Positions 1 to 64,000 of a stretch of 64,000 nucleotides of DNA are shown in pieces. The notes under the pieces were generated by a model. The model saw only the letters and a list, made by a program, of their open reading frames with translations, did not search any database and was not told the origin of the DNA. Every line of letters starts with the position of its first letter. Within the stretch, counting starts at the first letter, position 1. The stretch is taken from the NCBI GenBank assembly GCA_025656675.1, contig JAHXHN010000001.1:339501-403500 (forward strand), in the 5' to 3' direction. Position numbers and translations under genes: made by a program. Source of the DNA: Candidatus Thiodiazotropha sp. (ex Codakia rugifera). Its GTDB lineage: Bacteria > Pseudomonadota > Gammaproteobacteria > Chromatiales > Chromatiaceae.

Positions 1-1329
1 ATAGTTGCCCTTGAAGATCTCGTTCAGCTGTACCTGAGGCGGTGCTATGCCTTTGAGGTAATAGGCCGACATCGCCATTGGCGGGGTCAGGAAAGAGGTC
101 TGCAGATTAAGCGCGACCAGGATGCCGAAGAACAGCGGATCTATGCCGAAATGGGGCAACAACGGCAGAAAGATCGGTACAAAAATGATAATAATTTCAG
201 ACCACTCCAGTGGCCAGCCGAGGATAAAGATGATCACCTGCGCCAACAGCAGGAACATTATCGGTGAGATCTCCAGACTGGTAACGAACTCACTGATGAT
301 CTGTTCGCCACCGAGATAGGAGAACACCGATGAGAAGGTCCAGGAGCCGACAAACAGCCAGCAGACCATCGATGTTGTTCGTACCGTCAGATAGACGGAT
401 TCCCGCAGGCGCTGCCAGGTGAAGGCGCGATAGGCAAAGGTCAGCAACAAGCCGCCCAATGCACCCACAGCGGCAGCCTCGGAGGGTGTCGCCAGGCCGA
501 AAAGGATTGCGCCAAGCACTGCCAGAATCAGAAATGCGAGGGGGAAGAACGAAGTCAGCAACTGCCAGATGATCTGGCTGACTGAGATATCACCGATCTC
601 CTCTTTGGTCGGTTTCGGTGCCAATTGTGGTTGCAAAGCCGAGCGCAACACCACATAGCTGACGTACAGACTGGCCAACAATAAACCAGGAAACAGGGCG
701 CCGGCATAGAGCTTTACAATCGAGATACCGGAAGCTGCAGCATAGACAATCAGCATGATCGACGGCGGGATCAGAATACCCAGGGTACCGCCTGCGCAGA
801 TGACACCGGCGGCCAGACTGGTGTTGTAGCGTGCCTTGAGCATTGCCGGAAAAGCAAGCAGCCCCATCAAGGTTACCACCGCGCCGACGATACCGGTTGC
901 TGTAGCGAACAGGGTACAGGTGATCAAGGCGGCTACCGCCATCGATCCGGGAACGTTTCTTGCTGCAATATTCAACGTATGGAACAGTCTGGCCACGATG
1001 TTCGCGCGCTCGACGATGTAACCCATGAACAGGAACAGCGGCACTGCAGTCAGTACATCATTCGCCATGACTGAATAGGTCTGATTGACGAACAGGTCAA
1101 AGATCCTGTTATTGAACAGGCCATCAATCCATAGCTGGATCTGTGTCAGCTGATCCGCATCGGCAGCAACCGCCTTGTTATAGGCACGCCACATGCGATC
1201 GGCATCGAAATAGGCGTAGTAACCGAAGCCGATGCCCATTGCCATCAGCGTGAAAGCAACCGGGAAGCCAAGCAGGATGATGAACAGAAAGATCGCCAGC
1301 ATGAATAACGCAACAATAGGATCAGACAT
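1..1329 (-). CDS. dctM: TRAP transporter large permease DctM (partial, 3' end off the window)
   Basis: Large membrane subunit of a tripartite ATP-independent periplasmic transporter, which carries substrate inward using the sodium gradient. The minus-strand frame is open from the ATG at 1329 to the window edge: 443 codons of almost continuous hydrophobic segments, beginning MSDPIVALFMLAIFLFIILL. It contains the glycine- and proline-rich stretches typical of DctM (for example GGTLGILIPPSIMLIVYAA and FLTPPMAMSAYYLKG). The start lies 3 nt after the dctQ stop, so translation is probably coupled. DctM proteins are usually 425-450 residues; this one has a hydrophilic insertion near residues 45-65 and may be somewhat longer. 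The C-terminus is not visible. Confidence 0.95.
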   Translation of the reverse strand, partial: MSDPIVALFMLAIFLFIILLGFPVAFTLMAMGIGFGYYAYFDADRMWRAYNKAVAADADQLTQIQLWIDGLFNNRIFDLFVNQTYSVMANDVLTAVPLFLFMGYIVERANIVARLFHTLNIAARNVPGSMAVAALITCTLFATATGIVGAVVTLMGLLAFPAMLKARYNTSLAAGVICAGGTLGILIPPSIMLIVYAAASGISIVKLYAGALFPGLLLASLYVSYVVLRSALQPQLAPKPTKEEIGDISVSQIIWQLLTSFFPLAFLILAVLGAILFGLATPSEAAAVGALGGLLLTFAYRAFTWQRLRESVYLTVRTTSMVCWLFVGSWTFSSVFSYLGGEQIISEFVTSLEISPIMFLLLAQVIIFILGWPLEWSEIIIIFVPIFLPLLPHFGIDPLFFGILVALNLQTSFLTPPMAMSAYYLKGIAPPQVQLNEIFKGNY

Positions 1330-1332
1330 GGT

Positions 1333-1977
1333 TCAACTGCGCTCCTGGTCGGAATATTCTTGTTTTAGTCCGCGACCATCTTCGCGGGATGTGCCTGCAG
1401 CAAAATCACCCGCTTCCAATTCCTTTTCACGGGCCAGCCGAACCTCCGTCTCCTCGACATCTTCTGCAGCCACTAGCCACTCACCGGTGCGGATGCAGAT
1501 GATGCAACGGAATACCTGGGCGATGCCTTGGATAAACAGCAAAATACCAGCGGCGACGATGACGGTCTTGAATTGAAAGATGGGTATGCCCGCCGGACTG
1601 TTGACACTGACTTCAAGGTAGCGCCATGATCGCTCGGCATATTTCCAACCGGAGATGATCAGGGCGATGACACCGGGAAAAAAGAACAGGAAATAGAGCA
1701 CCAGTTCAACACGTCCCTGGGTGCGTGGTTTCCACAGTCGGTAGATGAAGTCGCCGCGTACATGCCCCCCTCTCGAAAGGGTGTAGGCACCTCCCATCAT
1801 GAACAGTGCGCCATAGGTGATATAGGAGAGATCGAATGCCCAGCTGGTCGGTGCGTTGAATCCGTAGCGCACCACGACCTCGTAACCAACTCCGATGGCC
1901 ATGACCATGATCAGCCAGGCAAAGGCCTTGCCAAACCAGGCCGATAGGCGGTCAGCGAATCGTATATAGCCGAGCAT
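1333..1977 (-). CDS. dctQ: TRAP transporter small permease DctQ
   Basis: Small four-helix membrane subunit that pairs with DctM. I chose the ATG at 1977 (MLGYIRFADRLSAWFGK) because AAGGGG sits just upstream; an in-frame start at 2010 has no such signal. The product is 214 residues, with hydrophobic segments near residues 17-40, 50-70, 95-115 and 140-165. It has the family's VVVRYGFNAPTSWAFDLSYI region and a long charged C-terminal tail after the last helix. It lies between dctP (94 nt upstream) and dctM (3 nt downstream). The size and tail fit the larger DctQ proteins of 2-oxo-acid-type TRAP systems. Confidence 0.93.
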   Translation of the reverse strand: MLGYIRFADRLSAWFGKAFAWLIMVMAIGVGYEVVVRYGFNAPTSWAFDLSYITYGALFMMGGAYTLSRGGHVRGDFIYRLWKPRTQGRVELVLYFLFFFPGVIALIISGWKYAERSWRYLEVSVNSPAGIPIFQFKTVIVAAGILLFIQGIAQVFRCIICIRTGEWLVAAEDVEETEVRLAREKELEAGDFAAGTSREDGRGLKQEYSDQERS

Positions 1978-2071
1978 CGAGTTCCCCTTAAACGCTACTT
2001 TGGGCCTCATTGGGCGTCACAGGGCACAATCCGCACGGGATAATGCCCTGCGACAGACGGGTAGTGGGCTG

Positions 2072-3241
2072 TCAGAGTTTCAGCTTGCCCGGGAAGTAGT
2101 GGTTGTATGCCAGTGCGTAGTCCGGCGCATTCATCAGCTCATAATAGACAACGCGTTCCACCCAGGCACGCTGGCTGTCGAGGACCTTCTTCATGAACGG
2201 ATCCTTCTCCAGGTCAGGAATGATCTTGTCCCAAGCCTTGAGTTGGGCATCCAGGATCTCCTTGGAGGTACGTTCCACGGACACACCGTGCTTATCCTGC
2301 AACATCTCCAAATCTTTGGAGTAGTTATCCATCGCACTCGCCGTGTTGGCGGTACTGGCGGACTCCACGCCATACTCAAGGATGGCCTTCAGGTCATCGT
2401 CGAGATCATCGAAGAAATCCTTGTTGAATATGAATTCAAAGCTCTCACTTGCCTGATGATAGGAGGACAGATAGTAGTGCTTGGCTACATCCTGCGCCCC
2501 GAACCGGCTGTCAGACGAAGGGTTGTTGAACTCGAATGCATCGATGACACCGCGCTCCATTGCCGGGACGATTTCACCACCCGGCAGCTGGGCAACGCTC
2601 ATGCCCATCTTCTGCATCAAATCAGCCGCCAAACCCACAGTGCGGTATTTGAAGCCGTTCAACTGCGCGGCTTTACTGACCGGTTTTTTGAACCAGCCGA
2701 ACGGCTGCGCGAACATCGGAAAGCCAAGGAAGCCGTAGATGTCCATCTTCATGATGTCCTGGGTCAACTCACGGTACAACTCCTTACCACCCCCTGTATT
2801 GAACCAGCCAAGCATGGTAGTCGCACTACCGCCAAACACCGGGCCGGTGCCGAACAGCGAAGCTGCCTTGTGTTTGCCGTACCAGTAAACCGGTACCGTA
2901 TGCGCTGCATCGATCAAACCGTCATTGACTGCATCCATCACCTGGAACGCCTTGACCACAGCACCCGCCGGCAGCAGGTCAATCTTCAACCGACCACCCG
3001 ACATCTTTTCAACACGTTGCGTGTATTGACGGGCGAAGTCCATCCAGATATCCGACGAAGGCCAGGATGTCTGCATCTTGATGACCTTGGGAGCCGCTGC
3101 CGTGATAACAGTCGGTGCGCCGATGGTGCCCGCGGCAACGCCCGCCGCCGCAGCCAGGCTGCCTTTCAGAAATTTTCGCCTGCCGCTGGATTCATCGGCA
3201 GTCCCGTTTTCGACTGGTATACCCTGTTTTTCTTCACTCAT
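2072..3241 (-). CDS. dctP: TRAP transporter substrate-binding protein DctP (2-oxo-acid/TakP-like)
   Basis: Periplasmic solute receptor of the TRAP system. The ATG at 3241 has GGAGG 8 nt upstream, so I prefer it to the more upstream start at 3286; the product is 389 residues. Near residues 20-45 is a twin-arginine-type signal (RRKFLKGS, then an Ala-rich hydrophobic stretch), which suggests folded export by Tat. The mature part begins KVIKMQTSWPSSDIWMDFA and contains ERGVIDAFEFNNPSSD. That pattern recalls the TakP-like receptors, which bind pyruvate and other 2-oxo acids with sodium. The substrate is inferred, not proven. First gene of the dctPQM operon. Confidence 0.93.
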   Translation of the reverse strand: MSEEKQGIPVENGTADESSGRRKFLKGSLAAAAGVAAGTIGAPTVITAAAPKVIKMQTSWPSSDIWMDFARQYTQRVEKMSGGRLKIDLLPAGAVVKAFQVMDAVNDGLIDAAHTVPVYWYGKHKAASLFGTGPVFGGSATTMLGWFNTGGGKELYRELTQDIMKMDIYGFLGFPMFAQPFGWFKKPVSKAAQLNGFKYRTVGLAADLMQKMGMSVAQLPGGEIVPAMERGVIDAFEFNNPSSDSRFGAQDVAKHYYLSSYHQASESFEFIFNKDFFDDLDDDLKAILEYGVESASTANTASAMDNYSKDLEMLQDKHGVSVERTSKEILDAQLKAWDKIIPDLEKDPFMKKVLDSQRAWVERVVYYELMNAPDYALAYNHYFPGKLKL

Positions 3242-3603
3242 TTTCTTTCCTCCGGTTTGTGCTATCGCGACTGCAGATCCGACCATGCGGTTTTCAAGGT
3301 GTAAGGTCTGAAATGCTTCAGCATCTTATTGATTATTCGGATAACAATAGCATAGGCCCTATGAGTGAGTAACGACATCTTCCATAGCATCACTCAGCCG
3401 CTCCTTCAGATCATTTTTGTCGATACGATTCACTTCATTACTATCCGCAAATCCAGGTCTGCTGTGATGTTTATCCGCCTGTTCGAGTACTCCGGGCATC
3501 AAATCGCTTCGGATGACTGAGTACTCTGTCTCATGACTCAAGATAGCAGTATTTGAACATTGTGTGTGAAAGGTGGCGGTATCCGGTTTCTCAAAGCGAT
3601 TTA
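3242..3603. other. Intergenic region between the garR-like gene and dctPQM
   Basis: This 362-bp stretch separates two minus-strand transcription units. It should contain the dctP promoter and the 3' end of the garR-like transcript. I see no convincing gene, no strong rho-independent terminator and no repeat shared with the rest of the window. An open frame at 3359-3688 overlaps the garR-like gene in another frame and has no ribosome-binding site; I do not count it. Confidence 0.5.
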
Positions 3604-4488
3604 TCAGGAGATCGTATGGTTGGCCAGTTGTTCCAAAGCCCTGGCCATCGCCGAGTGATCCAGCTTTGACCAACCCTGCCCGGCACAAGCATTGAAAAGT
3701 TCCTGTGCGGTGGCCGTGTTTGGCAGACTAAGCCCGAGAGAACGCGCTCCGGACAAGGCCAGGTTGAGATCCTTCTGATGCAGTTCAATACGGAAGCCTG
3801 GATCAAAAGAACGCTTGATCATACGTTCGCCATGCACTTCAAGGATTCTCGAATTGGCAAACCCACCCATCAGCGCCTCTCTCACCCGCGCTGGATCGAC
3901 GCCAGCTTTGGAAGCGAAGAGAAGCGCTTCGCTGACGGCTTCAATGGTCAGGGCGACGATAATCTGATTGGCTAGCTTGCAGGTCTGTCCAGCACCGTTA
4001 TCTCCTACCAGCGTGATGTTCGCTCCCATCAATTGAAACAAGGATCCGGCCTTTTCAAATGCAGCTTCCGGACCGCCGACCATAATGGTAAGGGAAGCAG
4101 CCTTGGCGCCGACTTCCCCACCCGATACAGGGGCATCCAGATAGTCACACCCAAGTTGGTTGATTTTTTCGGCGAAAACCTTGGTTTCGATAGGGGAGAT
4201 GGAACTCATGTCAATGACCATTTTGCCCGGTGTCAATCCCTCAGAAACACCTTCCCCGGCAAACAGCACATGACTGACATCAGGGGTGTCGGGCAGCATC
4301 GTGATGATGATATCTGCCTGCTGTGCCGCCACTTTTGCAGTGGCGCACGAAACAGCACCCCCATCAAGCAGTTCCTGTGGCAATGGGGATCGATGCCTGA
4401 CCAGATAGAGTTGATGACCGCCTGCCTGCAGGTGCCCCGCCATAGGGTTGCCCATGACACCCACTCCGATGAATCCGATTTTACTCAT
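3604..4488 (-). CDS. garR: 2-hydroxy-3-oxopropionate (tartronate semialdehyde) reductase
   Basis: NAD(P)-dependent beta-hydroxyacid dehydrogenase, probably reducing tartronate semialdehyde to D-glycerate. The ATG at 4488 (MSKIGFIGVGVMGNPMAGHL) places the GxGxxG dinucleotide-binding loop at the N-terminus, as in the family, and gives 294 residues, the length of E. coli GarR. Other family marks are DAPVSGGEVGAKAASLTIMVGG (substrate region) and GAGQTCKLANQI with the catalytic lysine near residue 170. An upstream in-frame start at 4521 would add 11 residues and is less likely. The neighbouring transporter may bring in a related 2-oxo or hydroxy acid. 3-hydroxyisobutyrate dehydrogenase is the main alternative. 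Confidence 0.85.
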   Translation of the reverse strand: MSKIGFIGVGVMGNPMAGHLQAGGHQLYLVRHRSPLPQELLDGGAVSCATAKVAAQQADIIITMLPDTPDVSHVLFAGEGVSEGLTPGKMVIDMSSISPIETKVFAEKINQLGCDYLDAPVSGGEVGAKAASLTIMVGGPEAAFEKAGSLFQLMGANITLVGDNGAGQTCKLANQIIVALTIEAVSEALLFASKAGVDPARVREALMGGFANSRILEVHGERMIKRSFDPGFRIELHQKDLNLALSGARSLGLSLPNTATAQELFNACAGQGWSKLDHSAMARALEQLANHTIS

Positions 4489-4517
4489 GCCGATCGCCTC
4501 TCCTGTAGTAGGCCCGT

Positions 4518-5189
4518 TCACTCAATGGCGCAGCGCAAACCTTGGGTGATCTCGGTGAAATCATGAATAGCGGGATAGTCCCCAACCACCCTTGCCGGTT
4601 CCCTGGAGTCTGGTTTAAGCATCGCCAGCAACCAGTGGATCCCATACTCTCTGGCTGACCTCAACACTGATAGACTGTCATCCACAAACAGTGTGCGCTG
4701 TTTATCGAATGGGTGAAGCTTCTGCAATCGATACCAGAATTCAGGATCCTCTTTTGGCAGTCCCAACTGGTGTGAGGAGATGACCCGATTAAAGAACCCG
4801 GCCAAGCGGGTTTTTTCCATCTTCAGTGCCAATGTTTTTTGGTGGGCATTGGTCACCAATATCCGCTCTTTGCCGACACACATCAGCTGATCAAGAAAAT
4901 CTATGACATGGGGGTGTACAGCAATCAGATGATCGACCTCCGCCTTGAGCAAGGCGATATCGAGTTCAAGTTCTCTGCTCCAGTGATCCACGCAGTACCA
5001 TTCCAAGGTTCCTTCCACGCTCTTGTATCTCGCCAACAACTCCTGGGTTGCCTGATCCAGTGACATTCCCTTAGCCTCAGCATAACGGGAAGGTACATGT
5101 TTCAGCCAGAAATGGTTATCGAAATGGAGGTCCAACAGGGTCCCGTCCATATCCAACATGACACAATCAATTTGGTTCCAGTCGATCAT
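4518..5189 (-). CDS. yrfG: HAD-family nucleotidase, YrfG-like
   Basis: Haloacid dehalogenase-superfamily phosphatase resembling the E. coli GMP/IMP nucleotidase YrfG (222 residues; this protein has 223). HAD motif I is MLDMDGTLLDL near residue 11, motif II is the VTNAH region near residue 111, and motif IV is LFVDDSLSVLRSA near residue 167. The ATG at 5189 (MIDWNQIDCVMLDMDG) is favoured because CTAGG lies 9 nt upstream. That CTAGG is the outer end of the transposable element at 5199-5442, so the insertion may have supplied or changed the ribosome-binding site. The gene ends 29 nt before the garR-like gene and is probably co-transcribed with it. Confidence 0.85.
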   Translation of the reverse strand: MIDWNQIDCVMLDMDGTLLDLHFDNHFWLKHVPSRYAEAKGMSLDQATQELLARYKSVEGTLEWYCVDHWSRELELDIALLKAEVDHLIAVHPHVIDFLDQLMCVGKERILVTNAHQKTLALKMEKTRLAGFFNRVISSHQLGLPKEDPEFWYRLQKLHPFDKQRTLFVDDSLSVLRSAREYGIHWLLAMLKPDSREPARVVGDYPAIHDFTEITQGLRCAIE

Positions 5190-5198
5190 CTTCTTTAA

Positions 5199-5442
5199 CC
5201 TAGTGTGGTGTCTCATATTGTTTGACGATTATAGCGTGACACTAAGCGGCTAGCCGTTAGGCGCGTTCCGCAGGGAATGACAGGCCCTTAACAAGAATGA
5301 TAACGCAGTTGGGTACGTCGGGATTTTTCACAAATTCATATAGCGTCACAAAGCTCACCCATTGGGTGGGGAAAAATCCATTATTTGATTCTGCATTTCA
5401 TTACCATACGTCAGATATCAGCGGTCAACTGTGGAATCCAGG
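5199..5442 (+). mobile_element. MITE-like element, copy 1 (244 bp)
   Basis: Non-autonomous element without a coding frame. It is flanked by the 5-bp direct repeat TTTAA at 5194-5198 and 5443-5447. The right end, ggtcaactgtggaatccagg, matches the right end of copy 3 (54455-54474) at 18 of 20 positions. The preceding ~150 bp also align with copy 3: shared blocks include ttaacaa, aacgcag, acccaN2gggtg, cattacc, acgtcagatat and agcggtcaact. The left end keeps only the outer CCTAG; its inner part has diverged. The remaining bases up to the nudE start (5448-5710) hold no gene that I recognise and presumably contain the nudE promoter. Confidence 0.8.
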
Positions 5443-5710
5443 TTTAAAGTATTTCCTATGCGATAGGTCTTGTATCTGATGTTATTCGGGCATCCTTTTT
5501 TGCTCTCTGACTCAAAGGACTCACTGTTTCCTTACCTGCAAATGGTACCATCAAGTGAATTGAGCGACTTAAAAGCTGGCTTGAACCATCTGGGATTAAC
5601 CGCATTTATCATCACGGTATAGACCGGGATGCGTGTGTTACGAATCGATGCACGCTTCCGGATGAAGACAAACTAATACTCAACAATCAACATGCTCCGA
5701 TAGGGCGATC

Positions 5711-6253
5711 ATGGCACAAACACCTAAAATTCTCTCACAACAACTCATCGCGGAAACACGCCTGTTCCGCGTCGAGCAACTCGAATTGGAATTCGATAAC
5801 GGCCAACAACGCATCTATGAACGGCTGTTGGGCGGTAAGCAGGGGTCGGTCCTGGTAGTGCCCATGCTCGACGACGATACAGTACTGTTGATCCGCGAAT
5901 ACTCCGCTGGTAGTCAGGATTATCAACTCGGCCTGCCCAAAGGTCGCATGGAAGCTGGAGAAGAGCCATTGCAGGCCGCCAACCGGGAAATGTGCGAAGA
6001 GGTTGGCTATGCCGCAAGAGACCTCACACTGTTAAAAACCTTCACTATTGCACCCGCCTACATACGCCACCACACCTATGTTATTCTCGCGCGGAATCTC
6101 TATCCCAACCAGTTAATTGGGGATGAGCCCGAGCCGATCGAAGTCGTACCCTGGAAGCTCTCGGATTGGGATAACCTGATTGAACAACCGGACTTAACAG
6201 AGGCACGCTCCATTGCCGCCCTCTATATGACAAGGAATTTTTTAAAAAAATGA
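5711..6253 (+). CDS. nudE: ADP compounds hydrolase NudE (Nudix)
   Basis: Nudix hydrolase of 180 residues that cleaves ADP-ribose, NADH and related ADP compounds. The Nudix box is complete at about residues 77-99 (GRMEAGEE, then REMCEEVGY, fitting GX5EX7REUXEEXGU). The N-terminal beta region (RVEQLELEFDNGQQRIYERL) and the ending (LTEARSIAALYMTRNFL) fit NudE, which is about 186 residues in E. coli. The last 4 bases overlap cysQ in ATGA, so the two are translationally coupled. In many gammaproteobacteria nudE and cysQ are neighbours, which supports both names. Confidence 0.93.
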   Translation: MAQTPKILSQQLIAETRLFRVEQLELEFDNGQQRIYERLLGGKQGSVLVVPMLDDDTVLLIREYSAGSQDYQLGLPKGRMEAGEEPLQAANREMCEEVGYAARDLTLLKTFTIAPAYIRHHTYVILARNLYPNQLIGDEPEPIEVVPWKLSDWDNLIEQPDLTEARSIAALYMTRNFLKK

Positions 6254-7041
6254 GCTTACCTGTTTCCCTCGATACACTCCTGCAATTGGCTCACCAGGCA
6301 GGTGATGCCATTTTGCGGATCTATGACACTGAATTTGAAGTTGAGCATAAACAGGATAATTCGCCCCTCACCGCCGCAGACCTGGCAGCCCACCGGCTTA
6401 TCGTTTCGACCCTGGGGAAACTTACACCGGAGATCCCGGTACTCTCAGAAGAGTCATCGAAAATCCCCTTTCCCACACGTCAACAGTGGCAACGCTATTG
6501 GCTGATCGATCCATTGGACGGCACACGGGAATTTGTCAAACGCAACGGTGAATTCACCGTCAACATTGCCTTGATTGAAGACCAACAGCCTAGCTTCGGG
6601 GTGGTCTATGCACCCGTACTTAAAACAACATACTATGGAATGCCAGGTGATGGTGCCTGGAAACAGGAAGGTGAGAATCCCAGCCAGACCATCAGGGTTG
6701 CACCCCAGCGTCGGCAACCGGCCCTGGTAGCCGGCAGTCGTTCCCATGCGGGTGACTCATTGCTACGGTTTTTGCAAAAGCTGGGGGATCATGAATTGCT
6801 CAGCATGGGCAGCTCTTTGAAGCTCTGCCTGGTGGCCGAGGGCAAAGCCGATATCTATCCACGTCTGGGCCTCACCTCAGAATGGGATACTGCCGCTGCT
6901 CAGGCCATCATTGAAGCAGCGGGAGGTCGTGTCACCACCCTTGATCTGCAACCCCTCAGATACAACACCAAGGATTCTCTACTCAATCCACACTTTCTTG
7001 CCTTCGGCGATGACACCGAGAAATGGTCGGATTATTTATAA
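6250..7041 (+). CDS. cysQ: 3'(2'),5'-bisphosphate nucleotidase CysQ
   Basis: Inositol-monophosphatase-fold, magnesium-dependent phosphatase that converts 3'-phosphoadenosine 5'-phosphate, a by-product of sulfate assimilation, to AMP. The 263-residue product has the family motifs: ELD-like SEESSKIP near residue 68 (metal ligand), WLIDPLDGTREFVKRNGEFT near residues 85-105, and SEWDTAAAQAIIEAAGG near residue 211. It overlaps nudE by 4 nt. The perfect hairpin at 7143-7183 is its probable terminator. Confidence 0.95.
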   Translation: MSLPVSLDTLLQLAHQAGDAILRIYDTEFEVEHKQDNSPLTAADLAAHRLIVSTLGKLTPEIPVLSEESSKIPFPTRQQWQRYWLIDPLDGTREFVKRNGEFTVNIALIEDQQPSFGVVYAPVLKTTYYGMPGDGAWKQEGENPSQTIRVAPQRRQPALVAGSRSHAGDSLLRFLQKLGDHELLSMGSSLKLCLVAEGKADIYPRLGLTSEWDTAAAQAIIEAAGGRVTTLDLQPLRYNTKDSLLNPHFLAFGDDTEKWSDYL

Positions 7042-7142
7042 GCCATGGATGAGTGGATCAATTCTGGGACCGTCAGTAGGTGAAAAAACCAAAAAAAACC
7101 CACCGGCGAATCTACGCGCACCTCTTTTCCGTTATATAGTCA

Positions 7143-7183
7143 GCCAATGGGCCAGTGCTTAAGGGAAGAACTGGCCCATTGGC
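7143..7183 (+). terminator. Rho-independent terminator of nudE-cysQ
   Basis: A perfect 14-bp stem (gccaatgggccagt at 7143-7156 pairs with 7170-7183) with a 13-nt loop, followed by attatttt. It lies 100 bp after the cysQ stop and 24 bp before the convergent secreted-protein gene. It has a T-rich tail only in the plus direction. Confidence 0.85.
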
Positions 7184-7206
7184 ATTATTTTGCAGCGCAT
7201 GCCTGA

Positions 7207-7764
7207 TTACTGATCGATATCCTTGACTGGAAATGCCTTGGCAAACGCACTCAGTTCATCCAGGGAAGCATTGCTGCTCGAGAGATTGAGCATGCCAGGA
7301 GTCATCTTAAGGCCGATCATTATCTCGTTTCGTGATCCCTGTTCCATCACCATTCCGGTATAGCGCCCGAGGCGGATCTTCTTACCCCCTCCTCCTGCCA
7401 AACCCATTTGGCTGAACATGGCCGCCATACCACCGCCACCACTGGTATAGCTGACTTTGATGGTTTTTCCATCCTTACCGTATTGGGTCTCAATATTTGA
7501 GAAACCCATCGCTTTTTGCTGCTTGATCTCACCACGCTTCCAACCAGCCACTTCTTTTGCAAATTTTTCACTCTTCTGTGCCTGCAGTATCTGCTCAAGG
7601 GAGTCCAGGCACCATTTGGCTTCCTCGACCGCACCGGCAATATCGTCTGCTTTATAGAGTGCTGCTGCCTGTTTACAGTATGTCTCTGGATCTCCTTCAG
7701 CACCGGCCGGCAGCGAAAAAGCCAGGAGTGTTAATAGGGTCATGCCAAGCTGGCTCTTTTTCAT
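7207..7764 (-). CDS. Secreted protein of unknown function
   Basis: The ATG at 7764 (MKKSQLGMTLLTLLAFSLPA) has GGGGAGA 7 nt upstream and gives a 185-residue protein with a clear Sec signal peptide, probably cleaved after AGA near residue 22. The mature part starts with a short alpha-helical section (YCKQAAALYKADDIAGAVEEAKWCLDSLEQ) holding two cysteines that could form a disulfide. A glycine-rich loop follows (SYTSGGGGMAAMFSQMGLAGGGGKK), and then a beta-rich half. The helical start resembles one tetratricopeptide-like repeat. I do not recognise the family. It is convergent with cysQ; 260 bp separate its start from the divergent thioredoxin-fold gene. Confidence 0.8.
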   Translation of the reverse strand: MKKSQLGMTLLTLLAFSLPAGAEGDPETYCKQAAALYKADDIAGAVEEAKWCLDSLEQILQAQKSEKFAKEVAGWKRGEIKQQKAMGFSNIETQYGKDGKTIKVSYTSGGGGMAAMFSQMGLAGGGGKKIRLGRYTGMVMEQGSRNEIMIGLKMTPGMLNLSSSNASLDELSAFAKAFPVKDIDQ

Positions 7765-8025
7765 CAATTTCTCCCCAATGAACGATCTATGCAATATGAC
7801 GTCTGATGTCCTACCGAAGTAAATGACATCTAAATCAACCATAAACAATACAACCACTATTTGCTATTAGCTATTTTGCTTTTCTAGCGAGTTAGTGTAG
7901 TGTCCTGATTAATAAAAAGCCTATATTTCAGTCTAAACCCCCACCCATATAGTAGGTTTGCCTGACTGAAAGTGTAGGACAAGATAACTGATGCTCCGGG
8001 CTCCAACCTTAAACGATGGTGGGCC

Positions 8026-9066
8026 ATGTTGATGACCAAGCTACTGCCAAAAGGCCTGATCGCCTTATCCACACTGCTGTTGGTGGTTATACACCAACAG
8101 GCCTCAGCTATAGAATCTGAAGATGATGTCTTCACCTTCGATGATTTCCCACTCGAAGAGCTGCTCCAATACCCCGAATGGTTCAAAAAGAGCTTTCTGG
8201 AACTCCCCGCCGACCTGGAAGAGGCACTGGACAAGAACAAAAGCGGGATCATCCTCTACTTCGGCCAGAAACGCTGCGCCTACTGTAAAATGCTACTCGA
8301 TGTGAATTTCGGGCTCAGCGATATAACCACCTACACCCGCAGTCACTTCGACGTCATCCCCATCGATATCTGGAGTACTGAGGAGGTCACCACCATGGCG
8401 GGTGAGGTTATCACTCAGCGCGAATTTTCATTGCGTGAAAAGACCAACTTTACCCCATCACTCATTTTCTTTGATGAACAGGGCGAGGAGGCGTTGCGGC
8501 TGCGTGGCTACTACCCCCCCTATCAATTTCGAGCCGCCCTCGAGTACGTAGCCGACAAACACTATAAAAACGAATCATTTCCCGACTTTCTGGCACGGGG
8601 CGATGCGGTGACAACTTTTGAACCAGGCGACATGAACGAAGAGGATTTTTTCATCCCGCCACCGCACAATCTGGACCGGAGCCGTTTCCCCGGGCAACGG
8701 CCGATGGTCGTCTATTTCGAACAGGGCAACTGCCACGCCTGTGATGTACTGCACGGCCAACCTCTGCGTGACCCTGCTATTAATAAACTGCTACGCGGTT
8801 TCGACAATGTACAACTCGATATCCATGACCAGACACCTGTCATCACACCTCGCGGTGAAAGAACCAATGCTCAGCAATGGGCCAAGGACCTGGGACTCTT
8901 CTACACCCCCTCGTTGGTTTTTTTCGATGAGCATGGCAATGAGGTCATCCGTGTTGATTCTGTGGTGCGTTTCTACCGGCTGCGTAAGGTGATCAATTTC
9001 ATCACCAGTCGCGGTTATCTAACCGAACCGAACTATCAGCTTTGGCGGGTTAATAGTGGATTCTGA
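8026..9066 (+). CDS. Periplasmic protein with two thioredoxin-like domains
   Basis: A 346-residue protein with an N-terminal signal peptide (GLIALSTLLLVVIHQQASA). It carries two thioredoxin-fold halves. The first has GQKRCAYCKMLLDVNFG near residue 84 and TPSLIFFDEQGEEALRLRGY; the second has EQGNCHACDVLHGQPL near residue 236 and TPSLVFFDEHGNEVIRVDS. Both halves keep a CxxC pair and the cis-proline TPS motif, so both may be redox-active. The layout resembles SoxW/DsbD-type thioredoxins, but no partner gene is adjacent. The start may instead be the ATG at 8032; neither has a strong ribosome-binding site. The hairpin at 9242-9273 may terminate it. Confidence 0.85.
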   Translation: MLMTKLLPKGLIALSTLLLVVIHQQASAIESEDDVFTFDDFPLEELLQYPEWFKKSFLELPADLEEALDKNKSGIILYFGQKRCAYCKMLLDVNFGLSDITTYTRSHFDVIPIDIWSTEEVTTMAGEVITQREFSLREKTNFTPSLIFFDEQGEEALRLRGYYPPYQFRAALEYVADKHYKNESFPDFLARGDAVTTFEPGDMNEEDFFIPPPHNLDRSRFPGQRPMVVYFEQGNCHACDVLHGQPLRDPAINKLLRGFDNVQLDIHDQTPVITPRGERTNAQQWAKDLGLFYTPSLVFFDEHGNEVIRVDSVVRFYRLRKVINFITSRGYLTEPNYQLWRVNSGF

Positions 9067-9142
9067 TTTTTGGGCCGTGTTCAACTTAAGAACTTTTTCT
9101 ATGTGCCGATAGGCAGGACAAGATAGCATCCGCACATTTAAA

Positions 9143-9291
9143 CCCATGAACGGCAGTTGAGCGTTTTGAGTAACTGGCAAGTGATGGGTCTAACTGAGGT
9201 TATGGACAATCATGAAACTTACCCATTGGGTGAGCATGGCTACGACCACCAGGGCACGCACCCTGGTGGTCGTTCAACTGATGTTTCCAGG
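9143..9291 (+). mobile_element. MITE-like element, copy 2 (149 bp, short form)
   Basis: A shortened relative of copies 1 and 3. It is flanked by the 5-bp direct repeat TTAAA (9138-9142 and 9292-9296). The left end cccatgaacggcagttgagc and the reverse complement of the right end, cctggaaacatcagttgaac, share the CAGTTGA core with the other copies. The internal block acttacccattgggtgag matches copy 1 near 5355-5375. The second half contains the perfect hairpin at 9242-9273. The start codon of the diguanylate cyclase begins on the last A of the right target repeat. Confidence 0.6.
9242..9273 (+). terminator. Perfect 13-bp hairpin inside MITE copy 2
   Basis: acgaccaccaggg (9242-9254) pairs perfectly with ccctggtggtcgt (9261-9273) around a 6-nt loop. 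There is no T-run after it, so termination is uncertain. Its position 23 bp before a start codon could also affect translation of the cyclase mRNA if that transcript begins upstream. Confidence 0.45.
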
Positions 9292-9295
9292 TTAA

Positions 9296-10432
9296 ATGGA
9301 TCTGAAAGAAGAAAATCGTATCTTGCGTCAACGTCTGAATGAGTTAACGCAAAAGGCGCAGGACAACCAGGAGACGCTGGGGCGGTTTCATGCCCGTGAG
9401 TTGGATCTATTGAGCGCCGAATCACTGCCTGAACTCTTGGGCTGCATGACCGATGGCCTGAAATCATCCTTTGAAATCAGAAGCATTCTACTTCTGTTGT
9501 GCGATCCTGATCATGAGATTCGTCACTTACTACATAACAGCGGCGTCAATCAGGATGCATTCCCATTTCTTCAGTTTGTCGATGACATGGAGGCGATCAA
9601 CCCCCGCTTCAGTCGTCTGAGGAGCCCATGGCTCGGTCCTTTTCTTGCGCCTGAATACAATAACCTGTTTTGCGATAAACAGCCCCTCGAAAGCATCGCC
9701 GTTCTACCCCTGATCTGTCGTAACCGGCTGGTGGGTAGTATCAATCTGGGAAGTGACAAGAGCAGCCGCTTTACACGTCAGCATGCTACCGACTTTCTTG
9801 CCCGCCTCGCCACCATTAGCGGGGTGTGTCTGGAGAACACAATAAATCGGGAACGTCTGTTGATCAGCGGTCTTACTGATCCGTTAACCGGACTCCACAA
9901 CCGTCGCTATCTGGATCGGCGTCTTGAAGAGGAATTAGCCCGCGCCGGCCGCTACCGACAGCCTTTGAGCTGTCTGTTTATCGATGCTGACCATTTTAAA
10001 AAGATCAATGACAACTATGGCCATCAAGCCGGTGACACTGCATTGCGTGAGTTGGCAAACCGAATTCGTTCTCAACTACGTGCCAGTGATGTTGCGACCC
10101 GCTTTGGTGGTGAAGAGTTTGCTCTGCTGTTACCCCAGACCAGTCTGAACGAAGCTCTCCTATTGGCAGAACGAATACGGCTTGAGGTCAATGCTCACCC
10201 CGTTATTCTGGAAGAGGGTTCGAAATTACAGCTCAGTGTCTCCATCGGGGTTAGTGAGACAATACCATTACTTGGTAAGTCTCATTATAAAGAGATGGGA
10301 GAGCTTCTCCTGGAAAATGCGGATCAGGCCCTCTATACGGCCAAGGCGAACGGCAGAAACCGCATAGAATTCAAGGTAGTCCATAATGAGGGAAAGGGCT
10401 GCATCAAGACAGGCTTCAGCCCCACCCCATGA
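9296..10432 (+). CDS. Diguanylate cyclase with N-terminal GAF/DUF484-like domain
   Basis: Makes the second messenger c-di-GMP from two GTP. Residues 1-30 form a short coiled coil. Residues 35-190 resemble the GAF-like DUF484 fold (AVLPLICRNRLVGSINLGS). Residues 205-365 are the GGDEF domain, starting DPLTGLHNRRYLDRRLEEEL. The active-site motif is FGGEEF near residue 271, and an RxxD inhibitory site (RASD) lies five residues before it, so both catalysis and product feedback look intact. No membrane segment is present, so it should be cytoplasmic. Its ribosome-binding site would be the CCAGG end of the adjacent MITE, only 4 nt before the ATG. Confidence 0.92.
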   Translation: MDLKEENRILRQRLNELTQKAQDNQETLGRFHARELDLLSAESLPELLGCMTDGLKSSFEIRSILLLLCDPDHEIRHLLHNSGVNQDAFPFLQFVDDMEAINPRFSRLRSPWLGPFLAPEYNNLFCDKQPLESIAVLPLICRNRLVGSINLGSDKSSRFTRQHATDFLARLATISGVCLENTINRERLLISGLTDPLTGLHNRRYLDRRLEEELARAGRYRQPLSCLFIDADHFKKINDNYGHQAGDTALRELANRIRSQLRASDVATRFGGEEFALLLPQTSLNEALLLAERIRLEVNAHPVILEEGSKLQLSVSIGVSETIPLLGKSHYKEMGELLLENADQALYTAKANGRNRIEFKVVHNEGKGCIKTGFSPTP

Positions 10433-10502
10433 TGCAATCCAGAAATCGCTACTACCAACGGGCCCTCTCTGGCCAGTATGCCTATCCGACTACAATTGCC
10501 AC

Positions 10503-10748
10503 TTAATCCTCAACCTGCTTATGAGTTCCATCACAATAAGGGGGGGTTTTAGTCTGTTTACAGCGACATAGCCAGACTTCACCACTCTTTTCCGCCTTAA
10601 ACCCCTGTGGTTCGATCCCTGTTCCCCGATGAGAACCATCACAGAAGGGCTGGTTGGCCGATCGTCCACAGGCACACCAGAAATACTCCTTTCCAGCAAC
10701 GAGATCGACACCGATGGGTTGTTTGGCCGCCACCACAGGTTTATCCAT
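10503..10748 (-). CDS. CDGSH iron-sulfur protein (two zinc-finger-type CDGSH motifs)
   Basis: An 81-residue protein with two CDGSH motifs that each bind a 2Fe-2S cluster through three cysteines and one histidine: CACGRSANQPFCDGSH near residues 25-40 and CRCKQTKTPPYCDGTH near residues 61-76. GAGGAGAA lies about 6 nt before the ATG at 10748. It is a complete small soluble protein typical of bacterial tandem-CDGSH (MitoNEET-like) proteins. Cellular role unknown; electron or cluster transfer is the usual suggestion. Confidence 0.93.
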   Translation of the reverse strand: MDKPVVAAKQPIGVDLVAGKEYFWCACGRSANQPFCDGSHRGTGIEPQGFKAEKSGEVWLCRCKQTKTPPYCDGTHKQVED

Positions 10749-10877
10749 ATTATTCTCCTCACAAAAGACCGTTCGGCTTCGATTTTTTTATTCAAAGCCA
10801 TGGAATGGGTTTTCTTAGCATGCATTGGTAACACATAAAGCGACTAAAAAAAACTTGGCAACATCCTCGATTATTAT

Positions 10878-10910
10878 CTGCTAATCTTTCGATTCCAAAA
10901 GATTAAGCAG
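10878..10910. promoter_or_regulatory. Hairpin upstream of bioA
   Basis: ctgctaatcttt (10878-10889) pairs with aaagattaagcag (10898-10910), leaving one bulged base and an 8-nt loop. It lies in the 320-bp divergent region between the CDGSH gene and bioA, about 160 nt before the bioA start. It could be part of the bioA leader. I see no clear BirA-type operator. Confidence 0.35.
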
Positions 10911-11068
10911 CTGTTTGTCCGGAAACATCGAATAAATGTAACGCAATGCCCACACAAAAACCGGTATATTACATATAATTCAATCTGTTACCTTAAACAT
11001 CATTGCGTTATCCTGCAGCCTTTTCAGAAGAAACATTTGTTTTCGGGTGGACATCAAACCAGGTTCAA

Positions 11069-12358
11069 ATGACAGATAATTCAGACTGGATAGATTACGA
11101 CAAACACCATGTCTGGCATCCCTACAGTGCCATAGGAGCGGGCCTGCCTGTTTACCCAGTCGTCTCAGCCGACGGCGTGAGATTAAGGCTGGCCGACGGC
11201 CGTGAGCTGATCGACGGCATGTCTTCCTGGTGGTGTGCCATCCATGGCTATAACCATCCTGAAATGACCAGCGCCATACAGCATCAGTTGGAAACCATGG
11301 CCCACATTATGTTTGGCGGCCTCACCCACCAACCCGCCGTCAAACTGGCAAAAAAACTCATCGAAATCACTCCCGCCCCTTTGCAGTCGGTCTTTTTTGC
11401 TGATTCCGGCTCAGTTGCCGTGGAAGTTGCCATGAAAATGGCTATCCAGTACTGGCACGATAAACATCAATCAGACAAGCAGCGTTTTCTGACTATCCGC
11501 AAGGGTTACCACGGCGATACCTTTGGTGCCATGTCCCTGTGTGACCCGGACACCGGTATGCACGGTCTGTTTTCGGGTATTCTCCCGCAACAGCTTTTTG
11601 TCGATGCACCCAGTTGCTACTTTGGCCACCCCTGCAAAGGTGATGGCGCTAAAGCGCTCAGAAAAAAACTCAAGAAACACCATCAGCATATCGCAGCAGT
11701 CGTTCTTGAACCTATCGTCCAGGGAACAGGAGGTATGCGCTTCTACTCAGCTGAGTATCTTAAGGAGGTCCGCAGGCTTTGTGACCAATATGGCGTACTG
11801 CTGATCCTAGATGAAATCGCCACTGGCTTTGGACGCACCGGTAAACTATTTGCCTGCGAACACGCAGCTGTAACCGCAGACATCATGTGTGTCGGTAAAT
11901 CGCTCACGGGTGGCACGATGAGTCTCGCTGCGACCTTGACAACTGAAGAGATCAGCAACACGATCAGCCAGGGAGACCCGGGACTCTTCATGCACGGCCC
12001 CACTTTCATGGCCAATCCGCTGGCATGCAGTGCTGCATTAGCGAGCCTGCAGCTGCTGCTCGACTCCCCATGGCAGGAACGGATCAAAACCATTGAAAAA
12101 AGTCTGCAGCAAGGACTCGCACCTTGCCGGGAGTTGCCTCAGGTGGAGGAGGTCAGGGTACTGGGAGCCATTGGTGTGGTGGAGATGAAAAAACCGGTGG
12201 ATATGAAGCAAATCCAACCCGATTTTGTCGATGCTGGTGTGTGGGTAAGACCTTTCGGCAAGCTGGTCTATCTGATGCCGCCGTTCATCATTGGCGAAGA
12301 GGATCTCAACACCTTGACCTCAGCCGTGGTCCGGGTTGTGGAGAAATGTCCGATCTAA
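11069..12358 (+). CDS. bioA: Adenosylmethionine-8-amino-7-oxononanoate aminotransferase BioA
   Basis: PLP-dependent enzyme of biotin synthesis that transfers the amino group of S-adenosylmethionine to KAPA, giving DAPA. I chose the ATG at 11069 (MTDNSDWIDYDKHHVWHPYS), which gives 429 residues, the length of E. coli BioA; the frame is open 22 codons further up. Seen: DGMSSWWCAIHGYNHP near residue 50, the cofactor aspartate in LILDEIATGFGRTGKLFACEH near residues 245-265, the PLP lysine in VGKSLTGG near residue 277, and MHGPTFMANPLACSAALASL near residue 310. It stands alone here, away from other bio genes. Its stop overlaps the convergent apbE stop by 4 nt. Confidence 0.95.
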   Translation: MTDNSDWIDYDKHHVWHPYSAIGAGLPVYPVVSADGVRLRLADGRELIDGMSSWWCAIHGYNHPEMTSAIQHQLETMAHIMFGGLTHQPAVKLAKKLIEITPAPLQSVFFADSGSVAVEVAMKMAIQYWHDKHQSDKQRFLTIRKGYHGDTFGAMSLCDPDTGMHGLFSGILPQQLFVDAPSCYFGHPCKGDGAKALRKKLKKHHQHIAAVVLEPIVQGTGGMRFYSAEYLKEVRRLCDQYGVLLILDEIATGFGRTGKLFACEHAAVTADIMCVGKSLTGGTMSLAATLTTEEISNTISQGDPGLFMHGPTFMANPLACSAALASLQLLLDSPWQERIKTIEKSLQQGLAPCRELPQVEEVRVLGAIGVVEMKKPVDMKQIQPDFVDAGVWVRPFGKLVYLMPPFIIGEEDLNTLTSAVVRVVEKCPI

Positions 12359-13437
12359 CGAGCTTTGGGCGTTTGGTTTTGAGTTGTTTGTTGGGATGCG
12401 ACGACAACCTTGTCTATTTTCTGCTGAAACTTGATGCGGGACTGCATCTTTGGCGTGAGATAGACATCGCCATTCTCAGCCACCAGCATGACTTCAGATA
12501 CGCCTAGCTGAACAGCAATATCCTGCCACCGCTTCGGACCCGCTACGCTCAAGGCCGTTGCCGCTGCATCGGCCAGACCGCCCTCCTGGTTAATCACCGT
12601 TGCGGAAGCAACATGCTCCACCGGATAGCCACTGCGTGGATCTAAAATGTGGGCGTAACGAATACCCTGGTATTCCCGATAGCGCTCATAGTTACCCGAA
12701 GTAAGCACGCACTCACCGTCATAGACTTCAACCGAGGCAATAACCCCCTCACCCAAGGGATGTCGGATACCGATTTTCCATGGACGATCACCATGTTGAC
12801 CGGAAGCGCAAAGATCACCTCCTGCATTGACAATGGCATGACCGATACCGAAACGCTTCAACTGATCTATTGCCAGGTTCAAGGCATATCCTTTGGCAAA
12901 AGCGCCCAGGTCGATTGACACAGTCGCGTTAACGGAAGAGACCCTATCCCCCTTGAAGTGCAGATCATCCATAGAGGGGGCGTCTTCCAGAAGTGACTTG
13001 ATTGCCGTCGGATCGGGTGGAGGCCCGCCGGGTGGCTCATCACTGTGAAAGCCCCATAATCCGATCAGCTGACCTATGGCAGGGTTGAATAGATGATCGC
13101 TCTTGTCAGCATAGTGTTTAGCCTGGCGCAACAATCCGGCAAGACCCGGTGAAACCTCAAAAGGACGTCCATTCGCAATAGCCCGGTTGAGCCTGACAAG
13201 CTCACCCTCACCCTTCCAGGCATGCCACTCACGATGCATCTCCTGAAAGGTCAGATCAAGGCTACGAACCGCACTGTCAAACGTTGTCGTGTTGTCTGTG
13301 TAGGCCTTGATGTCGAGCAGTGTACCGAAAACCAACAGGGTCTGTTGATGATCGCTGGGATTGCGGTCACACCCACTCAGGGATATCAAGACTATTAGAA
13401 AAAGTAGCTTAGGATAATTTCCTCGCACTGCGGACAC
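12355..13437 (-). CDS. apbE: FAD:protein FMN transferase ApbE (lipoprotein)
   Basis: Transfers FMN from FAD onto a threonine of target membrane proteins such as RnfG, RnfD and NqrB/C. The GTG at 13437 starts a 360-residue protein with a lipoprotein signal (LFLIVLISLSGC), so it should be anchored on the periplasmic face. Family motifs: NPAIGQLIGLWGFH, SIDLGAFAKGYALNLAID near residue 175, NAGGDLCASGQHGDRPWKIGIRHP, and the metal-binding ending GGLADAAATALSVAGP near residue 285. GTG is inferred from the reading frame; the ribosome-binding site is weak. The Rnf operon 40 kb away in this window contains two likely substrates. Confidence 0.93.
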   Translation of the reverse strand: MSAVRGNYPKLLFLIVLISLSGCDRNPSDHQQTLLVFGTLLDIKAYTDNTTTFDSAVRSLDLTFQEMHREWHAWKGEGELVRLNRAIANGRPFEVSPGLAGLLRQAKHYADKSDHLFNPAIGQLIGLWGFHSDEPPGGPPPDPTAIKSLLEDAPSMDDLHFKGDRVSSVNATVSIDLGAFAKGYALNLAIDQLKRFGIGHAIVNAGGDLCASGQHGDRPWKIGIRHPLGEGVIASVEVYDGECVLTSGNYERYREYQGIRYAHILDPRSGYPVEHVASATVINQEGGLADAAATALSVAGPKRWQDIAVQLGVSEVMLVAENGDVYLTPKMQSRIKFQQKIDKVVVASQQTTQNQTPKAR

Positions 13438-13707
13438 TCAACTGAAGCTGTAGAATTGGTGCAACACTATACCTGCTCAGCCCGTTTTTTGCGCACCCGT
13501 CCAAGACCTGCGAAATTTATGGTAGTGGCCCAAATCGCAGGGTATAGCCTGTCGCACCAAACAACGTGACGATGATGGTCAAAACAGCAAACCGCACCCC
13601 ACCGGTTTACCAGACATGAATCTGTCCAGACTTACAGGCCTGGACGACAGGTCATGGGATACACAGCAGAATCATCTCAACACCAATAAGATCTCAAAGG
13701 CATTCAG

Positions 13708-13803
13708 ATGGACAAATTCTGGTTATTTATTGCGAACAGCATGGGTATCGTTGTCTTGCTGCTGATCATGCTATGGGTGTCGGCCACGCTTTCCGGTAGA
13801 TGA
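13708..13803 (+). CDS. Possible 31-residue single-span membrane protein
   Basis: ATG at 13708 to TGA at 13801-13803 encodes MDKFWLFIANSMGIVVLLLI and 11 more residues (ending SATLSGR). AAAGG lies 8 nt upstream. Nearly the whole product is one hydrophobic helix with a basic end, typical of small bacterial membrane proteins. It lies between the divergent apbE and the AraC-type gene, 36 nt before the latter. I do not recognise it. ORFs this short can occur by chance, but composition and ribosome-binding site favour a real gene. Confidence 0.5.
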   Translation: MDKFWLFIANSMGIVVLLLIMLWVSATLSGR

Positions 13804-13839
13804 TATATTCCACGGGAGATTGATAATAATGGATACGCT

Positions 13840-15054
13840 ATGGAAGCTACGGTTGACCTCTACTCCACCATTCTGCTGCTAGGCGCCGCTCATGGCCTCT
13901 TCCTAGCCTTAGCGCTAATCAACGCCAAGGGTGGCAATCCAACCAGTCATCGCTTGCTCGCGTTACTGACGCTGCTTTTTTCGATCGACCTGGGACTGGA
14001 GTTTTTAGAGCAGTCTCGTCATATAACCGCCTATTTGCGGTTTGCTGTTATCGATATCAATATCGATTTCCTGTTTGGCCCGCTCACTTATCTCTATGTC
14101 TGTTCACTGACTACCCGGGGAGGTTTCAGGTTCGGTGCAAAGCAGTGGCTCCACTTTCTGCCATTTGCGGCTGGCTTTTTACTGCTTTTCCCACTCATCA
14201 AACTTGATAGTCATCAGCTTCTCAACCTCTTCTTTCAGGAGGGTGGTGACCCACATCAGGAATTGTTGTGGGCAGAGGTCGCTACTATTTCCGTAGGCTT
14301 ACTCTCCATCATCCAAATGGCAATCTATCTAGTCGTCTCGATACGTCGGTTATTCCGCCATCAACGCCTCATTCAAGACCATTTCTCCTCGTTGGAACGT
14401 ATCAGCCTCATCTGGCTTCGCAACCTGCTGATCGCCCTGGCAGTGCTCTATCTCCTCTATATAGCGGACCTGTTCCTCGCCGACCTGTTCGCCTTTTCAG
14501 AACAGCTCATCAGTTACCACTACCTGATGATAGTGGTCGTTATCTATAGCATGGGTTACTTGGGCTTACGTCAACCGGCAATCTTTTCCTATCGCCCAAA
14601 TGAAGCCCCCGATACAACGGAACCTGTTGAACCTACATCCCATGAAACAACAGAAAACCCAGATCCTGTTCAAACAAAAAAGTATCAGCGATCCGCCCTC
14701 GACAATGAGACGAGCATACTCCTCTACGAGGCACTTCAGGCACATATGGACAGGGAGAAATCCCATCTCGACAGCAAACTGACTCTTGCCCAACTAGCCA
14801 AACAATTGGCTATCTCATCCAACTATCTGTCCCAGGTCATTAATGAACAGGCCGGTCAAAACTTCTTCGATTTCATCAATAGCTATCGCATCAACGAAGC
14901 GAAGCAATCCCTGATTAATCCATCCCAGGGTGACACCAATATTCTATCCATCGCCTTGAATGCAGGATTCAATTCCAAATCCGCTTTTTACACCGCATTC
15001 AAACGACAAACGGGTCAAACACCCACCCAATTTCGAAAGTCCAGCGCTTCATAA
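13840..15054 (+). CDS. AraC-family regulator with membrane N-terminal domain
   Basis: A 404-residue protein. Residues 1-240 form about seven hydrophobic segments (for example TILLLGAAHGLFLALALINA and YLLYIADLFLADLFA). A charged linker follows, and residues 290-400 are an AraC-type double helix-turn-helix (KLTLAQLAKQLAISSNYLSQ and DTNILSIALNAGFNSKSAFY). This is the class of membrane-embedded AraC regulators. The ATG at 13840 lacks a nearby ribosome-binding site. GGGAG better fits a 17-codon overlapping ORF at 13829, which may couple translation. The downstream beta-lactamase-like gene (same strand, 153 nt later) is a plausible target. Confidence 0.88.
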   Translation: MEATVDLYSTILLLGAAHGLFLALALINAKGGNPTSHRLLALLTLLFSIDLGLEFLEQSRHITAYLRFAVIDINIDFLFGPLTYLYVCSLTTRGGFRFGAKQWLHFLPFAAGFLLLFPLIKLDSHQLLNLFFQEGGDPHQELLWAEVATISVGLLSIIQMAIYLVVSIRRLFRHQRLIQDHFSSLERISLIWLRNLLIALAVLYLLYIADLFLADLFAFSEQLISYHYLMIVVVIYSMGYLGLRQPAIFSYRPNEAPDTTEPVEPTSHETTENPDPVQTKKYQRSALDNETSILLYEALQAHMDREKSHLDSKLTLAQLAKQLAISSNYLSQVINEQAGQNFFDFINSYRINEAKQSLINPSQGDTNILSIALNAGFNSKSAFYTAFKRQTGQTPTQFRKSSAS

Positions 15055-15207
15055 AGCAACACCTCCTAACTTCCTATTTTCATTAGCCTATAAAAACGTC
15101 CAACCTTACACGGAAGGACGATTTCAATCGCTGTTGCAGCCAATATTCTCCTCAACAGCACAGGCTGTTCCCAATACAGTTCAACCAACTTCTCAGGAGA
15201 ATAGAAG

Positions 15208-16371
15208 ATGATACAAAGCAAACAATTTTGGTCAGTAGCCCTGGGGCAACCCCTAGTTGTTGCCACCCTCGCCCTTTCCTTGTTAACCGGATGTAATGCT
15301 ACAAACACAATAAAAGCCACTCCCAATGAACAATTTCAGGCCGTATTGGATGATGCCGTGGAGCGGGGATTGCCCGCTGTTTCAGTCAGAATTTTAGGGC
15401 GAAATATCGACTACTCAGGTGTTGCAGGCTCATCCGATCTTGAGTCAGGTGAGCCGGTCACCCTGAATGACCGGTTTTATGTCGCCAGCATAGGTAAAAC
15501 ATTTCTGGCTGCCACACTGGTGCAGATGGCTGCTGATGGGCTGCTGGATTTGGATGATCCGATTACAGTTTGGCTGCCCGACACGATCACCAGCTGTATT
15601 CCGTCCAGCAACCAAATGAGTATCCGTATGTTACTTAACCATACCACTGGCCTGTATGACTTTCAGAATGATGGTGACGAGTGGGATATTGAATTTCTCA
15701 ATTCGGGGCCAGCACGTCAATGGAAACAGGCTGATGTACTCCCCTTCTTCCTGGATAAACCCCTCCACTTCGAACCCGGCACTGATTACAGCTATTCAAA
15801 CACCAACTATGTGCTTGCTGCGATGATTGTTGAAGTGGTTACAGGCGACAAAGTCCAGACCGCTATTCGCGATCGAGTAATCGAACCGCTTGGACTGACA
15901 CAGACTTTACATGGTGATGAAGCGATAGGCATACCTGGATTGGTGCACGGCTACTACAACGATGAAGGTGAGGCTATTGATGTCTACCCCTGGTACAGCC
16001 ACTACGGCCTGGCCGATGCCGGTATACAGACTAATGCCGAAGATCTTGCAAGCTTTCTGCTCGGTCTACTAAAAAGTGATCGGGTTCTGACCGATCAAAT
16101 GAGAGCGGAGATGTTGCAAGCTTCAAAGCTCGGTAATCCTCCCTCAACTTATGGTCTCGGTATCAATATCAATCCCATGCCACAAAAAAATGATGTGATC
16201 TACACCCATAGCGGTAAGGATCCGGGTTACCAGGCTAAAATGCTCTATGTGGAAGGCAAGGATACAGTGATCGTGTTATGTGCAAGTGGCAGCTTCGGAG
16301 ACTATGATGTACTTTTTCAGGATTTATTGATGGGGATATTTACTTTACTCGAAGATTTACAGACTGATTAG
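15208..16371 (+). CDS. Class C beta-lactamase/serine hydrolase-family lipoprotein
   Basis: A 387-residue protein of the penicillin-binding/beta-lactamase-like family (AmpC, D-aminopeptidase and esterase relatives). It has a lipoprotein signal with LLTGC near residue 29. Catalytic motifs: SIGK (SxxK nucleophile) in FYVASIGKTFLAATLVQMA near residue 93, YSN in YSYSNTNYVLAAMI near residue 195, and HSG in YTHSGKDPGYQ near residue 332. The ribosome-binding site AGGAG lies 8 nt before the ATG. Substrate cannot be told from sequence; a peptidase or esterase role is as likely as drug resistance. Confidence 0.88.
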   Translation: MIQSKQFWSVALGQPLVVATLALSLLTGCNATNTIKATPNEQFQAVLDDAVERGLPAVSVRILGRNIDYSGVAGSSDLESGEPVTLNDRFYVASIGKTFLAATLVQMAADGLLDLDDPITVWLPDTITSCIPSSNQMSIRMLLNHTTGLYDFQNDGDEWDIEFLNSGPARQWKQADVLPFFLDKPLHFEPGTDYSYSNTNYVLAAMIVEVVTGDKVQTAIRDRVIEPLGLTQTLHGDEAIGIPGLVHGYYNDEGEAIDVYPWYSHYGLADAGIQTNAEDLASFLLGLLKSDRVLTDQMRAEMLQASKLGNPPSTYGLGININPMPQKNDVIYTHSGKDPGYQAKMLYVEGKDTVIVLCASGSFGDYDVLFQDLLMGIFTLLEDLQTD

Positions 16372-16452
16372 ACGACCTGAATTGTATCGCATTGTCTGAA
16401 ACTTGAATGATGTCACTTTCATCAAATGGTTATTCAGCAGGACTGAAAGGTT

Positions 16453-16516
16453 GTACGTCTCTATCTGGATCCTCTTCCCTTTTGGGAGGGGGATCAGATA
16501 TAGAGCCTGAACGTAC
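16453..16516. terminator. Long imperfect hairpin between convergent genes
   Basis: gtacgt at 16453-16458 and acgtac at 16511-16516 bracket an inner stem (ctctatctggatcctcttcc against the ggagggggatcagatatagag side) with a TTTT loop. It lies in the 262-bp gap between two convergent genes. There is no long T-tract on either side. It may be a bidirectional terminator or the remnant of a small palindromic element. Nothing else is recognisable in the gap. Confidence 0.5.
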
Positions 16517-16633
16517 ACCACACTTGCTTATGTTGTTAATAAAAAAATATTGTTTGAAGCTGCATCTAGGTAGGGTTAGACACAGCTGCACTGACAAGTG
16601 CAACAGACCGCAACGCCTTCAATTCTCGACGTG

Positions 16634-19600
16634 CTACTCCTCAGAAATCGCATTATAAGTCGCAAGCATGGCTGATGCTTCATTAGCGGATACCGGCTCG
16701 CTGAAGAAGGTACCCTGGATTTCATCACATTCAAGATTAGCCAGCACCATTTTCTGACTTTCAGTCTCAACACCTTCGGCTGTTACCTTCAATCGCAAGC
16801 TCTTTGCCAATGAAATGATGCCATTTATTATCGTTTGGTCATGCTCACTAGGAAGTGTGTCCTCAATAAATGAGTGATCAATCTTTATACTGTCGATAGG
16901 CAGCTTTCTCAGGTAGCTGAGAGATGAGAATCCCTTACCAAAATCATCCAGTGTAAAGTGTATCCCCGCCTCACTCATCTGCAGCATGGCGGGTTGAGTC
17001 CGTTCAAAGTTTTCCACCAATGCGCTTTCTGTAATCTCCAGCTCGATGAAAGAGGGGTCGATATCTATTTTTTTACAGCTATCGAGCACCTTCTCCGTCA
17101 GGTTCTTCTTGCGAAACTGCACTGCAGACAGATTGACAGCTACACGTAGATCTTTGTAACCCTGATCATGCCATGTTCTTAAATCCTGGCATGCCTGCTT
17201 CAATACCCAAATACCCAACTTATGAATTAACCCGGTGTGCTCAGCTACTGGAATAAACTCTGCCGGCGGTATCAAACCGACCTTCGCGTGTGGCCAGCGA
17301 GCCAGTGCCTCCATACAGATTATTCGTCCGCTCTTTACGTCTACTTTTGGTTGATAGACCAGTTCAAAATTGGAACGTACTATGGCCTTATGAAGTTGAC
17401 TTTCAAGCCATACTTTACGATAGGCGTCCCGATTGATCTCGTTTGAGAAGAAATGAATGTTATTGCTGCCCTGCAATCGCTTGGCTGCATAACGGGCTGA
17501 GCTGGCTTTTTGTAATAACCCAGCTGGCACTTCATCGTCGTGAGGATAGAGGGCTATACCAACACTGAACGACACGAACAGTTCCTGATCATTGATTTCA
17601 ATGGGTAACTTTAGATTGTTCAATATTCGCCTTACCGCCCATGTAACCGACTCAATGTCTTGTACGTCAGTCAATATCAGTGCGAACTCATCATTATTGA
17701 CTCGAGAAATCGTGGAAGACTCTTTGTCATCCTGTTCATCGATAACCGCAACGGTGTCTGTAATTCTCAATGAATCAACCAACCGACCTGAAATTATCTT
17801 TAGAATTTGATCGCCAATTGTAAAGCCGAATGCTTCGTTGATACTGCTAAAGTCATCAATATCAATGGAGACCAGTGCTGCCGATTTGTGATACCGTTTA
17901 CATCGAGCAAGGACCTGCAGAATACGATCACTGAATATGAACTTATTAGGTAATCCGGTGAGCTCATCTTTTCCTTCACGACGCTTGATCTCTTCACGAC
18001 TGTATTCCAGCTCGGATTCCAGGTTCCTTACGATATCCTCCAGTCGATGAATCTCACTCTTAAGTACTTTACCTGCATCCTCATCCACAGGTTTTAATTC
18101 AACCTTTTTGTTTTCACTGTTCTCTCTTGCTATTGCTCGCTCCTGTTCAGTCAACTCAGCATCCCATGTAATTACACGATTCCGGCCCTGCTCCTTAGCC
18201 AGATAGAGCGCTTCGTCAGCATTATTAATAAGGAGCATCGGGTCATCAATTCCTTCTGTAAACTCCGCCATACCGAAGCTTGCAGTTACTGTCCTTTTAT
18301 CAGTAAACAGATCGTGGCCTTTCTGTTGAATCTCCATACGTAACCGTTCAGCAACGACCATGGCTTGTTCCTGGTCTGCATGAGGCATCACCAGTGAAAA
18401 CTCTTCACCCCCATAACGACAGACCACATCCTCCGGCCTGGAGTTAACAATCAGAGTTTCAGCAACAAACTTGATGACCTTGTCGCCATTAGAATGGCCA
18501 TACTGGTCATTGATCGATTTAAAATGATCGATATCGATCATCATAAAGACTAATCCACTTCCCTCATTCCTTGCTGCTTCAAAAATAACATCGTATCTTT
18601 CGAAGAAAGCACGTCGATTGAAACAACCAGTCAACGGATCCCGAGTAGCAAGCAACTCAAGTTCAACCGTTTTATCTCGCAGCGCCTTCTCTGAACTACG
18701 CAGTTTCTCGAGTGTTGATTGTAACTCCCTATGCTTTTTCTCCAGGTCCGTCATATCATCAAAAGTCGCCAACACGCCACGCGGATGACCCTTACCATCA
18801 AAGATGGGCGCAGTATTGACTGAAAATGTTCGTTCAATCTTGTTCTTCAACTCCAGGCGCATAGGGATACCGGTTTTCCGTTCCATGTTTTGCATACTGC
18901 TATGCCATGGATAGACATCGGCCTTGAGACCTCCCTCTCTTTTCTTCCATGCCAGTTCATCTGCACGTAGGCCGATCAATGCATCTGCATCAATATCGAT
19001 TTTTTCAGTGAATGAATCGTTAGCCAGAATAATCTGATCCTTCTCGTCCAAGATTATCAATCCCTCAGAAAGGGCATTGAAAGCGGATCGCACACGCTCT
19101 GGTATGACCGCTTTTGGATCAAGCTCCCGCAGCGTCCGCTTGATGAATATCAAGTAAAGGATGAATCCCATGAAGGCGACAAACAACAACAGACTGCCAA
19201 GCTTGCCAAATGACAGCCCACTCTGTTTATTGAGTGGCTTGAACGCAATTTCCAACGTCCCCCATCGATTATTGTTGGCCATGATCGGAACACGTACGTG
19301 TGTTGATGTGGATTTATCAAGTGGGACGTCAACCCAATGCGCCTCATGATCACCTGCAACCAATGAAGACCCTCTGTCATTATGTAACGCTACAGAAAGT
19401 ACATCGTCATTTCTATCAACCACCGTCTCAAGTGTCGTACGAACTATCATCAGATCATTGTTGGTTGCTGCTGATGAAACCTGTACAGCCAGAGATTCAC
19501 AAAATTTCTTTCTTGCATCGAGCGCTGTCTTGTTTTCATCAGGTACGAATCCAATCAAACGCCCAACCAGGAGAATGCTTAAAGTCAGCATTACCAACCC

Positions 19601-19636
19601 TATGGATATCTTTATTGTTGGGCTAAGACGCAACAT
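16634..19636 (-). CDS. Membrane PAS-GGDEF-GGDEF-EAL c-di-GMP enzyme
   Basis: 1000 residues, from the N-terminus: a transmembrane helix (16-33), a ~110-residue periplasmic sensor, a second helix (~145-165) and a PAS domain (~190-300). Next comes an intact GGDEF (RYGGEEF near residue 408, RxxD site RPED just before it). A second GGDEF follows whose motif has decayed to VNNDEF (~644) and is probably regulatory. The EAL domain has MEALARW (~776) and TLDDFGKGFSSLSYLRKL (~895), so phosphodiesterase residues are present. Both synthesis and breakdown are possible. Its start lies 2 nt after the stop of the giant surface protein, so the two are coupled, suggesting c-di-GMP control of that protein's use. 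Confidence 0.93.
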   Translation of the reverse strand: MLRLSPTIKISIGLVMLTLSILLVGRLIGFVPDENKTALDARKKFCESLAVQVSSAATNNDLMIVRTTLETVVDRNDDVLSVALHNDRGSSLVAGDHEAHWVDVPLDKSTSTHVRVPIMANNNRWGTLEIAFKPLNKQSGLSFGKLGSLLLFVAFMGFILYLIFIKRTLRELDPKAVIPERVRSAFNALSEGLIILDEKDQIILANDSFTEKIDIDADALIGLRADELAWKKREGGLKADVYPWHSSMQNMERKTGIPMRLELKNKIERTFSVNTAPIFDGKGHPRGVLATFDDMTDLEKKHRELQSTLEKLRSSEKALRDKTVELELLATRDPLTGCFNRRAFFERYDVIFEAARNEGSGLVFMMIDIDHFKSINDQYGHSNGDKVIKFVAETLIVNSRPEDVVCRYGGEEFSLVMPHADQEQAMVVAERLRMEIQQKGHDLFTDKRTVTASFGMAEFTEGIDDPMLLINNADEALYLAKEQGRNRVITWDAELTEQERAIARENSENKKVELKPVDEDAGKVLKSEIHRLEDIVRNLESELEYSREEIKRREGKDELTGLPNKFIFSDRILQVLARCKRYHKSAALVSIDIDDFSSINEAFGFTIGDQILKIISGRLVDSLRITDTVAVIDEQDDKESSTISRVNNDEFALILTDVQDIESVTWAVRRILNNLKLPIEINDQELFVSFSVGIALYPHDDEVPAGLLQKASSARYAAKRLQGSNNIHFFSNEINRDAYRKVWLESQLHKAIVRSNFELVYQPKVDVKSGRIICMEALARWPHAKVGLIPPAEFIPVAEHTGLIHKLGIWVLKQACQDLRTWHDQGYKDLRVAVNLSAVQFRKKNLTEKVLDSCKKIDIDPSFIELEITESALVENFERTQPAMLQMSEAGIHFTLDDFGKGFSSLSYLRKLPIDSIKIDHSFIEDTLPSEHDQTIINGIISLAKSLRLKVTAEGVETESQKMVLANLECDEIQGTFFSEPVSANEASAMLATYNAISEE

Positions 19637-19638
19637 CT

Positions 19639-22600
19639 TTATCTCTGCCTGAAAGGTGTTTGTTTTTTCTGTTTGTTCTTCCGGTCAAACAACTTGGCCA
19701 GACGTTTTTCCTCCGGATCATCATCTGGAATATCATCCTGATCATCACGTCGCTTGGCATGCGCAGACAGCACTGGCAATGGATCGATTTGACGCCATAG
19801 TGGTGTAAAAGAGAGAAAACTGGCTGAGAGCACACCAGCACGCAACAGCCAAGCCACATAGCCTGCTGAAAGTGCCAAGGTACTAAAGGTTGCTGACTGA
19901 AAAATCAAACCATCATCTGATGCCTGTTGACCTTGATGATCGGACATCTCCTGATTCATGGAGTCAAGTAGATTCCATATTGAAGCAGGCACTTCGATCA
20001 ACTCACTGCTCACTGTATTGAAAGTGGGCAGTTCATTGGGTGCAACTGGGACCGGTGTAAGCCGGGCCTGATAATAATCAAACTGGGATTTATTATGACT
20101 TTCGCTACCGAACAAGGCCGTTGAAAACCGTTCTATAACATTACGTTCTGTCTCGATAATTGCTCTGACCTGAATATCCCGTTCAGGTTGCAGATCCTCT
20201 TCAATTTCCTCTATGCTCTCAAAGGTTGCATCAACTGTAGTCGCAGCTATCTCCTGCGGTTCCGGATTGCTGACATCACTAACCGGGGGATCATGTGGCT
20301 CCGTCGGTCCAAGATCAAATATTATCTCATCCAAATGGGGCACTTCAGGTTCCGGTATCTCATCAACCACTCTGCTTATGCCAACGCTGAATGATTTCAG
20401 GGAATACGAGCCGTCATCACTGGTTGCTCGTACGGTGATATCAAATTGTGAAAGATCTTGTGGCTTCGTGATTGACGTCAGGGTTACAACACCTGATGAA
20501 GGATCGATTGCAAACAGCCCGTTTGCATCCTCATCCAACGTATAGGTAACCCTGTTATTGGATACATCGAGGTCTTCAGCATAAGCAACTATACCGACAG
20601 CATTATCGATTTCTGTCGAAAGATTGATAATATCGGGGTCATCTTCCAAATCCGTTAACAGGCCCACATCGAATTCATCGATATCCGTGACCTCGATAGT
20701 GAATGACTGGCGGACCGTTCCACCCTTATCATCTGACACCAAGACCTCAACCTGATAGATATTATCCTGATCAGAATCCAGTGGATTCTCCGCATCCGGT
20801 GTATTGACAAATATCAACTCACCACTCTCAGAATCAATATTGAACAATCCGAGATCGGCACCATCATCAATGACAAATGAAACTGTTTCGTTATCAGGAT
20901 CAACCGCTGTCACCCTCGTCACTATAGCGGAATTTTCCTCAATTGTGAGCATGACATTGCCATCACCACTGTGACTGGTAATGACAGGATCATCGTTAAC
21001 TGCAACAACATTTATCGCTACAGTGTAACTGTTATTGCCACCGTTACCATCACTGATGCTGTAGGTAAAACTGTCGGCACCATAGTAATCAGTATCAGGT
21101 GCATAGCTGAAACTACCGTCACCATTTACCAACACACTACCGTGAGCAGAATTACTTTCAAGTTGATAGGTAACATCATCTCCATCGCCATCACTATAGA
21201 TCGGTAAATTGCCCGTGTAGATCGTATCTTCCAAGACATTGATACTGACATTTGAAGCCTCTGGCGGACTATTGATACTGGTCACCTCAATATTTACCGT
21301 GGCATCACTGGTCTGACCGTCGTTATCAGTGACACGATAAGTAAAACTGTCATTGAAGTTCTCTGAGCCGTTGTGTGTATAAATAAAGGTACCGTCGGCA
21401 TTCAGGGTAAAGGCCACGGATTGGGTTGGACCTGTGACCAGACTCACTGTCACCGGTGTATCACCCAGACCGGTATCGTTGCTCAGCACATCGGTAGCAC
21501 CACCAACCAGGCTGGTCGCTGTACCGCCCTCGACAACGCTGATCGTATCCGTCACCGCGACCGGTGTGGCATCACTCACAGGGGTGACATTGATTGTGAC
21601 CGTGGCATCGGCAGTCTGGCCGTCGTTGTCAGTGACACGGTAAGTAAAACTGTCACTGAAATTTTCTGACCCGTTATGGGTATAACTAAATGTGCCATCT
21701 GCATTTAGGGTAAAGGCCGCAGATTGAGTTGGACCTGTGATCAGACTGACAGTAACGGGAGTATCACTCAAGCCAGTATCGTTATTCAGGACTGTGCTGG
21801 CCCCACCATTAAGGGTGGTGATGGTTGCCCCTTCAGCCACCGTGATCGTATCTGCTACTGCGACCGGTGTGGCATCACTGACTGGCGTGACATTGATAGT
21901 GACTGTGGCATCACTGGTCTGACCGTCGTTATCAGTGACACGATAAGTAAAAGAATCTGTAAAATTCTCAGACCCATTATGGGTATAACTGAAGGTACCA
22001 TCCGCATTCAGGATAAAGGCTGATGATTGAGTGGGACCAGTCACAAGGCTGACAGTGACAGGGGTATCACCCAAACCGGTATCGTTGCTCAGCACATCCG
22101 TAGCACCACCGACCAGGCTGGTTGCTGTACCACCCTCGGCAACACTGATCGTATCCGCTACTGCGACCGGTGTAGTATCACTGACTGGCGTGACATTGAT
22201 CGTGACCGTGGCGTCACTGGTCTGGCCATCGTTGTCGGTCACACGATAAGTAAAACTGTCACTGAAGTTTTCAGTCCCGTTATGTGTATAGCTGAACGTA
22301 CCATCCGCATTCAGGCTAAACGCAGTGGATTGGGTTGGACCTGTGATTAAACTGACCGTAACAGGCGTATCACCTAACCCTGTGTCATTATTCAAAACCG
22401 TATTGGAACCACCAGCGAGCGTGGTGATCGTTGCCCCTTCAGCTACCGTGATCGTATCGGCTACCGCTACTGGTGTCGCATCACTGACTGGCGTGACATT
22501 GATCGTGACCGTGGCATCACTGGTCTGGCCATCGTTATCGGTCACACGGTAAGTAAAAGAATCTGTAAAATTCTCCGTGCCATTGTGTGTATAACTAAAG

Positions 22601-25600
22601 GTACCGTCGGCATTCAGGGTGAAGGCCGCAGATTGGGTTGGACCTGTGATCAGACTGACAGTAACGGGGGTATCACCCAAACCGGTATCGTTGCTCAGCA
22701 CATCGGTAGCACCACCGACCAGGCTAGTCGCTGTACCACCCTCGGCAACGCTGATCGTATCCGCTACTGCGACCGGTGTAGCATCACTGACTGGCGTGAC
22801 ATTGATCGTGACCGTGGCATCGCTGGTCTGGCCGTCGTTATCGGTCACACGGTAAGTAAAAGAATCTGTAAAATTCTCCGTGCCATTGTGTGTATAACTA
22901 AAGGTACCGTCGACATTCAGGCTAAACGCAGCGGATTGGGTTGGACCTGTGACCAGACTCACCGTCACCGGTGTATCTGCCAAACCGGTATCATTGCTCA
23001 GCACATCGGTAGCACCACCGACCAGGGTAGTTGCTGTACCACCCTCGTCAACACTGATCGTATCCGCTACCGCAACCGGTGTGGCATCACTGACTGGTGT
23101 GATATTGATTGTTACGGTTGCATCGGCAGTCTGACCGTCGTTGTCGGTGACACGATAAGTAAAACTGTCGCTGAAGTTCTCTGTGCCGTTGTGTGTGTAA
23201 GAGAAGGTACCGTCGGCATTCAGGGTAAAGGCTGCAGATTGGGTTGGACCTGTGACCAGACTCACTGTCACCGGTGTATCTCCCAAACCGGTATCGTTGC
23301 TTAACACATCGGTAGCACCACCAACCAGGCTAGTCGTTGTACCACCCTCGGCAACGCTGATCGTATCCGCTACTGCGACTGGTGTCTGATCAGAAACTGG
23401 GGTGACATTAATCGTGACCGTAGCATCACTGGTCTGACCATCGTTGTCGGTCACACGATAGGTAAATGAGTCCGTAAAGTTTTCTGAACCGTTATGTGTA
23501 TAGCTGAACGTACCATCCGCATTCAGGTTGAAAGCCGCAGATTGGGTTGGGCCTGTGACCAGGCTTACCGTGACGGGTGCATCATCTAACCCGGTATCGT
23601 TATTTAATACAGAATTGGAACCACCAACAAGCGTAGTGATCGTTGCCCCTTCAGCCACTGTGACCGTATCGGCTACCGCAACCGGGGTTGCGTCACTCAC
23701 AGGGGTGACATTGATCGTTACAGTCGCATCACTGGTCTGACCGTCATTGTCAGTGATGCGATAGGTGAAACTGTCTGTGAGGTTCTCCGAACCGTCATGG
23801 GTATAGCTGAAGGTCCCGTCATCATTGCCGGTCAGGGTACCGTTAGTCACATCCGTCACGAGTGAAACGATAACAGGCGTATCGTCCAGGCCAGTGTCGT
23901 TGTTCAGGACCGTGCTGAAACCACCATTCAGTGTGGTAGCCGTGCCGCCTTCTGCAACACTGATACTGTCGGCATTCGCTACGGGAGTGCTGTCACTGAC
24001 CAAGGTAAAACTGATGGTTGCCGCCAGGGTATTGGAGTCGGTATCGCCATCGTTGACAGTGACACTGAACGCCGGTGCCACTTCGTTACCATCATCGACA
24101 AACTGTACCGTGTTGGCCACCAGTTGGGTGCTATTAAAACTGCTGATCGAATTACCCGGATTACTGCTGAGCTGGAAGTAGCCGCCGGTCACACCACTGA
24201 GTGTATAGGTAAAGCTGCTGTCGTCCGGGTCGGTAATGCCGAAGTTGGCGCCAGAGAGGGTTACCGTCTGGCCTTCACTCAGCGTGAGTGAAGCGTTGTC
24301 GAGCACCGGTGCATCATTAACCGGGTTGACAGTAATCGTGAAGGTATCGCTGTCCTGTTCGCTGGTGGCATCGCCGGTCAACCCCGGGTCGGTCCCGCTA
24401 TTGCCCTGGTCGTTAGTGATGATGGTGAAATTGACATCGCCATTGAAGTCGGTGGTGGGTGTGAAGCTCAATGTTAAAAGGGCGGCATTGATATCGGTCA
24501 GGATACCGGTGAAGATCATGTTGGCGTCATCGGCACCGTCACCGGCGCTGAAAATCAGACCTGTGGTATCGCCCAGGGTCAGCAGGCCACCTGTGCCTAC
24601 ATTGAGCTGCACCTGCATGGTGCCGCCGTTATGATCGATATCACTGATCTGAATCTGATTCCCGCCTGTGAAATTCAACGTGACATTTTCATTCACGCTG
24701 CATGACGCGGGGACCAGGTTGACCGGTGCGTCATTGACAGGCTGACCATTCACCGAGAAGGTGATTGGGCCGATTATGTCTGTACCGTCACTGACGGTAA
24801 ACGCAAAGCTGGTCGCCGATGCATCATCGGAAAACCTGAAAGTCAAACGATTGTTGTCAATATCGTCCTGTGTAAATGTATCGCTGAGGCTCAGCGTTGA
24901 GCCGCTCAAACGCAAACTACCGCTCGACGGCAAGCTGGTCAGCGTATAGGTCAACTGCGCAGCAGAATTATCCACATCAGACACAGCAAGATAGCTATTC
25001 GTGATCGTGCGCGTACCTTCCTCAGGCACCGTCAGCGGGGAATTGGTCACGAGCATCAGCGAATCGTTGACCGGCGTATAGTTGATGGTTGCCGCCAGGG
25101 TGTTGGAATCTGAATCCCCATCATTGACTGTGACGCTGAACACCGGGGCTACTTCATCGCCGTTGTCGACAAACTGCACCAGACCACCTGTAAGGTCAGC
25201 ACTGGTGAAGCTGGTGATCGGGGTACCGGCCGCACTGCTCAATTGGAAGTAACCGCCACTGATACCGCTTACCGTGTAGGTAAAGGCTGTATCGTCTGCA
25301 TCGGTGACCGCAAAGTTGGCGTCACTGAGGGTGACAGTCTCGCCTTCATCCAAGGTGAGGCCGGCACTCGTGATTGATGGAGCATCATTACTGCCGTTGA
25401 TCGTAACGGTAACCGTAGCGGTATCGAAACCCCCATTGCCATCACTGATCTGGTAGGTAAAACTGTCATCCACACTGCTACCGGCACCCAGTCCATCAAA
25501 CTGACCGTTGGTATTGTAGGTATAGCTGCCGTTGGATTGAAAAGTGACTTGCGCGCCCGAAGCCAGGGTTACCGGAAATCCGGGTGTGTAGGCTCCCCCT

Positions 25601-28600
25601 TCAACCTGGGTTACCTGCAGACCATCTCCCTCCGGATCGCTGTCAATCCCGGATCCGGAGTCATCCGTTATGACATTTCCCGAAACAAAACCGTTTTCCG
25701 AAACGGAATTGGCGTTGTTTGTCGCCGTGGGAGCATCGTTCTGCGGATTGACGGTGATCGTCGATGTCGCGGTTGGACCACTTAGAACTAAACTGTCCTG
25801 TGCAAAGATATTGATGGTGCGATCACCCGCAGTCGGGTTTTGGGAGGTGTTTTCATAGGTGACGCCCCGCAACAGCGTTTGCAGGTCAGCTGCAGGCATT
25901 CCACCGCTGCCATCCAGCATGACATTAAAACCGGTGCCGTCGAAATCGAGTTCAAAACTGGTGCTGCCGACAGTGCGGATTACTGTATCGGAAACGCCAT
26001 AAGTAAAAGAGTATCCGGCGACCACGATCCGTTCACTGGCGCCATCCAGAAAATTCGCTAAGTTAATACTTAGGTTTTCATAGGCTGAACTATCGACATC
26101 ACTGATCGTCGCATCCGCATCGGCCACATTGACAGCCCCTGCGTCTTCCGTGAAGGTTGTTGCAAAGTCCACGCCCACACCATCAGCGCCATTTAAATCA
26201 ACTACCGGTGCATCATTCACCGAACTGACATTAAGGATCAGGTTCTGAGTAAGGCATGCGCCCCCATCGCCATCCGTTATATCAATTACGACACTGCGTG
26301 AACCGCTGGTTGGGTTCTCGATATTGCTGTTTTCATAAGTAATGTTCTGAACAAGAGCAGTGACGGCGGCCGGTGTTGCATTGATATTCAAGTTAACCGT
26401 CAACGGATTCAATCCTGTGCCGCCTGTATAGGTACCGATTACTGCACCACCATAGGTCACATCGCTGCCCGACACACCAATCTGGCCGGCATTTGTTCCT
26501 TCATTGCGTATAGAGAACACGTCCTCGGATGCTTGCAGACCGCTATCGACCTCGACAGTCAGTGATCCGCCGTTGAAATTGGCTGAATCGACATCACTGA
26601 CAACCGCATCACCCCCTTGTTCTAAAAGGACAATGCCGTCACCCTCTGTATAGTTATGGACATCACCATCAAGGTTGACCACAACCGGATCGTCGTTGAC
26701 AGCCGTAACAGTAATGCTTGCAGCTTCACCCCCAACGCTGAATGCGGTGGTGCCGCCAAACACCGATGTGTCCACTTTTGTCCCTGCGGTCCCTGAGGTC
26801 TGGTCCCAGGCACAGAAGGTAACGAATCCCATATCGGCATCCTGACCGTCTGGAACAAAGCGCAGACTGTCTGTCGCGCGCAAGAGAAGAGAATTCGTGC
26901 CCGAAACGGAATCGACAGCTGTCCAGCCGGAGCCGATATTGTACTCCCAGGTCCCGTTGCTGTTGTCGACATTAAGGATCGCTATGCCTTCGAGAGCACC
27001 TGCATCGATATCGGTAATTCGGTCGCCGCCATCGCTGGCAATAATATCGGCAATCGTGTTGCCACTGTTGTTGGTCTCGTCCTCGGATATAGCTGTGAGC
27101 GTCAGGAAACCGCTATTGTCGAGAACGGGGGCATCATTGACCGAATTGACAGTAATACCGACACTGCCGGTAACGCTGGTTTGATCGGCGGCAATCGTCG
27201 CAATCTCATCAGAAGAAAGTGCCCGGGTATAAATGCGTACTTCATCGATCAGGCCATTGAATTCAAAAGAGTTCGGGTCGTTACCGTGAGCGCCGATCGA
27301 AGTGTATGTGCCAAGTGCGTACGAGATGGAGCCTGTAACTGTTTGGGTCGCAACCTCGACCCCGTTTAGATAAGTGGTCATAGAGTTGGCCACGTCGTCG
27401 AAGGTAAAGGCAATATGGTTCCAGCCAGCGTCCAGCGTTCCCGTTGGAGTAATCCCTATAAAACCGGAGACATTATTGTGATAAAAGCCACCAACGCCTA
27501 GATTGTCAACCACAATCGCAATGTTGTCCCCCAGCGAGATGACATGTTGTTCACCGATATCCGCCGTATTCACCCACGCGGAAAGTGTTACGTTCGCCGG
27601 ATTTCCAAACATATCGTTGATTTGAACATAGTCGCTGATTCCGTCCAGTATCAGCACTTCTCCGCGTGTGCCATCGGTCACAGTCGTAGCGTTTCCAACA
27701 AGTGTACCGTTTTGTGAAATGCCAATGCTGTCATCGACGGCATTACCCGCGTCGAAGCTATAATAGCCCTCCAGTCCAGAGGCTTGGACTGTTGTTACAC
27801 TGATGTTTGCCGCACCATTGTAGTCGCCGGTTGGCGTAAATGTCATGCCTTCGAAGGCTGCGTTGAGGTCGCTTTCGCTTCCTTGCAGCACCATGTGCGA
27901 GCTACCGTTGCTGCCACCTGGAATAGAAAGTCCGGTGGTTTGCGAAAGGGTCAGGATGCCGTTTGTCGTTGTGAGCGTAACTTGCAGTGGGGAGTCGCTA
28001 GCGCCGGTGTCGCTTACTGTGATGGCATTGCCGTTTCCACTGGAAAAGGTGAGGGTGCCGTCCTCATCCACGTTTTGCGCACCCGGCAGAGATTGTGCCG
28101 GTTCACCGCCCTGATTGTTGATATTGATGGTAAGGACTTCATCATGGCTCAGGCTGCCTGAATCAGTCACACGGACTGTAACATCGTGTGAAATATTCGT
28201 TTCATAGTCGAGCAACGAACCGTTGGCGACGGTAATCACGCCGGTATTTGCATCAATGGCAAAACGACCGCCGGCATCATCAGTCAATGAGAAGGTCTGT
28301 GTATCTGCTGCATCAAGGTCATATACACCGATGACATCGGCAACACGTGTGCCATCGGCGGCATTTTCATAAATGCTTGCTGAACCGGTCGCCACGACTT
28401 TTGAAACGATACCGGTTAGAGCCGCATCGACATTTTCACTTTGCCATACTGCAACCACCTTACCTGAGGCTGTTTCAATAACTTCCGGTTTTTGCTGGTT
28501 TCCTGTTGTGGTTTCATTGACAACCACCTCACCGTCAATCTTGTTGCCGCTTGCATCAAATCGTTGCGCTAGAATGGCTGAGCCGCTACCGTCGCCGGCG

Positions 28601-31600
28601 CTCGATTCCCATACCACAACAAAACCATCGTCGGATCGAGTTACTGTCGATTCATATCGAGCTGCGGAAGTTGTCGTGTTGACATTGAACTCAGAGACGC
28701 TGACGGTTCCATTGGCATCGTAAATCGTTGCTTTAAGTGAGCCACCTGAATCATACGTAACAACAAATTTGCCATTCGACAGAGAAGCAATGTCAGCGAT
28801 GTTGTCCGCACCGGAAATCGTAGTTTCGGCAGTCCGGATGCTACCGTCCGAATTCATTACGGCAAACCGTGTCCCAAGCGATCCATCGTTCGTGCGCCAG
28901 GTGGCCGCAAAACCACCATCATCTAGCAGGGTGACTTCTGTTTGGGCACCAAACAACCCACCTCCACCAAGCAGCGATCCGACGGTGAACTGACTGCCGA
29001 CCGTCGATCCCGTGCGATCATAGATCTGACCGGCAATTTGGTAAGTCGCACCACCAATTTCATTGGCCCACAGGACAACGAACTCATTGGCATTAAGTGC
29101 AAGAACAGCAGGCTGATATCCCTCATTATCACCATTAGTACCGGGACTCACTTTAAACTCAGCGGTTGCTGCTGTGCCATCTGCGTCGAACACACGCGCA
29201 TCAGTCCAGGCCATGACGCCGCTGGTCTGATCCTGCCAAGCAACGACAAATCCTCCGTCGGAGAAAGTTGTAACAGACGGGTTGGTTTCCGAATCACCGA
29301 CTTCCGAAGTCACCAGAAACTCAACGCCATTCGTGCTGCCATCGGCATCAAAACGTTGTCCGTAAATGCCGTAATCACTGCCGTCCTGCCCGTTGGACAC
29401 CCAGACAGTGATATAGCCGCCATCGTCAAAAGCAGCGATAGCAGGATCTATCTGGTCGCTGGTACCGTAGGTGTTGACGTCCTGTTCTGCGGCTGTTTCG
29501 GAATCGAAAATGATGTCGGTCGGTGCAGAGTTGACGACTTCAGCAGCTATCTTGGTGAGATCGGCAAACTGGAAAAACTCAATATTTTTAACGGTATCAG
29601 TGCCGTCGGGTGAAGATGCTCGGGCATCGATGATAGTGTATGTGCCGGCATTCTCTGTGATCGTGTAATCAGACCAGTTACCGGAGAAGATAGCCGTATC
29701 CGTGCCCGTGCCACCATCGAGATAGTCGTCGCCGGCACCACCGGTGAGGGTATCGTCGCCGGGTGTTGTTGCCGAAGTAGTGATTTCGTTCAGTTGGATG
29801 TCATCGACAGCGAAGTAGTCGAGACTACCGGAATATGGAGTGGTATTCGCCAGAACAATCCTAAGCGCGGTGCCGTCAGCGGCGGTATAAGCATCGCCAT
29901 CTACGGAGATAGCGATGTCCGTCCAGGTATCGGCGACAGGCTCGGTGCCCGTCGCACTGCCGATCAGTGTTCCGCCAGCATATAGCTGAATAGAATAGGT
30001 GTTGCCGTTGCCGGATGAAAGGGGATTGCCGAGTTTCAGCGACAGCTCATAATCTTTGCCGCTGTCGAAGTTGCTGGCCAGCGTCTGGGAGACCTGGTTG
30101 TCTTCGGGAATCAGGAGAGCGTTTTCACCTTCCGCGGGCATTCCACTTGAAAATGAGGCAATCGACGGATCCCCGATGAAGACTTCAAAATTGCCGAAAT
30201 CATCGTTCCAGGCGGCTGAAAGCGGTGCCGATCCACCATTAGCGATTGCGGTATCTTCAAAACCGGCATCATTGATGGTGATCAACTGACTGGTTGTGCC
30301 GTTAGGGTCACTTCCATCACCAATCAGAATATCGTCGCCGGCCCCACCGTCGAGCGTATCGCCACCGCTGGACAGGACTTCGTACATACGGACGTTGTCG
30401 AGTGCCGTTGTCCGCGCTGTGTCTGGACCGTCCTCATCGAAACGGATTGTGTTGGTGGCGTCACCGGAACCGGCGACCACATTATAGGTATAGGTTTGAA
30501 GCGTATTGCCAGCGGGGTCTATTGTCTCCAACAGTGCGCCATTCCAATAAACATGCAGTAAACCATCACCATCCCCGGTGAGGCCGGCATCAAACGACAG
30601 TTGGTAACTGTTCCCGTTTGTTAGGCCTGCGACCGCTTGCTCGATAATAGAGAAATCTATTATGGTTTTCATATCGAGATAGTAGCTGCCGTCGGTGGCG
30701 GTTACGCTATTGGTACCGCTGGCTTCAATATCGAAGCCGGCACCGTTGACATCCGTCCACCCTGCCGAGCTTGGCGAACCACCGCTTTCGAAGCTGCCAT
30801 TGGTGATATGGTTGGTGGTCCCGAGCGAGACACCGTTATCGCCCAGCCCATAGATCAAATCGTCATGACTGGTACCGGTAATCGTATCCGGTCCACTCGT
30901 ACCGGTCGTGATCGTCATCACTTCGTCATAGGTGGGGGCGCCACTGTCGGTCGCCCTTACGGTGATGTCGTAGGATTGTACCGTGGAAGTATCCGGTGCT
31001 CCGGTCCAGAATAGCTCACCACTATCGGAATCGACTGAGAACATACCGCCGGCATCATCGACGAGGCTGTATGTTATTGTGCCGCCTACAGGGTCTGTTG
31101 CGATGACCGTCCCGGCCGACAATCCTGTTCCAACACCTGTCGGCGGATGCACGTGATCGTAGATCTTGACCTCGTCCAGGTCGCCACCGAACATTCTGTC
31201 CACATTCAGATCATACCGGGCCCCAAGATAGACATTGCCGCTGGGGTTAAAACCATCTCCACCGCGGGTATCGGTGTTCTTCACCACGCCGTCAAGATAG
31301 ACGGTCGAACCGACGCCAGCTTCAACAGTTAATGTATAAGTATGCCACTCGCCATCGCCGACAATGGTGCTGATATCGAACTCAAGGGCCGCATTATCCA
31401 ATGTGTCGTCGGCATCGCGAATAACCGTACGCAGTACATTGGGGTCTGTACCGTGTGAGGCTTCGTTGATGAAAATATTCAGGCTATTGGTCGTGTTGAT
31501 ATCACCATGGCTGTAGATATACTGGAACAGTGAACCCGTACTATCGTCGACCTTGAAATGGAAAGTCACCGTGAAGTCATTGTTCATCGTAACGTCAGGA

Positions 31601-32496
31601 ATCGTTACGTAGTCGCCGGACTCATCAAATCTTAACGCATCGCCATCCCGGCCAGTGACAGTTGTCGCATCTGTAATCGTACCATCCGCACTGCCGACAC
31701 TGTCCACGGCATCGCCATCCAGCTTCCAGTGATGTGTCGGATCGTCGGTATTGGTGAAATCGATATCCGTGGCCAGAATACCGGCCCAGTTGCGCTGACC
31801 TGCATCGCTGACAGCCACTTCAGTTTCAATGATGCCTTCAGCATGCTCCAGATCCCAGTCGCCGCCAAGACCCTCATGGCCGGTAAGGTCGTCCGAGGCC
31901 GCCACATCGGCACCGGTCAATCGGGCCAGGGCTTCCACCAGGGACTGGCCATCCTCGCTGGCGGCCAGGTCGCAACCATAGATCAGCAGATCACCCTCTT
32001 CACTGAAAGCATCATGCCAGGACTCGATTGCGCCGGCATTGGTACTCAGGCTATCGAGGTTCAGGTAGGCATCGCCCAGCTGTATGCCGCCGTCACTCCC
32101 ATGAGAGAGAATATGCACCGCATCCAGATCCTGATATGCGTTGAGGATGTCATTGATCTGCTCGATTCCGTCACCGGCACTGTCGAGCAGTATGATTTCG
32201 AAACTGCGCCCATTGCCGTTCTGGCTGATCAGGTCGTCCACCAGGGACTGATAATCCGGTGTCACCGGATCGATGATCACCAACTCCTGGCTTGTTACTT
32301 CGTTTTCTGTCGCCTCAACCAAGGCTTGTTCGGATTGCAGGGCCTGTTCAATGGCCTGAAGGTCATTCTCATCCGGCTGGTGATCTGAATCATTAGGGGT
32401 CAGGTCGACCGCAATGCCTGCCAGATCGGCTGAGAGCAGGAGACGGGGTTCGAGCTCTTCAAAGATCAGCGGATTGCGTTTTTTGGATCGGTTCAT
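19639..32496 (-). CDS. Giant surface protein: LEPR-XLL, DUF4347, LamG, cadherin-like, VCBS repeats, C-terminal TM
   Basis: 4285 residues. Residues 15-24 are the LEPR-XLL motif (LEPRLLLSAD). DUF4347 follows (~70-240), with HILSHGSDGG (His132) and LIYGCDLAAS (Cys175). Next are a LamG-like lectin fold (~245-460), a cadherin-like domain and calcium-type RTX nonapeptides (GGAGDDILIG ~717, GGAGDDYLDGG ~920). Then come tandem ~60-residue blocks with a DGGFVVAW motif, a second LamG (~1575-1780) and many cadherin-like or BIg-like domains. Nine near-identical ~100-residue VCBS repeats (~2836-3737) and a final cadherin (~3840-4060) follow. The end is hydrophobic (TLALSAGYVAWLLRAGVLSA, ~4202) with a basic tail. 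No signal peptide and no type I C-terminal signal are evident. Overlaps hlyD by ATGA. Confidence 0.95.
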   Translation of the reverse strand: MNRSKKRNPLIFEELEPRLLLSADLAGIAVDLTPNDSDHQPDENDLQAIEQALQSEQALVEATENEVTSQELVIIDPVTPDYQSLVDDLISQNGNGRSFEIILLDSAGDGIEQINDILNAYQDLDAVHILSHGSDGGIQLGDAYLNLDSLSTNAGAIESWHDAFSEEGDLLIYGCDLAASEDGQSLVEALARLTGADVAASDDLTGHEGLGGDWDLEHAEGIIETEVAVSDAGQRNWAGILATDIDFTNTDDPTHHWKLDGDAVDSVGSADGTITDATTVTGRDGDALRFDESGDYVTIPDVTMNNDFTVTFHFKVDDSTGSLFQYIYSHGDINTTNSLNIFINEASHGTDPNVLRTVIRDADDTLDNAALEFDISTIVGDGEWHTYTLTVEAGVGSTVYLDGVVKNTDTRGGDGFNPSGNVYLGARYDLNVDRMFGGDLDEVKIYDHVHPPTGVGTGLSAGTVIATDPVGGTITYSLVDDAGGMFSVDSDSGELFWTGAPDTSTVQSYDITVRATDSGAPTYDEVMTITTGTSGPDTITGTSHDDLIYGLGDNGVSLGTTNHITNGSFESGGSPSSAGWTDVNGAGFDIEASGTNSVTATDGSYYLDMKTIIDFSIIEQAVAGLTNGNSYQLSFDAGLTGDGDGLLHVYWNGALLETIDPAGNTLQTYTYNVVAGSGDATNTIRFDEDGPDTARTTALDNVRMYEVLSSGGDTLDGGAGDDILIGDGSDPNGTTSQLITINDAGFEDTAIANGGSAPLSAAWNDDFGNFEVFIGDPSIASFSSGMPAEGENALLIPEDNQVSQTLASNFDSGKDYELSLKLGNPLSSGNGNTYSIQLYAGGTLIGSATGTEPVADTWTDIAISVDGDAYTAADGTALRIVLANTTPYSGSLDYFAVDDIQLNEITTSATTPGDDTLTGGAGDDYLDGGTGTDTAIFSGNWSDYTITENAGTYTIIDARASSPDGTDTVKNIEFFQFADLTKIAAEVVNSAPTDIIFDSETAAEQDVNTYGTSDQIDPAIAAFDDGGYITVWVSNGQDGSDYGIYGQRFDADGSTNGVEFLVTSEVGDSETNPSVTTFSDGGFVVAWQDQTSGVMAWTDARVFDADGTAATAEFKVSPGTNGDNEGYQPAVLALNANEFVVLWANEIGGATYQIAGQIYDRTGSTVGSQFTVGSLLGGGGLFGAQTEVTLLDDGGFAATWRTNDGSLGTRFAVMNSDGSIRTAETTISGADNIADIASLSNGKFVVTYDSGGSLKATIYDANGTVSVSEFNVNTTTSAARYESTVTRSDDGFVVVWESSAGDGSGSAILAQRFDASGNKIDGEVVVNETTTGNQQKPEVIETASGKVVAVWQSENVDAALTGIVSKVVATGSASIYENAADGTRVADVIGVYDLDAADTQTFSLTDDAGGRFAIDANTGVITVANGSLLDYETNISHDVTVRVTDSGSLSHDEVLTININNQGGEPAQSLPGAQNVDEDGTLTFSSGNGNAITVSDTGASDSPLQVTLTTTNGILTLSQTTGLSIPGGSNGSSHMVLQGSESDLNAAFEGMTFTPTGDYNGAANISVTTVQASGLEGYYSFDAGNAVDDSIGISQNGTLVGNATTVTDGTRGEVLILDGISDYVQINDMFGNPANVTLSAWVNTADIGEQHVISLGDNIAIVVDNLGVGGFYHNNVSGFIGITPTGTLDAGWNHIAFTFDDVANSMTTYLNGVEVATQTVTGSISYALGTYTSIGAHGNDPNSFEFNGLIDEVRIYTRALSSDEIATIAADQTSVTGSVGITVNSVNDAPVLDNSGFLTLTAISEDETNNSGNTIADIIASDGGDRITDIDAGALEGIAILNVDNSNGTWEYNIGSGWTAVDSVSGTNSLLLRATDSLRFVPDGQDADMGFVTFCAWDQTSGTAGTKVDTSVFGGTTAFSVGGEAASITVTAVNDDPVVVNLDGDVHNYTEGDGIVLLEQGGDAVVSDVDSANFNGGSLTVEVDSGLQASEDVFSIRNEGTNAGQIGVSGSDVTYGGAVIGTYTGGTGLNPLTVNLNINATPAAVTALVQNITYENSNIENPTSGSRSVVIDITDGDGGACLTQNLILNVSSVNDAPVVDLNGADGVGVDFATTFTEDAGAVNVADADATISDVDSSAYENLSINLANFLDGASERIVVAGYSFTYGVSDTVIRTVGSTSFELDFDGTGFNVMLDGSGGMPAADLQTLLRGVTYENTSQNPTAGDRTINIFAQDSLVLSGPTATSTITVNPQNDAPTATNNANSVSENGFVSGNVITDDSGSGIDSDPEGDGLQVTQVEGGAYTPGFPVTLASGAQVTFQSNGSYTYNTNGQFDGLGAGSSVDDSFTYQISDGNGGFDTATVTVTINGSNDAPSITSAGLTLDEGETVTLSDANFAVTDADDTAFTYTVSGISGGYFQLSSAAGTPITSFTSADLTGGLVQFVDNGDEVAPVFSVTVNDGDSDSNTLAATINYTPVNDSLMLVTNSPLTVPEEGTRTITNSYLAVSDVDNSAAQLTYTLTSLPSSGSLRLSGSTLSLSDTFTQDDIDNNRLTFRFSDDASATSFAFTVSDGTDIIGPITFSVNGQPVNDAPVNLVPASCSVNENVTLNFTGGNQIQISDIDHNGGTMQVQLNVGTGGLLTLGDTTGLIFSAGDGADDANMIFTGILTDINAALLTLSFTPTTDFNGDVNFTIITNDQGNSGTDPGLTGDATSEQDSDTFTITVNPVNDAPVLDNASLTLSEGQTVTLSGANFGITDPDDSSFTYTLSGVTGGYFQLSSNPGNSISSFNSTQLVANTVQFVDDGNEVAPAFSVTVNDGDTDSNTLAATISFTLVSDSTPVANADSISVAEGGTATTLNGGFSTVLNNDTGLDDTPVIVSLVTDVTNGTLTGNDDGTFSYTHDGSENLTDSFTYRITDNDGQTSDATVTINVTPVSDATPVAVADTVTVAEGATITTLVGGSNSVLNNDTGLDDAPVTVSLVTGPTQSAAFNLNADGTFSYTHNGSENFTDSFTYRVTDNDGQTSDATVTINVTPVSDQTPVAVADTISVAEGGTTTSLVGGATDVLSNDTGLGDTPVTVSLVTGPTQSAAFTLNADGTFSYTHNGTENFSDSFTYRVTDNDGQTADATVTINITPVSDATPVAVADTISVDEGGTATTLVGGATDVLSNDTGLADTPVTVSLVTGPTQSAAFSLNVDGTFSYTHNGTENFTDSFTYRVTDNDGQTSDATVTINVTPVSDATPVAVADTISVAEGGTATSLVGGATDVLSNDTGLGDTPVTVSLITGPTQSAAFTLNADGTFSYTHNGTENFTDSFTYRVTDNDGQTSDATVTINVTPVSDATPVAVADTITVAEGATITTLAGGSNTVLNNDTGLGDTPVTVSLITGPTQSTAFSLNADGTFSYTHNGTENFSDSFTYRVTDNDGQTSDATVTINVTPVSDTTPVAVADTISVAEGGTATSLVGGATDVLSNDTGLGDTPVTVSLVTGPTQSSAFILNADGTFSYTHNGSENFTDSFTYRVTDNDGQTSDATVTINVTPVSDATPVAVADTITVAEGATITTLNGGASTVLNNDTGLSDTPVTVSLITGPTQSAAFTLNADGTFSYTHNGSENFSDSFTYRVTDNDGQTADATVTINVTPVSDATPVAVTDTISVVEGGTATSLVGGATDVLSNDTGLGDTPVTVSLVTGPTQSVAFTLNADGTFIYTHNGSENFNDSFTYRVTDNDGQTSDATVNIEVTSINSPPEASNVSINVLEDTIYTGNLPIYSDGDGDDVTYQLESNSAHGSVLVNGDGSFSYAPDTDYYGADSFTYSISDGNGGNNSYTVAINVVAVNDDPVITSHSGDGNVMLTIEENSAIVTRVTAVDPDNETVSFVIDDGADLGLFNIDSESGELIFVNTPDAENPLDSDQDNIYQVEVLVSDDKGGTVRQSFTIEVTDIDEFDVGLLTDLEDDPDIINLSTEIDNAVGIVAYAEDLDVSNNRVTYTLDEDANGLFAIDPSSGVVTLTSITKPQDLSQFDITVRATSDDGSYSLKSFSVGISRVVDEIPEPEVPHLDEIIFDLGPTEPHDPPVSDVSNPEPQEIAATTVDATFESIEEIEEDLQPERDIQVRAIIETERNVIERFSTALFGSESHNKSQFDYYQARLTPVPVAPNELPTFNTVSSELIEVPASIWNLLDSMNQEMSDHQGQQASDDGLIFQSATFSTLALSAGYVAWLLRAGVLSASFLSFTPLWRQIDPLPVLSAHAKRRDDQDDIPDDDPEEKRLAKLFDRKNKQKKQTPFRQR
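21285..23988 (-). repeat. Array of nine VCBS/cadherin-like repeats (~300 bp each)
   Basis: Nine in-frame tandem units of about 100 codons inside the giant gene. Each runs TPVAVADTISVAEGG, then NDTGL, GPTQSAAF, LNADGTFSYTHNG, DSFTYRVTDNDGQTSDATV and TINVTPVSD. Two subtypes alternate. Type A has SVAEGGTATSLVGGATDVLS; type B has TVAEGATITTL followed by TVLNN. N- to C-terminal order is a hybrid unit, B, A, A, A, B, A, B, A. The close DNA similarity indicates recent duplication or homogenisation, so copy number may vary between strains. Confidence 0.95.
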
Positions 32497-33686
32497 CGCT
32501 CAACGATCCTGGTGTCTATACCCAAGTCCGTGAGTTGCTGTTGATATTGATCGACTATCTCCCGGTTGCTGTAATAACCCAGTGAAATATGTCCTTTCAG
32601 TGAACCTTTGGAGATGACCCAGGTATCTTTCAATCCCCGCTCGTTGAATGCCAATGCCTGGCGTTCAGCTTTTTGCAGGGGAAGCAGTGACTCATTGGTG
32701 ACCAGCAGATAGTGGGTTTTTGACTTCGTTGTACTGCTGGATGCATTGACTTTTTTCGGCAGAATTTTCTTATGTGTTGCTTGCGGATCAGCGTGACGCT
32801 TTGCGGCTATTGCGTGTTGAACTGAGGCGGTTACCTTTTCATCTCTTCCCCTAACGGGCTCGGGCTTTATAGTCGCCATCTTATCGAGAAAACGCACCCG
32901 ACACCTTAATCCACTGGTAAGTTTGTAGTCATCGTTGGCTATCTCTAAACGGATTCGAAACGTGCCGCTGGCCGCATCGAGAATCGGATCGACAATCTTC
33001 ACCTCGGCCTGATACTTGCCATCAACCGGCGACTCGGGGATCACTGAGGCGAGCTGGCCCGTCTTGATCTTGCCCAACAGGGTAACCGGAGCCACAACTT
33101 CAACCCGTAGCGGATTGATCTGGGCGATCTTGATGATCGAACGCTCCTCAACCGACTCCCCCGGATTGAGAAACCGATCAACGACAATGCCATCGATGGG
33201 ACTGCGAATGGTGTGGCGGTTATAGACCGCTTCGGCTTGCTTCAGATCGAGCTCAGCCAGATATTTTGTCTCTTTGGCCTGAGCCAGTTTGTAGCGGGTC
33301 AGCCGGGTTTCAGTCTCGACCTTGTCGAAGTCCTGAAAGGAGGAGAGCTTCTTTTCATGCAACTCCTTGATACGGCTCAGCTGACGCCGCCCATAAGCCA
33401 GATTGACCTCCTGCAGACGGACATCGCTGTTGATGGCCGCACGGGCACGGGCATACTCCAGGGCTGCCTGTTCGACCTCGGATTCAAGTTTTGCCACTAC
33501 CTGGTGTTTTTCAATGCTGTCGCCCACATCAACGGACACCGCCTCAAGGATGCCATCGATACGGGAGCTTAGCTCCACGGTCATGGACGGCTCGATGACC
33601 CCATCGAGCGTTTCGGTTCCCTCCGCCACGATTGTAGTTGCAAAGAGGCACAATAGGCCTCCGATGAATGAATATCGCTTTTGCAT
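32493..33686 (-). CDS. HlyD-type periplasmic adaptor with C-terminal SPOR-like domain
   Basis: Membrane-fusion protein that should bridge the inner membrane and periplasm for export. From the ATG at 33686 (MQKRYSFIGGLLCLFATTIV) it has 397 residues and a signal peptide; an in-frame ATG at 33713 is also possible, and neither has a strong ribosome-binding site. Residues ~30-270 are a classic adaptor: lipoyl half (SSRIDGILEAVSVDVGDSIE), a coiled-coil hairpin, then the other lipoyl half (IRSPIDGIVVDRFLNPGE) and a beta barrel. A charged linker follows. The last ~75 residues (YLLVTNESLLPLQKAERQAL to LGIDTRIVER) look like a SPOR fold, which binds denuded peptidoglycan. Overlaps the giant gene by 4 nt. 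Confidence 0.85.
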   Translation of the reverse strand: MQKRYSFIGGLLCLFATTIVAEGTETLDGVIEPSMTVELSSRIDGILEAVSVDVGDSIEKHQVVAKLESEVEQAALEYARARAAINSDVRLQEVNLAYGRRQLSRIKELHEKKLSSFQDFDKVETETRLTRYKLAQAKETKYLAELDLKQAEAVYNRHTIRSPIDGIVVDRFLNPGESVEERSIIKIAQINPLRVEVVAPVTLLGKIKTGQLASVIPESPVDGKYQAEVKIVDPILDAASGTFRIRLEIANDDYKLTSGLRCRVRFLDKMATIKPEPVRGRDEKVTASVQHAIAAKRHADPQATHKKILPKKVNASSSTTKSKTHYLLVTNESLLPLQKAERQALAFNERGLKDTWVISKGSLKGHISLGYYSNREIVDQYQQQLTDLGIDTRIVER

Positions 33687-34020
33687 GTCGTTTTTTTTAC
33701 ACTTTTCGCACATTTGCCAACACGAGTCGCCGGAAAAACCTACCGAAGGATTCTTGAATGATTCTTATTCCCACTCGATATTACTTTTCTACAAGCAAAT
33801 AATCGGCACCGCAGCTGATTACTTGATCTGCGGAGCGTGAAAAAGTGGTCAAATTTAACAATTTACGACCTGAATTCCCAAACCAACATGAACTTTGAGC
33901 AGCAGGCTGAACCCGTGACCGAATTGCATCACACCAGTCTGCCAATGGTGCGGCAGGGACGCACCCTAAGTCTAAAACACTAACCTTTTGATTTGATATC
34001 TCTGGTTCTCAGGGGAAAGA
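33687..34020. other. Intergenic region within the surface-protein locus
   Basis: A 334-bp gap between the M50-HlyD gene and the HlyD-SPOR gene, both on the minus strand. It may hold a second promoter for the adaptor-giant-cyclase operon. A small inverted repeat (ccgcag, 13 nt, ctgcgg) lies near 33811-33835. I see no gene and no clear terminator. Confidence 0.4.
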
Positions 34021-36168
34021 TCAAAGATTGAAACGTTTGAGAAATAACTGCCTCAGTGAGCGGTACCACTGCCACCCCAAAGGTCGTGCATGATGCTCAA
34101 ACCGGACGATGATACGCTCGCCCAACCGCTCTATCGGCAGATCCATCTGCAGTTGAATGTTGAAGACCGCTTCCAAAGGACGGGTACCATCCTCATCTTG
34201 CGGATGGAGTGGGAACTCGCCACCACCCATTGTCCCTAATGCCGGACTGGGCAGTCGCTGCTGTGACTCGGGTGTATCCCGATGCAGTTTGACCGGCAAG
34301 GGTTGTTCCGGCCTGGCGGCAAAGCGGGCATCGACCGCCTGGGTGGATTGACGCACCAGACCTATATCCTGTTGCGATACAGCCACCCGAATGACCGGTC
34401 GACTGCTGTCAAGCACATAACCGATCAACTCCCCCTGTTTTACAAAGCTCCCTGGCAGATCACCGGGCTGTTGTACCAGAAAAGTGCCAGAGGCCGGGCT
34501 GCGTAACATGAGTCTTTTTGCCTGTGCCTGCTTCTGTGCCATTTCAGTCTCCACCAGGCGTATCTCCTCCAACAGAATCCCCGCTTTGACGGTTTCACGC
34601 TCACTGACCAGGGCTTCATACTCCACCTGTAGCTCATTCATCCGGCCCCGCAGACGCTTCAAACTGGCCTGTAAAAAGGGATCAGCCAAACCCACCAGAG
34701 GTTGGTTTGGTTTCACTGGCGTATCAGGATCAGCCAGCAGGCTGACCACTTCCCCCGCTGCCCCCGCACGAATTTCTGTCCCTTCAGGCGGGAGAATCAC
34801 CCCTTCCGCCCGTGTAGCATGGGGGGCCGGCAGGACAAACAGAGCGAGGAGCAGACCCGCCAAACTCAGCGATGTCACCAACAGTGCACGCACACGCCGG
34901 TTAGTCAGCCGTTTGCTGGTGAGAAGAAATTTCATCTGTTTAGCCAATGGCAGAATCACCATCCCAATCAGAGCCCAGAGGGCGATCGCCTTACCTACCA
35001 ACGGATAGCGCTCGGCAACAAAAAGCATGATGGTGAGGAGGATAAAAATGCGATAAAAGAACGCGCCGAACCCGTAGAAGAGAAACCAGCCACGCTCCCA
35101 ATGGGTATGTGCCGGTGAGGCTGCATCCTCCAACCCAAACAGATAGTGCTGTAACAGATAACCCAGGTACCGGTTAGCCCGTGTCGACAGGTTAGGAATG
35201 TCAATCAGATCGGAAAAGACATAGTAACCATCGAACTTCAGTAACGGATTACCATTCACCAATAGCGTTGAGGCACCACCGATCAACATCATGTTATAGG
35301 CCATAGCATTGACCCACCCAGGCCCGGTGGCGAGCCACAACCAAAGCGCCAGACTGGCGAGAAGCAGTTCGGCCATGATGCCTGCTGCACCGACCGCAAC
35401 GCGTGCACGCCGTTCGGTAAAACCACTGGCCGCCGAAGCATCGACATAAGGCATCGGAATCAAGGCGAGAAACAATACACCAATCTGATGGACTTCACCT
35501 CCCCATCGCTTGGTAGTGAAGGCGTGTGCCGCCTCATGGAAGAGCTTCATTAAAAGATAAGTCAAACCCATCAAGAAAAGATTGTCAGCCGACAGGAGCT
35601 GGCTGGTGATATTCCGGGTAATCTCATTCCAGTGCAGTGCCGTCTGCAACACGCCACTCAGTACCAGTAGCGTCCATAGCGCCATACCGACACGACAGAA
35701 AAGCGGTTGAACCACTGGCATCAGGGCATTCAATGTCCTGTCCGGATCCCACAGTGGTAGACGCAGGGAGAGCGGATTACGCAGTTGCAGCAACCATTGG
35801 CGCGGTTGTTTGCGTCGCTCGAGAATCTTCAGGGCTTCGCTCTCCGGGCTGTCCATGAGCGCCCCGCCTCCCTTCAGCTGCATCAATAATTGTATGAATG
35901 CATCCTGCTCGGGTGGGTGTTGAAGCTGTTCCTGTGCTGATTGCCAAAGTGTTTCTATGGACCGCTCACCGTTGAATCGGCTGACCAGCTGATAGGCTTG
36001 TGGTGAAAGACGAAAATGACGCTCACTGATCGGGTCCTGCAATAGATACCAGGTCTCCCCCTGATAGAGTTGTCGACGAAAAACGATCTGTGGATTGAGG
36101 CTGGGGCGTGCTTTGGCGATCTGCTGCCAGAGCGTCGTTGCCGATGCATTGGGTTGAGGGGTACCCAT
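34021..36168 (-). CDS. PqqD-like / M50 site-2-type peptidase / HlyD fusion protein
   Basis: 715 residues from the ATG at 36168, which overlaps the upstream stop by one base (TGATG); an ATG four codons earlier is possible. Residues ~25-100 resemble PqqD (WYLLQDPISERHFRLSPQAY). PqqD-like domains bind peptide leaders in other systems. Residues ~140-440 are a polytopic M50 metalloprotease: the zinc motif HEAAH near residue 210 and NGNPLLKFDGYYVFSDLIDI near residue 305 give the complete site-2-protease ligand set. Residues ~450-700 form a HlyD-type adaptor (AEGVILPPEGTEIRAGAAGE, SPASGTFLVQQPGD). Family relatives are annotated as peptidase M50 or efflux adaptor proteins. Likely partner of the giant protein. 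Confidence 0.88.
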   Translation of the reverse strand: MGTPQPNASATTLWQQIAKARPSLNPQIVFRRQLYQGETWYLLQDPISERHFRLSPQAYQLVSRFNGERSIETLWQSAQEQLQHPPEQDAFIQLLMQLKGGGALMDSPESEALKILERRKQPRQWLLQLRNPLSLRLPLWDPDRTLNALMPVVQPLFCRVGMALWTLLVLSGVLQTALHWNEITRNITSQLLSADNLFLMGLTYLLMKLFHEAAHAFTTKRWGGEVHQIGVLFLALIPMPYVDASAASGFTERRARVAVGAAGIMAELLLASLALWLWLATGPGWVNAMAYNMMLIGGASTLLVNGNPLLKFDGYYVFSDLIDIPNLSTRANRYLGYLLQHYLFGLEDAASPAHTHWERGWFLFYGFGAFFYRIFILLTIMLFVAERYPLVGKAIALWALIGMVILPLAKQMKFLLTSKRLTNRRVRALLVTSLSLAGLLLALFVLPAPHATRAEGVILPPEGTEIRAGAAGEVVSLLADPDTPVKPNQPLVGLADPFLQASLKRLRGRMNELQVEYEALVSERETVKAGILLEEIRLVETEMAQKQAQAKRLMLRSPASGTFLVQQPGDLPGSFVKQGELIGYVLDSSRPVIRVAVSQQDIGLVRQSTQAVDARFAARPEQPLPVKLHRDTPESQQRLPSPALGTMGGGEFPLHPQDEDGTRPLEAVFNIQLQMDLPIERLGERIIVRFEHHARPLGWQWYRSLRQLFLKRFNL

Positions 36169-37916
36169 CACCCCCACCAACGCCAGAGCTGCAGCCTCAG
36201 CCAGTCAATCAATCGGTGACTGACCAGCCACAGCAGGCTATGCTCCCCTGCATCAATTTTTGCTATTCCCTGCAGACCCGGGCGTAACATTTCGTTTGAC
36301 TCATCCAGTTCCGCCTCCAGGGTAAACAGGTAACGCCCTTCAACCGCGCTGGAGAGAGGCAGGATACGCTTCACCTGGAAAGTGTGTTCAAGCTGGGGAT
36401 AACCCGCAAGAATAAGCACCCCAGCCTGACCTATCTGTACATCGCCAATATCCAATTCATCCACTTGCAGCATGACGCGATAACTTTCAAGCGGGGCGAT
36501 CTTGAATAACTCTTCTCCCCGCTTCAGGGGAGCACCCAGGGATTGACTGAGATCTCCACTCACAATGACACCGTGCAAGGGTGCTGTAATACGACTCCTT
36601 GCGAGTTTCTTCTCAACCAGTTCTAGTTCTGCCTGTGCCTGCTGTTGCTGTGCCTGAAGTATCGCCACCTTGGCTCGCTCATGGGTTGCCAATGCCTCGC
36701 GCTGTTCCTTCCCAAGTTTTGCCAACTCAGTGCGCCATTTAGCCTGCTCAAGCTGTAGATCCTTGTCATCCAGCTGACAGAGCAGTGCCCCCTCAGCCAC
36801 GATATCACCTGCTTTGACAGGTGCCTGCTTCAGATAACCATCGAACGGCGAGGTAATCATGCGCTGAATGCGACCCTCCAGGTTGGCCCGTGCATCGATA
36901 CGGTAGTCACCATCGATCAATGCCAGCAGTGTGATACATAATGTGATAATCAGAACAGCCACTTTCAGCCACAGGCCCTTTGGACCCAACAACTGGCGAA
37001 ATTGCAGTTGCAAACGCTCCCACATCAAACCAGCCAGGGGACGCTTATCCTGTTGCCGGTGATAGAGTAAGAGACCTACCAACCCGGCTGCCTGCTGACA
37101 CTCTGCCTGCTCTTGTTCTGTAAAAGGTTGTAGTCGATGGCGCTCCAACAAAAGCGCACCAACCGGCTTGTCAGTCGCCACCAGGGGAATTGAGCAGAGC
37201 GTTGCCTGTCCCACCTCCTCAGCCAAATTTTGCTGGCAACGCAGCACCAGATCACTGTTTGCGGCTGTTGGTGGATAGTGCAGCAAGGCGTGCTGATCCA
37301 TGGCCTCGAACATCGCCTCCTTAAAGGTGCGTACCAACCCGGTCTCCCGTTTGATCTCCACCCGGGGTTGGGTTGCCAGAATCTCGAGGCGACGACCGTC
37401 ACCCATAGCCAGGGTAACCCGGTCACAGGTGAATTGTTCCGCCAACAGTTCAGCAATGGCAGCGGGTGACAATGACTTTCGGGTCAGCCGCTCTACCCAT
37501 TGGGTTCCCGTCGTGTGGCTCCTGTTCGCCTGCTCCATCAACAATTTCAACCAACGCAGACTCCACTGCAGGGCCTGCATGGCAGCCTTCTGCTTCTGAG
37601 CCGGTCGGGCACTCAAGCGAATAGCGACACTCCCCATAGGCTGGCCGTCAGATATTAGGGGCAGTCCCATCAGATCTGCAGTCAGCTCTTTTTTTGCATC
37701 AGCAGGCACAATCAACTGCCTTCGGGTTTCAACCGCCTTCAATGCAACTTTGAGCAGCATTTTCGATGGCTCTTCGTCCTCTGGCCAGTACACAAGCATA
37801 CGACCGGCGCTTTGCTCCGTACTGTTTTCTATGACGATAGCCGACTGAATACCGCTGATAAGACGACAAAGCTGTTCCAGCCATTGCTGAACGACAGCCT
37901 GGGAAGGGGACGACAT
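36168..37916 (-). CDS. GAF-domain / HlyD-type adaptor fusion protein
   Basis: 582 residues. The N-terminal ~310 residues are cytoplasmic, with two GAF-like regions (~15-125 and ~150-290; ATLCSIPLVATDKPVGALLL). One transmembrane helix (~316-340, KVAVLIITLCITLLALI) leads to a periplasmic HlyD-type adaptor: MITSPFDGYLKQAPVKAGDI, a long Gln/Ala coiled coil, then RITAPLHGVIVSGDLSQSLG. A final hydrophobic stretch (~560-575) ends the protein. An AAAGGAG lies 12 nt upstream of the start. The combination suggests an export adaptor controlled by a cytoplasmic signal. First gene of the locus; its stop overlaps the next start. Confidence 0.87.
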   Translation of the reverse strand: MSSPSQAVVQQWLEQLCRLISGIQSAIVIENSTEQSAGRMLVYWPEDEEPSKMLLKVALKAVETRRQLIVPADAKKELTADLMGLPLISDGQPMGSVAIRLSARPAQKQKAAMQALQWSLRWLKLLMEQANRSHTTGTQWVERLTRKSLSPAAIAELLAEQFTCDRVTLAMGDGRRLEILATQPRVEIKRETGLVRTFKEAMFEAMDQHALLHYPPTAANSDLVLRCQQNLAEEVGQATLCSIPLVATDKPVGALLLERHRLQPFTEQEQAECQQAAGLVGLLLYHRQQDKRPLAGLMWERLQLQFRQLLGPKGLWLKVAVLIITLCITLLALIDGDYRIDARANLEGRIQRMITSPFDGYLKQAPVKAGDIVAEGALLCQLDDKDLQLEQAKWRTELAKLGKEQREALATHERAKVAILQAQQQQAQAELELVEKKLARSRITAPLHGVIVSGDLSQSLGAPLKRGEELFKIAPLESYRVMLQVDELDIGDVQIGQAGVLILAGYPQLEHTFQVKRILPLSSAVEGRYLFTLEAELDESNEMLRPGLQGIAKIDAGEHSLLWLVSHRLIDWLRLQLWRWWG

Positions 37917-38220
37917 GGTCCGAAAGTACTCCTTTGATTCCTATTTACTGTTTTCGGTAGCTGGTGGAATTTCTTTACCGGGCGTTCACCAAGAAACAGA
38001 TCTACACAAGGCAAATCACACAGAGAAACGCTATAAATGTATAGGCAATAGACTGATTTATTGAAAGGCTTTACACGCTTTGCATCTCATGGCGACCTTT
38101 AAGCGTTATTTTTTTATACTTTTTGAATGAATAAATGCGAGGTATTCACTTTGATATGCAGATGAATAGACACAGGATGCGGCCCGCCTAGTAGAGTTAG
38201 ACGCATGAACGAATAGTCAG
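37917..38220. other. Intergenic region upstream of the surface-protein locus
   Basis: 304 bp between the glutaredoxin-like gene end and the start of the GAF-HlyD gene, both minus strand. It probably carries the main promoter of the surface-protein locus. It is AT-rich around 38100-38130. I recognise no gene, repeat or terminator in it. Confidence 0.4.
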
Positions 38221-38667
38221 TCACAATCCGTCGCGGTATATATTTCTAAAACTGGCCTCTGAAAATCCATTCAATCTGCGTTTTCCTACCAATATGATCG
38301 GAACCCCCCCGGCACCCAATTTTTTATAGTCCCGCTTACCTTTCGCACTGGACTCAACGTCATATTCCACAAAAGAGATTCTGTTACTTTTAAAGTACCG
38401 GCGAGCTTTTTTGCAATAGCCACACCATTTGGCGCTATACATCACCACTTTCTCATTACTGAGAGCACCCTGGCTCAGTGTTTCAATATTGGGTAAGTGA
38501 TAGACATTGGGTTTTACTGTCACAGACTCGGATTCAACAGATGCTGGTGGTCGATCACCAAAATGCACCTTGCCACTCTTATCGCGCCATCGATAAATAT
38601 CATCTGCAACAGATACATTGAGTCCGATGACGGTTACAAATATTAGACTCCAGAATACTATCTTCAT
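38221..38667 (-). CDS. Secreted DUF4124-glutaredoxin protein
   Basis: 148 residues. A signal peptide (MKIVFWSLIFVTVIGLNVSV) is followed by a DUF4124-type region (IYRWRDKSGKVHFGDRPP). The C-terminal glutaredoxin fold has the redox pair in YSAKWCGYCKKARRYF near residue 83 and the cis-proline region GVPIILVGKRRLNGF. AAGGG precedes the ATG. It probably handles thiols or disulfides in the periplasm. It lies 63 nt beyond the OxyR side's repeat-rich gap and is not clearly in an operon. Confidence 0.88.
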   Translation of the reverse strand: MKIVFWSLIFVTVIGLNVSVADDIYRWRDKSGKVHFGDRPPASVESESVTVKPNVYHLPNIETLSQGALSNEKVVMYSAKWCGYCKKARRYFKSNRISFVEYDVESSAKGKRDYKKLGAGGVPIILVGKRRLNGFSEASFRNIYRDGL

Positions 38668-38704
38668 GATAACCCTTTGTCTTTGGGCCTGTTAACACTA
38701 ATCC

Positions 38705-38822
38705 AATACACCCTGCTGGGGCTGTTTTTATGCCCAGCAAGGCAGCATGAGCGTGGTGTAGCCCGGCTACATGAGTGAATGATAACGCTGCTGGGCGCAA
38801 AAAGCCCAAAGCGCATTGTATT
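38705..38822. repeat. Palindromic repeat element (118 bp)
   Basis: Two arms of about 40 bp read toward each other. The left starts aatacaccctgctggggctg; the reverse complement of the right starts aatacaatgcgctttgggct. Both continue into TTTTT and GCCCAGCA. The centre is about 40 bp. It would fold into a long hairpin when transcribed. It resembles small palindromic intergenic elements and has no coding capacity. The rest of this 434-bp gap contains only the partial element noted at 38900. Confidence 0.65.
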
Positions 38823-38899
38823 GATATAACGGCTTTACCACTGATAGGGCGGGTAAAATGTACGAACCAATACAAGCCATTCTTACCCACGTATGGATT

Positions 38900-38915
38900 T
38901 TGTCCGCAAATGAAC
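38900..38915 (+). repeat. Solo end of the TTGTCCGC element
   Basis: ttgtccgcaaatgaac matches the left end of the element at 45661-45826 (ttgtccgcgaatgaac) at 15 of 16 positions. No partner end is visible nearby, so this is probably a truncated copy. Confidence 0.45.
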
Positions 38916-39101
38916 TAAATCGCACTGTATGTCCCTTCCTACCCGGACATCAAGCGGAAGAGGCTATATAATAAAAATCTCTACGCTTTCAGAGGGACAC
39001 TGGATTGTCTGAAACACAATATCGCAGCTCTTGTGATTTTTTACTGTATGGTACGACTCTAATAGGTTAGTCACCTGTTTAATCTGCGTCAGGCATAACG
39101 G

Positions 39102-40016
39102 TCAGAGTTTTCGAACTGTATTCGGTAATTGTGACTGGATAACATCCGCCAGTGCCTCTATCGCCTTCTTGCGCGGAAACGTTTTTCTAAAAACAAACTG
39201 AACCCGGCGATAGGCATCCTTCAGCTGCAGTTTTCTGGCAATTATTCCTGAATCGGTTGTCCAACTACCCTGAACAGCCAATGCTGGCACCAGGGTGCAA
39301 CCAAATCCGGCTCCAACCAATTGCAATAGGGTCTCCAGGCTTGCAGCCCGCAGATCGGCCATTTCATTATCCATTACACCCTCCTTGATACGGCAGACAT
39401 CCATCACCTGGTTGGTCAGGCAGTGTCCATCCGCCAGCAATAACAGATTGATGCGGCTCAGATCACGGCGACTGATCTCGTCTTTGTTATAGAGATCGTG
39501 ATTTCTGGGATGTGCCAGCCAGAAGGGTTCTTCGAACAACGGCATGACCTGTAACTCGGGCTCTTTCACATCAGTTGCCAATAGTGCGACATCGATCTGG
39601 TGATCCAACAGGCGTTGGGTCAGCATATCAGTAATCTCTTCTGAGAGGATCAGCCTCATCTGCGGATACTGATGTTTCAACGGCATGAGTATCAATGGAA
39701 TCAGATAAGGGCTGGCGGTCGGGATGGCACCCACTCGTAGCGCACCCGCAAGCGGATCCCGCTGAGCCTGGGCCAGTTGCCTGATGACATCGGCCTGCTC
39801 CAGAATCAGTTTCGCGTGCTTGACAATCTCCAAACCGATCGGTGTAGTCGAGACTGAGCGATTGGTACGTTCAAAAATGGTAACGCCCAACTCCTGCTCT
39901 AGTTTTTTAATCTGGCCACTGAGGGTTGGTTGACTGATATAACACTGAGTCGCCGCATGACCGAAGTGCTCGGTCTCGGCCACAGCGATAAGGTATTTAA
40001 GGTCTCGTAAGTTCAT
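39102..40016 (-). CDS. oxyR: Hydrogen peroxide-responsive regulator OxyR (LysR family)
   Basis: 304 residues, the usual OxyR length. The N-terminal helix-turn-helix is MNLRDLKYLIAVAETEHFGH to SQPTLSGQIKKLEQELGV. The two peroxide-sensing cysteines are present and spaced as in E. coli OxyR (DGHCLTNQVMDVC near residue 198; Cys199 and Cys208 in E. coli). The region after it (ETLLQLVGAGFGCTLVPALA) also follows OxyR. It should activate catalase, peroxiredoxin and thiol-repair genes; none of these is adjacent except the glutaredoxin-like gene 435 bp downstream. Confidence 0.93.
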   Translation of the reverse strand: MNLRDLKYLIAVAETEHFGHAATQCYISQPTLSGQIKKLEQELGVTIFERTNRSVSTTPIGLEIVKHAKLILEQADVIRQLAQAQRDPLAGALRVGAIPTASPYLIPLILMPLKHQYPQMRLILSEEITDMLTQRLLDHQIDVALLATDVKEPELQVMPLFEEPFWLAHPRNHDLYNKDEISRRDLSRINLLLLADGHCLTNQVMDVCRIKEGVMDNEMADLRAASLETLLQLVGAGFGCTLVPALAVQGSWTTDSGIIARKLQLKDAYRRVQFVFRKTFPRKKAIEALADVIQSQLPNTVRKL

Positions 40017-40201
40017 GATATTTGATTGGGTATGCCAATTGTTCAGGCAATAATACCTTAGCCAAGCCGATTACTGCCAATGACGGATATCAATCGGGCA
40101 TCAACCGATTTGTAATCACCATTGATCCCCGAGAGAATCTGGTTTTTTTTACCTGTATCATGCAGCCAGTCTGTCATCACATTTAGACCAATACACCTAT
40201 C

Positions 40202-41041
40202 ATGAGTCATGAATCACCGACACTGCTGCTCATTGATAATGGCTCAAGCCAAGCTGAGGCAACACGCAGTCTGCAGCACTTGGCCAGTAGGTTGAGCCAT
40301 ATCAGCGGTCAGAATGTCTCACCTGTTTCCCTGCAACATGCACATAAAATACCGGCAGAGAAACTGGATGGCAAAGCAGCCCGGACACTGAAGCCCTTTT
40401 TAAAAGCGATGCTTGCCAAGGGTATTAGGGATTTTCTGGCAATACCGCTATTCTTTGGACGCAGTAAGGCACTCACCTCACTCATTCCCGATTTGGTGGA
40501 TTCTCTTGAGTCTGATTTCGGGCCATTTTCATTTCGAATGACTGACGAAATCTATCCCCTCCCCACCGGTGAGCCCAGATTGGCGCAAATCCTCTATGAT
40601 CAAATAGATCCCATTCTGCAACGGGCTGAGCAACAAAACGTCATCCTGGTCGATCATGGTTCACCACTGCCTGCCGTGACCGAGGTGCGCGTGCGGGTTG
40701 CAGAGGATTTACGCACACTTTTGCCCGCAGAAACTAATTTGCTGGAAGCTGTTATGGAACGGCGTAGCGGTACTCAATTTGATTTCAATGGTGAGCTATT
40801 GGAACAGGTGCTGGAACGTGCAGCACTAACAAACATCAACAACCCTATCGCACTCTCCCTACTCTTTTTATTACCCGGTAGGCATGCTGGCCCCGATGGG
40901 GATATAGCAAGCATCTGCCTTGATATCGAACAACGTCACCCCGGATTGAGCATCCACACCAGCCAACTGGTGAGTGATCACCCCCTACTTGTTGATATCC
41001 TATATGATCGATTAAAGACAGGACTGCAAGCCATAGACTAA
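40202..41041 (+). CDS. CbiX/sirohydrochlorin chelatase-like protein, two domains
   Basis: 279 residues made of two CbiX-like halves. This family inserts Co2+ or Fe2+ into sirohydrochlorin for cobalamin or siroheme. The second half begins VILVDHGSPLPAVTEVRVRV (near residue 148) and keeps the metal-binding histidine of the HGS motif. The first half begins LLLIDNGSSQAEATRSLQHL, with Asn where that histidine should be, and is probably structural. Later residues include LFLLPGRHAGPDGDIASIC, which supplies a second histidine in a PGRHxGxxGDI pattern. It ends 9 nt before the cyclase-FHA gene. A role outside tetrapyrrole synthesis cannot be excluded. Confidence 0.75.
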   Translation: MSHESPTLLLIDNGSSQAEATRSLQHLASRLSHISGQNVSPVSLQHAHKIPAEKLDGKAARTLKPFLKAMLAKGIRDFLAIPLFFGRSKALTSLIPDLVDSLESDFGPFSFRMTDEIYPLPTGEPRLAQILYDQIDPILQRAEQQNVILVDHGSPLPAVTEVRVRVAEDLRTLLPAETNLLEAVMERRSGTQFDFNGELLEQVLERAALTNINNPIALSLLFLLPGRHAGPDGDIASICLDIEQRHPGLSIHTSQLVSDHPLLVDILYDRLKTGLQAID

Positions 41042-41050
41042 GCTACCACT

Positions 41051-41947
41051 ATGCCAAATACAGTTCACCAAGATTACGCCATCGTCTTCGCCGATATTGT
41101 CGACAGTACCCGGATGTATGAAAGTCTTGGTGACAATCGCGCCAAACAGTTGATCACCGAACTGGAGAATGAGATATCACGGGTTGTGAAATTGACGGGA
41201 GGCGACGTTGTGGAGGTGATTGGTGATGAAGTAATGAGCCGCTATGACAATGCCAACGATGCGGCAACAGGTGCATGCCGCATCCAGGAGCGGGTGGATG
41301 TCTACTCGAAGAAGTCAGGCATGCCCATGTCAGCCAGAATCGGACTTCACTTTGGGTCTGTGATAATAGAAGACGGCCGGATGTATGGTGATTCAGTCAA
41401 CGTTGCGGCACGCATGGCCTCCATCGCACAAGCACAGCAGATCATTACCACCGAACAGGTGGTACAAAATCTCTCCGATGAGAATAGACAGCTAGTACGT
41501 CGATTCGACAAGGTGAAGGTCAAGGGCAAGCAGGAAAGGATGATCATCTATGATCTTTTATGGCGCAAGGAGGATGTCACCTTCATGCATACCTCACCGC
41601 TTACTCAAAGTCATACGGCCAAAATGCTTGTCCTTAAATATGTAGATAAAATCTACCGACTGCCCCCTACGCAAGGTAGCATACGTATTGGACGTGACAG
41701 CAGTAATGAGCTGGTAGTATCAACCACAGCGGCATCAAGAACCCATGCAGTTATTGAATTTAATCGTGGTAAATATGTACTTTCGGATATCAGTACCAAC
41801 GGCACCTATGTAAAAACCCAAAATCAGCAATCACTCTATCTTCGACGCGAAACCATCCCGCTATTGGGCGACGGAAAGATTGGCGTGGGTGAGAAGGTTT
41901 CGACGGACAATCAGCATATAATCATTTATGAATTTCAAGAGGGTTGA
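41051..41947 (+). CDS. Class III nucleotide cyclase with FHA domain
   Basis: 298 residues. Residues 8-175 are a class III adenylyl/guanylyl cyclase catalytic domain. Metal-binding aspartates are in FADIVDST (Asp15) and VIGDEVM (Asp59), and the conserved SVNVAARM supplies the transition-state Asn and Arg. The positions that select the base are unusual (Glu55, and Arg in GRMYGD), so ATP or GTP specificity is not clear. Residues 200-290 are a forkhead-associated domain (IRIGRDSSNELVV, SRTHAVIE, LSDISTNGTYV) that binds phosphothreonine, linking it to Ser/Thr kinase signalling. It follows the CbiX-like gene by 9 nt. Confidence 0.87.
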   Translation: MPNTVHQDYAIVFADIVDSTRMYESLGDNRAKQLITELENEISRVVKLTGGDVVEVIGDEVMSRYDNANDAATGACRIQERVDVYSKKSGMPMSARIGLHFGSVIIEDGRMYGDSVNVAARMASIAQAQQIITTEQVVQNLSDENRQLVRRFDKVKVKGKQERMIIYDLLWRKEDVTFMHTSPLTQSHTAKMLVLKYVDKIYRLPPTQGSIRIGRDSSNELVVSTTAASRTHAVIEFNRGKYVLSDISTNGTYVKTQNQQSLYLRRETIPLLGDGKIGVGEKVSTDNQHIIIYEFQEG

Positions 41948-42102
41948 GCACAATCGGATACCCTACTCGGAATCAGCTGCAGCGTGGATAACCATTTCAG
42001 TGACATTTCGTGAACAACCACAAAGATTTCAATACCCGCGGAAACGATTTACAGCGACCCTGAACTAACGATCCTCAAGACCAAACAAAGATACCCTGAC
42101 CC

Positions 42103-45100
42103 ATGCCCAATAGGTTTCCCTTATTTCAAATATCGTTAAAAGAGATCCTGATCACACTCTTACTTCTTCCCTACAGCTTTTATGCCTTGGCTGAGAATCA
42201 GTCCTTCGAACCAGAGCCGATACAGAAGCTGACGTTAGAGCAGGTTGAATTCGCAAAAAATAGTGCAAAGAGCGATCTTACTCTCGACGATGCACAGAAA
42301 AAAGAGACCCTTGAAAAGCTTGAGCAGACAACTAAATGGCTACAGGAATCAGCCATGGTAATCAGTGAGATCTCTGATCTGGAAAGTCTGGTGAGGGATG
42401 CACCAAAGCAGATTCAAAACCTGCGTTCCAGCATGAAAAACCTCGATGTACAAAATGCCGCACTTGCCGACTTTATAGAAAAATCCAATCTTGCAGCACT
42501 GGAGTTACGGATCAGTCAGGAAGGACTCAATCTTACTCAAGCCAGGGATCAGCAAAAGGTCCAGCTGGAAGAACTTTCAAAATTATTGGCAGGTAGCAAA
42601 CAGATCAATGAAAAGATAGCCGTAAACAGTAACGCTCTGGCGCAAATCAAATCGGACATCGGTGACCTTCAAAGTGGAGAACCTAACACGATCAGTCAAG
42701 CCAGGCTGATGTCTCTTCAGGCTAGACAAACGCTTCGCCAGGCAGAGATTGATCTACTCAAACGCCGACTGGGTAACCAGAGCCTGTTGACAAAACTGTC
42801 CCAAGCTCAACGCGATGCCACTGTAGCGCAAATCAGCAGACTGCAGTCGGCGCTTGAAACGCTCAATCAGGCAGCAGCTGCAATACGCGAGGATCAAGCC
42901 AAACAGGCCAGGCAGGAAGCTGAGTTGCTGGAACAACAAACGGCGAGTCTCCCCCTACCTTTGCAGGCAATTGCTCAGGACAACGCTAAATCACGTACTG
43001 AACTCGAACAATTGGTTTACTGGGAAAAGCGCGTTACACAACAACTTTCAACCACCAGACGGAAACTGGAACAGATTCAAACAGATTTTGAACACAGTAA
43101 ACAGCGTGTAGAAGTCGTCGGTACCAGCGAAGCTATCGGCAAGATGCTATCCCGTCGCCGTGAAGCACTACCTTCCCTTAGAAGCTACAGCCGCTCTTCC
43201 GCAAAACGTAAACATGAAATCAATATTGCTACAGATCGTCAGATTGATATCGAAGAGGTACTCCTTGAGCGTGGCGACCTGTCTGATCATGTAGCACTTA
43301 TCACTCAATCACTCATTGCCGATCTATCCACCGATGAGGGTGATAAACTGAAAAAACAGACCTTCATACTGGCTGACACAAGACGTGAAGCCCTTAACGA
43401 ACTACAAAAAGTCTACGGCCGTTACATCGCACAACTCACCTCCCTCGACCTGACTGAAAGGCAGTTGCTTGAAGTCTCTGAAACCTATGTTGATTATATC
43501 AATGATCAATTGATCTGGATCTCAAGTGGGAGCATTATCGAATTCCTCAACCCTACTCAGCTGGCCTCCAGTTTCGCCTGGTTCCTCTCACCAAAAAACT
43601 GGGTTGATCTGGGCACTGATATCTCTAAAGCGAGTAAATTGAGTGTACATACTGCATTTATCGTATTACTGGTTTCGATGTTGGTAATCTGGAAGCAACG
43701 CTATGCGAGATTGCAAATCCCCATCCTTGCCAGGTCAACGCGGAAGATCAGCACTGATTCAATCCGCCTTACGCTGCGGGCCTTGTTCTATACCCTGGTA
43801 AAGATCGCAGCCCTGCCGGTGTTAATGATAGGAATTGGCCTGTTACTGAAGACGCTGCCCACCGCGACACCTTTCACACTAGCCATAGCCACTGCACTGA
43901 TCAGGGTAGGTATCACCTTGGCAGCCGCCCTGTTACTCTACCAGGTCTGTCTACCCGACGGAGTGGGTATCCGTCATCTGCGCTGGAATCGCAAGATCTG
44001 TCAAGCAGTGGCCTATGAATTGCGCTGGGTCATTCCCATTGCTGCACCGATACGTTTTCTTGTAGCCATGGGTACAGGCGACAACTTACCCCCCGAAGCA
44101 CAAATCATTAGTAGTCTGGCGATCATTGCGCTGATGATCGTCGTATTGGTTTTTACCTATCGCCTACTGCGAAGACAAGGACCATTAATGGTGTGCTGGA
44201 GCATCGCAAGCCCTAACGCACTGCTTGTTCAACTACACTTCCTTTGGTTCCCTTTGTTGCTATTGATCGGTGTCAGCCTCATTGTCTCCACCGGTCTCGG
44301 TTACATGACGCTTTCACTACGACTGCTTAATCGCGTTGAACTGACCTTCTGGTTTTTTGTTGGCCTGTTTACCCTAAAAGAGCTATTGCTTCGTTATCTC
44401 TTTATTGCTGAACGCAGATTACGCTACCAAAATGCATTGCAGCGTCGCGAGGAACTTCGCGCCCAAAGAGAGCAGGAACAACAACAGGGTGATGATGAGT
44501 ACTCAGTCATTATCACAGAAATACCGGAGTTGAACTTTGATGCCCTCGGCGAGCAAGCAAAGCGATTGGTTCGCTTTGGCTATCTGTTCGGCTCAGTCGT
44601 TGGGGCCTGGTTGATATGGGCCGACCTGCTCCCTGCACTGGAATTTCTAAACGACGTCCATCTGCCTTTCAGCACCAGTCAACTGGTTGACGGTATTGTC
44701 ACTGAAGCACCGTTGACACTACGTGATATCGTTATCGGCGCAATCATCCTGATCGTCACCATTCTCGCAGCCAAGAATCTGCCCGGTGTCCTCGAGATTA
44801 CATTATTACAACGCCTTCCCCTCGAGGCAGGAGCACGCTATGCCTTATCCACTCTTGTACAGTATCTCATCGCTGCTATCGGTGTAATCATGGCATTCAG
44901 CAGCATCGGCTTTCAATGGTCGAGTATCCAATGGCTGGTTGCAGCATTGGGTGTAGGACTTGGTTTCGGTCTACAGGAAATCGTAGCCAACTTCATCAGT
45001 GGCATTATTTTACTGTTTGAGCGACCGATCAGGGTTGGTGATGTGGTTACCCTGGATACAACCACGGGGGTGGTATCCAGGATTCGCATCCGAGCAACCA

Positions 45101-45522
45101 CCATCATCAACTATGATAAACAGGAGATGTTGATCCCCAACAAAGAGTTCATTACTGGTCGGGTCATAAATTGGACCCTGACTGACAAGGTCAACCGGAT
45201 AATCGTCACCGTTGGCGTAGCCTATGGCAGTGATGTCAGCGAGGCGATGAGACTCATGTTGAAGGCAGCCGAGGAAAACGAGCATGTCTTGCAGGAACCA
45301 AAACCTGTTGCCACGTTTGAGGCCTTCGGAGACAGCTCATTAACCCTGTTACTGCGCGCCTATCTTGGCTCAATGGATAACCGCCTCGTCACCATTACAG
45401 CCCTGCATGAAGCAATCAATAATAAATTTAAAGAAGCGGGGATAGAAATCCCCTTTCCTCAGAGAGATCTACACCTGGATGGCTCAAACCCTTTGGAAGT
45501 GCGAATAACCAACCCCCCGTAA
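42103..45522 (+). CDS. mscK: Mechanosensitive channel, MscK/KefA type
   Basis: 1139 residues, close to MscK (1120 in E. coli). A signal peptide (ILITLLLLPYSFYALA) is followed by a large coiled-coil periplasmic domain to about residue 500, then roughly eleven membrane helices. The MscS core begins near residue 940: the pore-lining helix has the Ala/Gly pattern QWLVAALGVGLGFGLQEIVA, followed by NFISGIILLFERPIRVGDVV and the cytoplasmic beta domain with IPNKEFITGRVINWTL. It releases solutes on hypo-osmotic shock. No strong ribosome-binding site precedes the ATG. The name rests on length and layout rather than potassium dependence. Confidence 0.9.
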   Translation: MPNRFPLFQISLKEILITLLLLPYSFYALAENQSFEPEPIQKLTLEQVEFAKNSAKSDLTLDDAQKKETLEKLEQTTKWLQESAMVISEISDLESLVRDAPKQIQNLRSSMKNLDVQNAALADFIEKSNLAALELRISQEGLNLTQARDQQKVQLEELSKLLAGSKQINEKIAVNSNALAQIKSDIGDLQSGEPNTISQARLMSLQARQTLRQAEIDLLKRRLGNQSLLTKLSQAQRDATVAQISRLQSALETLNQAAAAIREDQAKQARQEAELLEQQTASLPLPLQAIAQDNAKSRTELEQLVYWEKRVTQQLSTTRRKLEQIQTDFEHSKQRVEVVGTSEAIGKMLSRRREALPSLRSYSRSSAKRKHEINIATDRQIDIEEVLLERGDLSDHVALITQSLIADLSTDEGDKLKKQTFILADTRREALNELQKVYGRYIAQLTSLDLTERQLLEVSETYVDYINDQLIWISSGSIIEFLNPTQLASSFAWFLSPKNWVDLGTDISKASKLSVHTAFIVLLVSMLVIWKQRYARLQIPILARSTRKISTDSIRLTLRALFYTLVKIAALPVLMIGIGLLLKTLPTATPFTLAIATALIRVGITLAAALLLYQVCLPDGVGIRHLRWNRKICQAVAYELRWVIPIAAPIRFLVAMGTGDNLPPEAQIISSLAIIALMIVVLVFTYRLLRRQGPLMVCWSIASPNALLVQLHFLWFPLLLLIGVSLIVSTGLGYMTLSLRLLNRVELTFWFFVGLFTLKELLLRYLFIAERRLRYQNALQRREELRAQREQEQQQGDDEYSVIITEIPELNFDALGEQAKRLVRFGYLFGSVVGAWLIWADLLPALEFLNDVHLPFSTSQLVDGIVTEAPLTLRDIVIGAIILIVTILAAKNLPGVLEITLLQRLPLEAGARYALSTLVQYLIAAIGVIMAFSSIGFQWSSIQWLVAALGVGLGFGLQEIVANFISGIILLFERPIRVGDVVTLDTTTGVVSRIRIRATTIINYDKQEMLIPNKEFITGRVINWTLTDKVNRIIVTVGVAYGSDVSEAMRLMLKAAEENEHVLQEPKPVATFEAFGDSSLTLLLRAYLGSMDNRLVTITALHEAINNKFKEAGIEIPFPQRDLHLDGSNPLEVRITNPP

Positions 45523-45557
45523 ACCCGCTGATGTCACTTATTAATAATTCGGCATCA

Positions 45558-45588
45558 TTGTAATGATCCGTCGTATTGATCATTACAA
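45558..45588 (+). terminator. Hairpin after the mechanosensitive channel gene
   Basis: ttgtaatgatc (45558-45568) pairs perfectly with gatcattacaa (45578-45588) around a 9-nt loop, 36 nt after the stop codon. No T-run follows, so it is only a possible terminator or mRNA-protecting hairpin. Confidence 0.45.
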
Positions 45589-45660
45589 CATAGGCTCTTC
45601 ACCTGATAGTGTGGATAAGCCGTGAAAACTACAATAAGCCATTCCGTCAGTTGATGGAAT

Positions 45661-45826
45661 TTGTCCGCGAATGAACACAAATGCACGCAAATAAGGATAG
45701 GGATTTCCTCTGGTGTGTCATTTTAACCGGATGTAGAAATCTTAAACCATGGTTGTTTAACCTAAATTCCGCAGTTGAACGCTGCAACATGAGGTGAATA
45801 TTATATTTACGTTTATTTGCGGACAA
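45661..45826. mobile_element. Small inverted-repeat element with TTGTCCGC ends (166 bp)
   Basis: The left end ttgtccgcgaatgaacac and the reverse complement of the right end, ttgtccgcaaataaacgt, match at 14 of 18 positions. There is no open reading frame. The same end sequence occurs alone at 38900. I could not identify a target-site duplication. A terminal repeat of the other family (45761-45780) lies inside it. The rest of the 372-bp gap holds only the hairpin at 45558. Confidence 0.6.
45761..45780 (+). repeat. Solo terminal repeat of the MITE family
   Basis: cctaaattccgcagttgaac matches the reverse complement of the right end of copy 3 (cctagattccgcagttgacc) at 18 of 20 positions and is preceded by TTTAA, as in copy 1. 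No matching right end follows within 250 bp, so this is a truncated or deleted copy. Confidence 0.6.
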
Positions 45827-45894
45827 TCAACTGAGCTGTTGAATAAAGCCGCAGTGAGTATCCATTCTCACCCACTCAATTAGGGGAAGAGCCA

Positions 45895-48723
45895 CTAAAT
45901 ATTTCCTGATTGGCAGACGCCAGCCAGTTCAGCAACAACCTTATAATGAAGCATTTCCATTAACACATCAGGAGGAACCGGTTTGCTGAAAAGATAGCCT
46001 TGTGCCAACTCACACCCCAGCTGTACAAGAAAATCAAGTTGACTCTCTGTTTCAACACCCTCGGCAACTATACCCAAACCAAGACTGTGCGCCATTGCGA
46101 TAATAGCAGAGGTAATGGTCACATCATCCTCATTCTCGGGAATATCCTTAATGAAGGTACGATCGATTTTCAATGTATCAAGGGGTAATCGTTTAAGATA
46201 ACCCAATGAAGAGTAACCTGTACCAAAATCATCAACAGATATATTAATACCCATTTCCTTAAATTCATTGAGTGTAATGATTGTCTCATTGACATTGCGC
46301 ATAATAATGCTTTCCGTAATCTCTAACTCCAGATATTTAGGATCCAGTCCACTCTTTTCCAAGGCCAGTGCCACTGTCTTACTAAGATCGTGCTGTAGAA
46401 ACTGCATACTGCTTAGATTAACTGCTATTCGTAATGGTTCGTACCCTGCCTCTTGCCAGGACTTATTCTGTTTGCAGGCCTCATTAAGCACCCATTCACC
46501 CAGATTGATAATCATTCCAGTTTCCTCGGCGATAGGAATAAACTCGCCAGGAGAGATCATACCTAACTCGGACTGGTTCCAGCGTAGCAATGCTTCAGCA
46601 GAGACAATTTTACCGCTGGCTAAATCTATCTGTGGCTGATAGAACAACTGCATTTCATTTTGAGACAGAGATTTTCGCAGCTTACCCTCTAGCTTAAGTC
46701 TCGAGGTCGCCAGAGCATTCATCTGTTGAGAATAGAATTGAAAGTTATTCTTCCCTACCGCTTTAGCATGGTACATGGCCGTATCGGCATTCTTGAGCAA
46801 CTCATCTACCGTGCGTCCGTCTTTTGGGAAGATCGCAATACCTATACTGGGTGTTACGTAGACTTCATGACCATTAAGATTATATGATCGTGCAATTGCA
46901 TCCTGTACCCTTTTCGCTACCAGGCCTGCAGTTTCTGGACTGTCAATCTCTTCAAGCAGTACAGTAAATTCGTCACCACCAAGACGAGCTACATTACACC
47001 CTCCCTCTACCATTTCAGGTTCATTGATATGTTCGATAGAATCTGAATCCCTTAATTGAGATACCAATCGGCTGGTAACATTTTTTAGCAGCATATCGCC
47101 TATATCATGGCCGAGGGTGTCATTAATACGCTTGAATTCATCCAGATCAAGGTAAAGAACAGCGCCTATACTCTGATCTCTTGTGGCTGTTTTGATCGCC
47201 CTGTCCATCTGTTCCTTGAAAGACTGTCTGTTCGGAAGGTTGGTCAGGGAATCACAGTACGCAAGAAAACGGATTTTATCATCCCACCTTTTACGTTCTG
47301 TAATATCACGGGCAAATACGCTCAAGGTAAACAGATCACCGATCATCGAGCTCGATATCGACAGATCCAAGGAAAACTGTCTGTTATCCTTATGTTTACC
47401 TACAGCCTCTAACCGCACACCTGACGGTTTATCATTGGTGGTGTCGAAAAGCGAGTCGATTAACTCACTTTTTTGAACCAATGACTTATGCGTTAAGATA
47501 AGTTGAAATAGGTGCAGACCAAGAATTTCTCTTTCCGTATACCCGAACACTTCGCAGGCCTGTTGATTCCAGCTGATAATTTTCTTATTTGAGTCAGCTG
47601 TGATAACTGCGTCAAATGCTGTTTCAATCACATGGGAAAATCGTGCATCTTCAGCGGCGATAGCCCTATCTGCCTCCTCCTCCTTCAGCAAGGCTACACG
47701 ACGACTTCGAAAAACGTTGATTGCTAACCCTAAAATCACCAGAGAAATCAACCAAAGCGCTGTAACCTTCCACCAATCAATATCTTTCAATCCTACTCGT
47801 CGGCTGACCGATAGTATAAAAGGCGTTCCATAAAAATCGACATACTCCTTAAAATAGAGTCTATTCTGCTCTAGTGCTGTTCGTACAATTCTGAAAATAC
47901 CGAATTTTTCTTTCAGATTAACTCGTCCTCTATCAGCAAAGGTATCTGCACGGTTGAGATCTATTTTAATTTCACTTTCAGACTGAACAACCTCTTCAAT
48001 GAATTGTATTTGATCCATTCTAAGTGCTGCTATACCACTCAACATCTCCCAACGCTCACTCTCTTTTTTAGGAGGATAACGACCAAGATAGACCGGTTTA
48101 ATCATTAAAAAATAAGATTGATTGCTACTACCCAGCCTTATTTGTCCAGAGACCGATGTCTCACCGGATTTTATTGCACGCACTATGGCGCTGAATGTAC
48201 CTGACACATGAGCTAGATCATAACCCAGTAAATTTGCAGATAGCGGCGTCATCGGCTCAATAAAACTAATGGGCAAATGAAAATCTATATTGCTGAATTT
48301 ATTCTGTGAACGTAACTGAGTATCATTTTTCAACCGGAATCCGACAAAACCATCTTCTCGCATACGCATTTCAAACTGTTTTACTCTTTCATGTGGTATC
48401 TGCTCCATATGCAGGATTGATGTAATATACGGGTAGGCTTTAAGCATTTCCTGAGAAAACGATGTCTGCTCAGCACTGCTTAGAAAATCGCTGGAGTGAT
48501 AGAGACCTACCAGGGAAATTAGAACCGTCTCCAGGCTGGAGACACGCTGGACAACGGTTCGATGAGCCTCCCATGCCATATTCGTAAATACGGTATTGAC
48601 CCTATGAAAATCGATCCATACAGACATTGCCAGGAAAAGCATGGCAATGGCTATCGCTGAAATCCATAAGAAAATTGCCCGATACCCTCTAAACACCCTT
48701 TCCCTGGATTTATAATGCAGCAT
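45895..48723 (-). CDS. CHASE-PAS-GGDEF-EAL membrane c-di-GMP enzyme
   Basis: 942 residues. A transmembrane helix (~18-37), a CHASE-type periplasmic sensor (~45-300), a second helix (~320-340, VTALWLISLVILGLAINVF) and a PAS domain (~360-470) with YTEREILG. The GGDEF motif is intact (RLGGDEFTVLLEE near residue 580). The EAL domain has AEALLRWNQSELGMISPGEF near residue 709 and DDFGTGYSSLGYLKRLPLDT near residue 829. It may make and degrade c-di-GMP. Its ATG directly abuts the stop of the binding-protein gene (TAAATG), so the two are made together and the binding protein may deliver a ligand to the CHASE domain. Confidence 0.93.
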   Translation of the reverse strand: MLHYKSRERVFRGYRAIFLWISAIAIAMLFLAMSVWIDFHRVNTVFTNMAWEAHRTVVQRVSSLETVLISLVGLYHSSDFLSSAEQTSFSQEMLKAYPYITSILHMEQIPHERVKQFEMRMREDGFVGFRLKNDTQLRSQNKFSNIDFHLPISFIEPMTPLSANLLGYDLAHVSGTFSAIVRAIKSGETSVSGQIRLGSSNQSYFLMIKPVYLGRYPPKKESERWEMLSGIAALRMDQIQFIEEVVQSESEIKIDLNRADTFADRGRVNLKEKFGIFRIVRTALEQNRLYFKEYVDFYGTPFILSVSRRVGLKDIDWWKVTALWLISLVILGLAINVFRSRRVALLKEEEADRAIAAEDARFSHVIETAFDAVITADSNKKIISWNQQACEVFGYTEREILGLHLFQLILTHKSLVQKSELIDSLFDTTNDKPSGVRLEAVGKHKDNRQFSLDLSISSSMIGDLFTLSVFARDITERKRWDDKIRFLAYCDSLTNLPNRQSFKEQMDRAIKTATRDQSIGAVLYLDLDEFKRINDTLGHDIGDMLLKNVTSRLVSQLRDSDSIEHINEPEMVEGGCNVARLGGDEFTVLLEEIDSPETAGLVAKRVQDAIARSYNLNGHEVYVTPSIGIAIFPKDGRTVDELLKNADTAMYHAKAVGKNNFQFYSQQMNALATSRLKLEGKLRKSLSQNEMQLFYQPQIDLASGKIVSAEALLRWNQSELGMISPGEFIPIAEETGMIINLGEWVLNEACKQNKSWQEAGYEPLRIAVNLSSMQFLQHDLSKTVALALEKSGLDPKYLELEITESIIMRNVNETIITLNEFKEMGINISVDDFGTGYSSLGYLKRLPLDTLKIDRTFIKDIPENEDDVTITSAIIAMAHSLGLGIVAEGVETESQLDFLVQLGCELAQGYLFSKPVPPDVLMEMLHYKVVAELAGVCQSGNI

Positions 48724-49692
48724 TTAGTTTACTTTCTTCGCTTTTCGAATTAATGACTCAGGAATTACGACTCCACTCTGAAGCAAAATCGGATGGTTTA
48801 TCCACACCTCCCATTTCCTATTTGACACTATTGGGATATCCGTGGGTTTTGTACCATCCAAAATCGTGAGCGCTGCCAATGCTGCCCATTCACCCTGTTC
48901 CTCAGGTATTTTTATCAGGCCCAGCACTGTATAAGGCATCATCCATCCATGATTTGTCAGGGTTAATTTTTTAGTTGCGGTTTGTACTGCCTCCAAAACA
49001 GCATTAGCATTCCAATCATTGATACCGGAATTACTGCCAATGACAATAAAATCATACTCCTGCGCCTCACTATAGGCAGCCAGCCAATCCTTGGTCGTGG
49101 TCAACAATCGAGAATCAAGTATCACTCCCGACTTGCTTGCTGCATGTTCGAATCGTTTCAGATTCTTTTTCTCTGTCAGCGTGTTTGCTCCTATGTAGAT
49201 CGCTCGATGAACCCCACCAAGAATATGTTGGACCTTATTAAACAGGACATTAATCGGTGCAACTTCTACCATACCCGTAGTGTTGCTATAGGGAAATCCA
49301 TACCCATCCACATTCCAGTTGATGCCACAAAATACGAAGGGAATACGGTGATCTTTAAAGTAAGGTTGGATCAGGTATTTTGCTGCATTGTCATCTGCAG
49401 TGATAACCACATCAGGCTTCCATGTCTCTATCATTTTTTTTGCTTCAAGGGCCGCTTTCTTTATCGATACTTCATCCTTGTACCGCTTGGTGTCCATGTC
49501 AAACTGCTTTAATTCACAGCTATTCAATAGAGTTGACCTTAGACCATTTTCTACACCATCAGACCATTCATAACCTTGGTGGTAGGAAGATATAAATAGG
49601 CACTTAGCCGCTATGACACTTCTTGATCCCAGTAGAAGAAGTAGCACTATAAGAGGAATGAGATGATGTATCCTTGGTACAGGAAAAACCAT
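48724..49692 (-). CDS. Periplasmic ABC-type substrate-binding protein
   Basis: 322 residues with a signal peptide (LIPLIVLLLLLGSRSVIA). It follows the ABC_sub_bind/TrpX-like periplasmic binding fold (CLFISSYHQGYEWSDGVENG, KPDVVITADDNAAKYLIQPY, FVFCGINWNVDGYGFPYSNT). No permease or ATPase gene is near it. It is instead coupled base-to-base to the CHASE-GGDEF-EAL gene, which suggests a sensory rather than transport role. GGAGC lies 10 nt before the ATG. The ligand is unknown. The 293 bp upstream (49693-49985) hold no gene I recognise. Confidence 0.88.
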   Translation of the reverse strand: MVFPVPRIHHLIPLIVLLLLLGSRSVIAAKCLFISSYHQGYEWSDGVENGLRSTLLNSCELKQFDMDTKRYKDEVSIKKAALEAKKMIETWKPDVVITADDNAAKYLIQPYFKDHRIPFVFCGINWNVDGYGFPYSNTTGMVEVAPINVLFNKVQHILGGVHRAIYIGANTLTEKKNLKRFEHAASKSGVILDSRLLTTTKDWLAAYSEAQEYDFIVIGSNSGINDWNANAVLEAVQTATKKLTLTNHGWMMPYTVLGLIKIPEEQGEWAALAALTILDGTKPTDIPIVSNRKWEVWINHPILLQSGVVIPESLIRKAKKVN

Positions 49693-49985
49693 AAGCGACT
49701 TGCTCCATGTCTTTCTTTATCGATGCTGAGACTGATAGGGCTATACAATCTATATCGGCAGAGCAGGAAAAACTTTATTTCCAACCTCTTCCTTCCTTGC
49801 TCATCAAACAATATTCTCTTTTATTTCAATATAGTTAGCTTATATCATGTCTATCCTGTACACGACCGGTATCTATATTCAGGGTGACCCTACAACTGAA
49901 CCTGGAAAGGTTAGCTTCCCTGCTTTTTTCGTCAACCGTTCACAAAGACTTCATGCAATGGAAGACCATTGGCCTGTAGGCCGTA

Positions 49986-50546
49986 TCATTGCATCCTTTC
50001 GCGTTGTATTGCACGAATGACATTGGGTGCATACTCCAGCTGGCGCACACGCTTCCATAATTTATTCGGTTTTTTCTCATAAATCGCCAGCAGGTCACTG
50101 ACTTCAACCCAGGTAAGTTTACGCCGTTTCTTGAATCGACCGTCTCGATCATCCTTCCACTCATTATTCAGCTCATTAATATCTCGGTAAGGGAACTCGA
50201 TAAAGAATGTTTTCCACTGTTTTGGGGGAACCTTTTTCCCGGGAGATCGTTTACAGCACCAATCTGGATGGTCTAACAGGGTCTTTTCAAATAGTGCATC
50301 AACAACTGGAATCTGATCGTTAACCTTTTCTTTAATTCGGCTTGCCTTTTGCAGATCATCTGTGAAGTACATCGTTTCTGTCTCTTCTACGAACTCTCTA
50401 ATTGCTGTTTCCCTGAAGCCTTCACCAATCCCCAGGCCACCGCCAAAATCGATCAGATAGCCCACCTTTCGTCCACTGAAGGTTGATTGAAATAAAAAGT
50501 AAAGATTTTTTTCGTGGACAGCAAAGGGTATGACGCCAGCACCCAT
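49986..50546 (-). CDS. Nudix-like hydrolase with altered Nudix box
   Basis: 186 residues from the ATG at 50546 (MGAGVIPFAVHEKNLYFLFQ), which has GGAGG about 10 nt upstream; the start at 50570 is less likely. The Nudix box is at residues ~35-57 (GGGLGIGEGFRETAIREFVEETE). The G, E and REXXEE residues that bind the metal are kept, but the final glycine of the motif is replaced. The C-terminal half is rich in Lys/Arg/Trp. It follows a 59-codon Cys-rich gene by 51 nt, in the same direction. Substrate unknown. Confidence 0.8.
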   Translation of the reverse strand: MGAGVIPFAVHEKNLYFLFQSTFSGRKVGYLIDFGGGLGIGEGFRETAIREFVEETETMYFTDDLQKASRIKEKVNDQIPVVDALFEKTLLDHPDWCCKRSPGKKVPPKQWKTFFIEFPYRDINELNNEWKDDRDGRFKKRRKLTWVEVSDLLAIYEKKPNKLWKRVRQLEYAPNVIRAIQRERMQ

Positions 50547-50597
50547 ATTATTTATCCTCCAACATGACAAACCCGAGAAACAGCAATAGCGGTTTTA

Positions 50598-50777
50598 CTA
50601 ATCTGTAGGAATAGGGAAACGACCGCAATACACGCCATGCTGAGGCTGTTCACATTTGCAGACCTTAAAGGGATCTTTCCAACACATGACCTCTGTTTTC
50701 TGTTCATGGTTGGGCTGTGCGTCAGTCTGCAACTGCCCGTTCGCCCCTTTTATGTCGGATTGCTTGGTTGTGGTCAT
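50598..50777 (-). CDS. Small Cys-containing protein of unknown function
   Basis: 59 residues from the ATG at 50777 (MTTTKQSDIKGANGQLQTDA); GGAGG lies 8 nt upstream. An ATG two codons earlier is too close to that site. The N-terminal half is polar and probably disordered. The C-terminal half holds four cysteines (CWKDPFKVCKCEQPQHGVYC) and a histidine, a pattern suited to a zinc or iron-sulfur site. It precedes the Nudix gene by 51 nt and is probably in the same transcript. I do not recognise the family. Confidence 0.65.
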   Translation of the reverse strand: MTTTKQSDIKGANGQLQTDAQPNHEQKTEVMCWKDPFKVCKCEQPQHGVYCGRFPIPTD

Positions 50778-51491
50778 TTTCATCGCCTCCTCACACCTTT
50801 ACCGAAAAATATTGTTGCCTCGCATAAAATGCTCAGCCGATGCCTCTTAACGGGCATAAGAGAGTAGCTAGTCACAGCGCTAATTATCACACCGATTAAT
50901 ATAGGCAAGAATAGTCCAAATAAATCTTTATGGGTGCTTAACACAAAAAACTGAGATTATCCCTATCATTCAATTCCTATACAGATCGAACAGTGATAGC
51001 AATTATAGGTTTACGCTCGATGTCAAATTGCGGCCGACTTATTCAATAGCTTTGGGTGAAAATGTACACCTAAACAAGATGTCTTCACCTGGCATCTTGT
51101 AGCCATCCTTCTTAACTTCAACCGTTCCTGTTATCAGAGCAATCCACTCTTATGCATGTTCGGCTGTGACTGGGTCCAGCAAAATGAATGATAGAAACGT
51201 TGACTTGATCTTTATACACGTCCATCACACAGAGCAACTGGCATAATTCCGGGAGTGGGAGTAGAAGAAGGACAGGCTGCTGTTTATGCTTATGGCTCAA
51301 GCAGATTCATTACCTGGCCGCTATTTATAGGTAACCAGCAATTTATGTTGGTTCTGTTTGGAGAACCCAGATTGAATCAACCAGAGTTCATTTCGTCAGT
51401 TTGGGTGCCGATCAATAGGTATGGCTAATCAGGGCTCTGCGAGGGCCATCATCTCAAATCGAAGCCAAACCGAAAAATAGCCTGCTAACGA
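50778..51491. other. 714-bp intergenic region without a recognised gene
   Basis: Upstream of the small Cys gene and downstream of the first PEP-CTERM gene. I found no coding frame with a plausible start, composition or similarity. A minus-strand frame at 51118-51300 starts with a hydrophobic, Cys-containing sequence but lacks a ribosome-binding site. A small hairpin (acaagatg at 51074-51081 with catcttgt at 51093-51100) is present. The region could hold decayed sequence. Confidence 0.4.
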
Positions 51492-52175
51492 TCAAGACCG
51501 ATTGAATACCAACCTGTTGCGACCGGCAAAGAGAAGTAGACCAGTCGCGATCAGAAGCAAGATGCCCGGTTCAGGCACATTTGCAGTCTCCTGCTCACTG
51601 ACCCATACATCACCATCCCTCACCGCCCATATACGCTGCTCATCTGATATGCCATTGATTTCCTGTGAGCCAAAATGAAAATGTAGGTACCAGGCTTGAT
51701 CGGAGAAATCTGACAATGTACCGGACCAGTATCCACGGTAAGACAGATTGGTAAACGGATTATAATTGCTTGAAACCGGGGCAGGATCAAACCTGTCATG
51801 GGAGTAGTTGGGTTGATAGCCCAGATTCACATAATACATATAGGCCAATTCACTGCTCATACCGGTCGTGTCATACCCTAATGAGCTTGGGTCATTGATC
51901 GTAGTTGGTAAGCGCCAGTCATCCCATACAACACCACGTAAAGGATCGTCATACTGGAGCCCGCTTACCCAATTGACTGAATCCAACCAGCTCAATCTTG
52001 CGTAGGGCGCAGAGCCGGAGGTCATGGCATAAGAGGCATCCTGCAACCAGGTCACATCCAATACATCGTCATAAATCAGCCCAGCACCCCTATCGATGAG
52101 AGTTGCATTGGCTGTACTGGCATACCCCAGGGAGATAAACAGGGCACAGAGGATGTGAGTCATTCGTTTTTTCAT
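51492..52175 (-). CDS. PEP-CTERM protein with Lcl/DUF1566 domain (paralogue 1)
   Basis: 227 residues from the ATG at 52175 (MKKRMTHILCALFISLGYAS), with GGAG about 9 nt upstream; the frame is open further up but without a start signal. Signal peptide, then a DUF1566 (Lcl C-terminal) domain: LIYDDVLDVTWLQDASYAMT, VVWDDWRLPTTIND, RGYWSGTLSDFSDQAWYLHF and RIWAVRDGD. The end is a PEP-CTERM sorting tag (VPEPGILLLIATGLLLFAGR), used by exosortase for surface display. It is a clear paralogue of the gene at 52495-53157. No exosortase gene is in the window. Confidence 0.85.
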   Translation of the reverse strand: MKKRMTHILCALFISLGYASTANATLIDRGAGLIYDDVLDVTWLQDASYAMTSGSAPYARLSWLDSVNWVSGLQYDDPLRGVVWDDWRLPTTINDPSSLGYDTTGMSSELAYMYYVNLGYQPNYSHDRFDPAPVSSNYNPFTNLSYRGYWSGTLSDFSDQAWYLHFHFGSQEINGISDEQRIWAVRDGDVWVSEQETANVPEPGILLLIATGLLLFAGRNRLVFNRS

Positions 52176-52445
52176 CAGCATTGGCTCCAGCGCCAAGGTA
52201 TTAATAATTTCAGACTCTAAATGCAATACACATGCCAAAGATAATATTAACTGATAAAACATTGATTTACATAAATTACAAAATAAACCACTCCCCACAA
52301 ATGTAAAAAAACCTGACAGCATTCACGCACGACTCGATAAGGCGATGACCGTCTTGCTGCAGTTAATCTAACCCTAGGAACAATCAAATATTTTTTAAAA
52401 AAACGTGCAGTGGCGCTGAATAAAAGTTTGTTTGAATTGAACACA

Positions 52446-52473
52446 AAAAAAGGGGGGCATGCCCCCCTTTTTT
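52446..52473. terminator. Perfectly palindromic bidirectional terminator
   Basis: A 28-bp perfect palindrome: six A, six G, CATG, six C, six T. The GC stem with T-runs on both strands is an ideal rho-independent terminator in both directions. It lies 22 bp after the stop of the minus-strand gene at 52495, so it ends that transcript. The rest of the 319-bp gap (52176-52494) presumably holds the promoter of the next paralogue. Confidence 0.92.
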
Positions 52474-52494
52474 CTACCCTGTTTGAGTCTAACC

Positions 52495-53157
52495 CTAAGT
52501 CGATCTGCCCTTACGACCCATCACTCTCAGAAACAGGAGACCGGAAGCCATCAACAACATCGCCGGCGGAATAGGTACAGGAGCAACATCACCATCTCTC
52601 ACAGCCCAGAGACGTTGTTCGTCACCCAGTTTACTGTTGATATCCTGATAGCCGAAGTGCATATGTAAGTACCAGGCGCGGTTTTCAAAGTCTGACGGTG
52701 TACCCGACCAGTACCCACGGGTTTGGAGATTGATGAACGGATTGTAATTACCTGAAGTTGGCGCCGGATCTGATGGATCTAATGACATATTTGCATCATA
52801 TCCAAGATTCACATAGTACATATAGGCCATCTCACTACTCATTCCTGTCGTGTCCCAACCTATTGAGTCTGCATGATTTGTCGTAGTGGGTAGACGCCAA
52901 TCATCCCATGTGACCCCACGCTCAGTATCATAGTAACTCAGCGTACTCGCCCAGTTTACCGCATCGTACCAGTTCAGTTTCCCGGACTGGACATAACCTG
53001 ATGTTTGGGCATAGGAAGCATCCTGTAACCAGGTAACATCCAGGACATCATCGTAAATGAGTCCACCCAGACGGTCATGCAAAGCGGCTTGGACATGTCC
53101 AGCAGACAGCACGAAAAATAGAACCAATACAGGGACAAAAACCGCTCTTCGAACCAT
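52495..53157 (-). CDS. PEP-CTERM-like protein with Lcl/DUF1566 domain (paralogue 2)
   Basis: 220 residues from the ATG at 53157 (MVRRAVFVPVLVLFFVLSAG), with GGAGA about 10 nt upstream. It has a signal peptide ending AGHVQA and the same domain as its neighbour (LIYDDVLDVTWLQDASYAQT, VTWDDWRLPTTTNH, RGYWSGTPSDFENRAWYLHM, RLWAVRDGD). The C-terminus (VPIPPAMLLMASGLLFLRVM, then basic residues) is the VPxP variant of the PEP-CTERM tag. The two proteins are similar along their whole length, so this is a tandem duplication in which each copy kept its own promoter and terminator. Confidence 0.85.
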   Translation of the reverse strand: MVRRAVFVPVLVLFFVLSAGHVQAALHDRLGGLIYDDVLDVTWLQDASYAQTSGYVQSGKLNWYDAVNWASTLSYYDTERGVTWDDWRLPTTTNHADSIGWDTTGMSSEMAYMYYVNLGYDANMSLDPSDPAPTSGNYNPFINLQTRGYWSGTPSDFENRAWYLHMHFGYQDINSKLGDEQRLWAVRDGDVAPVPIPPAMLLMASGLLFLRVMGRKGRST

Positions 53158-53452
53158 GACTGTATTCTCCATATCAAACAAAAAAGTCATTTTTTCACAG
53201 ATAGCGGGTCCATGTGCAATATTCATTCCACACATAAAATACCGTTTAATAACAGTATAATAAGAGAAACCCTTACTGATGGGACATATTGACTGTTAAA
53301 TATTTCGACAACCCATGAACAATCACTGATACCAAACCATTGAGGTAGATTTCACTTGAAGCCAATCAATACCCAACCATCCACATTTGTAGAACCAACG
53401 AACTGACTGAGTATATCCGGCCTGGTTCGAAGACGCTCCAACTCTTGAAACA

Positions 53453-53650
53453 CTATGAGCAATTAACATCACCTTTATCGACATCTTTTCGAGTGGAAGG
53501 CTTGCACCCACAGGGTCCGCACCCTGAACACTCATCCGTTGCTCTGTTACTCTCCGGGTCCAAATGCTTCATCCACAACTGGATGATCACCCATACCGCA
53601 CATAAGAGAACCAGACCGATAATGGCAGCCAGATGGGTCCACATGGTCAT
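53453..53650 (-). CDS. Small Cys-rich membrane protein of the rnf operon
   Basis: 65 residues: an N-terminal transmembrane helix (residues ~5-27, HLAAIIGLVLLCAVWVIIQL) then a short soluble tail with a cysteine cluster (CSGCGPCGC, residues ~41-49) and one more Cys near the end. Its ATG overlaps the rnfA stop in ATGA, so it is translationally coupled to Rnf. The cluster could bind iron-sulfur or metal. It resembles short Cys-rich membrane proteins seen beside redox and transport genes, but I cannot name a family. Last gene of the operon. Confidence 0.75.
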   Translation of the reverse strand: MTMWTHLAAIIGLVLLCAVWVIIQLWMKHLDPESNRATDECSGCGPCGCKPSTRKDVDKGDVNCS

Positions 53651-54225
53651 GCTGCGCTGAATAAGCCGGCAAATCCCATAAATGCCATGGATAGAATACC
53701 GGCGATGATCAGATTCATGGCGGTACCCTTAATCAATCGAGGCACTTCAGCCAGCTCAGTCTCCTCACGAATGCCGGCCATCAGCACCAGGGCCAAGGTG
53801 AAACCGAGACCTGCGCCCAGGGCATAGACCATGCCTTCAATGAATCCATAACCTTTATTGGTGGCGAATATGGCCAGTCCCAAAATGGCACAATTGGTGG
53901 TTATCAGAGGCAGAAAGATTCCTAGCGCCCTGAACAGACCAGGACTCATTTTCTTAATCACCATTTCGATGAATTGCACGGTACTGGCGATGACCACGAT
54001 AAAGCTTATCAACCTCAGATAGGGCGCGTGAATGAGAATATAGGTATTGAGAAACCAGGCGCACAGAGCAGTGATTAACATCACAAAGATGGTGGCCAGA
54101 CCCAGCCGGAAGGCGGTTTCCAGTCGTTGTGATACACCCAGAAAAGGACAGAGTCCCAGGAAATAAGCCAAAACAAAATTATTGATCAGCAGGGCACTTA
54201 TAAAAATCCACACCAGTTCATTCAT
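53647..54225 (-). CDS. rnfA: Rnf electron transport complex subunit RnfA
   Basis: 192 residues, six membrane helices. It begins MNELVWIFISALLINNFVLA and contains YFLGLCPFLGV and LPLITTNCAILGLAIF, each with one of the two membrane-embedded cysteines that coordinate the intramembrane iron-sulfur cluster shared with RnfE. RnfABCDGE couples electron flow between ferredoxin and NAD to ion pumping. Here rnfA follows rnfE but is separated from it by the 239-bp MITE. CTAGG from the MITE end lies about 10 nt before the ATG and may serve as its ribosome-binding site. Confidence 0.97.
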   Translation of the reverse strand: MNELVWIFISALLINNFVLAYFLGLCPFLGVSQRLETAFRLGLATIFVMLITALCAWFLNTYILIHAPYLRLISFIVVIASTVQFIEMVIKKMSPGLFRALGIFLPLITTNCAILGLAIFATNKGYGFIEGMVYALGAGLGFTLALVLMAGIREETELAEVPRLIKGTAMNLIIAGILSMAFMGFAGLFSAA

Positions 54226-54235
54226 CGTGCTTCAA

Positions 54236-54474
54236 CCTAGAATCCGCAGTTGAACATGTATTTGTGGGAAATCCCGGCGTGTCCGGCAAGGCGTCGTTTG
54301 CCGTTAATGGCCATGCCTTTAACAAAAGCGACAACGCAGCAGGGTGCGTTGGGATTTTCCACAAATAGTTGTAGCGTTTCAGAACTCACCCAACGGGTGC
54401 TGGAAAAACACACTATTTCATTTGGCATATCATTACCTTACGTCAGATATTAGCGGTCAACTGCGGAATCTAGG
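54236..54474 (-). mobile_element. MITE-like element, copy 3 (239 bp), inserted at the rnfE-rnfA junction
   Basis: Best-preserved copy. The terminal inverted repeats cctagaatccgcagttgaac (54236-54255) and the reverse complement of 54455-54474 match at 18 of 20 positions. The 5-bp target duplication TTCAA flanks it (54231-54235 and 54475-54479). It has no coding frame. The last five rnfE codons and the stop lie inside the right end. Deleting the element and one TTCAA gives ATT GAA GCA CGA TGA, whose TGA overlaps the rnfA ATG as ATGA. The empty site is thus a normal rnf junction. Confidence 0.92.
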
Positions 54475-55116
54475 TTCAATCTCCATCTCATCCAGCTGCG
54501 CTACCAGTCTGTCCTTACGCTCCTTGAGCCAATTGAATAACAGCAGCAGGAGACCCAGAGTAATGAAACCACCGGGTGGCAGAATCATGATCACCCAAGG
54601 CTCGAAGTCATCACTGAACAACTTGAAACCGAACAGGGCACCCTCCCCCAATATCTCTCGTACAGCGCCCAGGGAGAACAGGGCAAACAGAAAGCCGCTG
54701 GCCATGCCCAGCGCATCCACTACCGCAAGGCGTACCGAGTTGCGCGAGGCGAAGGCCTCCTGCCGTCCCAGGATCATACAGTTGGCCACGATCAACGGAA
54801 TGAAGGCCCCCAACTCCTTATGGACCACTGGCATCAGCGCTTGCAGCGTAAAATCGGTCACCGTGACAAAGGTGGCAATAATGATGATATAGGTGGAGAT
54901 GCGTACCTGTTTCGGAATCCAGTTTTTCAGTGAAGAGACGAAAAAACTCGAGGCCACCAGCACAAAAAAAGTCGCTCCTCCCATCACCAGGGCATTGACC
55001 GCGGAATTGGTGACTGCCAGCATCGGACACATACCCAACACCTGCACGAAAACCGGATTATCACGCCACAATCCTTTGATGAACTCCTGATAAGTGTCTT
55101 GTTTTTTCTCAGGCAT
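54457..55116 (-). CDS. rnfE: Rnf electron transport complex subunit RnfE (C-terminus rewritten by MITE)
   Basis: 219 residues from the ATG at 55116 (MPEKKQDTYQEFIKGLWRDN), 1 nt after the rnfG stop, with AGGGTG 6 nt upstream. Six membrane helices. VQVLGMCPMLAVTNSAVNAL and PLIVANCMILGRQEAFASRN carry the two intramembrane cysteines that pair with those of RnfA. The last residues, PRFRS, and the stop are encoded by the end of the transposable element. The uninterrupted frame would have ended AR and overlapped rnfA. The change is limited to the cytoplasmic tail, so function is probably kept. Confidence 0.95.
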   Translation of the reverse strand: MPEKKQDTYQEFIKGLWRDNPVFVQVLGMCPMLAVTNSAVNALVMGGATFFVLVASSFFVSSLKNWIPKQVRISTYIIIIATFVTVTDFTLQALMPVVHKELGAFIPLIVANCMILGRQEAFASRNSVRLAVVDALGMASGFLFALFSLGAVREILGEGALFGFKLFSDDFEPWVIMILPPGGFITLGLLLLLFNWLKERKDRLVAQLDEMEIEPRFRS

Positions 55117-55117
55117 A

Positions 55118-55762
55118 CTATTCACCCTGTTGAATCTGTAAACGCTGTAACCATTGTTGATTCGCTTGATTAATAATCCGCACGACTGCCTTTGAGGAGA
55201 TGGTTGCCCCGGTGATGGCATCGACCTCGTTCGGAGCGGACTTACTGCCTCGCTTCACCGCCACAATCTCGGGATCAATGGACAGGGCATCGAAATTCGC
55301 CACAAAGGCCGCATCCTTATAGATCTTGTCACCTAACCCCGGCGTTTCACGACTCTCGAGTATCTCCATACCCACCACCTTGCGCTGTCGTGGCAGATAG
55401 CCATAAAGCAAGCTGATGATATCCTGGAAGCCGGGGCCTGAACCGGGAATGGCATACCCCACCAGCGCCCCCTCTGAGTTATAGCCACCGAATACAAACT
55501 CCTCCTCTTTGCCGACCTCTTCCACCACGGCCAGTTTATCTTTACGGTAGGCCAATCGTTGTAAACGGGTGGAACCAGGCAACACCTTGAATACCGCCTC
55601 CTGCAGTATCCTGGCCTTATAGGCCGTGATAGTGGGCAGGGTGGCCTCAAACACGCTGACGATGATCAAACCGGAAAGCAGACCGGCAAATCCCAGTGTG
55701 GCCACCAGGCGCATCGATCCGGGTTCAGTGGCGTTGACGGTCTGTTGAGTCTGCGGCTTCAT
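55118..55762 (-). CDS. rnfG: Rnf electron transport complex subunit RnfG
   Basis: 214 residues. One N-terminal transmembrane helix (~18-40) and a periplasmic FMN-binding domain. The FMN is attached covalently to a threonine in the motif DAITGATISSKAV near residue 180, the recognised target pattern of ApbE. RETPGLGDKI also follows the family. It starts 7 nt after the rnfD stop. The apbE gene at 12355-13437 could supply the modifying enzyme. Confidence 0.95.
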   Translation of the reverse strand: MKPQTQQTVNATEPGSMRLVATLGFAGLLSGLIIVSVFEATLPTITAYKARILQEAVFKVLPGSTRLQRLAYRKDKLAVVEEVGKEEEFVFGGYNSEGALVGYAIPGSGPGFQDIISLLYGYLPRQRKVVGMEILESRETPGLGDKIYKDAAFVANFDALSIDPEIVAVKRGSKSAPNEVDAITGATISSKAVVRIINQANQQWLQRLQIQQGE

Positions 55763-55769
55763 CTGATCT

Positions 55770-56777
55770 TCACTCCTTACCGAATACCCGGGGCTGGGTA
55801 TATCGATCGATCAGTGGTGTTGCTGCATTCATCAGCAGAATGGCGTACATCACACCCTCGGGAAAACCACCGAAGATCCGAATCAGCACAACCAGCAATC
55901 CTATTCCTACAGCAAATATCCAGGCCCCACGCGGGGTCAGGGGGGAGGTAACCGGATCGGTCGCCATATAAAAGGCTGCCAGCAGCAACCCACCGGAGAA
56001 CAGCGTAAACAAAGGGTCCGGATAGTGGCTGGTATCGATGGCATAGAGAACGCCGGAGAAGATTGCTGCCGACAGCAGAACACCGGCCGGTATGCGCCAG
56101 TCGATATCACGCCGTAACACTAAAAAGACCCCTCCAGCCAACAACAGCAGACCACTGGTCTCACCGATACACCCCGCTGTGTTACCCAGTACCAGATCAG
56201 GCAGTGCAGTGGATTGCTGCTCAAATTTCATCAACCCCAGCGGAGTGGCTGTGGAGACTGCATCGTAGTGAGGCTGCATGAACGGCAAGGCAAAGTTAGA
56301 GGGATACCATTGAAAAAAACCCTCCCCGCTTGCCTGAGTGCTCCAGGTGGTCATGGCATTAGGAAAGGTTGCCAGCAGAAAGGCACGCCCGACCAGGGCC
56401 GGATTGAATAGATTCTGCCCCAACCCGCCCCAGATCAGTTTACCGATACCCACTGAGACAACCCCGCCTAAAAACGCCATCCACAGTGGTAGTGCAGGAG
56501 GCAGGGTCAGACCAAGCAACAGACCCGTCAGGACACCGCTGCCATCCACCAGTCTCGCTGCGCGCTGTTCCGCTGGCGAGAAAAGCCATTCGGTAGCCAC
56601 CGCCCCCAAGATACTCGCCAAAATCACCAGCAGCGCACTGAATCCGAATAGCCAAATCCCGGCAAAAGTAACAGGCAGCAGGGCAAACAGCAGGTCTCTC
56701 ATGGTCTGGTGGGTGGTCATCTGCTGCTTCAGCAAAGGGGAAGGCTGTACCAGCAATCTGGGATCTTTGTACTGCAT
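55770..56777 (-). CDS. rnfD: Rnf electron transport complex subunit RnfD
   Basis: 335 residues from the ATG at 56777, overlapping the rnfC stop by one base (TGATG). NqrB/RnfD family with about nine membrane helices. Visible family stretches: GLLLGLTLPPALPLWMAFLG, GKLIWGGLGQNLFNPALVGR and FYMATDPVTSPLTPRGAWIF. The FMN attachment site is the threonine in VSTATPLGL near residue 175; the usual motif is SGATPL, so here Gly is replaced by Thr in STATPL while the modified Thr is kept. Confidence 0.95.
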   Translation of the reverse strand: MQYKDPRLLVQPSPLLKQQMTTHQTMRDLLFALLPVTFAGIWLFGFSALLVILASILGAVATEWLFSPAEQRAARLVDGSGVLTGLLLGLTLPPALPLWMAFLGGVVSVGIGKLIWGGLGQNLFNPALVGRAFLLATFPNAMTTWSTQASGEGFFQWYPSNFALPFMQPHYDAVSTATPLGLMKFEQQSTALPDLVLGNTAGCIGETSGLLLLAGGVFLVLRRDIDWRIPAGVLLSAAIFSGVLYAIDTSHYPDPLFTLFSGGLLLAAFYMATDPVTSPLTPRGAWIFAVGIGLLVVLIRIFGGFPEGVMYAILLMNAATPLIDRYTQPRVFGKE

Positions 56778-58117
56778 CAAGCCTTACCCCGCTTACCACG
56801 CATTTCACTTTTGGCGCCGCGAATCAACTGTACAATAGGGATACCGGAGGGGCAGGAGTAGGTACAGGAGCCACACTCCACACACTCTGCCACATTGGCC
56901 TGTTTAATCTTATCGAACTGTCGTGCTTTGGCCAGACGCGCCAGCTTGGAGGGGTTCAGGAAATAGGGACAGGCCTCCACACATCGACCACATCGGATAC
57001 AGGGAACCTCTTTGGGGCGGGCGGTCTGTTGCGCGGTAAAGGCCAGGATCCCGGAACTGGACTTGATGATTGGCGCATCCAGACTGGCAATGGGAGTACC
57101 CATCATAGGCCCACCCATCAGCACCTCTTTGGTCTCCGCCTTGAGACCACCGCAAAAACGTAACACCTCCCGTACCGGTGTACCCAGGGGGACAATCAGA
57201 TTGGCGGGATATTCAATACCGGGACCTGACACTGTCACCATACGGTCGATATAGGGCATGCCGGTATCGAAGTAGTCGGCGATGGCAACGATGGTGCTGA
57301 CATTGTTCATGATGATTCCCAGATCTGCCGCATGCAGTCCTTTGGGAATCTCGATGTTCAACAGGGATTTGATCATCATCTTTGAGTCACCCTGGGGGTA
57401 TTTAACCCTCAGCGGTGCCACCCGGAACGGTTGGCCGGACGGTATGCGTTCACCCAGTGATGCAATCGCATCGGGTTTGTTGAGTTCAATACCGATGATC
57501 GACTTTTCAGCACCTAACAGGGTGTGCAGGATCTCAATGCCTTTTAACAGGGCCGCCGGGCGTTCGACCATGACGCGATGGTCATTGGTCAGATAAGGTT
57601 CACATTCGGCCCCATTGGCAATCAGGTGTTTGATTTTCACCCCTTTCCGCAGTGAATATTTAACATGCACGGGCAGTGAAGCCCCACCTAAACCTACAAT
57701 CCCGGTACCTTGCATTACCGAGACAAAATCATCCAGGGAGAGGCCTCGCCAGTCCGGGGGACGGTCTACTTCGAGACGCTGGGTTGCATACAGATCCGCC
57801 TCGATCTCAATGGCCTGTTCATACCGGCCGCCTGGAAAACGGCGTTGCCCGATGGCCTTGACCCGGCCGCTAACCGGACTGTGCAGACTGGTGGATACGA
57901 ATGCACCAGGACCAGCGATCACCTGACCGCGCCTGACCTGCTGGCCCGCTTCCACCAATGGCTTGGAAGGGGCTCCCAAGTGCTGGTGTAGTGGCAGTAT
58001 GTAACGCTCCACAAAAGGCATTCGCTGGGTCGGCAATGCGGCGGTCTGATCCTTGTACTCATCGGGATGAATGCCGTGTGAAAAACTGTGCTTGAAGAGT
58101 GTAGAGAGGGCTAACAT
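56777..58117 (-). CDS. rnfC: Rnf electron transport complex subunit RnfC
   Basis: 446 residues. Peripheral subunit that carries FMN and two 4Fe-4S clusters and exchanges electrons with NAD(H). It begins MLALSTLFKHSFSHGIHPDE. A barrel-sandwich region (GPGAFVSTSLHSPVSGRVKA), the Rossmann-like NADH/FMN region (GLGGASLPVHVKYSLRKG, LIANGAECEPYLTNDHRVMV) and a SLBB-like region are followed by clusters CIRCGRCVEACPYFLNP (~370) and CVECGSCTYSCPSGIP (~410). The start at 58117 lies 7 nt after the preceding stop; no strong ribosome-binding site is visible, so coupling is likely. An open frame begins at 58171 but lacks support. Confidence 0.93.
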   Translation of the reverse strand: MLALSTLFKHSFSHGIHPDEYKDQTAALPTQRMPFVERYILPLHQHLGAPSKPLVEAGQQVRRGQVIAGPGAFVSTSLHSPVSGRVKAIGQRRFPGGRYEQAIEIEADLYATQRLEVDRPPDWRGLSLDDFVSVMQGTGIVGLGGASLPVHVKYSLRKGVKIKHLIANGAECEPYLTNDHRVMVERPAALLKGIEILHTLLGAEKSIIGIELNKPDAIASLGERIPSGQPFRVAPLRVKYPQGDSKMMIKSLLNIEIPKGLHAADLGIIMNNVSTIVAIADYFDTGMPYIDRMVTVSGPGIEYPANLIVPLGTPVREVLRFCGGLKAETKEVLMGGPMMGTPIASLDAPIIKSSSGILAFTAQQTARPKEVPCIRCGRCVEACPYFLNPSKLARLAKARQFDKIKQANVAECVECGSCTYSCPSGIPIVQLIRGAKSEMRGKRGKA

Positions 58118-58124
58118 GTCGTTA

Positions 58125-61100
58125 TCATTGCGAACCCGATTTACGATGTGTCGAATCCCGGTAACCCGCAAGTTGCATCAGGCGGTCACGCATCGCTTGC
58201 CGGGTCTGTTGCTGCAGTTGGCCGCTTAACTCGCGAATGCGCTGTTCGTATTCATCCGCGAGCGCCTTCAATTCAGCTTCATGGGCTGCTGCAACACGTG
58301 CTTGCTCCTGCTCTTGAATCCGTGCTGTAAACGGCGTCACCAAACCGGCCAGCTCCTGCAGCATACGCCAGCTCGCCTGTCTCTCCTCGATAACCCTAAG
58401 CAATCTTTCCTCTACCCGGATGCGACAAACTTCATCCTCATTGAGGTGCTGTTCTGCAATCGGTACCCATTTGTTACGTTGCTTTTCCGACAGGGCCAGA
58501 TATTCCGCCACGCTAACCCCTTCGTCCCCCTCATTCACAGGGCCGAAGCAGTCTGTAAAACGGGCTTCTCCCAATGCCCAATCGGCCGGGGTGATGGCGT
58601 GCCCCTCAGGGTCCATAACCCACTGTTCCAAGGGGTCCGGATTGTCATCTAATGTGATCCTGGAACCCAATACGCCTTCACCTTGTGGATCGTATCTAAA
58701 CAGGGGCATGAGTCTGGCAGTAACCGCTGTTTCGGCCCGGTTTATTGTCTGATCCGTTGCGAATCCATGCCGTGTCGGGCTCGGTGCATGCAGATGCATC
58801 AGCGCCGGGCCCGGGTAGGCGAAAGCGGATCGGATGCTTGTGGCAAAATGGGCAGGGACACTCACTGATGTCTGGGCGATAAACAGATCACGCCGGGTAA
58901 GCGGCAACAGCGCCAAGTCGATACCGACATCATTAACAGGGGAGAGGGGTGAATCCAGGCCTGCCCGATCTGCCAGGCCCAGATCCAGGTCTGCGAGCAG
59001 CAAAACCTTAACCGGCAACTTATTGGCTAGCACCCGGGCGAGCTGCCCCAGACCACGACCAACCAGCTGATCGCTATCGCCCACCAAAAGCATGGTGGGA
59101 CAGAGAGACCGTTCTTGTTCATCAAGGTCACGCCATGTCAGTGACTCAATATCAGACCAAAGACGTGCTGCATCGGCAGAAGCTTCAAGCTCTGTCCGCG
59201 CCTTGCGCATCATGACAAAGCCCTCCGTTGCCTGGCGTAATTGACCTTCAAGCAGACCCGCCGCGAGCTGTACGCCATCACCGGTAGGATCGAGGGTAAC
59301 AGGTGCGCAATAGGGGCTATGAGGAAAACTGCTGGCCCAACCAACGGCGGAGCCGGGAGAGAGTACCAGGCTCACCCGAGCCCGGCCCATCCCCTGACGA
59401 CCTGAAGAGAGTCGCCAGGCCAGATCACCGAGATCACGCGCCAGATCAACCAGACGACGAAGCCGGGCCGCATCGACCTTGCTCCCGACTGCCGATTCGG
59501 CTTCACTGAGGAGACTGGTCATATCGGCCTGTCGGGCATCGATGTTATCCAGACCACGCGAGAGCGCATCCAGATCGTCGGCAGGTAAGGCATCCGACAG
59601 GATTGTGCGAATCAGATCGGTTATCGCTTCCCGGGTATGCTTGACCTGTTGCAGATATTCAGTAAACCGCGGGGCCAGTTGCGCCTCCACTACGGCAAGG
59701 ACCAGACGTATCGCCAACTTGGCACCCGATCCCGGCTCGGCACCATCACCCGTTGTCATCGCCAAGCCGGCACTATGGGCCAGATGGACAGCGGCCAAGG
59801 CACCGACTTGCGGATGCTGTTCAAGTCTGTTGAGGGTTGCCGACTCGCTATCGGGCAGACTGTGCCAGGCCCGCTCTATCTGTCGTGCCTGAGACAGGGA
59901 TTGCGAACTTTGTCGGATGTTTTGCAACGCCGCCGACTGACAGGCCTGGATACAGATCCCGCACCCCTTGCAACCCTCCGGGTCGACCGACAAGGCCAAT
60001 AACTCACCGCTACCCTTATTCAGCTTTTCCGCATCATGATAGAGAGGATCTGTGATCGCGACTGGCAGACAACCGATCTTTTCAACCATCTGCTCGATGC
60101 CATGCTCAATCGCCTGTTTGCGTTCTTCGGCAAAGGGCAGTCTATCCCTGATCCTGCCATAGGCATGCTCAAGCAATGACTCCACCGTGGTAGGCGGAGG
60201 GGGATCCTGCTGTAAACACAGATTGGCAATACCGGCAGCCAGCTTAGATGCAATAGGCCTGAGTATCTCAGCTGAACTCCATCGAATGCCGGCATCGATC
60301 AGACGGGTCGGAGAGATGGCCAGGGCCTGGATGGCCGAATCGGGACAACGACTCCAACAATCGCCACAACCTGTACACAGGACTGGATTGAAAAGAGGGT
60401 GTTGTTTACGAAATCGGCTCAAGTCGCGAAAACTTGCCGAAAAGGGAGGTACCGCACCCATTGCCAGGTATGGGTCAGGTGCCAGTTGTTCATTCTTGCC
60501 CTGCTTATAGAGCACCCCGACCTGATCCCAGAATCGAGGCAGGCTGTCATAGGCATCATCGATGTTACCCAGTCGTCGAACCATGGCAGGAACCTGTTCA
60601 ACAGTTGTCACCGATGAACGCATCGGGTTGAGTGGAAAGCGGGTGTAATTGATCTCCTTCACCTGTTTAATGCCTGCCTCAAAACTTGTCAGGGTGGCAT
60701 CAACATTCATCACCGACTGACGCAGTTGCTCTTCACGCATTGTAACCAGACGACGTTGCGTTATTTCCAATTGGTCTGTTTTCAACAACACCCCTGAGAT
60801 GGCACCCAGCAGGTATTCATTGGGTGCCGAGATGGCAGCTTCAGGTGGTGTTATTTTATACAATTGCCCACCTGACTCCTTCAGGTGTACTCTCGTAGCC
60901 GCCGGTAATTGTGCCCAAACCGACTCATCGGGCAACAGGCTCTGCACCAGCAACACCCCCTCTTTAACCAGCCCCAGATGAGGGGAGAGCCGCTCCATTC
61001 CAGTATCCGAAACCAAAACGGCCAGATCGACAGGGGTTTCATCTCCCGGATCACGTAAGCCATCACGGCTAAAACTCAGCCGATCCGTACAGCGGCCTGC

Positions 61101-62726
61101 CCAGGGTTTGGTGAACAGGGCCGGTCGACTGCGTAATCCACCCCCCAGCAATCGAAAGAGAAAGAGCGCAGCTTCAATCATCAACCCTTCACCGGCATCT
61201 CCTGACAATCGGTGCAATACCAGGGTCATGGCATCTTTCGGCCTCAGCTCAGGAGATGCAGCCTCATCGCGAAGTCCCAGATCTGCAATATCCGGATAGC
61301 TGCGACGTAAGCGATCGAGCAAAACCTGTCGTTTGGGGTAATCACTGGACAGCTGGGAGAATTTGACTCCCAGATAGATCTGGGATCGCTTGATCGTATC
61401 CAGGTTGAGGCATAAGGCAAGCAGGTCGGCGCCACGCAACGGGAGACCCCCAAGACCGTAAATAACCGAAATAAAGCGGGGGTGCTGATGTGCATTTAAG
61501 GGTGGGTAGCCAACGCCTTTATCAGTCCCAAACCGCTCATTTTCAAACCCATGATCAAATGCTGCGCGCACCTCCCTCAACAGGGGGGGATCCGACGCCA
61601 GAGGCGTATCCAAACGCTCCAGTACACAGACTCGGGGACACTGGCTGAGCTGCCGTACTATCTCCTCGCCGGGAAAAGGACGCAGACAGCGGATACCCAG
61701 CACACCGGCTTTTAATCGATGGTTGTCTCGCAGGTAATCTGCCAAAGCCTCGAGAGTCTCGACAGCCGCCCCCTGGGCAACCAGAATCAGGGAGGCATCC
61801 TCCACCCTGTGAGATGACAACAGCCGATGATGCCGACCGGTCTGTTGTGCAAATTGATCAAAGGCATCATCGAGACATGTCGAGAATGTGTCATCGAAGA
61901 AGACACGCCCCGCCGCTTTGGCTTGTCCCCACACTTCGGTAGCCTGCAGGCCTCCCAACATGACCGGACGGTCAGGGTTATGCCAACGTGGCACACGTCT
62001 ACGCGCTTTGCCCAATATCAGTTGTTGTGCTGGCGTTGTGGATACGATCTGGTCATCCGGCTGCCCAAGATACCCGTTCATCAATCCTACGGGCGGCAAT
62101 CTGACCTCCTGTAACGCAAGTGCAGTCTGCTCACAGTCCATACCGACCAAGCCTGGCAGTAACGATTGCTCCGCGACTCGACGGGCAATCAGGGAAAAAT
62201 CCACAGCCTCCTGGACATTTGCTGCCATAAACTGGAAGCAGCCTGAATCTGCTGCCAGGTGAAAAGTTTCATGACCACTCCCCAAGGCCGGTGCATGACT
62301 CGCCAGGGCACGGGCACTGACATGCATGACCAGGGGTAGACGATGTCCGGCAGCAACTGCCAGTAAATCACCCGTCTGGGCCAGATCAGTCCCAGACAGA
62401 AAACTGGTTGCACGCAGGCCGCTCATCGCCATGCCGATGCTTGCAGCCAGTGCACCGCGAACCCCTTCCGCTGTGTGCGTACCCAGTGGGGTACCCATCT
62501 GGTTCACTGGTTGACGCCACTGTTCATTTCGCCAGGCCAGATCAGCAAATTCGGCTGGAAAGGATGCCCCCAGCCCTGCCGCATCACTGAAACCCGCTTC
62601 CGTTAGGGCGACAGCCGTATTGCCATCCAGCACGGTAGCTGTTCCAGCATAGGGACCCTGAGTATGGGATGATGACCCAAGCAGACGTCTCAGCAGGCGT
62701 AAAGCTGTGTTAGCGAAGCCGGGCAT
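58125..62726 (-). CDS. PFOR-like giant redox protein in the rnf operon, TPP motifs apparently lost
   Basis: 1533 residues from the ATG at 62726 (GAGG 7 nt upstream), overlapping the end of rnfB by 17 nt. It follows pyruvate:ferredoxin oxidoreductase: an alpha-like domain (~25-400; LPLVMHVSARALASHAPALG and VQEAVDFSLIARRVAE), a gamma-like domain (~420-640; SVIYGLGGLPLRGADLLALC) and two ferredoxin clusters (CTGCGDCWSRCP at 784, CKGCGICIQACQ at 919). A beta-like domain comes last (~1150-1400; ALLPLTRRDLFIAQTSVSVP, ARLMPLFRYDP). The thiamine motif GDGWAYDIG is replaced by GDSDQLVGRG (~1216), and the proximal-cluster CxxC is not visible. Extra insertions and a C-terminal coiled coil (~1430-1520) make it ~350 residues longer than NifJ. 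Probably an electron-transfer partner of Rnf rather than a pyruvate enzyme. Confidence 0.85.
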   Translation of the reverse strand: MPGFANTALRLLRRLLGSSSHTQGPYAGTATVLDGNTAVALTEAGFSDAAGLGASFPAEFADLAWRNEQWRQPVNQMGTPLGTHTAEGVRGALAASIGMAMSGLRATSFLSGTDLAQTGDLLAVAAGHRLPLVMHVSARALASHAPALGSGHETFHLAADSGCFQFMAANVQEAVDFSLIARRVAEQSLLPGLVGMDCEQTALALQEVRLPPVGLMNGYLGQPDDQIVSTTPAQQLILGKARRRVPRWHNPDRPVMLGGLQATEVWGQAKAAGRVFFDDTFSTCLDDAFDQFAQQTGRHHRLLSSHRVEDASLILVAQGAAVETLEALADYLRDNHRLKAGVLGIRCLRPFPGEEIVRQLSQCPRVCVLERLDTPLASDPPLLREVRAAFDHGFENERFGTDKGVGYPPLNAHQHPRFISVIYGLGGLPLRGADLLALCLNLDTIKRSQIYLGVKFSQLSSDYPKRQVLLDRLRRSYPDIADLGLRDEAASPELRPKDAMTLVLHRLSGDAGEGLMIEAALFLFRLLGGGLRSRPALFTKPWAGRCTDRLSFSRDGLRDPGDETPVDLAVLVSDTGMERLSPHLGLVKEGVLLVQSLLPDESVWAQLPAATRVHLKESGGQLYKITPPEAAISAPNEYLLGAISGVLLKTDQLEITQRRLVTMREEQLRQSVMNVDATLTSFEAGIKQVKEINYTRFPLNPMRSSVTTVEQVPAMVRRLGNIDDAYDSLPRFWDQVGVLYKQGKNEQLAPDPYLAMGAVPPFSASFRDLSRFRKQHPLFNPVLCTGCGDCWSRCPDSAIQALAISPTRLIDAGIRWSSAEILRPIASKLAAGIANLCLQQDPPPPTTVESLLEHAYGRIRDRLPFAEERKQAIEHGIEQMVEKIGCLPVAITDPLYHDAEKLNKGSGELLALSVDPEGCKGCGICIQACQSAALQNIRQSSQSLSQARQIERAWHSLPDSESATLNRLEQHPQVGALAAVHLAHSAGLAMTTGDGAEPGSGAKLAIRLVLAVVEAQLAPRFTEYLQQVKHTREAITDLIRTILSDALPADDLDALSRGLDNIDARQADMTSLLSEAESAVGSKVDAARLRRLVDLARDLGDLAWRLSSGRQGMGRARVSLVLSPGSAVGWASSFPHSPYCAPVTLDPTGDGVQLAAGLLEGQLRQATEGFVMMRKARTELEASADAARLWSDIESLTWRDLDEQERSLCPTMLLVGDSDQLVGRGLGQLARVLANKLPVKVLLLADLDLGLADRAGLDSPLSPVNDVGIDLALLPLTRRDLFIAQTSVSVPAHFATSIRSAFAYPGPALMHLHAPSPTRHGFATDQTINRAETAVTARLMPLFRYDPQGEGVLGSRITLDDNPDPLEQWVMDPEGHAITPADWALGEARFTDCFGPVNEGDEGVSVAEYLALSEKQRNKWVPIAEQHLNEDEVCRIRVEERLLRVIEERQASWRMLQELAGLVTPFTARIQEQEQARVAAAHEAELKALADEYEQRIRELSGQLQQQTRQAMRDRLMQLAGYRDSTHRKSGSQ

Positions 62727-63573
62727 AACGGACCTCACGTTGATTCTGAGAAGGTTGATGATCGGTGAACTGATTGCCTTCCAGCCATTGGATGGCACCC
62801 GTTGGACATCGGTAGGTCGCTTCTGGACGTGCCGGTCCTCCACCTGAATAGTCGACTACGGGTAGGTTCTCCTTCATCCGAATCAAGCCTGGCGCCGCAT
62901 CCGCTACACAACGCTCACAGGCATCACAAGCCGTGGTGCAGAGCGCAACGGCCATCTCACCGGCAAGAGGCGCCTTGCACTGAACGAACAGGTTCTGGCT
63001 GATGGGCACCAGTTCCAACAGGTCTCTAGGGCAGACCCCGACACAATCGCCACAAGCCGTACATTTCGTCACATCGACCACCGGCAGACCATTTGGATTT
63101 GTGTTGATTGCGTCGAAGCTGCAGACACCCTGGCAATCACCCAGACCAAAACAACCCCAGGAACACCCCTTGCCACCACCGGATACCACAGATGCCGCCA
63201 AACAGCTTTCAAAACCCTGATACTCGGCGATCTGATAGGCCTGACCTTTGCCACCGGCACAATGCAGGCGCGCCACAAGTTTTTCCTGCTGTCCGGGGTC
63301 CACATCCAAAAGCTCCGCCACCGCATCGATCGACGCTTGACTTGCCACGGTACACTTGCTGGGTTGAACGGCAAGTTGCACCAGTTGTTCGGCAAAGGCA
63401 TGACAACCTGGTTGACCGCAGGCGCCACAGTTGGAACCTGGCAGCAAATCCTCAGTCTCCTCAATACGGGGATCCTCCTGGACCTTCAGAAAACGGTAGG
63501 CCACCGCCAGAATGATCGCAAACAACAGACCGATACCGGTCATGATGGCGGGTGCGATAACGAAGCTGCTCAT
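62710..63573 (-). CDS. rnfB: Rnf electron transport complex subunit RnfB
   Basis: 287 residues. An N-terminal transmembrane helix (AIMTGIGLLFAIILAVAYRF) is followed by the four-cysteine 4Fe-4S segment (LLPGSNCGACGQPGCHAFAE, with a later Cys). A region CSWGCFGLGDCQGVC and a ferredoxin cluster (CTACGDCVGVCP) follow, then a second set CTTACDACERCV and a final cysteine in RCPTGAIQW. The layout is that of the long RnfB proteins. It is the entry point for ferredoxin electrons. The start overlaps the preceding gene by ATGA. The last 17 nt overlap the PFOR-like gene. Confidence 0.95.
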   Translation of the reverse strand: MSSFVIAPAIMTGIGLLFAIILAVAYRFLKVQEDPRIEETEDLLPGSNCGACGQPGCHAFAEQLVQLAVQPSKCTVASQASIDAVAELLDVDPGQQEKLVARLHCAGGKGQAYQIAEYQGFESCLAASVVSGGGKGCSWGCFGLGDCQGVCSFDAINTNPNGLPVVDVTKCTACGDCVGVCPRDLLELVPISQNLFVQCKAPLAGEMAVALCTTACDACERCVADAAPGLIRMKENLPVVDYSGGGPARPEATYRCPTGAIQWLEGNQFTDHQPSQNQREVRYARLR

Positions 63574-64000
63574 TGGTTGAATGGTGCTGCACGTTCAATC
63601 AATAGATCCAGATCCGGCTCATCCGGATTGGATGGCTTGCCCGGATGTATACACTTTGCAGGACAGATTTCAGCCGCCTGAACCAGTTGGGCGAATGTCG
63701 CACTGCCAAGATCTCCAAGCATGGCCTGCTTCTCTTCGTTATAGATAAAAAGTTGAGGATTGATCGGCAGGCAATCATTGCAACTGGTGCAGAGGGGCGT
63801 ATCTATCCAGGGCTCATCGAAGGCGAGAACCTCTTCCTCCTCTGGTGCAATGTCACTCACTGCCGCTGTTTCTTGCTCCTGCTCGACAGTGGCTAGGGTG
63901 TCATTCTCGGGTGGGGTTAACGGACGCATCAGGACAGGATGACTGCCCCCCTCCGCATCCATACCCAGCAACACATCAGTCAGCCGCTGCATGGCCTCAC
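63570..64000 (-). CDS. C-terminal part of a ferredoxin-domain protein (5' end off the window)
   Basis: The frame is open to the window edge, so this is the 3' part of a gene; an ATG at 63992 need not be the start. After an acidic linker (TVEQEQETAAVSDIAPEEEE) comes a 4Fe-4S-type domain: CTSCNDCLPINPQLFIYNEE, then ICPAKCIHPGKP. The second CxxxCP motif is reduced, which suggests one cluster. Similar tails occur at the ends of large 2-oxoacid oxidoreductase-like proteins, so the complete gene may be a second PFOR-related chain (inference). It overlaps rnfB by 4 nt and belongs to the same operon. Confidence 0.7.
   Translation of the reverse strand, partial: EAMQRLTDVLLGMDAEGGSHPVLMRPLTPPENDTLATVEQEQETAAVSDIAPEEEEVLAFDEPWIDTPLCTSCNDCLPINPQLFIYNEEKQAMLGDLGSATFAQLVQAAEICPAKCIHPGKPSNPDEPDLDLLIERAAPFNQ

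Follow-up and report, generated by a model that had tools for sequence, protein, structure and literature searches.

Two PFOR-derived proteins, which we call dPFOR and P840, are encoded in one operon with an intact two-subunit 2-oxoacid:ferredoxin oxidoreductase (KorAB) and the Rnf complex, and we consider it probable that they form an electron bridge between KorAB and Rnf, most likely driving 2-oxoglutarate synthesis by ion-motive force. The stretch of DNA analyzed here (the window: 64,000 nucleotides, positions 339501-403500 of contig C1 in a 4.65-Mb genome) holds just part of this operon, whose minus-strand gene order is P840-rnfB-dPFOR-rnfC-rnfD-rnfG-rnfE-rnfA (Table 1). The operon begins past the window end with frames of 637 aa (korA) and 348 aa (korB) and continues with P840, so that korA, korB and most of the P840 gene lie outside. 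The Rnf subunits B, C, D, G, E and A are all present; rnfB, C, D, E and A score above their NCBIfam subfamily cut-offs and rnfG below its own. The initial annotation had described a 1533-residue frame that overlaps rnfB and lies 7 nt from rnfC, and this arrangement was recovered: the dPFOR frame is open over 58125..62843 of the minus strand, translation from the ATG at 62726-62724 yields 1,533 aa, the overlap with rnfB (stop at 62710) is 17 nt, and the dPFOR stop at 58125 is 7 nt before the likely rnfC ATG at 58117. In our scripted analyses, each gene was taken to start at the earliest start codon of its frame.

Table 1. Features of the dPFOR-rnf operon in the window.
Feature	Position	Strand	Description
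P840 gene, 3' end (C-terminal [4Fe-4S] ferredoxin tail)	63570..64000	-	runs on to contig position 405592
rnfB	62710..63573	-	ORF and family models
dPFOR	58125..62726	-	1,533 aa; PFOR-derived; two domain-V [4Fe-4S] motifs; without TPP site, proximal cluster or C-terminal ferredoxin tail
First domain-V cluster motif, CTGCGDCWSRC	60345..60377	-	dPFOR residues 784-794; coordinates derived from residue numbers
Second domain-V cluster motif, CKGCGICIQAC	59940..59972	-	dPFOR residues 919-929; coordinates derived from residue numbers
GDSDQLVGRG, site of the lost TPP motif	59052..59081	-	dPFOR residues ~1216-1225; coordinates computed
rnfC	56777..58117	-	listed ORF from TTG 58171; likely start ATG 58117
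rnfD	55770..56780	-	ORF and family model
rnfG	55118..55762	-	TIGR01947 87.1 bits, under cut-off 102
rnfE	54457..55221	-	ORF N-terminus probably too long; many homologues 214-222 aa
rnfA	53647..54225	-	ORF and family model

Judged from its residues, dPFOR looks catalytically dead, with the PFOR fold retained. Its previously noted resemblance to NifJ was confirmed by the TIGR02176 model (E = 3.4e-40), by Pfam domains (POR_N, 1.9e-21; PFOR_II, 8.7e-12) and by the PDB PFOR 6cin_A, which it matches in sequence (E = 2.2e-28) and in predicted fold. Its TIGR02176 score of 137.8 bits falls short of the cut-off of 911.35, a weak test that the intact PFOR2 of the same genome also fails (404.1 bits), while the genome's own NifJ scores 1723.7. 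A single-chain model of residues 340-1533 (pLDDT 81.4, pTM 0.79) was matched by Foldseek to 6cin_A over ~1,200 columns at 14% identity (E = 3.5e-31, TM 0.48/0.50); domains I-II were assigned by sequence. The motifs quoted in the initial annotation are likewise there, with two CxxCxxCxxxC clusters, GDSDQLVGRG where the TPP motif would be, and neither YPITP nor, in the beta region, CxGC.

We aligned 19 dPFOR (pieces shorter than 1,000 aa were left out) with the ordinary NifJ of this genome and 21 intact PFORs from Rnf operons (PFOR2), numbering residues as in the aligned D. africanus PFOR. Thr31, Glu64 and the TPP-loop Asn, which have catalytic roles in PFOR, and the four cysteines of the proximal cluster (domain VI) are each found in 0/19 dPFOR, which agrees with the proposed loss of the thiamine site and leaves no intact TPP pocket at the sequence level. 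C812 is replaced by Glu in 19/19 and C1071 by Ser in 18/19. PFOR2 carries the tested catalytic and cluster residues in 21/21 (Thr31 in 20/21, with one gap). All eight domain-V cysteines are kept in 19/19 dPFOR and, in a wider alignment of 75 dPFOR longer than 1,350 aa, in 71 to 75/75 per position. Across these 75, Glu64 and the TPP-loop Asn are found in 0/75 (6 gaps for the latter), and the exceptions are a single Thr at Thr31 (13 gaps) and a single Cys at C815, the other proximal cysteines being 0/75; the C-terminal ferredoxin tail is also 0/75. The first cysteines of the two domain-V motifs are 135 residues apart in dPFOR versus 58 in the genome's NifJ. A pseudogene was ruled out, given long open frames and the same residues kept and lost across many genera, as was an accident of one genome, since a relative is encoded in 135 stretches. 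The dPFOR copy of one locus (L108) is in two pieces.

P840 corresponds, in 840 residues, to the C-terminal half of a PFOR; it too looks dead, with the ferredoxin tail kept. It has no NCBIfam family match at 1e-5, and Pfam recognizes just one ferredoxin domain, at its end, but hhalign aligns it to the part of PFOR2 that runs from domain V through the ferredoxin tail (E = 1.3e-94) and to dPFOR with E = 1.3e-34. The tail motif is present in 48/49 P840 longer than 780 aa, and any other CxxCxxC in 0/49. Sequences shorter than 600 aa were left out of the P840 residue alignment. The structure alignments took in 65 of the 76 listed dPFOR rows (longer than 1,350 aa) and 41 of the 47 listed P840 rows (780-900 aa). 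A model of the P840 from locus L107 (pLDDT 82.1) matches the PFOR 6ciq_B weakly overall (E = 3.2e-7, TM 0.23), and its end resembles Desulfovibrio ferredoxin I (1fxr; TM 0.74 by target length, E = 0.055). A low-confidence stretch at residues 712-757, ahead of the tail, is probably a flexible linker in this model, so the tail could swing between partners. As read from their residues, the losses of dPFOR and P840 complement each other within one electron chain.

The enzyme encoded upstream is of a known kind. KorAB has its core active-site residues intact, and its best PDB matches include two-subunit OFORs (Magnetococcus 6n2n, Sulfolobus 5b46). KorA passes its family cut-off (TIGR03710, 494.4 bits; cut-off 482.75), with KorB at 230.4 bits in TIGR02177 (cut-off 261.9). 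Among aligned homologues (all above 50% identity and longer than 580 aa for KorA or 290 aa for KorB, which dropped only L008 from the first set), KorA retains its catalytic Thr, Glu and Arg in 47/47, and KorB its four cysteines, GDG and Asn in 50/50; other positions vary (KorA Ser346 in 41/47; KorB His67 in 31, Ile167 in 44, Gly169 in 49 and Ala173 in 10 of 50). The description "without thiamine chemistry" is thus true of dPFOR but does not extend to the system, which has an intact KorAB encoded upstream. It had also been suggested that dPFOR is an electron module between soluble ferredoxin, or another donor, and Rnf. An electron-transfer role is the natural reading, because the thiamine site is lost, the two domain-V clusters are kept and Rnf is adjacent; however, KorAB is a likelier partner than free ferredoxin alone, since it is intact and encoded upstream together with P840, which bears the ferredoxin tail that dPFOR misses. 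According to the consulted text of one structural study, the Sulfolobus two-subunit OFORs are without domain V, have a large pocket thought to accept an outside ferredoxin, and work with free ferredoxin (PMC5020499); here, by contrast, KorAB is encoded alongside two dead PFOR-derived proteins. Downstream of dPFOR, sucC and sucD are found in a Lamellibrachia symbiont (L131) and sucD in a Sedimenticola sp. (L162), which points to 2-oxoglutarate as the putative substrate of KorAB.

The association of dPFOR with Rnf extends to its homologues. For synteny we used named loci, the best 80 of the 135 encoding stretches, and found RnfB within 2 kb 5' of dPFOR in 62 of the 70 with enough upstream DNA (8 without, 10 too short); this is an undercount, as three of the eight (L108, L111, L182) do have RnfB further upstream. 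At the same best 80 of 135, P840 was found at 53 loci (10 without, 17 too short), KorB at 45 (9 without, 26 too short), KorA at 43 (7 without, 30 too short) and RnfC downstream at 47 (17 without, 16 too short), the 17 of 64 without RnfC including four tubeworm-symbiont loci. Two loci (L116, L143) have no rnf gene within the fetched 20.7 and 22.1 kb. P840 adjoins korB in complete operons. In genomes where the operon is split, 6 of the 14 loci fetched have korA-korB no more than ~2.5 kb from P840 (L207, L210, L211, L212, L214, L223), with an unrelated frame between in L207 and L214; rnfD stands beside korA in L211, L212 and L214, and rnfG too in two of these. The other 8 of the 14 have no korAB beside P840, and three of these eight sit on contigs no longer than 7.1 kb.

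The two proteins also occur together by genome. In a family sample of 57 genomes, 30 match the dPFOR query at 1e-60, of which 15 have dPFOR by identity; in the remaining 15, all matching frames are of PFOR2 type, near 30%. P840, called at E = 3e-100 or better (the next best match, at 4.6e-57, is PFOR2), is found in exactly the same 15 of 57 (Fisher P value = 4.5e-14, a statistic that ignores ancestry), and in a class sample of 274 genomes the two are found in the same 7. Two genomes of the class sample (G089, G261) have an N-terminal dPFOR match of 35-38% in pieces that carry the intact motifs of PFOR2, as which they were counted. Even where P840 was not adjacent to dPFOR or the locus was cut short, it was found elsewhere in 17 of 18 genomes, the exception being Thiomargarita nelsonii THI036 (L125). 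KorA at 69% identity or more is found in the 15 dPFOR genomes and in one other of the 57 (G009, 88% complete), where dPFOR and P840 are absent; this, like the above loci without rnf genes, without RnfC or without korAB beside P840, counts against our main reading. In a phylum-wide profile search of 398 genomes, full P840 was found only in the window's own genome; in the four other matching genomes, the matches are partial and lie in frames of 1,651 to 1,698 aa.

A sister operon in the same genome suggests how this arrangement arose. On contig C12, rnfB-PFOR2-rnfCDGEA is followed by PEP synthase and its regulator, and the genome has a third, canonical rnfC. PFOR2 shares with dPFOR its place between rnfB and rnfC (it is flanked by both in 19/21 loci), but keeps the catalytic and cluster residues and has its own ferredoxin tail (17/21 by pattern, three more by eye). 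In a quick RnfC tree, a branch with SH-aLRT 100 separates 18 canonical RnfC from the 21 rows of dPFOR operons and the 20 of PFOR2 operons, and the PFOR2-operon group has a support of 92. In a PFOR tree, where the NifJ branch is very long, dPFOR and PFOR2 are set apart from PFOR3 and NifJ with a support of only 83; the case for their kinship is therefore made chiefly by their place in the operon, the P840-PFOR2 match and the RnfC tree. In one locus (L126), a dPFOR operon and a PFOR2 operon stand in tandem. The simplest history, we infer, starts with an active PFOR joining Rnf; duplicates then lost catalysis, and KorAB joined them.

Sequence or prediction shows the losses in dPFOR and P840, the retained clusters and ferredoxin tail, an intact KorAB, a conserved gene order and the co-occurrence; from them we infer the pairing of dPFOR with P840, the contacts with KorAB and RnfB, the electron path, the substrate and the direction. 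The operon would encode a membrane-bound KorAB-Rnf system, in which KorAB would be the catalyst, having a TPP site and one proximal cluster and being, as are other two-subunit members of its class, without a domain V for onward electrons. dPFOR and P840 would be two degenerate copies of a PFOR like the intact one in the sister operon, and may pair like the two chains of a PFOR dimer. dPFOR, closely tied to rnfB genetically, would contribute domain V with its two clusters, and P840, placed next to korB, the tethered ferredoxin tail, such that electrons would travel between KorAB and RnfB by way of the P840 ferredoxin arm and dPFOR domain V. In the direction we favour, Rnf would drive electrons from NADH uphill with ion-motive force, and KorAB would carboxylate succinyl-CoA, the resulting 2-oxoglutarate going into glutamate synthesis or a reductive TCA branch. 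The fuller proposal, that an Rnf-linked PFOR was duplicated, that both copies died and split the electron-carrying parts between them, and that KorAB, P840, dPFOR and Rnf now make up a supercomplex with a swinging ferredoxin arm, working as an ion-gradient-powered 2-oxoglutarate synthase, is put forward tentatively, as slightly less than an even prospect.

Three considerations favour the reductive direction. A recent review states, in the text available to us, that Rnf is reversible and can use the ion gradient to produce reduced ferredoxin from NADH (PMC12174285). The E1 component of 2-oxoglutarate dehydrogenase (OGDH) is encoded in 16 of 21 dPFOR genomes, including that of the window, so that 2-oxoglutarate can be oxidized there independently of a KorAB-Rnf route; with OGDH E1 in 34 of the 41 genomes examined, we ruled out KorAB as the sole means of this oxidation. 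Finally, an ATP-citrate-lyase marker is commoner with dPFOR in the family sample (11/15 dPFOR genomes versus 6/42 others). Against this direction, the marker is absent from the window's own genome and from 6/6 dPFOR genomes outside the family, where the only uses left for the product would be in biosynthesis or another cycle. In the text we consulted on the Riftia symbiont (PMC11636981), sulfide limitation lowers korAB(3) together with a 'PFOR-like' gene, nirB and glnL and raises the reductive TCA (rTCA) cluster, which speaks against a plain rTCA role. If this 'PFOR-like' gene is dPFOR, its behaviour fits 2-oxoglutarate synthesis for nitrogen assimilation when energy is plentiful.

The best-surviving alternative is the same bridge run in reverse, with KorAB oxidizing 2-oxoglutarate and Rnf reducing NAD+ and pumping ions, thus conserving energy when oxygen or nitrate is short. 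We regard this as unlikely, although the reversibility of Rnf (as the available review text has it; PMC12174285) serves it too, four dPFOR genomes that are each at least 95% complete (G012, G016, G158, G274) lack OGDH E1, and the missing citrate-lyase marker in the window's genome and outside the family suits it. Against it, most dPFOR genomes have OGDH E1 and would not need this route for oxidation, and the marker goes with dPFOR in the family, neither of which settles the direction. It is less probable still that dPFOR is a purely structural remnant that holds Rnf together, its clusters off any KorAB path and KorAB using free ferredoxin. The dPFOR of two loci (L085, L086), which miss ~200 residues in the middle of the protein, and the split loci without korAB beside P840 speak for such a remnant, but a scaffold would not need the eight cluster cysteines so widely conserved, and P840 with its ferredoxin tail tracks dPFOR by genome even when unlinked. 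That dPFOR still runs a thiamine-dependent reaction with an unusual site is very improbable, for, despite the retained fold, an Arg114 in 12/19 and 55/75 and an Asp at the D963 position in 7/19 and 47/75, the catalytic residues and proximal cysteines are gone with just the two single exceptions given above.

The proposed bridge between KorAB and Rnf differs from the systems it most resembles. NifJ-type PFOR (D. africanus, M. thermoacetica) has the fold and the two domain-V [4Fe-4S] motifs in common with dPFOR, which however is without the TPP site and the proximal cluster and is encoded inside an rnf operon; the Rnf complex has the same six subunits, here with an extra PFOR-derived gene between B and C. 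In tubeworm symbionts, the rTCA korABCD with Hdr-Flx is also an OGOR clustered with electron-transfer genes, for which direct feeding was proposed, but it is a four-subunit enzyme in a proposed bifurcating complex, and the text consulted describes no PFOR-derived bridge (PMC6315080). korAB, Rnf or several PFOR copies are mentioned for such bacteria in the accessible text of earlier papers (PMC6315080, PMC6593406, PMC4914600, PMC9796809, PMC11636981, PMC12174285). A search of full-text literature, covering passages from main texts of chiefly openly accessible papers, returned no PFOR-derived protein in an rnf operon and nothing like P840 in the text covered, and the main text of a 2025 RNF/NQR review, as available, has 0 occurrences of 'pfor' and 'oxoglutarate' (PMC12174285).

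If our reading is correct, an enzyme fold has been turned into an electron wire while an intact relative was left in a sister operon of the same genome, and, on the fuller proposal, a different catalyst has been wired into a redox-driven ion pump by a swinging ferredoxin arm. Aerobic sulfur oxidizers could then carry out carboxylation at the ferredoxin level with free low-potential ferredoxin not exposed to oxygen. This bears on how a ferredoxin-dependent carboxylase is supplied with low-potential electrons in oxygen-respiring sulfur oxidizers and in animal symbionts (clam, tubeworm). It should also be noted that, since dPFOR is by sequence a full-length PFOR relative, some of the copies counted as 'PFOR' in genomes or transcriptomes of symbionts may be proteins that, judged from these residues, would not be expected to work on pyruvate.

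The closest named dPFOR match is from a Candidatus Thiodiazotropha sp. MAG (91% identity), a genus of lucinid clam symbionts. Carriers among the matches listed are Thiodiazotropha, Thiosymbion, Thiorhodococcus, Thiocystis, Thiomargarita, Achromatium, Sedimenticola, tubeworm symbionts and Woeseiaceae, the Thiocystis records including T. violacea strains, and four Phycisphaerales, from another phylum, are also among them.

The genome of the window carries a second Rnf operon, on contig C12, whose rnfB-rnfC interval holds an intact PFOR, ferredoxin tail included, and which is followed by genes for PEP synthase and its regulator PpsR. This arrangement looks like a pyruvate synthase coupled to Rnf. 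Frames resembling the PEP synthase of this operon were also found at three other loci (L101, L103 and L225).

Several operons that encode dPFOR, the PFOR-derived protein lacking the TPP site and proximal cluster, have a gene for a NuoF-like protein immediately 5' of korA, the first gene of the two-subunit 2-oxoacid:ferredoxin oxidoreductase; in L171 this protein comes behind an FAD_binding_2 flavoprotein. It is possible that the NuoF-like protein serves as an entry point for NADH in these operons. dPFOR and rnf genes are also present in four records titled Phycisphaerales (L128, L138, L160 and L165), three of which additionally contain korAB and P840, the C-terminal PFOR half with a ferredoxin tail, while the remaining locus, L160, begins within dPFOR. 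These occurrences likely reflect inter-phylum transfer or else misbinned contigs. Shortened copies of dPFOR occur in L085 (1,258 aa) and L086 (1,286 aa), where about 200 mid-protein residues (approximately positions 500-700 of the window's protein) are missing and the domain-V cysteines are retained.

A third type of PFOR adjoins a 950-970-aa protein in three of its four loci (L219, L220 and L222; not L221). In L219 and L220, this neighbour has Fer4_20, Pyr_redox_2 and DHODB FeS domains, a composition that resembles NfnAB transhydrogenase with its two subunits fused. Beside an ordinary NifJ, three adjoining genes match subunits B, G and D of sulfhydrogenase-type NAD(P)-linked hydrogenase, all below the family cut-offs.

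In the window itself, the 4,285-aa protein, in which cadherin-like and bacterial Ig domains are numerous, is predicted to be a giant adhesin-like protein, secreted or at the surface. Both Lcl_C proteins end C-terminally in what is presumably a PEP-CTERM sorting signal.

Coordinates of the features discussed, with strand and domains
Feature	Location	Strand	Domains
Second Rnf operon (C12)	L010:5296-15887		
PEP synthase/PpsR genes (C12)	L010:1724-5078		
NuoF-like protein	L162:1203-2450, L171:1284-2546, L185:831-2618		51K, SLBB, NADH_4Fe-4S
Loci of the third PFOR type (1,666-1,710 aa)	L219:2827-10679, L220, L221, L222		
Ordinary NifJ and three hydrogenase-like genes	L012:3004-6582 and 6883-9725		
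4,285-aa protein	window 19639-32496	(-)	DUF4347, cadherin-like, bacterial Ig, laminin G, calcium-binding repeat
Tandem pair of similar proteins, 3' of rnfA	window 51492-52322, 52495-53235	(-)	Lcl_C in both
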